DNA of 64,000 bases. Origin: Siphonodentalium dalli. Taxonomy: Eukaryota; Mollusca; Scaphopoda; Gadilida; Siphonodentaliidae. The position numbers were made by a program, and so were the translations under genes. Positions 1 through 64,000 of this stretch are shown here, piece by piece (positions within the stretch are counted from its first letter, which is position 1; the number at the start of each line of letters is the position of its first letter). Location of the stretch: NCBI GenBank assembly GCA_032622095.1, contig CP136066.1, positions 53,474,609 to 53,538,608 on the forward strand, read 5' to 3'. The notes beneath the pieces are model-generated. The model was not told the DNA's origin, searched no databases, and was given only the letters and a program-made list of their open reading frames with translations.

Positions 1-1245
1 CCATCTACATTCCAATTTCAACAGCCATGACAAATTTTATGATGATCAGACTAAAGGTACGACCTGTAGCCCATGCTAAAGGATTTAGTCATACAAAGAG
101 TAAAATCCAAGATGGCTGCTGGCGGCCATGTTTTTTGGCCGAATGACCCCAAAATGACTCGTTCCCATCTACATGTCATTATTAATATTCATGACAAATT
201 TTGTGATGATCAGACAAAAAGTAGGACCTGTAGGCCGTGCTAAAGGATTTAGTCATGCAAAGAGTAAAATCCAAGATGGCTGCTGACGACCATGTTTTTT
301 GGCCGAATGACCCCAAAATTACTCGTTCCCATCTACATGTCATTGTTAATATCCATGACAAATTTTATGATGATCAGACTAAAGGTACGACCTACAGCCC
401 GTGCTAAAGAATTTAGTGATACAAAGAGTAAAATCCAAGATAACTGCTGGCGGCCATGTTTTTTGGCCAAATGACCCCAAAATTACTCGTTCCCATCTAC
501 ATGTCAATATTATCATCCATGACAAATTTCATGATGATCAGACGAACACTCCGGCTTGTAGCCCGTGCTAATGGATTGAATTTTGAAATTCAAGATGGCC
601 ACTGGCGGCCATGTTTTTTTGCCGAATGACCCCAAAATGACTCGTTCCCATCTACATGTCAATGTCAACGCCCATGACATTTCATAATGATCCGACCAAA
701 GGTACGACCTGTGCCAAAGGATTTAGTCATGCAAAGAGTAAAATCCAAGATGGCTTCCCGCGGCCATGTTTTATGGCCGAACGACCCCAAAATGACTCGT
801 TCCCATCTATATGTCATTGTTAACATCCATGATAAATTTCATAATGATTCGATCAAAGGTAGGACCTGTAGCCCGTGCCAAACAATTTAGTCATGCAAAG
901 AGTAAATTCCAAAATAACTGCTGGCGGCCATGTTTTTTGGCAGAACGACTCCAAAATGACTCGTTCCCATCTACATGTCAATATTAACATCCATGACAAA
1001 TTTCATGATGATCAGACGAACGGTAGGACCTGTAGCCCGTGCTAATGGATTGAATTTTGAAATCCAAGATGGCCACTGGCGGCCATGTTTTTATGCCGTA
1101 TGACCCCAAAATGACTCGTTCCCATCTACATGTCAATGTCAAGAGCTATGACAAATTCACGCACACACACACACACACGGACGACGGATACCAAGCCATG
1201 GCAATAGCTCAAACTTTACAAAGTAAAGTTGAGCTAAAAAGAGGG
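1..1245 (+). repeat. Right end of a ~160-bp-unit composite repeat
   Basis: About seven tandem units of 150-165 bp, marked by CCAAGATGGC, GGCGGCCATGTTTTTTGG, ACTCGTTCCCATCTACATGT and CATGATGATCAGAC. These are followed by a CA microsatellite (about 1158-1180) and the tail GGCAATAGCTCAAAC...AAAGTTGAGCTAA. The tail is a palindrome centred on ACAAAG. The same family forms the 36-45 kb array. Two unit types alternate irregularly (TAAAGGTACGACC and GAACAGTACGACC types). Confidence 0.88.
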
Positions 1246-2378
1246 TATAAAAAGCCCGGTGAAAATCAAAGTGCGATGGACTGTTCTGCTTTGGCTATGG
1301 TTGTTACTTTTATTTCCTTTATGTTTTTACTCTCCTTGAAATTCGGAAACATTAAGCTAACATTCTATATAATTATAATCACATAAATCCGCTAATCCAA
1401 TTGTAATAACTATATGTCGCTGACACCATGAAGCTCGCTAGCTATTGCTTACTATAGTGAGACGATAACTGTTGAATATCTATTGTATTCAAACCGTTTA
1501 TGATGTGAAGCCAGGTGGCTATTAGACGGGATGCAATTTATGACACATTACGTAACTATTCAGTTAAGAACTGCTTGCCTGTACTTCCAATTAAGAAATA
1601 ATGCATTTAGGTATTTTATCTTACAGACTGCCAAAAAATTACATAACCAGTGTACAGATTAAGCATTTTGACGATTAGGCTAGTTAAATTAGCTTTAAGG
1701 GCTCCTTGCTTTCCGTCCTCAACTGGGGTAAAAAAAAGTTTAGACAAAAGTTTAGCCAAATGAAATTTATATTAGCCAAATTCGAAAAAGATTGGCCATT
1801 GACCAATATGGCCACCGGCAGCACGAACACTGTTTGCAGGCTTGCTCATTGACTGGTCCTCGGACTATAAATCTTGCCATCACTCTTTGGATGTCATTGT
1901 TATAGACCGGTATGGACCAGTGCCATTTTGGACCAGGAATTCTGACCGGGACTAAAATAGAACAGTGCAAGCTGATTGGCTGAAGTGATTTGTGTGTCCA
2001 AAGACCAAAGTTTGACTAGATTCTGCCGAGAATAAATTAATAAATTATTATGGCGGGAATAAATTATCAAAACATATTATTTTATTTTTTGTATTTCTGA
2101 TTGTGAATAGATATTTTAAATATGTAAACTATTTTCACACACACAAGGCAATTAACTTATTGTGTTTAAATGGGTCTTATTTTCTCTCGTTATATTGGAT
2201 CGATGATGCAAATGACATCATCTACTTAAAGATGGCGATGGTCCATACTAGTCTCTTCTGGGAGGGCATGTTACAGATAAATAGCATCATAGTGTTACAC
2301 ATACGAGCCAGAGATGAGTCTAGTTTGCTCACAAACGGTTTTATTTATATACCGCTTGTTAAATCATGCTACACATAC
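1246..2378. other. SPRTN intron 5 sequence, nothing recognised
   Basis: AT-rich, with no conserved ORF on either strand. I looked for a UBZ4-like CxxC...HxxxC exon of SPRTN on the minus strand and found none. Short ORFs of 67-109 codons here have no family resemblance. Confidence 0.5.
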
Positions 2379-2634
2379 TTTTATTCTTGTTTTCATCTTT
2401 TTCTTTTTCCATTTTCTTTTTCTTGACACCATATCCTTCTGGTTCTTTGACCTTTGTATAGACTCCACCACAGCTGGACTGATGGTCGCCCCACCATGGG
2501 TCTCGTGCAGCTGGAGCCCTGTTCATTGATCTTTTAACGTAGCCGAAGTAAGGGGGACGACTGCGACATGGACCGCTACACCTCCACCAATGTTGCCGAT
2601 AGTTATCAACTTCATCATGGAAGTTATGGTATAT
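2379..2634 (-). CDS. SPRTN: SPRTN exon 5, zinc-binding subdomain
   Basis: 256 bp after acceptor TTACAG, phase 0: IYHNFHDEVDNYRQHWWRC, then SGPCRSRPPYFGYVKR, then WWGDHQSSCGG and VYTKVKEPEGYG, ending in a Lys/Glu-rich tail. Cys187, Cys191 and Cys223 plus nearby His residues match the zinc-binding subdomain that couples the protease to single-stranded DNA. I end it at a donor GTATGT after AATAAAA. Without splicing the frame runs only six more codons to a stop, which would remove the expected C-terminal PIP and UBZ regions. Confidence 0.9.
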
Positions 2635-5600
2635 CTGTAAACCCATAATATTAATAACTGGTTACATGCACATGACTAATATCAAGCTTCATACATGGCG
2701 ATAGGGAGGTGGTGGGTGTCTCACCACTCAGACCCCACCCCAGTTTGGCCAAAATTTTCAACAGTTGGAAATTTCATGCGTGACACAATTAATATTAGTT
2801 AGAAATTGCAGACCAAAGTTAGGTTGAATTTGTTGTAATAGTTTGATATTCCAACCAGAAATTAGTGAGACAAATGTTGTTTTTAGATAAAAAAAAAATT
2901 GATTCTTTTCCCACTTTTGGTAACATTTTTGACTATAATGGGAATCAAATGGAAACTTCCAACAACCAAAGGGGGAGTTAGGTTAGAAATCTCCAACAGT
3001 TGGAAAGTTTGAGACTTCCAACTCAAGGGGGAGGAGTGCAAAAAGAAATTCTAAGGTAGACATCACCCCCATGCCCGCCCGTATTTCTTCTGAAGACTGA
3101 CATTCCTTTGATCAAACAGTCAGTTGCAACTGAGATCTAATCCTCAGCTTTTGCATTGAATACTTCCATAAACAGCCCCATATAAATCACTGTTTGTTAA
3201 ATATAAATTTATTTTAATCAAAAATCGCTGCTGGTAAAACAAATAAATGAAAAATGAGACCAAATATAATATTTTGAGTAGGTAGCAAAAAAAATGTGTC
3301 AGGAGAAAAGAATCTTTTAATTGTAACAAAACAAGAGAGAAGTGCGGGAGTCACACCAAAAGTTGGCAGCACTCGGAATCCCCAGCCGGTCACCCATCCA
3401 AGGCTTAACGGAGCTCGACGTTGCTTAAATTCAGTGAATGCACAAAGCGTCTAACGACTGTGACCAAGAGATCTAGATCTCTCGTACAGAGAAGTCATCT
3501 GCCTTCAATGTTTACACCGCGACCGCTACATAATTATGGCCTAATTCAAACCACCCTGTAACTATTTGTTACAAGAAAACCATAATCAGAAATGGTAACA
3601 CCCTCAAGATAATATTATTATATAGGCATATAATTATATAATATAAAATATATTGATTTCATTAATGCACCACTTCAGAATTCCATTAACCCTTTGAGTG
3701 CCAGGGGCCGATATTATCGGCCCTAAACCTACACAATAAGTCTGTTAAAGAATATAATAAAATATATTAAAATTGTAAAAAATTGTAAAAAAAAAAAAAA
3801 AAAACCACCACCACCCGGGACACAGCGCATAATATAACAGCTAACATCGCTGATGAAGTTTGTCTCAGTAGGAAAGTAGACTAAATGTCGTATTGCGAAG
3901 TATTGAGGGCGTATTTAATCCGATTTAGTCCAATTTTAGTCCAACCTTTGGTTCCGGGTGGTGGTTCCGCCAATAAAAAGGGGTTTTGACCAAATTCCAA
4001 GCTCCTGTGGGCCAATGCATTCTCTTATATATGCGAGGCGACCTATGGTCGACTCGCATATATAAGAGAATGCATTGGCACAGGGTATATGGGTTGATAC
4101 AAAAATCGGACCTGGCACTCAAAGGGTTAAAACAACTAATCCTTCAAATTATCACAACAACTACGGCTTATCACTGAATGTTCTCATTCATCATACCAGA
4201 AAGCCTCTCAATGCAGACAAAAAATTGGACTAAATCGGATTAAATACGCCCTCAATACTTCGCAATACGACATTTAGTCTACTTTCCTACTGAGACAAAC
4301 TTCATCAGCGATGTTAGCTGTTATATTATGCGCTGTGTTCCCGAAATAAAATCTTCAAGAGTGGCCCAGCCATTGTTCACAACTAAAAGCAATTAACGCA
4401 GTCATAAAAGTTATATACTGCAACAATGAGCAATTAGCGAAGATACATCCACAAATACATACATGCTGCAAAAGGTCTAACCGGTACACAATACATGTAT
4501 AGTGAGTATGTTATTAATATAGTTACCCCATACCTCTTATATATATTTTTTTTTCTATAAATTGTATTCGTCAAAAATAACACAAGTAAAGAATATAAGA
4601 ACAGAAAACAGTTCATAATAATACAGTGCAAATACAATACATTTATTATATATGTTATATATGTTATAAATCAGAACCAGGTCAGATACCAAGTTTGTCA
4701 CGCTGAAAAGTTTCATTCGAGATCATTGAATAAAGATCCGAAAGCAAAAGTACGACTCCCCCCCCATTACAACATTTCCACCATGTATGTTGGTGTGGGT
4801 GCAGACCCCCTCCCCGTGCAGTATGCTGTCTGATCTGGCGCGGACATTAATGGCTGTCCATGTAGGCCTACATGCCTCAATCGGCATGTGTGTGTGCATC
4901 ACGTGGCACACGTGTTAAAGACCGCTACGGAATGGTGTCACCACTGGGGTTATTCGAGCTACCTAAGCTTCAGAAAATTGAAGGCGTCGGAATAATATGT
5001 ATCTAGTAGAAGATATGCAACATCAGACATTGTTGAATAATAATCGTTTCTTATCAAAGTTGTTTCCGTTACCTGTTTATGGTCGTTCCCCTATTTTGAT
5101 TTGTCGTATATTTCGTGTAAAACAGTTTGTTGTATGATTACCTAAATTAAATTACAGCCTCTGCAAATGATACCTGATGTCTTGATTATATTACTAATCT
5201 TGGAAATATCCACAGAAAAACATTGGATGTCACCTTTTGTGTTATATTGTGGGAATAGGACATTAATCTTCGTTCTACTACAATTTCCTATAATAACTCG
5301 CATCGTGTGAAACCAGAAATGTGTTGTTCCGCAAAATATCCCCATATATACTGTCATCTTGCCAAAACAGCGATAATATATACATCCGGAGGGCGTAACA
5401 ATAACAATCAGCACCTAATTAACGAACCGGTGGCTGACTCGGCTGTCTCCGACTACAACTCTTATTGGGCTGTGGAACGAAAAATGTTGATAAAAGTTTA
5501 AATATAAGACTTACAAATTATCTTTTTTCATTTTTTCTATGTGTAATTGGCATAGCCTATCACAAACCAAAAATCAACGTTATTGACATAATGTAAACGA

Positions 5601-8600
5601 CAATAAACAAAATTGAAACTCCCAACTACACGTTTTACCAGATTTGGCCTCAGGGTCGCACTACAACTTTTAATGTGTCCCAAAAATCCCCCATTTCTAT
5701 AAATAAAACCTCCATGCGCCCATTGAATACCAAGAAACAGTAGCTGAGTATACACCCGGAGGGCGTAATAATACGTATGTACTTTACATTTAGGATTTCA
5801 GAGCATTGATCTAATACCATTGACCTGGATACTCCAGACCAATATTAAGTAACTTACATGTATAGTCATGTAACGTTATCATTATGCATTAATTACCTCA
5901 CATGGTCTGATAATCATGTCCTTTACCTATGTAATTAGTCCATGTGTTGTCATTATCTGTAATAGTTTAACATTATTCAATGTTCATCTGGTTACCATCA
6001 AGCCTGCAAATAGTGGGTCTGTCATTTGCAGAATGAGGTCCCCAGAGGGTGAATTTAGTGATGATCACCAAATTCACCCTCTGGGGACCTCATTCTGCTT
6101 AGGCTTCAACTGCTATGGGAGACCTAGGATCAGATTGAAGTTCTCCAGTTGAAGTTGATGTTCACCCATTGGTCACCTCAATTATGCATTTTATCTTCTG
6201 CAAATTAGGGGATATAGAAACTCAACAGAAGGGGAAAAGTTACTAAAACGATGTTAATTTGAGACTATATATACTTCCCAGAATATGAGGTAGAGCCCGA
6301 AGCCGCCATCGCACGCCGCCGCCAGCCATATTGGCCACAAGCCACAGCCAGCCATATTATCTCTAACGCCAGCCACATCTAAAAAACTCCGCCGCCGGAA
6401 TTGTAAAATGGCTGAGCCGTGTGCGTGGGCTTATATGTCAAGCACAACTGTACTGTGAATCGCAAAGAACTAAACCGCATTGCCTAATATTGGCATACTC
6501 GCATGGACACGGAATGGTTGTTATATTATCAGAACACCGGGCCCCTTAATGTGGAATGGACTATCCCAATGCATGTTTTCATATAACTGAATAGGCGCAT
6601 CCATTCGGTATTGAAAGGGTTAAAATATAAATTGTTTATATCGACAACACCCAGTCTCAGACATCGCTGGCATTTATCAATATATACACATTTATAAGAA
6701 TATATAGAAAATAGTTGGAAATATTATATATCATTAATATCGTGTTCATCATTCAATGATGCATGCATATATCGCAAGATGGGAGTGATGCTAGCAGTCT
6801 GAAGTCGACATAAGTCCCAATGTAACTTATAGCGATTAGATGGGAAACTACATACATGTAGTATATCCATGCCAGTCCTTCGTGAATTTTCGCCATAATG
6901 GAAAAGCCCAACATCAAAAGATTACGTGTGGTCCGGAATTCTACGGGTTCACCACAAACGCTAAAAAAAACGGCGTCTATAACCGGGGATTAGGAACATT
7001 TCGGAAGCGAAAATACGCTGAATGATAACATCTCAGCCGGCTGAGCCGCCATATTTCGTCAGCCACGAACGTCGTGACTGAGCCGGCTTAGCTAGCTAAC
7101 CAGCCACGAATTTCGGTTGAGCCAGCCGTGAACACTATTTGTCGTGGCTTCGGGGTCTAATATGAGGCCTAAGCAGAATGAGGTCCCCAGAATGTAAATA
7201 TGGTGATGCTAGCCCACTGTGCACTAGTGAGCAGGATAGCATCACTTAATTCACCATCTGGGGACCACATTCTAAAAATGACAGACAAACTGTTTGCAGG
7301 CTTGCCCATTTATCAGTTACTGTAAAATGCTTTAATTTGGTTTTGCTATCAATTTTCGTGGTTTAGCTAATTGGGACATTTTCATGGGTTCCTAAATTTG
7401 TGAGTGCTCCACTAATACCAAGACTGTGAAACAGCAGTGCAGTGGGCCCTCAGCAATTGTGCATCCACACTGCAGGCATAATTAATTAACACATGGCATG
7501 GGGGATATTGTTGAAAAGGCTAACAACCGGATTTTATTACATAAGCCAAAATAAGATAGGTGAATGTACTTGTTTATCAAGACAATCAGTGAGGACAGGA
7601 TGTGGCTTAGAATCTAGGTTGGGGAGGGGGTATGTGTGAAATTTCCAACTGCACTCCCTCCCCCTTGAACCAGACCAAAATTAACTCACAGGTTTGCATA
7701 ATTCCATTTCCACCCCAGCAAACACCCCCCTTGGGCTTTGGTTTTTTCGCAACTGGTACATCACATGCCTAGATGGTAGCTAGGTCATTCTCAATTAATC
7801 AGTGATCATTTACCAACAAACCAAAATAACTGTGACATGACATACAACACAGTTATACAGAACTCTGACATACGTCCCATATGTTCCTCTGAGAACAACC
7901 ATGATCAGTACATACTTTATACTAATTAATAATTCTCAGGGTTTTTGACAACTATAAACAAGCCTGAGTTTAGTGTGCCTGTCATTTGCAGAATGAGGTA
8001 CCCAGAGGGTGAATTTAGTGATGCTATCCCACACAGCAGGCTAGCATCACCAAATTCACCATCTTGGGACCTCATTTCGGCATGGCCTCATCTGCTATGG
8101 GAGACATCGGCTCTGATTGAATGGTGAATATTGTGATGCAGTTTGTTCACCCATTAGAATTATGCAATGTGTCATCTGCAAATTTGGAGATATAGAGAAA
8201 ACAACTAAATAAATAAAATAGAATCTATGTGAAGAAGTTTAGAAATTTGATAATAAAGAAACTTTCCTGAGAAGATGGGGCCTAAGCAGAATGAGGTCCT
8301 CAGAGGGTGAATTTAGTTATGCTAGCCCGCTGTGTGGGATAGGGTCACTAAATTCACCCTCTGGGGACCTCATTCTGCAAATGACAGGTACCTTATTCTC
8401 AGGCCTGACAATAAGCATGTTGTTCCATTGATTTGGAATGAGTTTAAATTTAATTAATTCAGATAATTCAGAAAACTTTTCAATGATGTACAAGGTCAGT
8501 AAAGGTGGCTATTATAGATTGAACTTACTCATTTCAAGTCATCCTATAAACAAGCCTTGAAATAGTGTGTCTGTCATTTGCAGAATGAGGTCCCCAGATG

Positions 8601-11600
8601 GTGAATTTAGTGATGATACCCCGCACAGCGGGCTAGCATCACCAAATTCACCCTCTGAGAACCTCATTCTGCTGAGGTGTAAGCAGAATGAGGTCCCCAG
8701 AGGGTGAATTTGGTGATGCTAGCCCGCTATGCGGGGTATCATCACTAAATTCACCCTCTGGGGACCCCATTCTGCAAATGACAGACACACTATTTCAAGG
8801 CTTGCCTATAAACAGTAAAGGGCAAATATTTTGTAAACAGTTGAACGGGCACGTGTGGAGACTACAGGTGAGTTTGTTTTGAGAGGAATTTTGTTATTAT
8901 CCCTTTCATGACGGAAGCAGCACTGGTGCAGTGTTAAAGATCCTTATATATGCGAGTCTCCCATAGGGAGCCTCGCATATATTAGAGAATGCACTGGCAT
9001 ACAAGGTAAAGGTAAATATTGTTATGCCAATGCATTCTCTTATATTAGTGCCTGTCTTTTCATTAAGGAGATTCATGCCCTATAACTCACCGATATATTA
9101 ATGCCTGTCTTTTCATTAAGGAGATTCATGCCCTATAACTCACCGATATATTAATGCCTGTCTTTTCGTTAAGGAGATTCATCCCCTATAACTCACCGAT
9201 ATATTAGTGCCTGTCTTTTCATTAAGGAGATTCATGCCCTATAACTCACCGATATATTAATGCCTGTCTTTTCATTAAGGAGATTCATGCCCTATAGCTC
9301 ACCAATATATTAATGCCTGTCTTTTCATTAAGGAGATTCATGCCCTATAACTCACCGATATATTAGTGCCTGTCTTTTCATTAAGGAGATTCATGCCCTA
9401 TAACTCACCTTTATATTAGTGCCTGTCTTTTCGTTGAGGCAATTCATGCCCTATAACTCACCTTTATATTAATGCCTGTCTTTTCATTAAGGAGATTCAT
9501 GCCCTATAACTCACCTTTATATTAGTGCCTGTCTTTTCGTTGAGGCAATTCATGCCCTATAACTCACCGATATATTAATGCCTGTCTTTTTATTAAGGAG
9601 ATTCATGCCCTATAGCTCACCAATATATTAATGCCTGTCTTTTCATTAAGGAGATTCATGCCCTATAACTCACCGATATATTAATGCCTGTCTTTTCGTT
9701 AAGGAGATTCATGCCCTATAACTCACCGATATATTAATGCCTGTCTTTTCGTTGAGGCAATTCATGCCCTATAACTCACCGATATATTAATGCCTGTCTT
9801 TTCATTAAGGAGATTCATGCCCTATAGCTCACCAATATATTAATGCCTGTCTTTTCATTAAGGAGATTCATGCCCTATAACTCACCGATATATTAATGCC
9901 TGTCTTTTCGTTAAGGAGATTCATGCCCTATAACTCACCGATATATTAATGCCTGTCTTTTCATTAAGGAGATTCATGCCCTATAACTCACCGATATATT
10001 AGTGCCTGTCTTTTCATTAAGGAGATTCATGCCCTATAACTCACCGATATATTAATGCCTGTCTTTTCGTTGAGGTGATTCATGCCCTATAACTCACCAA
10101 TATATTAGTGCCTGTCTTTTCATTAAGGAGATTCATGCCCTATAACTCACCTTTATATTAGTGCCTGTCTTTTCGTTGAGGCAATTCATGCCCTATAACT
10201 CACCTTTATATTAATGCCTGTCTTTTCATTAAGGAGATTCATGCCCTATAACTCACCTTTATATTAGTGCCTGTCTTTTCGTTGAGGCAATTCATGCCCT
10301 ATAACTCACCGATATATTAATGCCTGTCTTTTCATTAAGGAGATTCATGCCCTATAGCTCACCAATATATTAATGCCTGTCTTTTCATTAAGGAGATTCA
10401 TGCCCTATAACTCACCGATATATTAATGCCTGTCTTTTCATTAAGGAGATTCATGCCCTATAACTCACCTTTATATTAGTGCCTGTCTTTTCGTTGAGGC
10501 AATTCATGCCCTATAACTCACCTTTATATTAATGCCTGTCTTTTCATTAAGGAGATTCATGCCCTATAACTCACCTTTATATTAGTGCCTGTCTTTTCGT
10601 TGAGGCAATTCATGCCCTATAACTCACCGATATATTAATGCCTGTCTTTTCATTAAGGAGATTCATGCCCTATAGCTCACCAATATATTAATGCCTGTCT
10701 TTTCATTAAGGAGATTCATGCCCTATAACTCACCGATATATTAGTGCCTGTCTTTTCATTAAGGAGATTCATGCCCTATAACTCACCGATATATTAATGC
10801 CTGTCTTTTCGTTGAGGCAATTCATGCCCTATAACTCACCGATATATTAATGCCTGTCTTTTCATTAAGGAGATTCATGCCCTATAGCTCACCAATATAT
10901 TAATGCCTGTCTTTTCATTAAGGAGATTCATGCCCTATAACTCACCGATATATTAATGCCTGTCTTTTCGTTAAGGAGATTCATGCCCTATAACTCACCG
11001 ATAAATTAATGCCTGTCTTTTCATTAACCCTTTGAACCCTGGCGCCCCACAGTGATCGACACCCTGACCCGGGGCCCCCAGTGGTATGTCCGCTTAAATT
11101 AGACAGTGTCTAGTAGCATGGTGTTGATTATGTTCAAATTGCGACACCGGTCTGAAACTTTACAGGTTTGTCCCCCATGGATCAGCGATCATTATAAGAT
11201 GGCGAGACTTTGCCTCGCGGCAACTCCTTGGTAACGGTTGCTAGGCAACTACCCGGAATTGACTGGAAAATGTAAATATAGCTTATAGCGTCGTAATTCA
11301 ACCTCAGTGATTGCGTTTTTTGATGCAGGTACTACCCTAGCGTGAAATTTGAGATATACCCGACCAGAATAGTGAACCAAATATCCCATTTAAGGGTAGC
11401 AACGGTTGCTAAGCAAATACCACAACTGATCGAATGACATAATTGCACTAACCATTCAGTGGTATGTTTTGCCTTAATTTAGACAGTGTCGAGTCGCATG
11501 GTGTTGGTTATGTTGAAAGGGGACACCTACCTGAAACTGTGCAGGCATGATATATGCATGCACGGACCATTGATCATTGTAAGATCGGGAGACTTTGCCA

Positions 11601-14600
11601 CCCGATCTTGCCTTAGAAACGGTTACTAGGCAACTACCCGAAATTTGCAGGATAAACGAATTCTAGCTTATAACGTTGTAATTATACATCAGCGAATTGC
11701 GTTTCGATGCAACCAATATCCTAATGTGAAATTTAGATATACCTGACCATGCGCGAGTAAGTCAACTTTATTACAGAGACCAGAAACAACGTAATTTCCC
11801 GTAACATATCATGGCCCCATTGTTCAAGTAAGCTGTCTAGATCGTGTCTACTGTACTAACATGTGAAACATGCAACAAAATGTCATATATAGCGCCACAT
11901 TTCACTTAAACGCATTTTTTAAAATGAATTATAGCCTGCGCCCATGCGCATATTTTCCTAGCCATTTCTAGCGGGCAACCAATCCATATAGACACCTTTG
12001 CCAGCGCTGACTTCAATAGGCCAATTTAAATATATATATTAGTGGGTATGTCGTGTATAAGTACGTTATAAACCATTTATTTGTCATTGCGCTAGTCTGC
12101 GCATGCGCGAATAAATCAACTTCATATGCGATAGACCCTTCCCCATATGTAGCAGAACACTGGTTAGTATACGCGAGGGTAATTTAAACTGAAATTGTGG
12201 GTCTAAATTATGTCTGTTCTGTACACACACGGGGAACACGAAATTATATGCCGTAAATATAGCGGCACAGTTCGCTTAAAATATCGTATGTTTTTGTAGA
12301 TTATATGCTATGCGCATGCGCATATATTTCTACCCGATACTAGCGGTCAACCATTCCATACGCACCATGGGCGCCGCTGACATATGTGGGGGCAATTTAA
12401 ATATAAATCAGTGGGTCTGACACTCGTTATACTATATATAAATTTGCTACCGAATCATGTCGTCGCTGCACCGAAATATCGGTGTTACAGGATATAGTCA
12501 CGGTTCGTTTGCACCTAAATATCGGTGTTACGGGTTCAAAGGGTTAAGGAGATTCATGCCCTATAACTCACCGATATATTAGTGCCTGTCTTTTCATTAA
12601 GGAGATTCATGCCCTATAACTCACCGATATATTAATGCCTGTCTTTTCGTTGAGGTGATTCATGCCCTATAACTCACCAATATATTAGTGCCTGTCTTTT
12701 CATTAAGGAGATTCATGCCCTATAACTCACCGATATATTAATGCCTGTCTTTTCGTTGAGGCAATTCATGCCCTATAACTCACCGATATATTAATGCCTG
12801 TCTTTTCGTTGAGGTGATTCACGCCCTATAACTCACCGATATATTAATGCCTGTCTTTTCATTAAGGAGATTCATGCCCTATAACTCACCTTTATATTAG
12901 TGCCTGTCTTTTCATTAAGGAGATTCATGCCCTATAACTCACCGATATATTAATGCCTGTCTTTTCGTTGAGGTGATTCATGCCCTATAACTCACCGATA
13001 TATTAGTGCCTGTCTTTTCATTGAGGTGATTCATGCCCTATAACTCACCGATATATTAATGCCTGTCTTTTCGTTGAGGTGATTCACGCCCTATAACTCA
13101 CCAATATATTAATGCCTGTCTTTTCATTAAGGAGATTCATGCCCTATAACTCACCGATATATTAATGCCTGTCTTTTCATTAAGGAGATTCATGCCCTAT
13201 AACTCACCTTTATATTAGTGCCTGTCTTTTCGTTGAGGTGATTCATGCCCTATAACTCACCGATATATTAATGCCTGTCTTTTCATTAAGGAGATTCATG
13301 CCCTATAACTCACCTTTATATTAATGCCTGTCTTTTCATTAAGGAGATTCATGCCCTATAACTCACCTTTATATTAATGCCTGTCTTTTCGTTGAGGTGA
13401 TTCATGCCCTATAACTCACCGACATATTAATGCCTGTCTTTTCATTAAGGAGATTCATGCCCTATAACTCACCTTTATATTAGTGCCTGTCTTTTCATTA
13501 AGGAGATTCATGCCCTATAACTCACCGATATATTAATGCCTGTCTTTTCGTTGAGGTGATTCATGCCCTATAACTCACCGATATATTAATGCCTGTCTTT
13601 TCATTGAGGTGATTCATGCCCTATAACTCAGCGATATATTAATGCCTGTCTTTTCGTTGAGGTGATTCATACCCTATAACTCACCGATATATTAATGCCT
13701 GTCTTTTCATTAAGGTGATTCATGCCCTATAACTCACCGATATATTAATGCCTGTCTTTTCATTAAGGAGATTCATGCCCTATAACTCACCGATATATTA
13801 ATGCCTGTCTTTTCGTTGAGGTGATTCATGCCCTATAACTCACCGATATATTAGTGCCTGTCTTTTCATTCAGACGATTCATGCCCTATAACTCACCTTT
13901 ATATTAATGCCTGTCTTTTCATTAAGGAGATTCATGCCCTATAACTCACCGATATATTAATGCCTGTCTTTTCATTAAGGTGATTCATGCCCTATAACTC
14001 ACCAATATATTAATGCCTGTCTTTTCATTAAGGAGATTCATGCCCTATAACTCACCGATATATTAATGCCTGTCTTTTCATTGAGGAGATTCATGCCCTA
14101 TAACTCACCTTTATATTAGTGCCTGTCTTTTCATTAAGGTGATTCATGCCCTATAACTCACCGATATATTAGTGCCAGTCTTTTCATTAAGGAGATTCAT
14201 GCCCTATAACTCACCGATATATTAATGCCTGTCTTTTCATTAAGGAGATTCATGCCCTATAACTCACCTTTATATTAGTGCCTGTCTTTTCATTAAGGAG
14301 ATTCATGCCCTATAACTCACCTTTATATTAATGCCTGTCTTTTCATTGAGGAGATTCATGCCCTATAACTCACCTTTATATTAATGCCTGTCTTTTCATT
14401 AAGGAGATTCATGCCCTATAACTCACCTTTATATTAGTGCCTGTCTTTTCATTAAGGAGATTCATCCCCTATAACTCACCTTTATATTAATGCCTGTCTT
14501 TTCATTGAGGAGATTCATGCCCTATAACTCACCAATATATTAATGCCTGTCTTTTCATTAAGGAGATTCATGCCCTATAACTCACCGATATATTAATGCC

Positions 14601-17600
14601 TGTCTTTTCATTAAGGAGATTCATGCCCTATAACTCACCTTTATATTAGTGCCTGTCTTTTCGTTGAGGTGATTCATGCCCTATAACTCACCGATATATT
14701 AATGCCTGTCTTTTCATTAAGGAGATTCATGCCCTATAACTCACCTTTATATTAATGCCTGTCTTTTCATTAAGGAGATTCATGCCCTATAACTCACCTT
14801 TATATTAATGCCTGTCTTTTCGTTGAGGTGATTCATGCCCTATAACTCACCGACATATTAATGCCTGTCTTTTCATTAAGGAGATTCATGCCCTATAATT
14901 CACCTTTATATTAGTGCCTGTCTTTTCATTAAGGAGATTCATGCCCTATAACTCACCGATATATTAATGCCTGTCTTTTCGTTGAGGTGATTCATGCCCT
15001 ATAACTCACCGATATATTAGTGCCTGTCTTTTCATTGAGGTGATTCATGCCCTATAACTCACTGATATATTAATGCCTGTCTTTTCGTTGAGGTGATTCA
15101 CGCCCTATAACTCACCTTTATATTAGTGCCTGTCTTTTCGTTGAGGCAATTCATGCCCTATAACTCACCTTTATATTAATGCCTGTCTTTTCATTAAGGA
15201 GATTCATGCCCTATAACTCACCTTTATATTAGTGCCTGTCTTTTCGTTGAGGCAATTCATGCCCTATAACTCACCGATATATTAATGCCTGTCTTTTCAT
15301 TAAGGAGATTCATGCCCTATAACTCACCAATATATTAATGCCTGTCTTTTCATTAAGGAGATTCATGCCCTATAACTCACCTTTATATTAGTGCCTGTCT
15401 TTTCGTTGAGGTGATTCATGCCCTATAACTCACCGATATATTAATGCCTGTCTTTTCATTAAGGAGATTCATGCACTATAACTCACCTTTATATTAATGC
15501 CTGTCTTTTCATTAAGGAGATTCATGCCCTATAACTCACCTTTATATTAGTGCCTGTCTTTTCGTTGAGGCAATTCATGCCCTATAACTCACAGATATAT
15601 TAATGCCTGTCTTTTCATTAAGGAGATTCATGCCCTATAGCTCACCAATATATTAATGCCTGTCTTTTCATTAAGGAGATTCATGCCCTATAACTCACCG
15701 ATATATTAATGCCTGTCTTTTCGTTAAGGAGATTCATGCCCTATAACTCACCGATATATTAATGCCTGTCTTTTCATTGAGGCAATTCATGCCCTATAAC
15801 TCACCGATATATTAATGCCTGTCTTTTCATTAAGGAGATTCATACCCTATAGCTCACCAATATATTAATGCCTGTCTTTTCATTAAGGAGATTCATGCCC
15901 TATAACTCACCGATATATTAATGCCTGTCATTTCATTAAGGAGATTCATGCCCTATAACTCACCGATATATTAGTGCCTGTCTTTTCATTAAGGAGATTC
16001 ATGCCCTATAACTCACCGATATATTAATGCCTGTCTTTTCGTTGAGGTGATTCATGCCCTATAACTCACCAATATATTAATGCCTGTCTTTTCATTAAGG
16101 AGATTCATGCCCTATAACTCACCGATATATTAGTGCCTGTCTTTTCATTAAGGAGATTCATGCCCTATAAATCACCTTTATATTAGTGCCTGTCTTTTCA
16201 TTAAGGAGATTCATGCCCTATAACTCACCGATATATTAATGCCTGTCTTTTCGTTGAGGTGATTCATGCCCTATAACTCACCGATATATTAATGCCTGTC
16301 TTTTCATTAAGGAGATTCATGCCCTATAGCTCACCGATATATTAGTGCCTGTCTTTTCATTAAGGAGATTCATGCCCTATAACTCACCTTTATATTAGTG
16401 CCTGTCTTTTCGTTGAGGCAATTCATGCCCTATAACTCACCTTTATATTAATGCCTGTCTTTTCATTAAGGAGATTCATGCCCTATAACTCACCGATATA
16501 TTAGTGCCTGTCTTTTCATTAAGGAGATTCATGCCCTATAACTCACCTTTATATTAGTGCCTGTCTTTTCGTTGAGGCAATTCATGCCCTATAACTCACC
16601 TTTATATTAATGCCTGTCTTTTCATTAAGGAGATTCATGCCTATAACTCACCTTTATATTAGTGCCTGTCTTTTCATTAAGGAGATTCATGCCCTATAAC
16701 TCACCGATATATTAATGCCTGTCTTTTCGTTGAGGCAATTCATGCCCTATAACTCACCGATATATTAATGCCTGTCTTTTCATTAAGGAGATTCATGCCC
16801 TATAGCTCACCAATATATTAATGCCTGTCTTTTCATTAAGGAGATTCATGCCCTATAACTCACCGATATATTAATGCCTGTCTTTTCGTTAAGGAGATTC
16901 ATGCCCTATAACTCACCGATATATTAATGCCTGTCTTTTCATTAAGGTGATTCATGCCCTATAACTCACCGATATATTAGTGCCTGTCTTTTCATTAAGG
17001 AGATTCATGCCCTATAACTCACCTTTATATTAGTGCCTGTCTTTTCGTTGAGGCAATTCATGCCCTATAACTCACCGATATATTAATGCCTGTCTTTTCA
17101 TTAAGGTGATTCATGCCCTATAACTCACCGATATATTAATGCCTGTCTTTTCATTAAGGAGATTCATGACCTATAACTCACCTTTATATTAGTGCCTGTC
17201 TTTTCGTTGAGGAGATTCATGCCCTATAACTCACCTTTATATTAGTGCCTGTCTTTTCATTAAGGAGATTCATGCCCTATAGCTCACCGATATATTAATG
17301 CCTGTCTTTTCATTAAGGAGATTCATGCCCTATAACTCACCTTTATATTAGTGCCTGTCTTTTCGTTGAGGCAATTCATGCCCTATAACTCACCGATATA
17401 TTAATGCCTGTCTTTTCGTTGAGGTGATTCATGCCCTATAACTCACCTTTGTATTAGTGCCTGTCTTTTCATTAAGGAGATTCATGCCCTATAACTCACC
17501 GATATATTAATGCCTGTCTTTTCATTAAGGTGATTCATGCCCTATAACTCACCGATATATTAGTGCCTGTCTTTTCATTAAGGAGATTCATGCCCTATAA

Positions 17601-20600
17601 CTCACCTTTATATTAGTGCCTGTCTTTTCGTTGAGGCAATTCATGCCCTATAACTCACCGATATATTAATGCCTGTCTTTTCATTAAGGTGATTCATGCC
17701 CTATAACTCACCGATATATTAATGCCTGTCTTTTCATTAAGGAGATTCATGCCCTATAACTCACCTTTATATTAGTGCCTGTCTTTTCGTTGAGGAGATT
17801 CATGCCCTATAACTCACCGATATATTAATGCCTGTCTTTTCATTGAGGTGATTCATGCCCTATAACTCACCTTTATATTAGTGCCTGTCTTTTCATTAAG
17901 GAGATTCATGCCCTATAACTCACCGATATATTAATGCCTGTCTTTTCATTAAGGTGATTCATGCCCTATAACTCACCGATATATTAATGCCTGTCTTTTC
18001 ATTAAGGAGATTCATGCCCTATAACTAACCTTTATATTAGTGCCTGTCTTTTCGTTGAGGCAATTCATGCCCTATAACTCACCGATATATTAATGCCTGT
18101 CTTTTCATTAAGGAGATTCATGCCCTATAGCTCACCAATATATTAATGCCTGTCTTTTCGTTGAGGCAATTCATGCCCTATAACTCACCGATATATTAAT
18201 GCCTGTCTTTTCATTAAGGAGATTCATGCCCTATAACTCACCGATATATTAGTGCCTGTCTTTTCATTAAGGAGATTCATGCCCTATAACTCACCTTTAT
18301 ATTAATGCCTGTCTTTTCATTAAGGAGATTCATGCCCTATAACTCACCTTTATATTAGTGCCTGTCTTTTCATTAAGGAGATTCATGCCCTATAACTCAC
18401 TGATATATTAATGCCTGTCTATTCGTTGAGGTGATTCATGCCCTATAACTCACCGATATATTAATGCCTGTCTTTTCATTAAGGAGATTCATGCCCTATA
18501 GCTCACCGATATATTAATGCCTGTCTTTTCATTAAGGAGATTCATGCCCTATAACTCACCGATATATTAATGCCTGTCTTTTCGTTAAGGAGATTCATGC
18601 CCTATAACTCACCGATATATTAATGCCTGTCTTTTCGTTAAGGAGATTCATGCCCTATAACTCACCGATATATTAATGCCTGTCTTTTCATTAAGGAGAT
18701 TCATGCCCTATAGCTCACCGATATATTAATGCCTGTCTTTTCATTAAGGAGATTCATGCCCTATAGCTCACCGATATATTAATGCCTGTCTTTTCATTAA
18801 GGAGATTCATGCCCTATAACTCACCGATATATTAATGCCTGTCTTTTCATTAAGGTGATTCATGCCCTATAACTCACCGATATATTAATGCCTGTCTTTT
18901 CATTAAGGAGATTCATGCCCTATAGCTCACCGATATATTAATGCCTGTCTTTTCATTAAGGAGATTCATGCCCTGTAACTCACCGATATATTAATGCCTG
19001 TCTTTTCGTTGAGGCAATTCATGCCCTATAACTCACCGATATATTAATGCCTGTCTTTTCATTAAGGTGATTCATGCCCTATAACTCACCGATATATTAA
19101 TGCCTGTCTTTTCATTAAGGAGATTCATGCCCTATAACTCACCGATATATTAATGCCTGTCTTTTCATTAAGGAGATTCATGCCCTATAACTCACCGATA
19201 TATTAATGCCTGTCTTTTCGTTGAGGCAATTCATGCCCTATAACTCACCTTTATATTAATGCCTGTCTTTTCATTAAGGAGATTCATGCCCTATAACTCA
19301 CCTTTATATTAGTGCCTGTCTTTTCATTAAGGAGATTCATGCCCTACAACTCACCTTTATATTAGTGCCTGTCTTTTCGTTGAGGCAATTCATGCCCTAT
19401 AACTCACCTTTATATTAATGCCTGTCTTTTCATTAAGGAGATTCATGCCCTATAACTCACTGATATATTAGTGCCTGTCTTTTCATTAAGGAGATTCATG
19501 CCCTATAACTCACCTTTATATTAGTGCCTGTCTTTTCGTTGAGGCAATTCATGCCCTATAACTCACCAATATATTAGTGCCTGTCTTTTCATTAAGGTGA
19601 TTCATGCCCTATAACTCACCGATATATTAATGCCTGTCTTTTCATTAAGGAGATTCATGCCCTATAACTCACCTTTATATTAGTGCCTGTCTTTTCGTTG
19701 AGGATATTCATGCCCTATAACTCACCGATATATTAATGCCTGTCTTTTCATTGAGGTGATTCATGCCCTATAACTCACCTTTATATTAGTGCCTGTCTTT
19801 TCATTAAGGAGATTCATGCCCTATAACTCACCGATATATTAATGCCTGTCTTTTCATTAAGGTGATTCATGCCCTATAACTCACCGATATATTAATGCCT
19901 GTCTTTTCATTAAGGAGATTCATGCCCTATAACTAACCTTTATATTAGTGCCTGTCTTTTCGTTGAGGCAATTCATGCCCTGTAACTCACTGATATATTA
20001 ATGCCTGTCTATTCGTTGAGGTGATTCATGCCCTATAACTCACCGATATATTAATGCCTGTCTTTTCATTAAGGAGATTCATGCCCTATAGCTCACCAAT
20101 ATATTAATGCCTGTCTTTTCGTTGAGGCAATTCATGCCCTATAACTCACTGATATATTAATGCCTGTCTATTCGTTGAGGTGATTCATGCCCTATAACTC
20201 ACCGATATATTAATGCCTGTCTTTTCATTAAGGTGATTCATGCCCTATAACTCACCGATATATTAATGCCTGTCTTTTCATTAAGGAGATTCATGCCCTA
20301 TAACTAACCTTTATATTAGTGCCTGTCTTTTCGTTGAGGCAATTCATGCCCTGTAACTCACTGATATATTAATGCCTGTCTATTCGTTGAGGTGATTCAT
20401 GCCCTATAACTCACCGATATATTAATGCCTGTCTTTTCATTAAGGAGATTCATGCCCTATAGCTCACCAATATATTAATGCCTGTCTTTTCGTTGAGGCA
20501 ATTCATGCCCTATAACTCACCGATATATTAATGCCTGTCTTTTCATTAAGGAGATTCATGCCCTATAACTCACCGATATATTAGTGCCTGTCTTTTCATT

Positions 20601-23600
20601 AAGGAGATTCATGCCCTATAACTCACCTTTATATTAATGCCTGTCTTTTCATTAAGGAGATTCATGCCCTATAACTCACCTTTATATTAGTGCCTGTCTT
20701 TTCATTAAGGAGATTCATGCCCTATAACTCACCGATATATTAGTGCCTGTCTTTTCATTAAGGAGATTCATGCCCTATAACTCACCTTTATATTAGTGCC
20801 TGTCTTTTCGTTGAGGCAATTCATGCCCTATAACTCACCTTTATATTAATGCCTGTCTTTTCATTAAGGAGATTCATGCCTATAACTCACCTTTATATTA
20901 GTGCCTGTCTTTTCATTAAGGAGATTCATGCCCTATAACTCACCGATATATTAATGCCTGTCTTTTCGTTGAGGCAATTCATGCCCTATAACTCACCGAT
21001 ATATTAATGCCTGTCTTTTCATTAAGGAGATTCATGCCCTATAGCTCACCAATATATTAATGCCTGTCTTTTCATTAAGGAGATTCATGCCCTATAACTC
21101 ACCGATATATTAATGCCTGTCTTTTCGTTAAGGAGATTCATGCCCTATAACTCACCGATATATTAATGCCTGTCTTTTCATTAAGGTGATTCATGCCCTA
21201 TAACTCACCGATATATTAGTGCCTGTCTTTTCATTAAGGAGATTCATGCCCTATAACTCACCTTTATATTAGTGCCTGTCTTTTCGTTGAGGCAATTCAT
21301 GCCCTATAACTCACCGATATATTAATGCCTGTCTTTTCATTAAGGTGATTCATGCCCTATAACTCACCGATATATTAATGCCTGTCTTTTCATTAAGGAG
21401 ATTCATGACCTATAACTCACCTTTATATTAGTGCCTGTCTTTTCGTTGAGGAGATTCATGCCCTATAACTCACCTTTATATTAGTGCCTGTCTTTTCATT
21501 AAGGAGATTCATGCCCTATAGCTCACCGATATATTAATGCCTGTCTTTTCATTAAGGAGATTCATGCCCTATAACTCACCTTTATATTAGTGCCTGTCTT
21601 TTCGTTGAGGCAATTCATGCCCTATAACTCACCGATATATTAATGCCTGTCTTTTCGTTGAGGTGATTCATGCCCTATAACTCACCTTTATATTAGTGCC
21701 TGTCTTTTCATTAAGGAGATTCATGCCCTATAGCTCACCGATATATTAATGCCTGTCTTTTCATTAAGGAGATTCATGCCCTATAACTCACCTTTATATT
21801 AGTGCCTGTCTTTTCGTTGAGGCAATTCATGCCCTATAACTCACCGATATATTAATGCCTGTCTTTTCATTAAGGAGATTCATGCCCTATAGCTCACCAA
21901 TATATTAATGCCTGTCTTTTCGTTGAGGCAATTCATGCCCTATAACTCACCGATATATTAATGCCTGTCTTTTCATTAAGGAGATTCATGCCCTATAACT
22001 CACCGATATATTAGTGCCTGTCTTTTCATTAAGGAGATTCATGCCCTATAACTCACCTTTATATTAATGCCTGTCTTTTCATTAAGGAGATTCATGCCCT
22101 ATAACTCACCTTTATATTAGTGCCTGTCTTTTCATTAAGGAGATTCATGCCCTATAACTCACTGATATATTAATGCCTGTCTATTCGTTGAGGTGATTCA
22201 TGCCCTATAACTCACCGATATATTAATGCCTGTCTTTTCATTAAGGAGATTCATGCCCTATAGCTCACCGATATATTAATGCCTGTCTTTTCATTAAGGA
22301 GATTCATGCCCTATAACTCACCGATATATTAATGCCTGTCTTTTCGTTAAGGAGATTCATGCCCTATAACTCACCGATATATTAATGCCTGTCTTTTCGT
22401 TAAGGAGATTCATGCCCTATAACTCACCGATATATTAATGCCTGTCTTTTCATTAAGGAGATTCATGCCCTATAGCTCACCGATATATTAATGCCTGTCT
22501 TTTCATTAAGGAGATTCATGCCCTATAGCTCACCGATATATTAATGCCTGTCTTTTCATTAAGGAGATTCATGCCCTATAACTCACCGATATATTAATGC
22601 CTGTCTTTTCATTAAGGTGATTCATGCCCTATAACTCACCGATATATTAATGCCTGTCTTTTCATTAAGGAGATTCATGCCCTATAGCTCACCGATATAT
22701 TAATGCCTGTCTTTTCATTAAGGAGATTCATGCCCTGTAACTCACCGATATATTAATGCCTGTCTTTTCGTTGAGGCAATTCATGCCCTATAACTCACCG
22801 ATATATTAATGCCTGTCTTTTCATTAAGGTGATTCATGCCCTATAACTCACCGATATATTAATGCCTGTCTTTTCATTAAGGAGATTCATGCCCTATAAC
22901 TCACCGATATATTAATGCCTGTCTTTTCATTAAGGAGATTCATGCCCTATAACTCACCGATATATTAATGCCTGTCTTTTCGTTGAGGCAATTCATGCCC
23001 TATAACTCACCTTTATATTAATGCCTGTCTTTTCATTAAGGAGATTCATGCCCTATAACTCACCTTTATATTAGTGCCTGTCTTTTCATTAAGGAGATTC
23101 ATGCCCTACAACTCACCTTTATATTAGTGCCTGTCTTTTCGTTGAGGCAATTCATGCCCTATAACTCACCTTTATATTAATGCCTGTCTTTTCATTAAGG
23201 AGATTCATGCCCTATAACTCACTGATATATTAGTGCCTGTCTTTTCATTAAGGAGATTCATGCCCTATAACTCACCTTTATATTAGTGCCTGTCTTTTCG
23301 TTGAGGCAATTCATGCCCTATAACTCACCAATATATTAGTGCCTGTCTTTTCATTAAGGTGATTCATGCCCTATAACTCACCGATATATTAATGCCTGTC
23401 TTTTCATTAAGGAGATTCATGCCCTATAACTCACCTTTATATTAGTGCCTGTCTTTTCGTTGAGGATATTCATGCCCTATAACTCACCGATATATTAATG
23501 CCTGTCTTTTCATTGAGGTGATTCATGCCCTATAACTCACCTTTATATTAGTGCCTGTCTTTTCATTAAGGAGATTCATGCCCTATAACTCACCGATATA

Positions 23601-26600
23601 TTAATGCCTGTCTTTTCATTAAGGTGATTCATGCCCTATAACTCACCGATATATTAATGCCTGTCTTTTCATTAAGGAGATTCATGCCCTATAACTAACC
23701 TTTATATTAGTGCCTGTCTTTTCGTTGAGGCAATTCATGCCCTGTAACTCACTGATATATTAATGCCTGTCTATTCGTTGAGGTGATTCATGCCCTATAA
23801 CTCACCGATATATTAATGCCTGTCTTTTCATTAAGGAGATTCATGCCCTATAGCTCACCAATATATTAATGCCTGTCTTTTCGTTGAGGCAATTCATGCC
23901 CTATAACTCACTGATATATTAATGCCTGTCTATTCGTTGAGGTGATTCATGCCCTATAACTCACCGATATATTAATGCCTGTCTTTTCATTAAGGTGATT
24001 CATGCCCTATAACTCACCGATATATTAATGCCTGTCTTTTCATTAAGGAGATTCATGCCCTATAACTAACCTTTATATTAGTGCCTGTCTTTTCGTTGAG
24101 GCAATTCATGCCCTGTAACTCACTGATATATTAATGCCTGTCTATTCGTTGAGGTGATTCATGCCCTATAACTCACCGATATATTAATGCCTGTCTTTTC
24201 ATTAAGGAGATTCATGCCCTATAGCTCACCAATATATTAATGCCTGTCTTTTCGTTGAGGCAATTCATGCCCTATAACTCACCGATATATTAATGCCTGT
24301 CTTTTCATTAAGGAGATTCATGCCCTATAACTCACCGATATATTAGTGCCTGTCTTTTCATTAAGGAGATTCATGCCCTATAACTCACCTTTATATTAAT
24401 GCCTGTCTTTTCATTAAGGAGATTCATGCCCTATAACTCACCTTTATATTAGTGCCTGTCTTTTCATTAAGGAGATTCATGCCCTATAACTCACCGATAT
24501 ATTAGTGCCTGTCTTTTCATTAAGGAGATTCATGCCCTATAACTCACCTTTATATTAGTGCCTGTCTTTTCGTTGAGGCAATTCATGCCCTATAACTCAC
24601 CTTTATATTAATGCCTGTCTTTTCATTAAGGAGATTCATGCCTATAACTCACCTTTATATTAGTGCCTGTCTTTTCATTAAGGAGATTCATGCCCTATAA
24701 CTCACCGATATATTAATGCCTGTCTTTTCGTTGAGGCAATTCATGCCCTATAACTCACCGATATATTAATGCCTGTCTTTTCATTAAGGAGATTCATGCC
24801 CTATAGCTCACCAATATATTAATGCCTGTCTTTTCATTAAGGAGATTCATGCCCTATAACTCACCGATATATTAATGCCTGTCTTTTCGTTAAGGAGATT
24901 CATGCCCTATAACTCACCGATATATTAATGCCTGTCTTTTCATTAAGGTGATTCATGCCCTATAACTCACCGATATATTAGTGCCTGTCTTTTCATTAAG
25001 GAGATTCATGCCCTATAACTCACCTTTATATTAGTGCCTGTCTTTTCGTTGAGGCAATTCATGCCCTATAACTCACCGATATATTAATGCCTGTCTTTTC
25101 ATTAAGGTGATTCATGCCCTATAACTCACCGATATATTAATGCCTGTCTTTTCATTAAGGAGATTCATGACCTATAACTCACCTTTATATTAGTGCCTGT
25201 CTTTTCGTTGAGGAGATTCATGCCCTATAACTCACCTTTATATTAGTGCCTGTCTTTTCATTAAGGAGATTCATGCCCTATAGCTCACCGATATATTAAT
25301 GCCTGTCTTTTCATTAAGGAGATTCATGCCCTATAACTCACCTTTATATTAGTGCCTGTCTTTTCGTTGAGGCAATTCATGCCCTATAACTCACCGATAT
25401 ATTAATGCCTGTCTTTTCGTTGAGGTGATTCATGCCCTATAACTCACCTTTGTATTAGTGCCTGTCTTTTCATTAAGGAGATTCATGCCCTATAACTCAC
25501 CGATATATTAATGCCTGTCTTTTCATTAAGGTGATTCATGCCCTATAACTCACCGATATATTAGTGCCTGTCTTTTCATTAAGGAGATTCATGCCCTATA
25601 ACTCACCTTTATATTAGTGCCTGTCTTTTCGTTGAGGCAATTCATGCCCTATAACTCACCGATATATTAATGCCTGTCTTTTCATTAAGGTGATTCATGC
25701 CCTATAACTCACCGATATATTAATGCCTGTCTTTTCATTAAGGAGATTCATGCCCTATAACTCACCTTTATATTAGTGCCTGTCTTTTCGTTGAGGAGAT
25801 TCATGCCCTATAACTCACCGATATATTAATGCCTGTCTTTTCATTGAGGTGATTCATGCCCTATAACTCACCTTTATATTAGTGCCTGTCTTTTCATTAA
25901 GGAGATTCATGCCCTATAACTCACCGATATATTAATGCCTGTCTTTTCATTAAGGTGATTCATGCCCTATAACTCACCGATATATTAATGCCTGTCTTTT
26001 CATTAAGGAGATTCATGCCCTATAACTAACCTTTATATTAGTGCCTGTCTTTTCGTTGAGGCAATTCATGCCCTATAACTCACCGATATATTAATGCCTG
26101 TCTTTTCATTAAGGAGATTCATGCCCTATAGCTCACCAATATATTAATGCCTGTCTTTTCGTTGAGGCAATTCATGCCCTATAACTCACCGATATATTAA
26201 TGCCTGTCTTTTCATTAAGGAGATTCATGCCCTATAACTCACCGATATATTAGTGCCTGTCTTTTCATTAAGGAGATTCATGCCCTATAACTCACCTTTA
26301 TATTAATGCCTGTCTTTTCATTAAGGAGATTCATGCCCTATAACTCACCTTTATATTAGTGCCTGTCTTTTCATTAAGGAGATTCATGCCCTATAACTCA
26401 CTGATATATTAATGCCTGTCTATTCGTTGAGGTGATTCATGCCCTATAACTCACCGATATATTAATGCCTGTCTTTTCATTAAGGAGATTCATGCCCTAT
26501 AGCTCACCGATATATTAATGCCTGTCTTTTCATTAAGGAGATTCATGCCCTATAACTCACCGATATATTAATGCCTGTCTTTTCGTTAAGGAGATTCATG

Positions 26601-29600
26601 CCCTATAACTCACCGATATATTAATGTCTGTCTTTTCGTTAAGGAGATTCATGCCCTATAACTCACCGATATATTAATGCCTGTCTTTTCATTAAGGAGA
26701 TTCATGCCCTATAGCTCACCGATATATTAATGCCTGTCTTTTCATTAAGGAGATTCATGCCCTATAGCTCACCGATATATTAATGCCTGTCTTTTCATTA
26801 AGGAGATTCATGCCCTATAACTCACCGATATATTAATGCCTGTCTTTTCATTAAGGTGATTCATGCCCTATAACTCACCGATATATTAATGCCTGTCTTT
26901 TCATTAAGGAGATTCATGCCCTATAGCTCACCGATATATTAATGCCTGTCTTTTCATTAAGGAGATTCATGCCCTGTAACTCACCGATATATTAATGCCT
27001 GTCTTTTCGTTGAGGCAATTCATGCCCTATAACTCACCGATATATTAATGCCTGTCTTTTCATTAAGGTGATTCATGCCCTATAACTCACCGATATATTA
27101 ATGCCTGTCTTTTCATTAAGGAGATTCATGCCCTATAACTCACCGATATATTAATGCCTGTCTTTTCATTAAGGAGATTCATGCCCTATAACTCACCGAT
27201 ATATTAATGCCTGTCTTTTCGTTGAGGCAATTCATGCCCTATAACTCACCTTTATATTAATGCCTGTCTTTTCATTAAGGAGATTCATGCCCTATAACTC
27301 ACCTTTATATTAGTGCCTGTCTTTTCATTAAGGAGATTCATGCCCTACAACTCACCTTTATATTAGTGCCTGTCTTTTCGTTGAGGCAATTCATGCCCTA
27401 TAACTCACCTTTATATTAATGCCTGTCTTTTCATTAAGGAGATTCATGCCCTATAACTCACTGATATATTAGTGCCTGTCTTTTCATTAAGGAGATTCAT
27501 GCCCTATAACTCACCTTTATATTAGTGCCTGTCTTTTCGTTGAGGCAATTCATGCCCTATAACTCACCAATATATAAGTGCCTGTCTTTTCATTAAGGTG
27601 ATTCATGCCCTATAACTCACCGATATATTAATGCCTGTCTTTTCATTAAGGAGATTCATGCCCTATAACTCACCTTTATATTAGTGCCTGTCTTTTCGTT
27701 GAGGAGATTCATGCCCTATAACTCACCGATATATTAATGCCTGTCTTTTCATTGAGGTGATTCATGCCCTATAACTCACCTTTATATTAGTGCCTGTCTT
27801 TTCATTAAGGAGATTCATGCCCTATAACTCACCGATATATTAATGCCTGTCTTTTCATTAAGGTGATTCATGCCCTATAACTCACCGATATATTAATGCC
27901 TGTCTTTTCATTAAGGAGATTCATGCCCTATAACTAACCTTTATATTAGTGCCTGTCTTTTCGTTGAGGCAATTCATGCCCTATAACTCACCGATATATT
28001 AATGCCTGTCTTTTCATTAAGGAGATTCATGCCCTATAGCTCACCAATATATTAATGCCTGTCTTTTCGTTGAGGCAATTCATGCCCTATAACTCACCGA
28101 TATATTAATGCCTGTCTTTTCATTAAGGAGATTCATGCCCTATAACTCACCGATATATTAGTGCCTGTCTTTTCATTAAGGAGATTCATGCCCTATAACT
28201 CACCTTTATATTAATGCCTGTCTTTTCATTAAGGAGATTCGTGCCCTATAACTCACCTTTATATTAGTGCCTGTCTTTTCATTAAGGAGATTCATGCCCT
28301 ATAACTCACTGATATATTAATGCCTGTCTATTCGTTGAGGTGATTCATGCCCTATAACTCACCGATATATTAATGCCTGTCTTTTCATTAAGGAGATTCA
28401 TGCCCTATAGCTCACCGATATATTAATGCCTGTCTTTTCATTAAGGAGATTCATGCCCTATAACTCACCGATATATTAATGCCTGTCTTTTCGTTAAGGA
28501 GATTCATGCCCTATAACTCACCGATATATTAATGCCTGTCTTTTCGTTAAGGAGATTCATGCCCTATAACTCACCGATATATTAATGCCTGTCTTTTCAT
28601 TAAGGAGATTCATGCCCTATAGCTCACCGATATATTAATGCCTGTCTTTTCATTAAGGAGATTCATGCCCTATAGCTCACCGATATATTAATGCCTGTCT
28701 TTTCATTAAGGAGATTCATGCCCTATAACTCACCGATATATTAATGCCTGTCTTTTCATTAAGGTGATTCATGCCCTATAACTCACCGATATATTAATGC
28801 CTGTCTTTTCATTAAGGAGATTCATGCCCTATAGCTCACCGATATATTAATGCCTGTCTTTTCATTAAGGAGATTCATGCCCTGTAACTCACCGATATAT
28901 TAATGCCTGTCTTTTCGTTGAGGCAATTCATGCCCTATAACTCACCGATATATTAATGCCTGTCTTTTCATTAAGGTGATTCATGCCCTATAACTCACCG
29001 ATATATTAATGCCTGTCTTTTCATTAAGGAGATTCATGCCCTATAACTCACCGATATATTAATGCCTGTCTTTTCATTAAGGAGATTCATGCCCTATAAC
29101 TCACCGATATATTAATGCCTGTCTTTTCGTTGAGGCAATTCATGCCCTATAACTCACCTTTATATTAATGCCTGTCTTTTCATTAAGGAGATTCATGCCC
29201 TATAACTCACCTTTATATTAGTGCCTGTCTTTTCATTAAGGAGATTCATGCCCTACAACTCACCTTTATATTAGTGCCTGTCTTTTCGTTGAGGCAATTC
29301 ATGCCCTATAACTCACCTTTATATTAATGCCTGTCTTTTCATTAAGGAGATTCATGCCCTATAACTCACTGATATATTAGTGCCTGTCTTTTCATTAAGG
29401 AGATTCATGCCCTATAACTCACCTTTATATTAGTGCCTGTCTTTTCGTTGAGGCAATTCATGCCCTATAACTCACCGATATATTAATGCCTGTCTTTTCA
29501 TTAAGGAGATTCATGCCCTATAACTCACCAATATATTAGTGCCTGTCTTTTCATTAAGGAGATTCATGCCCTATAACTCACCGATATATTAATGCCTGTC

Positions 29601-32600
29601 TTTTCGTTGAGGTGATTCATGCCCTATAACTCACCAATATATTAGTGCCTGTCTTTTCATTAAGGAGATTCATGCCCTATAACTCACCGATATATTAATG
29701 CCTGTCTTTTCGTTGAGGTGATTCATGCCCTATAACTCACCGATATATTAATGCCTGTCTTTTCGTTGAGGTGATTCACGCCCTATAACTCACCGATATA
29801 TTAATGCCTGTCTTTTCATTAAGGAGATTCATGCCCTATAACTCACCGATATATTAGTGCCTGTCTTTTCGTTGAGGTGATTCATGCCCTATAACTCACC
29901 GATATATTAATGCCTGTCTTTTCGTTGAGGTGATTCACGCCCTATAACTCACCAATATATTAATGCCTGTCTTTTCATTAAGGAGATTCATGCCCTATAA
30001 CTCACCGATATATTAATGCCTGTCTTTTCATTAAGGAGATTCATGCCCTATAACTCACAGATATATTAGTGCCTGTCTTTTCGTTGAGGTGATTCATGCC
30101 CTATAACTCACCGATATATTAATGCCTGTCTTTTCATTAAGGAGATTCATGCCCTATAGCTCACCAATATATTAATGCCTGTCTTTTCATTAAGGAGATT
30201 CATGCCCTATAACTCACCTTTATATTAATGCCTGTCTTTTCATTAAGGAGATTCATGCCCTATAACTCACCTTTATATTAGTGCCTGTCTTTTCGTTGAG
30301 GTGATTCATGCCCTATAACTCACCGATATATTAATGCCTGTCTTTTCATTAAGGAGATTCATGCCCTATAACTCACCTTTATATTAGTGCCTGTCTTTTC
30401 ATTAAGGAGATTCATGCCCTATAACTCACTGATATATTAATGCCTGTCTATTCGTTGAGGTGATTCATGCCCTATAACTCACCGATATATTAATGCCTGT
30501 CTTTTCGTTGAGGTGATTCATGCCCTATAACTCACCGATATATTAATGCCTGTCTTTTCGTTGAGGTGATTCATGCCCTATAACTCACCGATATATTAAT
30601 GCCTGTCTTTTCGTTGAGGTGATTCATGCCCTATAACTCACCGATATATTAATGCCTGTCTTTTCGTTGAGGTGATTCATGCCCTATAGCTCACCAATAT
30701 ATTAATGCCTGTCTTTTCATTAAGGTGATTCATGCCCTATAACTCACCGATATATTAATGCCTGTCTTTTCATTAAGGAGATTCATGCCCTATAACTCAC
30801 CGATATATTAATGCCTGTCTTTTCATTAAGGAGATTCATGCCCTATAACTCACCTTTATATTAGTGCCTGTCTTTTCATTAAGGAGATTCATGCCCTATA
30901 ACTCACCGATATATTAATGCCTGTCTTTTCATTCAGACGATTCATGCCCTATAACTCACCTTTATATTAGTGCCTGTCTTTTCATTAAGGAGATTCATGC
31001 CCTATAACTCACCGATATATTAATGCCTGTCTTTTCATTAAGGAGATTCATGCCCTATAACTCACCGATATATTAATGCCTGTCTTTTCGTTGAGGTGAT
31101 TCATGCCCTATAACTCACCGATATATTAGTGCCTGTCTTTTCGTTGAGGTGATTCATGCCCTATAACTCACCGATATATTAATGCCTGTCTTTTCGTTGA
31201 GGTGATTCATGCCCTATAACTCACCAATATATTAGTGCCTGTCTTTTCATTGAGACGATTCATGTGTTTCTGAAATTCAGGTCCATGTCCATCATGATCC
31301 TACAAGAAATCAGTCGAAAAAATGTAACAATAATAATATTTTTATGTAAATTACAATTGTTTAAAGGCACGGATGGCCTTGGTTGTAATTTAGAAACAAA
31401 TGTTACCAAATTATGAATTCCTCAAGAAGACACTAATAGTATAGTATAATGACAATATGAATGTGATATTACCCACAAAGGCACACTATGTGAACCGAGC
31501 ATTTGTTTATATACATCACATAAAGAGTGTGCTACAAGCAAAACACTCAAAACTGTGGCGATTATTTTGGGAGCGTGATTCACGGTGATCAATTAAACCC
31601 TGAAATCTGGAATGTCAAGGATTAGCGAGCGCTAAATCGACATGTTGTAAACAATATGGTGTCAATTTTAACCAAAGTTCACTTATAGTGGGGAGTTAAG
31701 TGTTTTTCCATATTGCACACTCTTTACGAACTGTACTGTATCATAATATTGCTTTTGTTTACTAACAAGGCATATGATCTTGACAATAACGTGCTATTTA
31801 TGAGATATTTATGATTGGTATAAAATCAAAATCTCTTTATAATTTAATAATCTTTCTGTTTATGGCGGTTTTAACAGATGTGACTTTTAAACAGCAATAC
31901 CGATTGCGAAGGCCATCCGTATCTTTAACCATTTCAATACTAAATGGATTCTCCCATTCAGTTATAAAAGTATACGTTGGAACTGTCTATTATTCATTTC
32001 GAAGGGTGTTCAGGTAACAAAAGCAGACGACAGACAGAAAAACTGATAGTACAAGAGCAGAATGATTCATATTCATTTGTGGGAAATGGTCGTTTGTTGA
32101 ACTTAATATCTGAACATTTCCTAAGGGAACTGCTCTTTAATGAGTATTTACTATAGAAAGGATTAACCCTACTATGACTGGAGCTTCCTGAAATTCTGCG
32201 AAAACCCTGTGCCAATGCATTCTCTTATATATGCGAGTCTCCCATATAAGAGAATACATTGGTCTAACAATATTTACCTTGACCTTGCAAGCCAGTGCAT
32301 TCTCTTCTATATGCTAGGCTCCCTATGGGAAACTAGCATATATAAGAGAATGCACTGGGACAGGGTCTTTAATGCTGGAACAGCGCAACTCCCATCATAA
32401 CCCCCATTATGAAAGGGTTAATTGGCATTTGTGTTGATCAACAGTTATATTGACTGACATATCTTTAAAAAGAAAAAGACGAATATACAGTAATGCCCTA
32501 AAAATCAACCCTTAACCACAGCAGAATTATGGGTAACTTTTCAGGATTTAGTCGGAAATATGGCTTGTTGCCATTCATTGGAAAGCTCTCACTGAGAGCA

Positions 32601-35600
32601 TTCCGATGAATGGCAACAAGCCATATTTCCTACTAAATCCTTAAAAAATACCCATAATTCTGCTGTGGTTAAGGAGTCGATTATTTAGGGCATTACTGTA
32701 GTAAGTAGGAATACTAAGTTTCTCACCTTGTTGTTCTGGGTTACAAACAGGTATGCATGGATCATTTCATGCTGCAAATAAAACATTATACAGGATCAAA
32801 AGCAATATCAAGCCTTGAAATAGGGTGTCTGTCATTTGCAGAATGAGGTCCCCAGAGGGTGAATTTAGTGATGCTACCCCGCATAGCGGGCTAGCATCAC
32901 CAAATTCACCCTCTGGGGACCTCATTCTGCTTACACCTCAGCAGAATAAGGTTCCCAGAGGGTGAATTTGGTGATGCTATGCAGGGTAGCATCACTAAAT
33001 TCACCCTCTGGGGACCTCATTCTGCAAATGACAGACACCCTATTTCAAGGCTTGTGCAATATAATCCATGAAATATCCAGTCCATATACATGTACATTCT
33101 ATAATATTTTAAAAATTCATGGTGGTTTTAAAGGTACTCAATCCATTTTGATGGTCCCCAATGGCCCATATCATCATATTCCAACAATAGCAACATTTCT
33201 TGAAATGCCTCCTCATTTATCATAATTGATTAATTGCCCGAAAATAATTCTAACAACAGTCAACTGTAGTATAAAATAATTAAAATTGCCCAAAAAGTGC
33301 TATGTATCAACAATTTCCAACAACAACAACATCTTTTGAAATGCCGCTTCAGTTATCAGATTTGATTAATTGCCCAAAAATAATGCTAACAGTCAACTAT
33401 AGTATAAAATTACCCAAAATGTGTTATTTAACAACATTTTGTTCAACAAAGTTTGGCCGGATTGTCAAATATCGAATAACCAAAGCCACTTGATTTTTAG
33501 AGTTAATCAGTTATCCATCTTCATTTGCAATTTGGTCCGAGACCGTCGGCTTGACGAATATTTACCAGGCCGCCAAAAATGACTTATCTCGGGAAATAAC
33601 AAATTGCAAAAATTTATATCTGATCACTCTGAGCTTTGATGGATGGGTTCCTCGACTCGAATCAAATATTTTTTACCCCGAAGCCAAAGAAATAGTAACT
33701 TGGGAGCGTTAATTCAGATTATGCATCTTTAAAGGCATATATAGTCCAGATTCAAGTGGCATAAAATTTGCCAAATTTGATAGTCAAGACATTTTCACTA
33801 CTGTGAACCACCATCAACAAGCCTGCAAATAGTGAGTCCGTCATATACAGAATGAGGTCCATAGATGGTGAATTTAGCTATCCCGCAGATTGAATTTCTC
33901 CAGTTGAAGTTGGTGATGTTCACCCATTAGTTACCTCGATATGCATTTTATCTTCTGCAAATTAGGGGATATAGAAACTTCCCAGAAGTGAAAAAGTAAT
34001 TAAATCAATGTCAATTTGTGACTATAAATACTTCCTAGAAGTTGAGGCCTAAGCAGCATGAGGTCCCTAGATGGTGAATTTGGTGATGCAAGCTGTGCTG
34101 GTTAGCATCAGTAAATTCACCCTCTGGTGACCTCATTCTGCAAATGACAGACACACTAAATTCAGACTTTAAATTGTTTATTAATCATACTTAAAAAATA
34201 AATCTCACCAATAAAGTCTCAATAAGATCCTTCCTTGGTCTAAGTTTTAGCAGTGGTTCACTGAGTCTCACAGAACACAAGCCACCGTAACCTTCATACA
34301 CACACAAACCAGCACATCTGAAACAAAATAACAAAATCTCAATCGGTCTTATATACAGTAATGCCCTAATTAATCGACTGCTTAACCACAGCAGAATTAT
34401 GGGTAACTTTTCTCCCCGAGAGCTTTCCGAAGAATGGCAACAAGCCTGAAAAGTTACCCATAATTCTGCTGTGGTTAAGCAGTCGATTAATTAGGGCATT
34501 ACTGTACATGTACACACAAACAGGGACGTGGATAGACGATCTTAATTTGGGGGGTGTCAACCTTGGTGGTTCCAACTCCACACCCCCTCCCCTTTTAAAC
34601 AAGACCATTTGTAACTCCAGCATATTGTCTCACCCCCCCCCCCCCCCCCCCCCCCCCGGGTTGAATTTTTCCAACTGGTATCTCAGACTTTCCAACTGTT
34701 TATAAATGTCCAACTGAACACCCCACTGCCAGACACACTATGGTTGGAAATTTTAATTTCAGTAAGAAAATATCCAACATTTGGACTAAAAATAAAAAAA
34801 ATTCACGCTAAATACTGGTTGGAATATTAAACTATCAGAACAAATTCAACATACCTTTGGTCTGAAATTTCCAACTAATGATGTGTCAGGCATAAATATT
34901 TTAACTGTTGCATATTTTGTCCGAAGTTGTGGGCCCCAAAAATCTCCAATGCCCCCCCCCCCCATGTCGAAAACAAACAAATACAGATGAAACATGAATT
35001 TATTATCACAGCTTATGTCCATATTTCCATTTGATCACTACCTTTTGTCATTAGCAACCAGTTGAAATAATAACCAAGAGGCTATTATATTGAATAAAGG
35101 AACACAATTCTGATGAAATATATACCGTACATTATATTTGAACTAGCTTTTAAATATCAATTTCGACTGAGAAGTTTATTTATCTGCAAGGTATACAGTA
35201 GGACAAATTTTACACTGAATGTTAGTTGAAAACTTAAACTATCAGAACAAAACCTCAGCCTACTAGAAATTACGGACGGAAATTTATAAATGTTGTTGAT
35301 TCAGACATGGAATGCCCTACTGTTGTACATTTTAACCATACAGTAATGTCCGAAGTATATGACCCTTTAACCACAGCAGTAATACAGGAAAGTTTTCAGG
35401 ATTTAATCGGAAATATGGCTTGTTGCCATTCATCAGAAAGCTCTTGATGAGAGCTTTCAGATGAATGCCAACAAGCCATATTTCCGACTAACTACTGAAA
35501 AATTTCCCATTATTCTGCTGTGGTTTAGGGGTTGATTATTTTGATCATTAGTGTAGTTAAGGGTACGATACTAGCATTGGTGGCACATCTATATTCGAGC

Positions 35601-38600
35601 AAAACTGTCGACTATATGTATTGTTTGATCAGCCTGAGTAAAAACTTCTAGAAGGCAAGATGATATTGTGATTTTCTAACACTGAGTTTTTTTAATTTTC
35701 TGTCATCCGGCCCAACCATGGTCAGCCAGGTGGATGCAAGGCCCCTCTGACAGGTATCTCGTACATTGTATGTTGGATAGTTTTGTTTAACTTGTCTTTA
35801 TTTTTATTAAAGTTATGGGTATAAGTGTCTTTTGTGAATAATTTTGACCAGCAATTTCCATGAGTATTAATGCAGGTCAGTCATAGTAATGAGGGTTAAA
35901 TTGGGATTAATATTCAATTCACATACATGTAGCAACTGCTTGTCACCAGTTCATTTTAAATCAAAGAGTGTTGCCATGACTGCCAGCATATGTTTTAATA
36001 AACTTTTAAATAAATCTGAATAAACAGTGTTCAAAGCAATGCTAAGAACAATAAATTCCGCGTTGACTGGTCCGCGGATTTGCTGAGTCAATTGCTCATA
36101 ATTTTGGTTATCATATTTAGGTTTAATATCTCACCCTCGTATATGACGACTTTAAAAATTAGAACCTGCTACACGATGATATTTGAATAATGAAAGTGTC
36201 AATGACACTGTAGCTCAACTTGGAAAGGGAATAATTTAATGTATTACAGTCTAACACTAGTTTATAGACATGAAGAGAAAAGTAAAATCCAAGATGGCTG
36301 CTAGCAGCCATGTTTTCGGCCGAATGACCCCAAAATGAGTCGTTCCCATCTGCATGTCATCGTTAACATCCATGACAAATTTTATGACGTTCAGACTAAA
36401 GGTACGACCTCTAGCCCATGCTAAAGAATTTAGTCATCCAAAGAGTAAAATCCAAGATGGCTGCTGGTGGCCATGTTTTCGGCCAAATGACCCGAAAATG
36501 ATTCGTTCCCATCTACATGTCATTATTAACATTCATGACAAATTTTATGATGATCAGACTAAAGGTACGACCTGTAGCCCATGCTAAAGAATTTAGTCAT
36601 AGAAAGAGTAAAATCAAAGATGGCTGCTGGTGGCCATGTTTTTGGCCAAATGACCCCAAAATGAAAGTGTCAATGACACTGTAGCTCAACTTGGAAAGGG
36701 AATAATTTCATGTGTTAAAGTCAATGGAGTGATTAGGAATGCAGGCCTGGAAATCTCAAGGCGGGCTGGCAGGCTGCCCGCCTACAGCCCGCCTAGAATT
36801 TTCCAAGGTGGGCTTTTTATAGCCCGCCTCGTCTACGATAGGACATTTATTATTTAGTTATATTATTGTGTTTAATGAGTAAAATACTGCATCAAAATCG
36901 TAATTATATTGTACAGTGTGGGGACTGTGCGCATGCGTGACCTGACGGTAATGTCAAATGGGAATTATAAAGGAATCAGTAAATTCCGGAACGAACTGTT
37001 TCGTAATCTGATCTTTTGATCGATTCTCACACATATTATGACCAAAATAAATTATTTCTCTTCATAAGATTGAGCTTACAATATATTTCACTGGATAAAA
37101 TGACACATGTTTGTGGATAGTGAGAACCAAATGTCACTGTCCCAATTAAGTTCAACCTTTCGTTCCGTTTCCGGTTCCTATCAGTGAAAATTGTATTTAG
37201 CTTGCAGCCGTCTTTTATCGCTTCGATTGACAATATTTTAATATAATTAGCTAAATGTATCCACGTATTCTAGTTTACACTGTTATTCAATTATTAAAGT
37301 TCAGAAACTATTATCTATGTCCCCAATTGCAAACACCCAGTAAATCTATAGATAGCGACTTGACCGCTGCAAGCAGCAGTCTGAGATCGGCAATGGAATA
37401 TGGATTACTTTGAGAGAAAAAGCAGTCAATATTCAAGTACAAATATACTGGATTTAATATTGTTCTTGATTGTGTGTTTTATGTTAAATTACACTTTCAT
37501 GGAGAATGCTTTTAATGTGGACAAACTCACCCAATTCCGTTGCATGGGTTGGACACCGACTGACAAATTGTTGAGTACAAACACACTTACATTTTGTTTC
37601 TGGTTCAATATAAATTATCATAACATATAAAACATAGTTAAATATTCACCATACCATAATTACTGTGGGTGATTTTGACATTCACAACTCTGTAGACACT
37701 TTGTTTCCACATGAAGAAAATTAATTCTGATGGATTTATACATGTACAACATCAAAAATAGACAAACTAACGGCAATAGTAACTCAGATAAAATAAATCA
37801 TAACTTTAAAAGTTGAGGAGGGCTATAGCCCTCCTGGGCATATCTAGGAGGGCTATTAATAGCCCTCCTGGATTTTCTAGATCGCCAGCCCTGGGAATGT
37901 GGAAAGTTGAAAGGCCTAGTTATGCAAAGAGTCAAATCTAAGATGGCCACTGGCAGCCATGTTTTTTTGCCAAATGATCCCAAAAAGACTCGTTACCATT
38001 TACATGTGTACATGTCATTATTAACATCCGGTACAAATTTCATGATGATCTGACAAATGATACGACCTGTAGCCTGTGTCAAAGGATTTAGTCATGCAAA
38101 GAGTAAAATCCAAGATGGCTGCTGGCAGCCATGTTTTTTGGCCAAATGACTCCAAAATGAATAATTCCCATCTACATGTCATTGTTAACATCCGTAACAA
38201 ATTTCATGGAGATCTGACCAAAGCTACGACCTGTAGGCCGCGCCAAAGGATTTAGTCATGCAAAGAGTTAAATCCAAGATGGCTTCTGGTGGCCATTTTT
38301 TTTTTGGCCGAATGACCCCAAAATGACTCGTTCCCATCTACATGTCAATATTAACATCGTTGACAAATTTCATGATGATCAGACGAGCAGTATATGACCT
38401 GTAGCCCGTGCTAATGGATTGAATTTTGAAATCCAACATGGCCGCTGGCGGCCATGTTCTTTGTCCGAATGACTCCAAAATGACTCGTTCCCATCTACAT
38501 TCCAATTTCAACAGCCATGACAAATTTCATGATGATCAGACTAAAGGTACGACCTGTAGCCCGTGCTAAAGGATTTAGTCATACTAAGAGTAAAATCCAA

Positions 38601-41600
38601 AATGGCTGCTGGCGGCCATGTTTTTTTTGCCGAATGACCCCAAAATGACTCGTTCCCATCTACATGTCATTGTTAACATCCCTGAAAAATTTATAATGAT
38701 CCGACCAAAGGTACGACCTGTAGGCCATGCCAAAGAATTTAGTGATGCAAAGAGTAAAATCTAAAATGGCTGCCGGTGGCCATGTTTTTTGGGCGAACAA
38801 CCCCAAAATTACTCGTTCCCATCTACATGTCAATATTAATATCCATGACAAATTTCATGATGATCAGACAAACAGTACGACCTGTAGCCCGTGATAATGG
38901 ATTGAAAATTTAAATCCAAGATGGCCACTGGCGGCCATGTTTTTTTCCCGAATGAACCCAAAATGACTCGTTCCCATCTACATTTCAATGTCAACAGCTA
39001 TGACACAATTTATGATGATCCGACCAAGGGTACGACCTGTAGGCCGTACCAAAGAATTTAGTCATGCAAAGAGTAAATCTAAGATGGCTGCCGGCAGCCA
39101 TGTTTTTTGGCCGAATGACCCCAAAATTACTCGTTTCCCATCTACATGTCAATGTTAACATTCATGACAAATTTCATGATGATCAGACTAAAGGTACGAC
39201 CTGTAGACCGTGCTAAAGGATTTAGTCATACAAAGAGTAATATCAATGAAAGTGTCAATGACACTGTAGCTCAACTTGGAAAGGGAATAATTTAATATAT
39301 TACAGTCAATGGAGCGATTAGGAATGTGGAAAGTTGAATGTCTAATACTAGTTTATAGACATGAAGAGAAAAGTAAAATCCAAGATGGCTGCTGGCGGCC
39401 ATGTTTTCAGCCGAATGACCCCAAAATGAGTCGTTCCCAACTACATGTCATCGTTAACATCAATGACAAATTTTATGACGATCAGACTAAAGGTACGACC
39501 TGTGGCCCGTGCTAATGGATTAAATTTTGAAATCCAAGATGGCCACTGGCGGCCATGTTTTTTGTCCGAATGACCCCGAAATCAGACTAAAGGTACGACC
39601 TGTAGCCCGTGGTAAAGGATTTAGTCATACAAAGAGTAAAATCCAAGTTGGCTGCTGGCGGCCATGTTTTTTGGCCAAATGACCCCAAAATGACTCGTTC
39701 CCATCTACATGTCATTATTAACATTCATGACAAATTTTATGATGATCAGACTAAAGGTACGACCTGTAGCCCGTGCTAAAGAATTTAGTCTTACAAAGAG
39801 TAAAATCCAAGATGGCTGCTGGCGGCCATGTTTTTGGCCAAATGACACCCAAAATTACTCGTTCCCATCTACATGTCAATATTAACATCCATGACAAATT
39901 TCATGATGATCAGACGAACAGTACGACCTGTGGCCCGTGCTAATGGATTAAATTTTGAAATCCAAGATGGCTGCTAGCGGCCATGTTTTTTGTCCGAATG
40001 ACCCCAAAATGACTCGTTCCCATTTACATTCCAATTTCAACAGCCATGAAAATTTTTATGATGATCAGACTAAAGGTACGACCTGTAGCCCGTGCTAAAG
40101 GATTTAGTCATACAAAGATTAAAATCCAAGATGGCTGCTGGCGGCCATGTTTTTCGGCCAAATGACCCCAAAAGTACTCGTTCCCATCTACATGTCAATA
40201 TTAACATCCAAGACAAATTTCATGATGATCAGACGAACAGTACTAACTGTGGCCCGTGCTAATGGATTAAATTTTTAAATGCAAGATGGCTGCTGGCGGC
40301 CATGTTTTTTGTCCGAATGACCCCAAAATGACTCGTTCCCATCTACATTCCAATTTCAACAGCCATGACAAATTTTATGATGATCAGACTAAATGTACGA
40401 CCTGTAGCCTGTGCTAAAGGATTTAGTCATACAAAGAGTAAAATCCAAGATGGCTGCTGGCGACCATGTTTTTTGGCCGAATGACCCCAAAATTACTCGT
40501 TCCCATCTACATGTCAATATTATCATCCATGACAAATTTCATGATGATCAGACAAACAGTACGACCTGTGGCCCGTGCTAATGGATTAAATTTTGAAATC
40601 CAAGATGGCCGCTGGCAGCCATGTTTTTTGTCCGAATGACCCCAAAATGACTCGTTCCCATCTACATTCCAATATCAACAGCCATGACAAATTTTATGAT
40701 GATCAGACTAAAGGTACGACCTGTAGCCTGTGCTAAAGGATTTAGTCATACAAAGAGTAAAATCTAAGATGGCTGCTGGCGGCCATGTTTTTTGGCCGAA
40801 TGACCCCAAAATGACTCGTTCCCATCTACATGTGATTATTAACATTATTGACAAATTTTATGATGATCAGACTAAAAGTAGGACCTGTAGCCCGTGCTAA
40901 AGGATTTAGTCATGCAAAGAGTAAAATCCAAGACGGCTGCTGGCGGCCATGTTTTTTGGCCGAATGACCCCAAAATGACTTGTTCCAATCTACATGTCAT
41001 TGTTAACATCCATGACAAATTTTATGATGATCAGACTAAAGGTACGACCTGTAGCCCGTGCTAAAGAATTTAGTCATACAAAGAGTAAAATCCAAGATGG
41101 CTGCTGGCGGCCATGTTTTTGGGCCGAATGACCCCAAAATAACTCGTTCCCATCTACATGTCAATATTAACATCCATGACAAATTTCATGATGATCAGAC
41201 GAACAGTGCGACCTGTGGCCCGTGCTAATGGATTGAATTTTGAAAACAAAGATGGCCACTGGCGGCCATGTTTTTTGTCCGAATGACCCCAAAATGACTC
41301 GTTCCCATCTACATTCCAATTTCAACAGCCATGACAAATTTCATGATTATCAGACTAAAGGTATGACCTGTAGCCCGTGCTAAAGGATTTAGTCATACAA
41401 AGAGTAAAATACAAGATGGCTGCTGGCGGCCATGTTTTTTGCCCGAATAACCCAAAAATGACTCATTCCCATCTACATGTCATTGTTAACATCCATGACA
41501 AATTTTATGATGATCTGACTAAAGGTACGACCTGTAGCCCGTGCTAAAGGATTTAGTCATGCAAAGAGTAAAATCGAAGATGGCTGCTGGCGGCCATGTT

Positions 41601-44600
41601 TTTTGGCCGAATGAGCCCAAAATTACTCGTTCCCATCTACATGTCAATATTAACATCCATGACAAATTTCATGACGATCAGACGAACAGTACGGCCTGTA
41701 GCCCGTGCTAATGGATTGAATTTTGAAATCTAAGATGGCCGCTGGCGGCCATGTTTTTTTTCCGAATGACCCCAAAATGAATCATTCTGGTACAAATGTT
41801 GATGTCAACAGCTATGACAAATTTCATAATGATCCGATCAAAGGTACGACCTGTAGCCTCTATTGTTGACGCCTTACGTACACACGCACACACGCGCACA
41901 CGCACACACGTACACACGTACACACGGACGACGGACGACAAAGCCATGGCAATAGCTCAAACTTTACAAAGTAAAGTTGAGCTAAAAATGGCTATTGGCG
42001 GCCATGTTTTTTTGCAGAATAACCCCAAAATTACTCGTTCCCATGTACATGTCATTGTTAACATCCATGACACATTTTATGATGATCCGACCAAAGGTAC
42101 GACCTGTAGGCCGTGCCAAAGAATTTAGTCATGCAAAGACTATATCTAAGATGGCTGCCGGCGGCCATATTTTTGGGCCGAATGACCCCAAAATTACTTG
42201 TTCCCATCTACATGTCAATGTTAACATTAATGACAAATTTCATGATGATCAGACCAAAGGTATGACCTGTAGCCCGTGCTAATGGAATGAATTTTGAAAT
42301 CCATGATGTTTGTCCGATTGACCCCAAAATGACTCGTTCCCATCTACATTCCAATTTCAACAGCCATGACAAATTTCATGATGATCAGACTAAAGGTACG
42401 ACCTGTAGCCCGTGCTAAAGGATTTAGTCATACAAAGAGTAAAATCCAAAATGGCTGCTGGCGGCCATGTTTTTTTGCCGAATGACCCCAAAATGACTCG
42501 TTCCCATCTACATGTCATTGTTAACATCCAAGAAAAAATTTATGATGATCCGACCAAAGGTACGACCTGTAGGCCGTGCCAAAGAATTTAGTCATGCAAA
42601 GAGTAAAATCTAAGATGGCTGCCGGTGGCCATGTTTTTTGGCTGAATAACCCCAAAATTACTCGTTCCCATCTACATGTCAATATTAACATCCATGACAA
42701 ATTTCATGATGATCAGACGAACAGTACGACCTGCAGCCCGTGCTAATGGATTGAATATTGAAATCCAAGATGGCCACTGGCGGCCATGTTTTTTTCCTGA
42801 ATGAACCCAAAATGACTCGTTCCCATCTACATGTCAATGTCAACAGCTATGACAAATTTCATAATGATCCGACCAAAGGTACGACCTGTAGCCCGTGCTA
42901 AAGGAAATTGTTGACGCATCACGCACACACACACACACCCTCACACACACACACGCACACACGGACGACGGACGACAAAGCCATGGCAATAGCTCAAACT
43001 TTACAAAGTAAAGTTGAGCTAATGAGTCGTTCCCATCTACATGTCATCGTTAATATCCATGACAAATTTTATGACGATCAGACTAAAGGTACGACCTGTA
43101 GCCCATGCTAAAGAATTTAGTCATACAAAGAGTAAAATCCACGATGGCTGCTGGCGGCCATGTTTTTTGGCCAAATGACCCTAAAATTACTCGTTTCCCA
43201 TCTACATGTCAATATTAACATCCATGACAAATTTCATGATGATCAGACGAACAGTACGACCTGTGGCCCATGCTAATGGATTAAATTTTGAAATCCAAGA
43301 TGGCCACTGGCGGCCATGTTTTTTGTCCTAATGACCCCAAAATGACTCGTTCCCATCTACATGTCATTATTAACATCCATGACAAATTTCATGATGATCA
43401 GACTAAAGGTACGACCTGCAGCCCGTGCTAAAGAATTTAGTCATACAAAGAGTAAAATCCACGATGGCTGCTGGCGGCCATCTTTTTTGGCCAAATGACC
43501 CTAAAATTACTCGTTCCCATCTACATGTCAATATTAACATCCATGACAAATTTCATGATGATCAGACGAACAGTACGACCTGTGGCCCGTGCTAATGGAT
43601 TAAATTTTGAAATCCAAGATGGCCACTGGCGGTCATGTTTTTTGTCCGAATGACCCCAAAATGACTCGTTCCCATCTACATTCCAATTTCAACAGCCATG
43701 ACACATTTTATGATGATCAGACGAAAGGTACGACCTGTAGCCCGTGCTAAAGGATTTAGTCATACAAAGAGTAAAATCAAAGATGGCTGCTGGCGGCCAT
43801 GTTTTTTGGCCGAATGACCCCAAAATGACTCGTTCCCATCTACATTCCAATTTCAACAGCCATTACAAATTTTATGATGATCAGACTAAAGGTACGACCT
43901 GCAGCCCGTGCTAAAGGATTTAGTCATACAAAGAGTAAAATCCAAAATGGATGCTGGCAACCATGTTTTTTGGCGGAATGACCCCAAAATATTCGTTCCC
44001 ATCTACATGTCAATATTAACATCCATGACAAATTTCATGATGATCAGACAAACAGTACGACCTGTGGCCCGTGCTAATGGATTAAATTTTGAAATCCAAG
44101 ATGGCCACTAGTGGCCATGTTTTTTGTCCGAATGACCCCAAAATGACTCGTTCCCATCTACATTCCAATTTCAACAGCAATTGCAAATTTTATGATGATC
44201 AGACGAAAGGTACAACCTGTAGACCGTGCTAAAGGATATAGTCATACAAAGAGTAAAATCAAAGATGGCTGCTGGCGGCCATGTTTTTTGGCCGAATGAC
44301 CCCAAAATGACTCGTTCCCATCTACATGTTATTATTAAAATTCGTGACAAATTTTATGATGATCAGACTAAAGGTACGACCTGCAGCCCGTGCTAAAGAA
44401 TTTAGTCATACAAAGAGTAAAATCCAAGATGGCTGCTGGCGGCCATGTTTTTTGGCCGAATGACCCCAAAATTACTCGTTCCCATCTACATGTCAATATT
44501 AACATCCATGTCAATTTCCATGATGATCAAACGAACAGTACGACCTGTGGCCTGTGCTAATGGATTAAATTTTGAAATCCAAGATGGCCGCTGGCGGCCA

Positions 44601-47600
44601 TGTTTTTTGTCCGAATGACCCCAAAATAACTCGTTCCCATCTACATTCCAATTTCAACAGCCATGACAAATTTCATGATGATCAGTCTAAAGGTACGACC
44701 TGTAGCCCGTGCTAAAGAATTTAGTCATACAAAGAGTAAAATCAAAGATGGCTGCTGGCGGCCATGTTTTTTGGCCGATTGACCCCAAAATTACTCGTTC
44801 CCATCTACATGTCAATATTAACATCCATGACAAATTTTATGACAATAAGATGAACAGTACGGCATGTAGCCCGTGCTAATGGATTGAATTTTGAAATCAA
44901 AGATGGCTGCTGGTGGCCATGTTTTTTTTCCGAATGACCCCAAAATGACTCGTTCCCATCTACATTCCAATTTCAACAGCCATGACAAATTTCATGATGA
45001 TCAGTTTAAAGGTACGACCTGTAGCCCGTGCTAAAGGATTTAGTCATACAAAGAGTAAAATCAAAGATGGCTGCTGGCGGCCATGTTTTTTGGCCGATTG
45101 ACCCCAAAATTACTCGTTCCCATCTACATGTCAATATTAACATCCATGACAAATTTTATGACAATAAGATGAACAGTACGGCATGTAGCCCGTGCTAATG
45201 GATTGAATTTTGAAATCAAAGATGGCTGCTGGTGGCCATGTTTTTTTTCCGAATGACCCCAAAATGACTCGTTCCCATCTACATGTCAATGTCAACATCC
45301 ATGACAAATTTCATAATAATCGGACCAAAGGTACGAACTGTAGCCCGTGCTAAAGGAAATTGTTGACGCATCACACACAGACACACACACACACGGATGA
45401 CGGATACCAAGCCATGGCAATAGCTCAAACTTTACAAAGCAGAACCTTTTGCACCTGGTTGCAGAGATCATGGAGGTGCTATAATCCTTTCCACTTTATA
45501 ACCATGAGTCAAAGCATATATGAAGCCCCCACTCCAACATTTGTGTCTGGTTGCATGATTAGATCAGGCTGACTTGATTTGCTACTTTTTAAATTTTAAT
45601 GTAATTGCTGAATGTAGGTTGCATAATTAAATTTGCAAGTCCCATATATAATCAAATCGATTTGCAAAACATATGGTGTTACAGGCACAAATTACATGTA
45701 GAATTGCAATTGTAAAATGATCCTCCATATAAACGTGGGAGGGACAGGTGTTTCGTTTGTTTATTTATTATTTTATTTGATTAATTCCATTTTATTTAAC
45801 TTTTCCCAGGGTTGCCCCAACAAATATTAATGCACAACTATACAGTAATGCCCAAAGTAATGGACCACTTAACCACAGCAGATTTATGGGTAATTTTTCA
45901 GGATTTAGTCGGAAATATGGCTTGTTGCCATTCATCGGAAAGGTCTCAGCGAGAGCTTTCCGATGAATGGCAACAAGCCATATTTCCGACAAAATCCTGA
46001 AAAATTACCCATAATTCTGCTGTGGTTAAGTGGTCAATTACTTTGGGCATTACTGTATGGCCATGTTATTGCTAAAATTTGTTATATACCAGTAAACTTA
46101 TCATTTATGCCAGAGATAGAAAATATGTTTATCGGAGTGAATATCTGGCGATTTGTGGCAAATAATGACTTTTGCCGATTTGCAGTGGGATCAGTAGCTG
46201 TCATAACAACATCTTATACAGGTGGCTGCTCAAAATCGCTTGGGAAAAAATGGCGAATTGTTACAATATTACTAAATAGATCGAACTGGATCTGCTACAT
46301 AAAACACCACAGCAAGTGGCGCTAATGGGGTCGTAATGTTTTTTATCCACCAATCACTATCTCTATTGCCTACATAAAGCCTGCCTAATAAACGTTATGT
46401 TTATTACGTCAAAGTAGCTATATTAGGTCAACGTATCTTTATTAGGTTAGTACTACTTTCATGATGTAATTGTTGATGCAAATTGCGCAGGTAACTAGGG
46501 ACGTCAACCGACCTGAATGACGCCATTGTGATTTTGGGACCTTTTTATCGTCCATAATTCACCGCAATTGATACACAATTCGTAAGCAGATATGTGTTTT
46601 CGGTCTAAAACATCTATAAATTATTAGCTAAAGGCCAGCTTAGAATAACTATTAAAATAACCCAACGAACTATTTCGCTCTAAGCTGCATGCACTCCGGT
46701 TTTTCCACGTCATGAATGCTAACTAGTTAGCTTGACCTAATAAATGTAAGGGCGTCATCGAAGTAACGAATGTAAAACTCAGGATACTGACAGATTTACC
46801 ACATAAAATGGATGTTTTGTGCGATAGATAAATAAAATATGTAGCTAATGTTGTCGCTAAAACCGTTTATGTCCGCTCGGGGGATTTGGCATCTATTGGA
46901 CTCAGCAGAGCCTCGCCCAATAGATGTTCAAATCCCCATCACGGACATAAACAGTTTAAGCGATGACACTAGCTATATATTCTATATATACATAGATGCA
47001 TAAAGTGTGCGGATAGCTCAGTTGGTTTGTGGGCCGACCTCTGAGCTACACCTTCGACACGGTCGAGGGTTCAAATCCGACAAAATATCGGTCGGACTTT
47101 GTGTCGCCATCTGCATTCCCAGTACCATAGGCATCACAAATCAATCATCGATGCCACGATCAGTGATCTGAGAAAGATTCCAGAAACCAAAGAGTCTCAG
47201 ACAAAATTTGAAAAAATGCGTACTGGACTAACTTTGTACCTCTGCTCCTCTCGTAATGTCATGACCAGGGATGACACTACACTTGGCACACCGTCAGATC
47301 GGGAGCCGACGCTAATGGCTGTCCCGTGTGCAACAATGTGCGCACGTTAAAGATCCCTACCGTGGCGAAGAAGTCACGGGTTCGGCAAAAAACTTCCTGG
47401 AAAAATTATGGATCTACTCGATCCCGTCCTGTAAAAGCCAGCATCGGTCACTAGGACGTAACAACTACAGATACAGACAGACAGATACAGATACATGTAT
47501 GCATAAATGCGCACCAGTCTCGCGTAGTGTCAAGTGACAGGGTCATTGTTGTAGTGTTTTCTACATAAATGCACACCTGTTGATATTTTTTAGAAGTTCA

Positions 47601-48332
47601 TTTTCTTCCATTCATCGATCAAACAACCATGCAGTTCTTTCGGTCCCTATTTAATACCTGGACTAAGATCAATATGTGACCCTTGATCAATTTTATTGCA
47701 GTTTCGTCATTGTGATAAAAGAATGCCTTTATCAGAACTACGGAAAGGCAATTATTTATGGCAACATTTAAATCTCACGCCGACTGAGACTGTATACATA
47801 AATGCACATGGTGTACATACATTATGACAATGACGCCATTAGCTTCTTATTTTTTCCCGTATAATCATTCTGTAAGAGAATAAGAGAGAGAGAGAAGTGC
47901 GGGAGTCGCACCGAAAGTTGTCACCACACAAAGCGTCTAATGGTTGTGACCAAGATATCTAGACCTCTCGAGCAGAGAAGTCATCGGCCTTCTATATAAT
48001 ATATTTCCAAAAGTCGCTACAATTCAATCTGACTTTTGAGATTTTCTTTGAACTTACAATGTCATACGCTTGCTCCATTTAACTTCAATTCCAATAAGTT
48101 TTCCCCAGAAATATTCATCATTGAATTGCAAGAACAAAGTTCGTACGTCGGGATTTGGATCAGTGATTTCCCACTGTGGATCCACCAACGAAATTGGGTT
48201 ACTTCCTTTTTTCGACGTTTTTTTCTGAACTAATTCATTCTCGGTCGACCCGGCGAATGTGCCCCCTAATTCACTATCTTCTTGGAACTGAAGTGATAGA
48301 GCTAAAGCGAAGTCTTCGTCCTCGAAATCCAT
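2379..48332 (-). CDS. SPRTN: SPRTN/Spartan metalloprotease gene, 5' five exons (3' end outside window)
   Basis: Join (minus) 48332-48058, 34317-34209, 32771-32727, 31299-31225, 2634-2379. The splice phases agree at every junction and give 253 residues plus one base. Spartan is a nuclear, DNA-dependent zinc protease that cleaves proteins crosslinked to DNA and acts at stalled replication forks. Visible in order: an acidic start (MDFEDEDFALALSLQ, like the vertebrate N-terminus); the SprT core with SLVDPQWEITDPNPDV and FLQFNDEYFWG (about residues 47-76); the zinc site HEMIH at 129-133 (Glu130 catalytic) with third ligand His148 in DGHGPEF, the same 19-residue spacing as the vertebrate enzyme; and the zinc-binding subdomain with HWWRC..C and WWGDHQSSCGG. 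The PIP box, SHP box and UBZ4 finger of the family are not seen and should lie beyond the left edge. Introns are about 13.7, 1.4, 1.4 and 28.6 kb. Family identity is very secure; splice sites were placed by eye. Confidence 0.95.
2690..3085. mobile_element. Fragment of the TTCCAAC-rich hAT-like family
   Basis: Contains CAACAGTTGGAAATTTCAT, GATATTCCAACCAGAAATTA and CTCCAACAGTTGGAAAGTTT, which recur in the complete element at 49431-50592 and at 34520-34965. No clear termini remain here. Confidence 0.6.
3338..3515 (-). mobile_element. 5S rRNA-related SINE or pseudogene
   Basis: On the minus strand 3363-3428 reads AAGCAACGTCGAGCTCCGTT, then AAGCCTTGGATGGGTGACCG and GCTGGGGATTCCGAGTGCTG. This follows the 3' half of 5S rRNA including the TFIIIA-bound box C (TTGGATGGGTGACC). 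The flanking non-5S sequence (GTGCGGGAGTC, CACAAAGCGTCTAA, GAGAAGTCATC) is shared with a second copy at 47885-47992, so this is a dispersed element rather than an isolated 5S gene. The 5' half of 5S is not recognisable. Confidence 0.65.
3690..4126. mobile_element. Non-autonomous piggyBac-like MITE
   Basis: 437 bp, perfect 16-bp inverted ends (CCCTTTGAGTGCCAGG and complement), TTAA on both sides (3686-3689 and 4127-4130). The inside includes a poly-A/CCACCACC stretch and a short palindrome, CTCTTATATATGCGAG...CTCGCATATATAAGAG, at about 4020-4073. Confidence 0.9.
3817..4347. repeat. Inverted repeat with ~125-bp near-identical arms
   Basis: The left arm 3817-3945 and right arm 4210-4347 are reverse complements (GACAAACTTCATCAGCGATG in the right arm is CATCGCTGATGAAGTTTGTC in the left). 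The left arm lies inside the TTAA-flanked MITE and the right arm outside it. Together they could form a large hairpin with a 265-nt loop. Confidence 0.85.
4348..4789. other. SPRTN intron 4, nothing recognised
   Basis: AT-rich unique-looking sequence; no conserved ORF or repeat seen. Confidence 0.4.
4790..4935. mobile_element. SINE fragment
   Basis: Shares GATCTGG..CGGACATTAATGGCTGTCC and CACGTGTTAAAGACCGCTAC with the body of the tRNA-headed SINE at 47007-47503 (GATCGGG..CGACGCTAATGGCTGTCC, GCACGTTAAAGATCCCTAC). The tRNA head is missing. Confidence 0.5.
4936..5998. other. SPRTN intron 4, mostly unrecognised
   Basis: AT-rich. The only structure seen is a direct repeat, ATACATCCGGAGGGCGTAAC at about 5379 and ATACACCCGGAGGGCGTAAT at about 5748, about 370 bp apart and possibly the ends of an unknown element. 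Confidence 0.4.
5999..7304. mobile_element. hAT-like double-hairpin MITE interrupted by another element
   Basis: Outer ends CAAGCCTGCAAATAGTG and CACTGTTTGCAGGCTTG-like. Each end carries a long hairpin around CAGAATGAGGTCCCCAGAGG and its complement. The central AT-rich part matches the copy at 33818-34172. A second element has inserted at 6293-7157. Confidence 0.75.
6293..7157. mobile_element. TA-flanked element nested in the MITE
   Basis: 865 bp. Ends GAGCCCGAAGCCGCCA and TCGTGGCTTCGGGGTC are imperfect inverted repeats, flanked by TA. The uninterrupted site is visible by comparison with 34033 (GAAGTTGAGGCCTAAGC). Subterminal AGCCA/AGCCACGA motifs are repeated at both ends. It includes a fragment of the TTAA-type family near 6481-6622. 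No ORF. Confidence 0.65.
7305..7958. other. SPRTN intron 4 spacer
   Basis: No gene. 7610-7770 contains GTGAAATTTCCAACTGCAC and AATTCCATTTCCACCCC, a short piece of the TTCCAAC-rich hAT-like family. Confidence 0.45.
7959..8408. mobile_element. hAT-like double-hairpin MITE
   Basis: Begins CAAGCCTGAGTTTAGTGTGC and ends in the complement of CAGGCCTGAGAATAAGG. Two foldback hairpins (around 7985-8085 and 8283-8387) with the CAGAATGAGGT...ACCTCATTCTG stem. Flanks ACTATAAA and ACAATAAG are a weak 8-bp duplication (6 of 8). Confidence 0.75.
8551..8804. mobile_element. hAT-like double-hairpin MITE, intact
   Basis: 254 bp, CAAGCCTTGAAATAGTGTGT ... ACACTATTTCAAGGCTTG. It is flanked by a perfect 8-bp duplication CCTATAAA (8543-8550, 8805-8812), which supports hAT-type insertion. 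It consists of two long hairpins back to back. Confidence 0.88.
8899..9043. mobile_element. Truncated TTAA-type MITE at the array border
   Basis: Has the family's CCCTTTCATGACGG end and the palindrome GCGAGTCTCCCATAGGGAGCCTCGC. It breaks off in TGCATTCTCTTATATTA, where it fuses to the 53-bp array. Intact relative at 32167-32417. Confidence 0.7.
9044..11027 (-). repeat. 53-bp SPRTN exon-4/donor tandem array, distal block
   Basis: About 37 head-to-tail units of 53 bp, all in the same orientation. Read on the minus strand a unit is ATGAATCTCCTTAATG, then AAAAGACAGGCATTAATAT, then ATCG and the donor-like GTGAGTTATAGGGC. The left border abuts a truncated TTAA-type MITE at about 9043. The right border is the TTAA at 11024-11027, where a piggyBac-like element has inserted. 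Confidence 0.95.
11028..12543. mobile_element. Non-autonomous piggyBac-like element inside the array
   Basis: 1516 bp with 12-bp perfect terminal inverted repeats (CCCTTTGAACCC and GGGTTCAAAGGG) and a TTAA duplication on both sides. Removing it together with one TTAA restores an intact 53-bp unit. No transposase ORF. It holds two diverged internal direct duplications about 360 bp apart (around 11078/11445 and 11870/12235), with GCGCATGCGC palindromes near 11942, 12103 and 12308. Confidence 0.9.
12544..31264 (-). repeat. 53-bp SPRTN exon-4/donor tandem array, main block
   Basis: About 353 units of 53 bp continuing the array after the insertion, ending in SPRTN exon 4 itself (homology stops within GATTCATG at 31257-31264). 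The main unit variants differ at the exon-derived Arg codon (CGT, CTC, CAC, TGC on the sense strand), at ACT or ATT, and at the base triplet before the donor (TCG, AAG, TTG, TCA). GTGAGT is kept in nearly every copy; exceptions include units near 13628 (GT lost), 14895 and 16170. No ORF of 60 codons exists in the block. This is one of the largest gene-derived arrays one could meet inside an intron. Confidence 0.95.
31225..31299 (-). CDS. SPRTN: SPRTN exon 4, whose 3' end founds the 53-bp array
   Basis: 75 bp, phase 0, after acceptor TTGTAG and before donor GTGAGT. It encodes residues 144-168: DHDGHGPEFQKHMNRLNEKT then GTNIL. His148 is the third zinc ligand. The last 39 bases (ATG AAT CGT CTC AAT GAA ... 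ATA TTG) plus the first 14 intronic bases (GTGAGTTATAGGGC) form the sequence repeated about 390 times downstream in intron 4, so this exon is the first unit of the array. Confidence 0.93.
31300..32166. other. SPRTN intron 3, nothing further recognised
   Basis: AT-rich. A 68-codon plus-strand ORF (31811-32017) has no family resemblance and is probably chance. Confidence 0.4.
32167..32417. mobile_element. TTAA-flanked palindromic MITE
   Basis: 251 bp between TTAA at 32163-32166 and 32418-32421. Ends CCCTACTATGACTGG and CCATTATGAAAGGG are imperfect inverted repeats. Internal palindromes GCATTCTCTTATATATGCGAG and complements. Sits in SPRTN intron 3. Confidence 0.75.
32488..32698. mobile_element. 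Mariner-like palindromic MITE, copy 1
   Basis: 211 bp, near-complete palindrome starting CAGTAATGCCCTAA and ending GGGCATTACTG with TA on both sides. The stem includes TTAACCACAGCAGAATTATG and GGCTTGTTGCCATTC. Tc1/mariner-type termini are inferred from the CAGTA end and TA target. Confidence 0.85.
32727..32771 (-). CDS. SPRTN: SPRTN exon 3, active-site micro-exon
   Basis: A 45-bp, phase 0 exon encoding HEMIHAYLFVTQNNK (residues 129-143), between acceptor TTTGCAG and donor GTGAGA. It carries the zinc ligands His129 and His133 and the catalytic Glu130. It sits between a mariner-like MITE (28 bp to its left) and a hAT-like MITE (TSD begins 29 bp to its right), so mobile elements come very close on both sides of the catalytic exon. 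Confidence 0.95.
32809..33054. mobile_element. hAT-like double-hairpin MITE, intact
   Basis: 246 bp, CAAGCCTTGAAATAGGGTG ... CACCCTATTTCAAGGCTTG. Flanks AGCAATAT and TGCAATAT form an 8-bp duplication with one mismatch. Lies in SPRTN intron 2, 37 bp from exon 3. Confidence 0.88.
33180..33430. repeat. Diverged ~135-bp tandem duplication
   Basis: Two copies sharing GAAATGCC, TTGATTAATTGCCC, AAAATAAT.CTAACA, GTCAACT.TAGTATAAAAT and GCCCAAAA. Unique-looking flanks in SPRTN intron 2; no coding signal. Confidence 0.6.
33818..34172. mobile_element. hAT-like MITE, full-length but decayed
   Basis: Starts CAAGCCTGCAAATAGTGAG, has two CAGAATGAGGTCC/ACCTCATTCTG hairpin ends and the same AT-rich centre (GCATTTTATCTTCTGCAAAT) as the 5999-7304 copy. 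The right end is degenerate. Confidence 0.7.
34209..34317 (-). CDS. SPRTN: SPRTN exon 2
   Basis: 109 bp between acceptor TTTCAG and donor GTGAGA. Its first base completes Leu92, then 36 codons follow: CAGLCVYEGYGG, then CSVRLSEPLLKLRPRKDL and IETLL. This is the strand-turn-helix stretch directly before the HExxH helix in Spartan. The exon stops exactly before the HE of the active site. It was found by translating the minus strand between exon 1 and the HEMIH exon; it is too short to stand out as an ORF. Confidence 0.95.
34356..34504. mobile_element. Mariner-like palindromic MITE, copy 2 (short)
   Basis: 149 bp, CAGTAATGCCCTAATTAATC ... GGGCATTACTG, TA both sides. The central loop and stem tip of the 213-bp form are deleted. 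Confidence 0.85.
34520..34965. mobile_element. TTCCAAC-rich hAT-like element fragment with poly-C
   Basis: Begins CAGGGACGTGGATAGACG, like the CAGGGATGTGGCTAG end of the 49431-50592 element, and contains many TTCCAAC motifs. A run of about 27 C lies at 34631-34658. Confidence 0.65.
35341..35553. mobile_element. Mariner-like palindromic MITE, copy 3
   Basis: 213 bp, same palindrome with several substitutions and a decayed right end (CATTAGTG). Includes GGCTTGTTGCCATTC. Confidence 0.8.
35554..36186. other. SPRTN intron 1, nothing recognised
   Basis: No ORF or repeat that I recognise, apart from CCGGCCCAACCATGGTCAGC near 35708. This resembles GGGCCGAACCATGGTCGGCC in the hAT-like element (about 49935). 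Confidence 0.4.
36187..45440 (+). repeat. 9-kb composite array of ~150-165-bp units with three tails
   Basis: Dozens of tandem units of the 1-1245 family. A left-end module (AGTGTCAATGACACTGTAGC, TCAACTTGGAAAGGG) occurs at about 36190, 36663 and 39246. A tail module, (CA)n then GCCATGGCAATAGCTCAAAC and AAAGTAAAGTTGAGCTAA, occurs at about 41870-41990, 42908-43022 and 45360-45440. Unit types A (CTAAAGGTACGACC, ATTTAGTCATAC) and B (GAACAGTACGACC, ATTAAATTTTGAAATCC) often alternate. Left end + core repeats + microsatellite + hairpin tail resembles the 'pearl'/Helentron-like elements of bivalves; that class is inferred. Confidence 0.88.
36742..37891. mobile_element. Insertion into the left-end module of the composite repeat
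   Basis: The uninterrupted sequence at 39319 (GATTAGGAATGTGGAAAGTT) is split here after TAGGAATG, and TGGGAATG follows the insert: an 8-bp duplication with one mismatch. Ends CAGGCCTGGAAATCT and AGATCGCCAGCCC are imperfect inverted repeats. Just inside each end are GGCGGGCT/AGCCCGCC or AGGAGGGCTA/TAGCCCTCCT hairpins. hAT-like; no transposase. Confidence 0.7.
45441..45842. other. SPRTN intron 1, nothing recognised
   Basis: AT-rich spacer with no recognisable gene or repeat. Confidence 0.4.
45843..46055. mobile_element. Mariner-like palindromic MITE, copy 4
   Basis: 213 bp, CAGTAATGCCCAAAGTAATG ... GGGCATTACTG, TA on both sides; the best-preserved palindrome of the four. ORFs reading through it in both directions are by-products of the palindrome. 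Confidence 0.88.
46056..46844. other. SPRTN intron 1, nothing recognised
   Basis: No family-level ORF. A short TATTAGGT/ACCTAATA motif pair is scattered over 46380-46745. Confidence 0.4.
46845..46975. mobile_element. Short foldback element
   Basis: The arms AACCGTTTATGTCCG..CGGGGGATTTG and CAAATCCCC..CGGACATAAACAGTTT, with TCTATTGG/CCAATAGA at the tip, form a hairpin about 110 bp long. Unknown family. Confidence 0.7.
47007..47503 (+). mobile_element. tRNA-headed SINE
   Basis: The head has a Pol III A box TAGCTCAGTTGG (47014-47025) and B box GGTTCAAATCC (47068-47078), 43 bp apart. A ~380-bp unrelated body follows, with GCTAATGGCTGTCC and GCACGTTAAAGATCCC, and then a tail of ACAGATACAGACAGACAG repeats. 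It cannot be a working tRNA gene: there is no matching acceptor stem after the B box. Orientation is antisense to SPRTN. Confidence 0.85.
47504..47884. other. SPRTN intron 1, nothing recognised
   Basis: AT-rich; no gene or repeat recognised. Confidence 0.4.
47885..47992 (-). mobile_element. 5S-related SINE, copy lacking the 5S part
   Basis: Shares GAAGTGCGGGAGTC, CACAAAGCGTCTAA, TGTGACCAAGA and CAGAGAAGTCATC with 3338-3515. It has lost the ~70-bp 5S-like segment between GTTG and CACAAAGCG. It lies 66 bp downstream of SPRTN exon 1. Confidence 0.65.
48058..48332 (-). CDS. SPRTN: SPRTN exon 1 (coding part)
   Basis: Encodes residues 1-91 and two bases of codon 92, ending KWSKRMT then TT, followed by the donor GTAAGT. 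I chose the ATG at 48332 because MDFEDEDFALALSLQ lines up with the short acidic N-terminus of other Spartans. An in-frame ATG at 48359 would add nine residues (MFTNWLKNN) and cannot be excluded. A Ser/Thr/Lys-rich insert (about residues 24-46) separates the acidic start from the first helix of the SprT fold. Confidence 0.93.
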
Positions 48333-48776
48333 ATTATTTTTCAACCAATTCGTAAACATGCCTCCATCATAAAAAAAAAAATCGCGGAAAAATACTGGGG
48401 AAAACCCATTACGCTATTTATAGAAATGACGTTTAACCCATTTCCTGGGACACGTTATAAAGTGACATTTTTTCAAATGGGGTTGAGAAATGTTTGATGT
48501 TTTATATATTTTTTCAAACGACAATTGAACGGAGAAAACATAACATAGGGAGATATCTTACAGAATGTATTTGTCTGATCGTGTTGTTAATGATATTCAA
48601 AAGCCAAAAATTGTAGATTTTTTTTCCGAAAAATCAAATAGAAATGTAAAAAAATTAATTGGATGGTGTCAAGATGCACTCCCTCTATATCTGTGTTTTA
48701 TATACCTCGTTTTAATTTCAGATATTTTAATATTTGTTCTATTTCTATAGTTTATGCTGAGTGAAGTGATTATAAG
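48333..48776. promoter_or_regulatory. Shared SPRTN/XDH divergent promoter region
   Basis: The 444 bp between the two start codons must hold the 5' UTRs and promoters of both genes unless a distal first exon exists. It is AT-rich, with no TATA box at an obvious distance. It contains TGACGT (CRE/ATF-type core) at about 48427 and a GGGAAAACCC palindrome near 48400. A 61-codon plus-strand ORF (48565-48750) would be an upstream ORF if XDH transcription starts left of it. TTTCTATAG at about 48742-48750 could be a 3' splice site of a 5' UTR intron. Divergence is seen directly; sharing of control is inferred. Confidence 0.6.
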
Positions 48777-48815
48777 ATGGACGATGAGTTGGTGTTTTAT
48801 GTGAATGGTCGCCTG
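48777..48815 (+). CDS. XDH: XDH exon 1 (coding part)
   Basis: Encodes [13 protein letters not shown], phase 0, donor GTGAGT. An in-frame TGA at 48763 lies just upstream, so this ATG is the first possible start in this exon. It matches the xLVFxVNG start of the ferredoxin-like domain. Confidence 0.88.
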
Positions 48816-51800
48816 GTGAGTCATATTCTTCTAGCTTAAAAATTATTTTTAATATTAAACCAACGACAGAAATTCTAGCATTTGTATCGGGGGGGGGGGG
48901 TCTGAAAAAATAGCAGACACGGGGCCCAAAACAAATTTTTCCGACCACAAGGTATAGTCTACCCACCACCACCATACTTGCAAAAAAAAAAATATGTTTT
49001 TGCTCGGCAAAATTTGGGACCCGCTCACCCTTATTCCATATCTGACAATTCTTAAAGCTTTTTTTTTTTTTTTACAAACGTTTGTATTAGCGTTTAATAC
49101 CATCTGAAATGTATTCCTTGTCCATTGACTTCACTCTAGTTTCCAATCCTGTTTCACAGTTTCACCATAAAATTATATCTATTTTAAAAGTCACTAAATA
49201 TATTTGCCATCCTGCCATTTAGTATATATTAATGAAGGTACTCCCTAACATAAATTTGAGCGTGTTACCTGGTGTTATTGTTGCAAAATCCAGTATTAAA
49301 ACCAGGTCACGTGAATTCCAGGCGCTTTCCTTGGTATGGTATTATAATATGTGTATAGGCCTATTATATGTAGCAATGTGGTAACTTATCGGAGGCCCAG
49401 AACCTGTCAGTGTGATATAAACAGGGATGTGGCTAGTGGGGGTGTGGGGGTGTCTCATCCCCCCCCAACTTTGGTCAAAATTTTCAACAGTTGGAAATTT
49501 CATTTCACACCAACAATGGGTTGAAAATGTTCTTGTCGTTTGATTTTCAAACAATTCATTGGGGGGAATTAATTGTTTTTGGACCAATATTTGCATATTT
49601 TCCTATTTTTTTGTCAAAATTTTGAACTGAAATGGTCATCAGTTGGAAATTTTCCAACCTTAGGGGGGGGTGACAGGTTGGAAATTTCCAACACTTGGAA
49701 AGCTTGTGTCCTGGTCCTCCCCCGTGGCTAGTCAAAACTGCTACTAAATTTAAGAAAACAATATTGTCATACATTTGGTCAACATTGTCATTGGAATTGT
49801 CATCATTTGGAAATTTTCCAACCTAAGTGGGGGGGGTGTCAGGTTTTAAATTTCCAACTCTAAGAAGACTTGAGGCTAGTCTAGATGCTAGGATTTTGCG
49901 ATTTTCTTGTTCAGATTTCAAAATTTTCGAACACCGGGCCGAACCATGGTCGGCCCGGTGTGTCACTGTCCCTCCCCCGTGACCAATACAAAACTGCTAA
50001 TTAGTTTAACAAAACAATAGTTTAGTACATTCGGTCAAACTTGTGGTCTGAAATGGTCATCAGTTGGAGAATTTTCCAACCTAAGAAGGAGTATGAGGTT
50101 TGAAATTTCCAACACTAGGGAAGCTTCAGTTGAGGCCAGTCTAGAGACTAGATGCTAGGATTTGCGATTTTCTTGTATTATAGTTTTCCAAATTTTCTCA
50201 CACCGGGCTGAACAAACATGGACGGACACAATGTCCTGGTGTCTTACCCATAGCCGTGTGCATTTGTCTGGAGTAGGCTACTAGATGTTAGGATTTATGC
50301 AATTCTCAGGTTAAAGTATCTGAATTTTCTTATACCGGACATATAGAACAACATAGTTTATGAATACATAGGATATTAGGCCTGAGGACTGATGTGCAAG
50401 GGGGGTGCAAATGGAATTATGCCAAACTTGTGTTTGGTCTGTGATTCTGATTCAAGGGGGCCCGGGGGGGGGGGTGCAAATGGAATTATGCAAAAAGTTG
50501 TGTTGGTGTGATTCCGACTCAAGGGGGGTGCAGTTGGAATTTCCCAATGTGGACACCCCCCCCCCAACGGAGACCCTCTAGCCACATCCCTGGATAGAAA
50601 CTATATGGTTTGATGTCTGGAAAGATGAGGCGGTATAATACTGTATGGGATTAGCCTCGTGTCAACAATTTTGCATTACTCCGATTGTGTATTGCGTACA
50701 CCTGTCGCTCACACGGGGCTATAACGCCATATATAGTAGCCACGATCAGACACGCGTATACGTGTAACTTGTAATTAACGTCACGTGTGTTGTCATTACC
50801 AACGAAAGTCACCTGAATCACTCGACCATGACGCCAACGCGTACACGGTCAACCTTTCGGAAGGTTTGTGTCCATGTCCTGCTAACCGAATGACCGATCA
50901 ACGCTGTACGGGCAGATATTTGCCGGCACGGAATGATTTTAATTTGATTCAAGCCAATTATTTTACTCGCATGCCGTGGTTGGAAGAGAACGGAAAATCA
51001 GCACCAGCACGTATCAAATATAAAAGAACAAGTTAGGGAACCTATCTATTGTACAGGTATCACTTAAATGTATCCCCTCTAATTGTTTAGACCACAATAA
51101 TTATGCCACTACAAAAACGATTTTTGTGCATATCTCTTACACCATTCCGAGAATAGTCGGATATGTTTGTTTTATTTGTGCATACAAGAGTGTTTTCCAC
51201 AAATAAGTGGAAATGTAGATGCTCTTTCATTTTTTAACAATAGAGGTGGGGTGTTTCAATATACCCCATGTTCCAACATGCCCCGGTCTCCCCATGGTTA
51301 CGTATATAGCGATTCTCCGAAGACCCATAACTCCGAAGGTACGATTCTCCGAAGATCCGATTCTCCGACGCCCCGATTCTCCGAAAGCCCATTACTCCGA
51401 AGTCCCGATTCTCCGAAATCCCATAACTTCGAAGACCCATAACTCCGAAAGCCCATAACTCCGAAGGCCTATAACTCAGAACGCCCATAACTCCGAAGGT
51501 CTATAACTCCGAAGGGCCGATTCTCCGAAGGTCCGATTCTCCGAAGATCATGTTTTATCGCTTATTAAATATAGTGTATACAGTCCAGTGGCGGAGTCAT
51601 GCAATGGGGCCCTACGGAAGACCGCCCCCCAAAAAAACATGTGAAATGTCATGTAAACGTCCGGAAATCCCTCCTAGGCATTCAAATATTCACAGTGTTC
51701 CTGTCCAGGGGATCCCCCGGACCAACGATTGGGGGCGATCCCTCCCATGCATGCGCTCCCCAAATCAGGCCTTCGTGATATGCTTTCGGCATATCATATG

Positions 51801-54800
51801 CATGATATATCCCCCACATATCCCCCACATATGCTAATTAATGTGCCCCTTAATGGGAACCCTGGCTCCGCCACTGGTGTGCACCGGGTATATTATAACG
51901 AAACGCTGCAAGAATGTCAGAGTAGCCTAACATGCACAGGGGCGAACGGGGGCCAAAGGGGCAGAACTCGCCCTTTTTTCTGGCGACTGAAAATACTTCA
52001 AAGAAAGCTTCAAGTTGACGTCTGGAATCTGGCGTACGGGTCCAAAATGGGTGGAATCCGGCGTACGAAAAGGGGGAAGGGGCCCTCATATATTGGAAAC
52101 GTTAACTATGTATTATAATAAGGTGATATCTACACCATCAGTAGTGTGCGACAAGCCTTAATTTTCCACAGAATGCTTAAATTTATGTAAGAAATACAAT
52201 TATTTTGCCACAATGTACGTCTTAATACAATTAATATGAGTAAACTGTGCACATCCGACTGCATTGGGGTGATTTGATGCAATCAAGTTCATTTTATATA
52301 TGAAAAAGGACAAGTTCTTCCCCGTTCACCCCTGTACATTTTACTCTGGCATCTCATGGGCCAACGTAACGTTATAGTATCTGGTGTATAGTCAGTGGCG
52401 GGCCAGGATTACCATTTAGGTGGGGGCAGTAGGAAAAGTTTGAATATTTTGATGCCCCATGAACGATTTCCTGGCGTTTACATGACATTGGACATGTTTT
52501 GGTAGGGGCCCATATTGTCTGAAATAGCAAGTAGAGGTTTAATGGGGGCAGTAGGAATTTTTGGACCCCTTGGCTTCGCCACTGGACTGTACACTATTTA
52601 GTAAACGATAATACCCCGATAAAACTAAATCTTCGGAGAATCGGACCTTCTGAGAATCGGGCCTTCGGAGTTATAGGTCTTCGGAGAATCGGCCCTTCGG
52701 AGTTATATAGGTCTTCTGAGTTATAGGTCTTCGGAGAATCGGCCCTTCGGAGTTATGGGCTTTCGGAGAATCGGATCTTCGGAGTTATGGGCCGTCGGAG
52801 AATCGGGTCTTCGGAGTTGTGGGCCGTCGGAGAATCGGGTCTTCGGAGTTGTGGGCCTTCGTAGTAATAGGTCTTCGGAGAATCGGTCTGACACCCCATA
52901 TATTGAGTTTCAATCTACAATGAAAAAAATTAACTGATAGATATTCACTCGAATACTATTGAACACATATTATGCACATGTATTACAAAATTAGTAAATT
53001 GCAAATTAACGGTGATATTACAACAGTTGTTTACTATTGTATAGAGCCCTGGTCTCATGATGTATATATAGAGGATATGAAATGAGTGTTTTCCTCACTC
53101 GAAATGTATTATTGTTCGAATTAAAAATGAATTATGAACACACCACTTTGAAATGTGGTATACGCCGGCGACTGCATGAGTGTGGATTTCGAAGTTCTTT
53201 TTCTTTTTCTTTTTTAAATATAAATTACATTTTGACAAGAATTTACATGACTGTTATCAAGGAAACACTATATATGGTATAATCCGCGCATTGCTATATA
53301 TCATGGCTTTGTGCTCCAATGTTGCAATATTATTATGTTAAAAATGTACGGTGTTATAATTTCGTTCCAATCCCGACGTAAGCAAGACACATAAATTCCA
53401 CAATCATTCACAAAATATGTCAGATTTAACTACCATTGCGGTTTGTATTGTTTATTTCAGGTGTCCCAGAGAAATCCCGAACCAGAACAAACTCTTCTGA
53501 GTTTCCTCAGAATAAATTGTATCCTTCTAAGTCGCTCAAACGTCATTAAAACTTGATTATTAAATGGACTTCCACATTAAGTTATACAAGTATATATATT
53601 GGAATGCAATTAATATAATTATAGGCCTATTATTCATTTGGATAGGTATTTTGATAAAACAATTAGTGCAGAAGACATATCTATAGGCCAGTGATTCCTA
53701 TTAACTGAATCATTTGGCCTAAACTGGGCCGTTTGTTTAACTCGTACATGCATTGACACGATCAGTCTGATAAATATCCAGACACCGTCTCATTTGTGAA
53801 TATGTTGTTTTTGTCAATGTATCGACGTGTGTTTTGTGCTTAATTTCGATCTGGTCTGCACTGTCAGTTTATTATTTTCGTTTGTTAATATGTAAAGAGC
53901 GCTGTCAATTACACTACATAGTTGTACTCGTTTTCGTCATATAACTCATGACTGCTGTTGTGGGTTGTCGCGATACCTGCAGATGTGCCATATACTCCGC
54001 TTTAATTAACATACCTTAACCGTTTCATAGTGTCGCTAACGGGTACAAAGCTCGGATGTGGAGAAGGTGGGTGCGGCGCCTGTACTGTGATGATATCTAA
54101 ATATGATCACAAAGAAAAGAATATAAGGTAAAACAAAAGAGCCATCTTCTCACATTAGGTTTGAGAAACCGTATTGATCACATTTGGCTTCAAGAAGCCA
54201 CTTTCCGTGCTATGATTGTGGCATTTTTTTTTGGTGGAAAATTTGGACAGGTACGCTTTATCCGTAGTACGAAAACGTAGAAAATGCGGCCTCGGTTTAC
54301 ACTTTTTAGTGTATCCCAAATTATCTCCCTTGCGAAAGTTTTTCATGCTCGAATTGCGAAGAGATGTTCGATTTATCGTGATTAGTACTTAATTGATTAT
54401 GTATGTCAAGCTGGGTGAGTTTATTACGCACATACATAGTATTATACTATATTGTTCGTGTGTGATGCATTTGAATTAAGAAAAAGGGTCGTGGTCCTGC
54501 AGTTGATCAGTGTTGATTGTTCATTGTGATATTATGACCAGTAAATGAGTAATGCAGTATGTCGCGGGTCCACTTACATTTGTATATGCAAATAAATGCA
54601 ACAAACAAAGACGTTGATTGCTCATAATTACGCACCCGGAAGATTAATTTCAAAATTAGAAAGAATTATCTCAAATCTCATTGTAAATATTTGTATTAAA
54701 TCGAGTAGGCGTATAAATAAGCCGTATTGGCGTATATGACTATATTATCCAAATCAAACAATTGATATCTACAACTACATGTAACTGCGTTTTTAAAAGT

Positions 54801-56629
54801 GGCCTGTATGGTTTAAATTTATATATTTTTAATTTATATTTTTAATCGTTTTTAACAACATGTTGCTGTGATATGTTGAACTCAAATTATGTACCGTATA
54901 TCTCTTAATGATGTGATATTCTTATTCTTTCTTCAGCCATTACAGCGCAAACGCTTGTTTGACACCGGTGTGTTCAGTTCATGGTTATGCTGTTACTACA
55001 GTGGAAGGTATAGGGAGCATCAAGAATGGATTACACCCAGTTCAGGTATAAACTCATCCAAGTCCTGAAACAGTGTGTCTGACATTTACAGAATGAGGTC
55101 CCCAGATGGTGCCTCTAATTTACAGATAGGGGAATTAATACAAGCATTCTGACTTGTTGCCTAATGCCTATATCCTACAATCAATATTATTATCTTTACA
55201 TGTTCACAACTTTTATTTATGCTTTTACAACGTATACTGGATCACGAAATCTGGAAGATATATGTTTATGCAGTGTTTAGGAAGAGCCTCGCATATATAA
55301 GAGAATACATTGGCCTAACAATATTTACCTTGACCTTGCATATCAGCAATGGCATTCTCTTATTTATGCTGGACTCCCTATGGGAGACTCGCATATTTAC
55401 ATTGTAAGAGAATGGACTGGCACACAATCATAATGCTTCACCAGCACAGCTCCCAACATGAAAGGCGTTAAGACTCTCTGAACAAAAAACAATGTATTTT
55501 TTCAGGAAAGAATTGCAAGAGCTCATGGAACCCAATGTGGATTCTGCACGCCTGGATTCGTCATGTCGATGTACACATTGCTTCGAAACAATCCATATCC
55601 ATCAGCAGAGGAACTGGAAAAAAATCTTGAAGGTTTGTTCTCCGATTATAGTCAAGCTTGGATATAGCTCAGCTCGCTAGCATCACCAAATTCACCCTCT
55701 GGGGCTATCATTCTGCAAATGTCAGGCACACTAATCTCAGGCTTGATTACAGTGCTGAGCCTATAATGAAAAAGCTTCTCCGACCTGTTAGTATGCAATT
55801 ATTTGGAGTGCATTTTCACACTATGTTCACCCCCCGACTTGTAATAGACTATCGATATCATATTTCAAGAAGGTGTCTCGGTCAATACTTATTTGTTTAT
55901 TTTAGTGAAGTTTCTAATGAAGTAAAGTGAAAAAACAAAGAGACAATTAAACCGTTCTTTTCATGAGTTCATTTATTTGAACATTTAATATATTTTCAGG
56001 CAATCTGTGTAGATGTACTGGTTACCGACCGATAATAGAAGGATTTATGTCCTTTACTAAGGTATGATTTACACAAATATAAGAATAAACCTACATCGAC
56101 TATGCATTTGCAAAGCGGCGGTTAATACTTGCAGGCGCATGCCCTCCTCCATAATTCTCATATAGTACATCACGCAGGAGCATCACTATATTGGATATCG
56201 CTGTCATCATGACATATTAATGTCAAATTCTGTTCAATCATATGCTTGTGTTTTTGTTTGCTTGTTATAAATGTAAAACTGCTCACATTTGTCGACTTTC
56301 CATGTTAAATTTATGACGATTAACTATCTATCTATCTATAGGATTATTGCGCAATCGGTGAGAACTGCTGCAAAAACAAGTCAAAAGGAAACAAAATCAA
56401 TGAAGGACACCAATCACACCATGCCGCAGAAATTATTGACGGTAGCATGCTGAATGGACACCATGTCACAGAAACTAAGGCAGATGAGAGGAATGGACAC
56501 CATGATGTGGCTAATGGAGAAACAAATGGGTTCCTTAATGATGTTTCAGATGGAGAACCCAATGATTTTGAAAATGGTATCATGGGTGGTTCCCATGGTG
56601 ATGCGATGAAAAGATTCCACCACACTGAG
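48777..56629 (+). CDS. XDH: Xanthine dehydrogenase gene, first seven exons (3' end outside window)
   Basis: Join 48777-48815, 53461-53518, 54031-54127, 54937-55045, 55506-55632, 56000-56061, 56342-56629: 780 nt, 260 codons, consistent phases, canonical GT-AG throughout. The family oxidises hypoxanthine and xanthine to uric acid in the cytosol with molybdopterin, FAD and two [2Fe-2S] clusters. Seen here: the plant-ferredoxin-like domain with Cys42, Cys47, Cys50 ([15 protein letters not shown]) and Cys72; the helical second cluster domain with Cys112, Cys115 (QCGFCTPG), Cys147 and Cys149 ([11 protein letters not shown]). All eight cluster ligands are present. An 86-residue His/Asn/Gly/Asp-rich linker follows. 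The FAD-domain exons are not in the remaining 7.4 kb. Aldehyde oxidase shares this N-terminus; the distinguishing molybdenum-site residues lie outside the window. Confidence 0.9.
49431..50592. mobile_element. Non-autonomous hAT-like element, complete
   Basis: 1162 bp. Perfect 15-bp inverted ends CAGGGATGTGGCTAG and CTAGCCACATCCCTG; 8-bp duplication GATATAAA/GATAGAAA (one mismatch). The inside is built from degenerate repeats around CAGTTGGAAATTTTCCAACC and CACCGGGCCGAACCATGG, with several G runs. No ORF. Lies in XDH intron 1. Confidence 0.9.
50785..51036 (+). CDS. Unrecognised 83-codon ORF in XDH intron 1
   Basis: Contains [34 protein letters not shown] and [16 protein letters not shown]. 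The composition is protein-like (balanced, few low-complexity runs, GC richer than its surroundings), but I do not recognise a family. The [13 protein letters not shown] stretch faintly recalls the start of a SWIM-type zinc motif, without the expected C..H end. It could be a transposon-gene fragment. Confidence 0.25.
   Translation: MCCHYQRKSPESLDHDANAYTVNLSEGLCPCPANRMTDQRCTGRYLPARNDFNLIQANYFTRMPWLEENGKSAPARIKYKRTS
51311..52886. mobile_element. 1.6-kb foldback built from a CTCCGAAG minisatellite
   Basis: Left arm 51311-51547 is a tandem mix of GATTCTCCGAAG and ATAACTCCGAAG units of about 20 bp. The right arm 52629-52886 has the same units inverted (CTTCGGAGAATC, CTTCGGAGTTAT). About 1.08 kb lies between, containing CAGTGGCGGAGTC...GGCTCCGCCACTG (51590-51876) and CAGTGGCGGGCCAGG...TTCGCCACTG (52394-52586), two short hAT-like elements. 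In XDH intron 1. Confidence 0.85.
52887..53460. other. XDH intron 1 end, nothing recognised
   Basis: AT-rich. Introns 2 (53519-54030) and 3 (54128-54936) likewise show no repeat or ORF that I recognise. Confidence 0.4.
53461..53518 (+). CDS. XDH: XDH exon 2
   Basis: 58 bp after acceptor TTTATTTCAG, encoding [19 protein letters not shown] plus one base, donor GTATCC. This is the first strand pair and helix of the ferredoxin-like domain (family pattern: PETTLLxFLR). Intron 1 before it is 4.6 kb and full of repeats. Confidence 0.9.
54031..54127 (+). CDS. XDH: XDH exon 3, first [2Fe-2S] ligands
   Basis: 97 bp. Completes Leu33, then [20 protein letters not shown] and [11 protein letters not shown], ending in two bases of Ser65; donor GTAAAA. 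Supplies Cys42, Cys47 and Cys50 of the ferredoxin-type cluster. Confidence 0.96.
54937..55045 (+). CDS. XDH: XDH exon 4
   Basis: 109 bp after [29 protein letters not shown] then [16 protein letters not shown]. Cys72 is the fourth ligand of the first cluster. Ends phase 0 at donor GTATAA. Confidence 0.96.
55060..55112. mobile_element. hAT-like MITE end fragment (left of XDH exon 5)
   Basis: CAAGTCCTGAAACAGTGTGT and CAGAATGAGGTCCCCAGATG, the left terminus of the double-hairpin MITE family. Confidence 0.7.
55285..55470. mobile_element. TTAA-type palindromic MITE fragment in XDH intron 4
   Basis: Shares AGAGAATACATTGG, CTAACAATATTTACCTTGAC and ACTCCCTATGGGAGACTCGC with 32167-32417. Ends CATGAAAGGCGTTAAG. 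Confidence 0.7.
55506..55632 (+). CDS. XDH: XDH exon 5, second [2Fe-2S] ligands
   Basis: 127 bp after [29 protein letters not shown], then [20 protein letters not shown] and LE plus one base; donor GTTTGT. Cys112 and Cys115 are cluster ligands. The exon lies between two oppositely facing fragments of the hAT-like MITE family (55060-55112 and 55675-55747). Confidence 0.96.
55675..55747. mobile_element. hAT-like MITE end fragment (right of XDH exon 5)
   Basis: GCTAGCATCACCAAATTCAC, CTCTGGGGCTATCATTCTGC and CAGGCACACTAATCTCAGGC, a right terminus of the family, 42 bp after exon 5. Confidence 0.7.
56000..56061 (+). CDS. XDH: XDH exon 6
   Basis: 62 bp after ATATTTTCAG: (G)[20 protein letters not shown], phase 0 end, donor GTATGA. 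Cys147 and Cys149 complete the second cluster. Confidence 0.96.
56342..56629 (+). CDS. XDH: XDH exon 7, expanded linker
   Basis: 288 bp (96 codons), phase 0 on both sides. Begins [17 protein letters not shown], the expected Cys-rich turn after the second cluster. It continues as a low-complexity segment with NGHH twice and NG/DG-rich stretches ([28 protein letters not shown]), ending RFHHTE before donor GTACAT. In vertebrate XDH the linker before the FAD domain is about a third of this length. Its acceptor lies at the end of a CTAT microsatellite. Confidence 0.9.
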
Positions 56630-57508
56630 GTACATGTCTAAAACATTAAATGCATATTCTGCACTTATTTTAGTGTTATCAAACTCTGTCAGAATTAATC
56701 AATGTGAGACTGGAAACTAGAAACAACAAACCTTTTCGTTCCGAATGTCCAGTCCTGAGTCTTAAAACATGATTTATAATTATGCAGAAAGGAATTACTT
56801 TTATACAGAATAAAAATTTCAGATAAACCTTATTAATGAGATATACATGTATATACAAAAAATAATCCATGACAACAAAATTACACCCCTTGACACTGTT
56901 CACAATAGTATAGCCTGTGAATTTATCGCTAAGCATGTTAGGAAAGCAAACATATGACTCTGTTCAAAACCAAATGTCATAAAATATTAGTTTTGCGCTG
57001 CTCACAGTATATTAAAAACTATATTTTTATATTTATATAGATAATCAATGGACTTATCAGTGGCACTTATAAGCATATAATATTTTTTACCCAAACTGCA
57101 TTCATCATGTTATACCAGTGACCGCACTGGACCGTAATTTACTTTTGCCAAATAATTTGACAAATGAAAATATTTTTGTTGAATTCTTTTAGCATTTGCC
57201 AAATGCTATGATTGCACCTCATAAGTCTTGTTTCAACACTCACGGTTTAAACAACTTTTGATAATGATAGGAAAGCAGTTAGTTAATCATTATACTTGCA
57301 TTGCTATTGTGGTTTATGATACAATAATAAAATAATCACCGAGCAATAAAATGGTAGAAGGGTTGCTTCATCAGAAGGGAACATCACAAGAGGTTTATAG
57401 CTATGTAAACACCACCACACTAACTATGGATAATCCATCCCCATCCATGCTAATGCTATCAGATTTATTGCATCTTGATAGAGGTGTGAATTTTTCCTAA
57501 ACCATATA
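56630..57508. other. XDH intron 7 start, nothing recognised
   Basis: AT-rich. No exon encoding the expected start of the FAD domain was found here or further right. Confidence 0.4.
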
Positions 57509-57834
57509 AAAATTAGAAATTTGTGTTCAAATTTAAGTTTTACGAATAACTGAACCTAATTAATATACCGTTAGGAATTTTCCTTTCTGGCAAAATTGGA
57601 CTCGCCCTGGTGTCGCGAAGCAGAACCTGCCAATCAATAAACAAAATTCTGTTCCACGTGACCTACCTCAGGTATACTCCAACAGTGGATGATACCATTA
57701 TCACTTTCTTTACTGGCGATGAAATAAACCGCCTTGAAAGTTCACCCCATATGCAGGGAGGTGGGTAGGGTTTGTATATTAATTAGGTTCAGTTATTCGT
57801 AGAACTTAAATTTGAACACAAATTTCTAATTTTT
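57509..57834. mobile_element. Foldback element in XDH intron 7
   Basis: Inverted arms 57509-57570 and 57774-57834 (ATTTGTGTTCAAATTTAAGT / ACTTAAATTTGAACACAAAT). The ~200-bp interior also matches, inverted, 61855-62015. Confidence 0.75.
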
Positions 57835-58314
57835 ACTTCATAACCTCACCTAATTAATATACCGTTAGGAATAACCTAGATTCCAACAGCATATTATTAG
57901 GAGGTTGGTTCTATAACATTCAACTACGCAATCCATAGCATGTATAGAAAATCTCACCAACAGAACAACAGGTGGAAGAGAATCTTTACAGAACAACTTT
58001 CAAAGTTCAATTCCCTTCTACGTATGAGTTCATCCAGTGTTATAACCTCCAACACCATCAGATCCACCACCATCTTAGATGTATACAATCGGATCCATCT
58101 CTACAGAGGGAGAATTGTACATCCAAAACAACCAATAATCCCTTTAAACCATTTATATAATCTAAACTGTCTGACGCGACTCGTCAGGAACGAAAAAACA
58201 AATAGATAAACATTAGTCGATCTAATTTGACCAATACACAAAGTTTTGATAGCCTGTCAAAACGTTTGAATTAACTGGACGCAAATAGTGTGTAACAAAA
58301 GGACTCTGCTGAGA

Positions 58315-58754
58315 TCAATCAGCTGTCTCCATTATCAGATTGATTCCGGTTCCAATGAAAAAGGGTCCATGACGGTCCAACACTTCTTGTGGCGGAGCTG
58401 CATTAATCAATTCATAACATACGTTAACACATGATGATGCTGCAGCGGTTGTGGTCCGAAATGCCTCTATCCCCGTAAGGTATGGAACCACTGACCATGT
58501 AGTATATACCGGTAATAATTCACATGCTTCAAAAGATGTAAAATATTTACCGAGCATGGTGTCAGTCTGCCCTGTTGAGCTAAACCTTTACGGAAAAGGG
58601 AAAAAACCCTTGACGTTGAATCATTGATCGGTCCAGCACCGAATTGTAAGGCATGAAGATAACCACATCTGCGAAATGAAGTCACGGTCAATATACACAA
58701 AGTCTTTAAAATGACCATCTTCAATGGAGCGTGAAAGGCGTGGGCTGCAAACAT
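58315..58754 (-). pseudogene. Possible decayed ORF of unknown family
   Basis: Two overlapping minus-strand frames: 58754-58467 (..GYLHALQFGAGPINDSTSRV..) and 58557-58315 (..FEACELLPVYTTWSVVPYL.., ..NAAPPQEVLDRHGPFFIGTG..). They look like one protein broken by a frameshift near 58560. I do not recognise the family. Its place between the inverted ends suggests remains of an element gene. Confidence 0.25.
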
Positions 58755-58959
58755 TCGGAATTAAAGAAAGATTCCAAGACGGTAACACAACCAACGAGAA
58801 GGTGGCATTTATTAAAACCTTGCTCAACATTCGAATGATCACATGTGACGTTGACCAATCGGAAGATTATCAACTGGTGATAAAAAGGCCAATAACGTAC
58901 ATGTACATGTATTTCCGATTTGACCTCAGTGGACAAAAGTAACCCTACGTATCAAATTT

Positions 58960-61225
58960 TGCCGAAATCCAACAAACATTCGCGATTTGACCTTGAATTG
59001 ACCCAATTTCAAGGTCAAGGTCACGTCGCACGAGCAAACAAATAGGCTTATGAGACTCCCCATACCAAAGTATCCCTAGACACTAATTTTCATCGAAATC
59101 CCGTCATATTCGGGCGTTTGACCTTGACGATTTCAAGGTCAAGGTCACGTCGCACGGGCAAATTAACAGGCCCATGCCACTCCACGGCCGAAAGTACCCC
59201 CACATACCAAGTTTCATCGAAATCGGTTTGGTTGTTTTCGAGTCCATCGCGAGCACACAGACAGACAGATCTTCCAAAATATATAATAGACTAGCCGATG
59301 AGCCCGACGTTGTCCGGGCTATTCAAAAACCAAATTTCAAGTCGATAGCTCCACCCGTTTCCGAGATCTCGGGCTCGGCGGCCCGATAAAAATCGTATCC
59401 GGGGCAAGATACATTCACATAGCAAATTTCAAGTCGATAGCTCGACCCGTTTCCGAGATCTCGTCTGCGCATGCGCTGCACGGGCGTCGCACGGGCTCGC
59501 CAATACGACAAGGACGACCGCCTGGTCAAACTACACACACGTACCAAGTTTCGTCCCGACAGGTCGAGAATCGTACCTTCCCTTCCTATGAACGACAGCA
59601 GAACACGCATTTTTTTGTTTTTCATGAATTAATTCGTGATACCCGTCCCTCAAAGACTGACCCGATGAAAAATTCCCCTGTTCCTAGGCCATATATGACA
59701 CAACAACCCATTCTGCCTTTTTAATCGAGATAATTGCATTCCGCGTTTCGTTTTGTATCCGTATTTTACGCATGGGTAGCCGTTTAGCAGCTTCGATGTA
59801 ATAAAGAGCGTTGATCCTTAACACCTCCGAATATGGTCAATATAAAGATCGTTGATGCCTTAACCCCCGAAGTGGCGTTTGCGGTGATTTTGATGATTGG
59901 GAAGGGAGAAGCGGTGCTCTGAGCTTGTCAAAAATGCGACGTGGACGATCCCTGTGGGTTTTTACCCTTATATACGAAGTTTGGTCTCGATCGGTCAACC
60001 CGTTTTCGATTCTATAAAGGACATACAGACAGACAGCTGTCTTCAAAATATATATGAGACTAGCAGGTGGACCTGACTTCGTCCGGGCTGTTTCCCCTCT
60101 GCTTTTCGGCGAATTGCGCGAGTTGAACTTGAATTGTCCATTTTGAAGGTCAGGTGGGGGTCACGATTTGACCCGTCCAAAACACTGCCCGGACAAAAGT
60201 ACCCGACAAAAGTACTCGTCGAAATCCATCCAGTTTTACCCGAATCGTGGAAATCCCATAAAAATTCGCGATTTGACCTTGAATTGACCCAATTTCAAGG
60301 TCAAGGTCACGTCGCACGGGCAAATAAATAGGCTTATGAGACTCCCCATACGAAAGTATCCCTAGACACTAATTTTCATCGAAATCCCATGATATTCGGG
60401 CGTTTGACCTTGAAATGACCAGATTTCAAGGTGAAGGTCATGTTGCACGGGCAAATTAATAGGCCTATGCCACTCCCCGGCCGAAAGTACCCCCACATAC
60501 CAAGTTTCATCGAAATCTCGTGATATTCGGGCGATTGACCTTGAAATGACCCGATTTCAAGGTCAAGGTCACGTCGCATGGGCAAATTAACAGACCCATG
60601 CCACTCCACGGCCGAAAGTATCCCCACATACCAAGTTTTATCGAAATCGGTTCGGTCGTTTTCGAGTCCATCGCGAACACACAGACAGACACACCCTCAC
60701 ACACACAGATCTTCCAAAATATATAATAGACTAGCCGATGAGCCCGACGTTGTCCGGGCTATTCAAAAACCAAATTTCAAGTCGATAGCTCTACCCGTTT
60801 CCGAGATATGGTCTGCGCATGCGCGAAGCTGGCGTCGCACAGGCTCGGCGACCCGATAAAATTCGTATCCGGGGCAAGATACATTCACACATCAAATTTC
60901 AAGTCGATAGCTCCACCCGTTTCCGAGATCTGGTCTGCGCATGCGCGAAGCTGGCGTCGCACGGGCTCGGCCACCCGATAAAATTCGTATCCGGGGCAAG
61001 ATACATTCACATAGCAAATTTCAAGTCGATAGCTCCACCCGTTTCCGAGATCTCGTCTGCGCATGCGCGAAGCGGGCGCCGCACAGGCTCGCCAATACGA
61101 CGACCGCCTGGTCAAACTACACACACGTACCAAGTTTCGTCTCGATCGGTCAACCCGTTTTCGATTGTATAAATGACATACATACAGACATACAGACAGA
61201 CAGAGGTCTTCAAAATATATAGGAG
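58960..61225 (+). repeat. Dispersed repeat with two kinds of ~120-bp tandem units
   Basis: Unit 1: TTTGACCTTGAAATGACC, TTTCAAGGTCAAGGTCACG, CGCACGGGCAAATTAA, ATACCAAGTTTCATCGAAAT (58981-59230, 60255-60660). Unit 2: TTCAAGTCGATAGCTCCACC, GTTTCCGAGATCTCGTCTGC, GCATGCGC, GTATCCGGGGCAAGATACAT (59330-59500, 60770-61090; spacing 121 bp). Both groups end in ACAGACAGACAG and AAAATATATAATAGACTAGC. Between them is AGCCCGACGTTGTCCGGGCT, a short hairpin. ORFs reading through are repeat shadows. Confidence 0.8.
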
Positions 61226-61854
61226 ATAAATACTGTTGACAGCAAAGATGATGGATTATAAGTGCGATAATTTTCGTCAATTAAACCGTTTGAGCACTAT
61301 CCATGCATAAACCAATCGTCTGTGATTTGGTTATAATTTGAAAACATTTGTCTCCAATCATTTCAGACAAACTTCCACTCATGCACCCTGTCCGATTTCG
61401 TGCCATGTACACCATGCGCGAATTCACGGTAGGAAGAATGATCTATGGCACTAATGCTAATATCATCTTCCTCTGATTCACATTCGGCCGGCTTATCTTG
61501 CCGCCGTGACCAACGTTCGTTCTCTGAGTTCTAACACGACCTGTGTATGAACCAATACTTACCGAACGTCTAGTTGAAGGCGAGCTAGACCGAGAACGAC
61601 TTGTATGCCTTGATATTTACATCAAGGATATAAACTGTCAAACAAGTAGACATATTGGCAAACCTCGATTTCATATCAGCTTGGATTATGCCATAACGAG
61701 AATCAAAAAGCTCATACAGCGAAAACACGCTTCGTAATTGAGTGCATCGGCGTGTCGTGGGGTAAATCATGCGTGTCGCCATGCACCCGACACCACCGAT
61801 TGAGCTGAAAGCATGGCTTCAGTCATGCTATTAAATTAGAACACCAGAGCGATG
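61226..61854. other. XDH intron 7, nothing recognised
   Basis: No conserved ORF. A 65-codon minus-strand ORF (61585-61782) is of unknown nature, inside the inverted-end region. Confidence 0.35.
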
Positions 61855-62047
61855 TTTATTTCATCGCCAGTAAACAAAAAGTGATAATGGTATCGTCCAC
61901 TGTTGGAGTATACCTGAGGTAGGTCACGTGGAGCATAATTTTGCTTTTTGATTGGCTGGTTCTGCTTCGCGACACCAGGGCGAGTCCAATTTTGCCAGAA
62001 AGGAAAATTCCTAACAGTATATTAATAGGTGAGGTTATGAAGTAAAA

Positions 62048-62619
62048 CACCACTAATACAATTATATTGTAAGAGTTTCCTGAAATGAATGGTATTGATT
62101 GACTGATATTTTTTAATTTTCTTGAGGAATTAAAAAGTAAACTTGCCAAAAGAAAATATTTTTTTCCAAATTTGAATTATTTTTTGCCACGGGCAAATTT
62201 GGTAAGTGGCAGCACAAACCCTGTGTTATACCAACAGTTGAATATTTGTTCTATTAATTAATTTTGTCCCCAATCTTCTTATATTTTCTTCCACTCAATT
62301 GTAAACCAGTAGTATTGATGTGGCCTTATATAAAAAGCCAACTGTTTTGGTACAGGATTTTCCATATCAGAAAACATATCACATCATGATCTGATCATTA
62401 TTTGACAACCAATTGTTTTATAGTATTCCGTGAATTGATACTGATTATGATTAAATTGTTATATATTCAATTGGAGAATAATGTAGAAATTGAATCCAGG
62501 AAGAAAATCCCTGTAATTGTTTGATGTGTAACCATACGTAGGTAAGTGGGTGCCTGACAGGTAATATGTCTGCCAGGGTAAGCACACCAGAATGACAGGA
62601 AAATTCAGAGAAATGCACA
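62048..62619. other. XDH intron 7, nothing recognised
   Basis: AT-rich unique-looking sequence. Confidence 0.4.
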
Positions 62620-63117
62620 GGCCTGAGTTTAGTGTGCCTGTCATTTGCAGAATAAGGTCCCCAGAGGGTGAATTTAGTGACACTAGCGGATAGCATCACC
62701 AAATTCACCATCTGTGACCTCATTCTGCTTAGGCCTCATCTTCTCTGGAAAGTTTCTTTATTATCATCTTCTCTGGAAAGTTTCTTTATTATCAAACTGC
62801 CTGAGTTTAGTGTGTCTGTCATTTGCAGAATAAGGTCCCCAGAGGGTGATAGCATCACTAAATTCACCCTCGGGGACCTCATTCTGCTTAGGCCTCATCT
62901 TATCATGAAAGTTCCTTTATTATCATCTCTGGAAAGTTTATTATCAAACTGCCTGAGTTTAGTGTGCCTGTCATTTGCAGAATAAGGTCCCCACTAGCGG
63001 GATATCATCACTAAATTCACCCTCTGGGACCTCATTCTGCTTAGGCCTCATCTTCTATGGAAAGTTTCTTTATTATCAAATTTCTATAGATCTTCTTCAC
63101 ATAGATTCTATTTCTTT
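62620..63117. mobile_element. Three tandem partial hAT-like MITE hairpins
   Basis: CCTGAGTTTAGTGTGCCTGT then CAGAATAAGGTCCCCAGAGG ... CCTCATTCTGCTTAGGCCTC occurs at 62622, 62804 and 62953, joined by GGAAAGTTTCTTTATTATCA. The last continues into CTTCTTCACATAGATTCTAT, matching (inverted) the middle of the 7959-8408 copy. So the half-hairpin has been tandemly repeated. Confidence 0.75.
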
Positions 63118-64000
63118 TTGTCCCCCGACGTTTCCGTCGGAGGACTATAGAAATGACCCTCGTCCGTCCGTCCGTGCGTCCGTGCGTCCGTCCGTCCGTG
63201 CGTCCGTGCGTCCGAGATTGGGTACCTTCATGGTGTAATCAACTCCTCCTACAGTTTTAAACGTAGAGATTTGAAACTCTGGGATATTGTTACTAACATG
63301 TTGGTGATTTGCAACATCTATATAGCTAATCAAAAATATCATTTTTTCCATATTTTTGGGGGGGTTTTCGACTTAGAAAATTTGGAACATTTTTGCCTTT
63401 TGGATGAGATTGGGTACCTTCATGGTGTAATCAACTCCTCCTACAGTTTTAAATGTAGAGATTTGAAACTCTGGGATATTGTTCCTAACATGTTGGTGAT
63501 TTGCAACATCTATATAGCTAATCAAAAATATCATTTTTTCCATATTTTTGGGGGGGTTTTCGACTTAGAAAATTTGGAACATTTTTGCCTTTTGGATGAG
63601 ATTGGGTACCTTCATGGTGTAATCAACTCCTCCTACAGTTTTAAATGTAGAGATTTGAAACTCTGGGATATTGTTCCTAACATGTTGGTGATTTGCAACA
63701 TCTATATAGCTAATCAAAAATATCATTTTTTCCATATTTTTGGGGGGGTTTTCGACTTAGAAAATTTGGAACATTTTTGCCTTTTGGATGAGATTGGGTA
63801 CCTTCATGGTGTAATCAACTCCTCCTACAGTTTTAAATGTAGAGATTTGAAACTCTGGGATATTGTTCCTAACATGTTGGTGATTTGCAACATCTATATA
63901 GCTAATAAAAAATATTATATTTTCCATATTTTTGGGGGGTTTTCGACTTAGAAAATTTGGAACATTTTTGCCTTTTGGATGAGATTGGGTACCTTCATGG
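63118..64000 (+). repeat. GTCC microsatellite leading into a 192-bp minisatellite
   Basis: CCCCCGACGTTTCCGTCGG and GGACTATAGAAATGACCCTC, then (GTCC/GTGC)n at 63162-63212, then 192-bp units from 63217. The units start at 63217, 63409, 63601, 63793 and 63984, nearly identical, running off the right edge. Since 192 is 64 x 3, one frame stays open for 226 codons; the final unit has one G fewer and closes it. Confidence 0.92.

Follow-up and report, generated by a model that had tools for sequence, protein, structure and literature searches.

The 64,000-nucleotide stretch of Siphonodentalium dalli DNA analysed here (the window) raises the question of how hundreds of copies of the edge of a coding exon came to stand in an intron of the DNA-repair gene SPRTN, and what these copies mean for the splicing of the gene.

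The SPRTN host gene and its intronless paralogue

The window belongs to an assembly of 2.2 Gb in 9 contigs and carries the SPRTN gene on its minus strand, where exons 1–5, with their splice sites intact, join into a stop-free reading frame that matches the domain profiles PF10263 (SprT-like; 2.5e-32) and PF22934 (SPRTN zinc-binding; 2.2e-25). The gene contains the following features.

48058..48332, minus strand: SPRTN coding exon 1, starting at the ATG as read here (donor GTAAGT)
34209..34317, minus strand: SPRTN exon 2 (acceptor TTTCAG, donor GTGAGA)
32727..32771, minus strand: SPRTN exon 3, containing an HEMIH motif
31225..31299, minus strand: SPRTN exon 4, phase 0; the 39 nt at its end (31263..31225) form the exonic portion of unit 1 of the array
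31211..31224, minus strand: authentic 5' splice site with the opening 14 nt of intron 4, GTGAGTTATAGGGC, which supply the intronic portion of unit 1
2635..31224, minus strand: SPRTN intron 4, 28,590 bp, of which the array makes up 20,668 bp
2379..2634, minus strand: SPRTN exon 5, zinc-binding domain (acceptor TTACAG, donor GTATGT)

The HEMIH motif of exon 3 is a zinc-protease motif. The translation across the junction of exons 4 and 5 reads ...GHGPEFQKHMNRLNEKTGTNIL before the junction and IYHNFHDEV after it, and a 403-residue open stretch with CxxC...HxxxC at its end, which lies on the same strand at most 10 kb downstream and just outside the window, is probably the C-terminal part of SPRTN.

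The first-pass annotation had described SPRTN as a single-copy gene, a description that has to be given up, since an intact intronless SPRTN paralogue of 437 aa, carrying both domains, was found on another contig (C3). The paralogue is identical to exons 1–5 at 162 of 233 aligned residues, and the differences between the two fall 60, 47 and 126 times on codon positions 1, 2 and 3, respectively; these codon-position counts, the sole measure of constraint used, suggest that the two SPRTN genes have been under constraint since their split. The 400 bases downstream of the paralogue contain no conspicuous poly-A run; we would guess the paralogue to be an old retrogene, and a literature search returned no SPRTN retrogenes. 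With regard to intron gain by exon duplication (the AGGT model), in which a new intron would arise inside a formerly continuous exon, the paralogue shows only the joined coding sequence.

Extent and origin of the 53-bp array

Walked unit by unit in the assembly sequence alone, the array comprises 391 head-to-tail units running from 31263 down to 9041, all 391 of them read on the minus strand; intron 4 measures 28.6 kb, and the array accounts for 20.7 kb of it. The array and its boundaries consist of the following parts.

12544..31263, minus strand: exon-proximal part of the array, with large internal block duplications (TRF and unit walk)
11028..12543, minus strand: insert of 1516 bp inside one unit, flanked on each side by TTAA and ending in 12-bp terminal inverted repeats CCCTTTGAACCC
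9041..11027, minus strand: distal part of the array, whose final unit ends at ...AATATA (TRF and unit walk)
9025..9045, plus strand: distal junction, at which TGCCAATGCATTCTCTTATAT of a MITE-like repeat is joined to the array (TATAT at 9041-9045 is common to both)

Exactly 53 bp were measured for 387 units and 52 bp for three, the last unit being truncated, and the unit split by the insert was entered once, as unit 354, with insert sequence as its first bases. TRF likewise reports a 53-bp period at 9041-11027 and 12544-31264, with 37.5 and 353.3 copies, 92% matches and 0% indels. Unit 1 (31263..31211) is composed of the last 39 nt of SPRTN exon 4 and the first 14 nt of the intron, and the earlier proposal that the repeat unit is the 3' end of an exon together with its 5' splice site is thus borne out at an in-frame exon. 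The same proposal had counted about 390 copies in one orientation, starting from the real exon and interrupted once, which agrees with the 391 minus-strand units and with the 1516-bp insert as the sole break in the array; it had given the bounds as 9044-31299, and the exact ends are here corrected to 31263..9041, with a MITE-like element below about 9041. With up to 3 mismatches allowed, the 36-mer of the exon tail yielded 130 matches, every one on the minus strand, whereas 100 shuffles gave none (mean 0.00, maximum 0); in the flanks of 9.0 kb and 32.7 kb, no ungapped match to the exon unit does better than 28/53. A chance origin of the array is excluded.

The insert, judged by its TTAA and its ends, is taken by us to be a piggyBac-like non-autonomous element. 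The MITE-like arm sequence of the distal junction recurs at 4016/4074 and 32216/32354, and the original far boundary of the array has been lost, because the far end is joined to the inside of the MITE-like repeat. The window is also rich in further tandem repeats and MITE-like elements.

The array is very probably an exon-border minisatellite of very large size, of the type called a mirage (compared below), which grew in place and was tolerated with the first donor still in use. A 53-bp segment over the border of SPRTN exon 4 and intron 4 would have been duplicated once in tandem, and unequal exchange or replication-based block duplication would then have raised it to about 391 units; selection would have kept the exon-attached unit coding-competent, and most transcripts would use the first donor, the array having no function of its own. 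Growth of the array would be tolerated because the authentic donor is presumably still used. In-place amplification, as originally suggested, is supported by the continuity of the array with the authentic exon and by the presence of an array of the unit at the SPRTN locus only.

Splice donors of the array and their predicted pairing with U1

The motif GTGAG was observed at the expected place in 380 of the 391 units. In conceptual splicing, the first donor joins exon 4 to exon 5 in frame, whereas each of the 379 other GTGAG donors tested leads to a stop at one same codon, with the predicted protein ending in ...NIL-VSYRA-stop. All that stands behind the first donor is intron, and a full-length protein therefore requires that the spliceosome still pick the first donor out of about 380 that are nearly identical.

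Donor strength was scored as a simple and crude duplex energy with the 5' end of U1. On this scale the authentic exon 4 donor scores -9.2, and 306 of the 391 units lie below it, comprising 106 units at -10.7 (by 1.5 kcal/mol) and 200 units at -9.4 (by 0.2), while 14 units, including the authentic one, are equal and 71 are weaker or, as with the truncated last unit, not scored. The donors of SPRTN exon 2 and exon 3 score -8.1 and -9.6, and the authentic exon 4 donor is therefore not unusual. Because the decoy donors are not weak, strength by itself cannot account for use of the first donor; should normal splicing hold, the choice must be made by donor position rather than by strength. RNA of five units folds more weakly than all 200 shuffles, because the repeat lacks self-complementarity.

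These donors also bear on an alternative in which the array regulates SPRTN, its origin being the same as proposed above: some 380 decoy donors would compete for U1 and bring about a length-dependent shift of some transcripts to the unproductive early-stop product, with the paralogue covering the loss. The common stop codon of all non-first donors tested, the better predicted U1 pairing of so many units, the weak folding of the repeat RNA, which should leave the donors open, the existence of the intact intronless paralogue and the reported drop in CBS activity as exon-border repeats rise (PMC5188458) are consistent with such a role. However, the donor bases display no extra constraint relative to the rest of the unit and their likeness is explained by recent copying, the duplex energy is a crude score, and poor folding relative to shuffles is to be expected of any repeat without self-complementarity, and we consider regulation by the array improbable. 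There is likewise just an outside chance that the array acts as a length-tunable series of donors, in which about 380 competing sites (106 with clearly and 200 with slightly better predicted U1 pairing) would determine how much productive SPRTN mRNA is made or would serve as a local sink for U1, the intronless paralogue having relaxed the demand on the gene.

Whether tolerated, as we favour, or used, the SPRTN locus represents a natural test of donor choice, with about 380 near-identical serial donors of which only the first reads into exon 5; how splicing holds to the first donor, if it does so, bears on exon definition and on first-come recognition. It further illustrates the size that an exon-border minisatellite can reach in a gene that is still open through its conserved domains.

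Block duplications and the exon-attached unit

The units fall into 61 types, 28 of which occur once. Long runs of units return unchanged: one of 68 units, spanning 3603 bp, reappears 71 units along, and one of 40 units, spanning 2119 bp, is found again after 151 units. Other matching blocks contain isolated single-base differences, such as unit 58 compared with units 94, 174 and 245, and unit 88 compared with units 52, 168 and 239. The 387 full-length units (20,511 bases in all) hold only 16 private substitutions, of which 5 are insert bases in the split unit 354, as against 12 variants that are each common to at least 10 units, and this scarcity of private relative to shared variants fits copies spread by exchange. 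As read from the unit sequences, the pattern is that of block-wise unequal exchange or block duplication, unlike that of independently ageing copies.

The perfect internal blocks could leave room for assembly error, in which case a shorter real exon-border repeat would have been inflated to 391 units; such an artefact would affect copy number only and is compatible with a minisatellite grown in place. The identity of the internal blocks of 3603 and 2119 bp, and the 68-unit block that runs without difference until the match ends, would be in keeping with inflation, but the other blocks hold isolated single-base differences inside the match, and the distal part of the array has unit types of its own and a private insert, which makes the artefact very unlikely.

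At 5 of its 53 positions, all within the exonic part, unit 1 departs from the array consensus, and it differs from the other full-length units of this one haplotype at 2 to 11 positions, with an average of 5.2 of 53. The third codon of the unit encodes L in 240 units, H in 85, C in 60, R in 4 and I in 2 of the 391 units. Arginine at this codon is found in units 1, 7, 329 and 354, being made of insert bases in unit 354, and the arginine of the exon unit is also present in the intronless SPRTN paralogue. The array appears not to have replaced the sequence of the exon copy, which is what selection on that copy would predict.

Genomic distribution of the unit and of exon-edge repeats

A 17-mer of the unit occurs 297 times as an exact forward match in the 2.2-Gb assembly and never in reverse; all but one of these matches, 296, lie in the window, and the sole match outside it, on contig C4, is solitary and has unrelated surroundings. 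A genome search with a 100-bp query led to the place of the SPRTN array only, one of two candidates having been scored. These two probes revealed no second array of the unit in the 2.2-Gb assembly, in which gap stretches could hide one, and no dispersed satellite elsewhere matched the unit better than SPRTN does. The word satellite, which would suggest a dispersed or heterochromatic family, is not apt for the array, a giant minisatellite of one locus. That a dispersed or transposon-borne satellite captured the exon edge and then inserted at SPRTN is scarcely credible, for although the window is full of tandem repeats and MITE-like elements, one of which abuts the distal array end, no second array emerged from the assembly outside its gap stretches and the array runs on from the authentic exon in frame.

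Exon-edge repeats were also sought at RRM loci of the same genome, and none of 30 loci displayed a self-match overlapping the domain-coding stretch. These 30 were drawn from 97 domain matches, and with three of them representing one place and two pairs being near-identical, they amount to about 26 distinct loci; the test takes no account of where the exons truly end and would overlook a repeat ending before the domain. Four loci (L021, L024, L025 and L040) exhibited a self-match at most 160 bp from the centre, none of which overlapped the domain stretch, while the positive control, a stretch at SPRTN exon 4, returned 30 self-matches, of which 29 covered the exon tail. A set of 30 kinase loci, all from one gene cluster, was left out of the count. 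There is thus no sign that this genome makes exon-edge repeats often, but it may nevertheless do so, the sample being small and the test blunt.

What the sequence itself shows is the origin of the unit, its single locus, the block duplications, a frame that is open through exon 5 and a stop in the other predicted products, whereas the steps of duplication, the choice of donor and the lack of a function are inferred.

Comparison with known exon-border repeats

An in-place amplification of an exon–intron boundary had at first been thought not to be a described class, a view not supported in the light of the published accounts of mirages in amphioxus (PMC3087553, PMC3902484) and of a VNTR in human CBS (PMC5188458). 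Mirages are tandem repeats over exon–intron borders in amphioxus genes, reported for Adh3 and for the globins BflGb6 and BflGb9; they affect both 5' and 3' borders, carry splice signals and show length and somatic instability, and the authors read their RT-PCR and Adh3 data as regular splicing undisturbed by the repeats (PMC3087553). Undisturbed splicing is also reported in PMC3902484, where troponin C is added to the mirages and imperfect splice-site repeats in PGBD5 are likened to them.

The SPRTN array resembles the mirages in that its unit spans an exon–intron border (39 nt of exon and 14 nt of intron), that it lies directly against the authentic border and runs in its orientation, and that its copies carry splice signals (GTGAG in 380/391); its geometry is that described for BflGb9, in which the 3' boundary of exon 2 is duplicated (PMC3087553). 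For BflGb6, in contrast, haplotypes with 6 and with 3 units of 150-160 bp are reported (PMC3087553), compared with 391 units of 53 bp and 20.7 kb in SPRTN. Splicing and length variation were examined in amphioxus according to the same source, whereas the SPRTN array is known from one assembly sequence. The SPRTN array further differs from mirages in its block duplications of dozens of units.

The CBS VNTR has 16-21 copies, far below the SPRTN array. It is a 31-bp repeat at the boundary of exon 13 and intron 13, in which more repeats go with less CBS activity, and it is similar to the SPRTN array as a minisatellite over an exon–intron border in a conserved gene, but the source calls the CBS sequence non-coding (PMC5188458). 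Variable tandem repeats of paralogues in human segmental duplications are comparable as minisatellite expansions, some at exon–intron boundaries, that alter gene structure, and differ in averaging 30-bp units in 4 copies and in being linked to novel introns (PMC2812944). In cases such as potato RdRp, a tandem duplication across or near an intron–exon border likewise creates extra splice signals (PMC4974935), whereas the SPRTN copies lie within an existing intron with no new intron position evident. PMC6823432 was considered as a parallel and set aside, being concerned with mitochondrial group II introns. A literature search of open-licence papers returned no larger exon-border repeat in print, which is a weak negative. 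The SPRTN array has the sequence-level features of a mirage, with a size far above the BflGb6 copy numbers (6 and 3), and it stands out by size, not by kind.

Transposon-like elements associated with the array

Two types of transposon-like element were observed in contact with the 53-bp array of SPRTN intron 4: an element inserted in one of its units, and a MITE-like family with TGCATTCTCTTATAT arms, of which one copy makes up the far edge of the array.

11028-12543: TTAA-flanked element of 1516 bp with ends CCCTTTGAACCC, interrupting one array unit
near 4016-4074, 9025-9045 and 32216-32354: MITE-like family with arms TGCATTCTCTTATAT, partly palindromic

SPRTN paralogue and other repeated sequences

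An intact SPRTN paralogue of 437 aa, devoid of introns, was detected in the same genome on another contig (C3:82252913-82254223; loci L007 and L009). Of the 233 residues that align between this paralogue and exons 1-5 of the window gene, 162 are identical.

Several other tandem repeats were also observed in the window. A 164-bp satellite, with higher-order periods of 319 and 483 bp, occupies positions 1-1159 and parts of 36281-45357, which by the exon coordinates places it beyond exon 5 and in intron 1 of the same SPRTN gene. The 192-bp repeat at 63214-64000 exhibits 4.1 copies with 98% matches and continues past the window end, and one frame stays open across the repeats for 264 codons. The 16/32-bp repeats at 51310-51546 and 52631-52886, composed of CTTCGGAG and its complement, form two blocks in opposite orientations separated by about 1.1 kb.

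Elsewhere in the assembly, dozens of almost identical Ser/Thr kinase ORFs (such as locus L042), each about 281 aa long and spaced mostly 2-3 kb from the next, were observed in tandem at 149.83-150.60 Mb of contig C2, a region holding the majority of the 135 Pkinase matches listed for the genome; the kinase sequence is suggestive of a testis-specific serine kinase.
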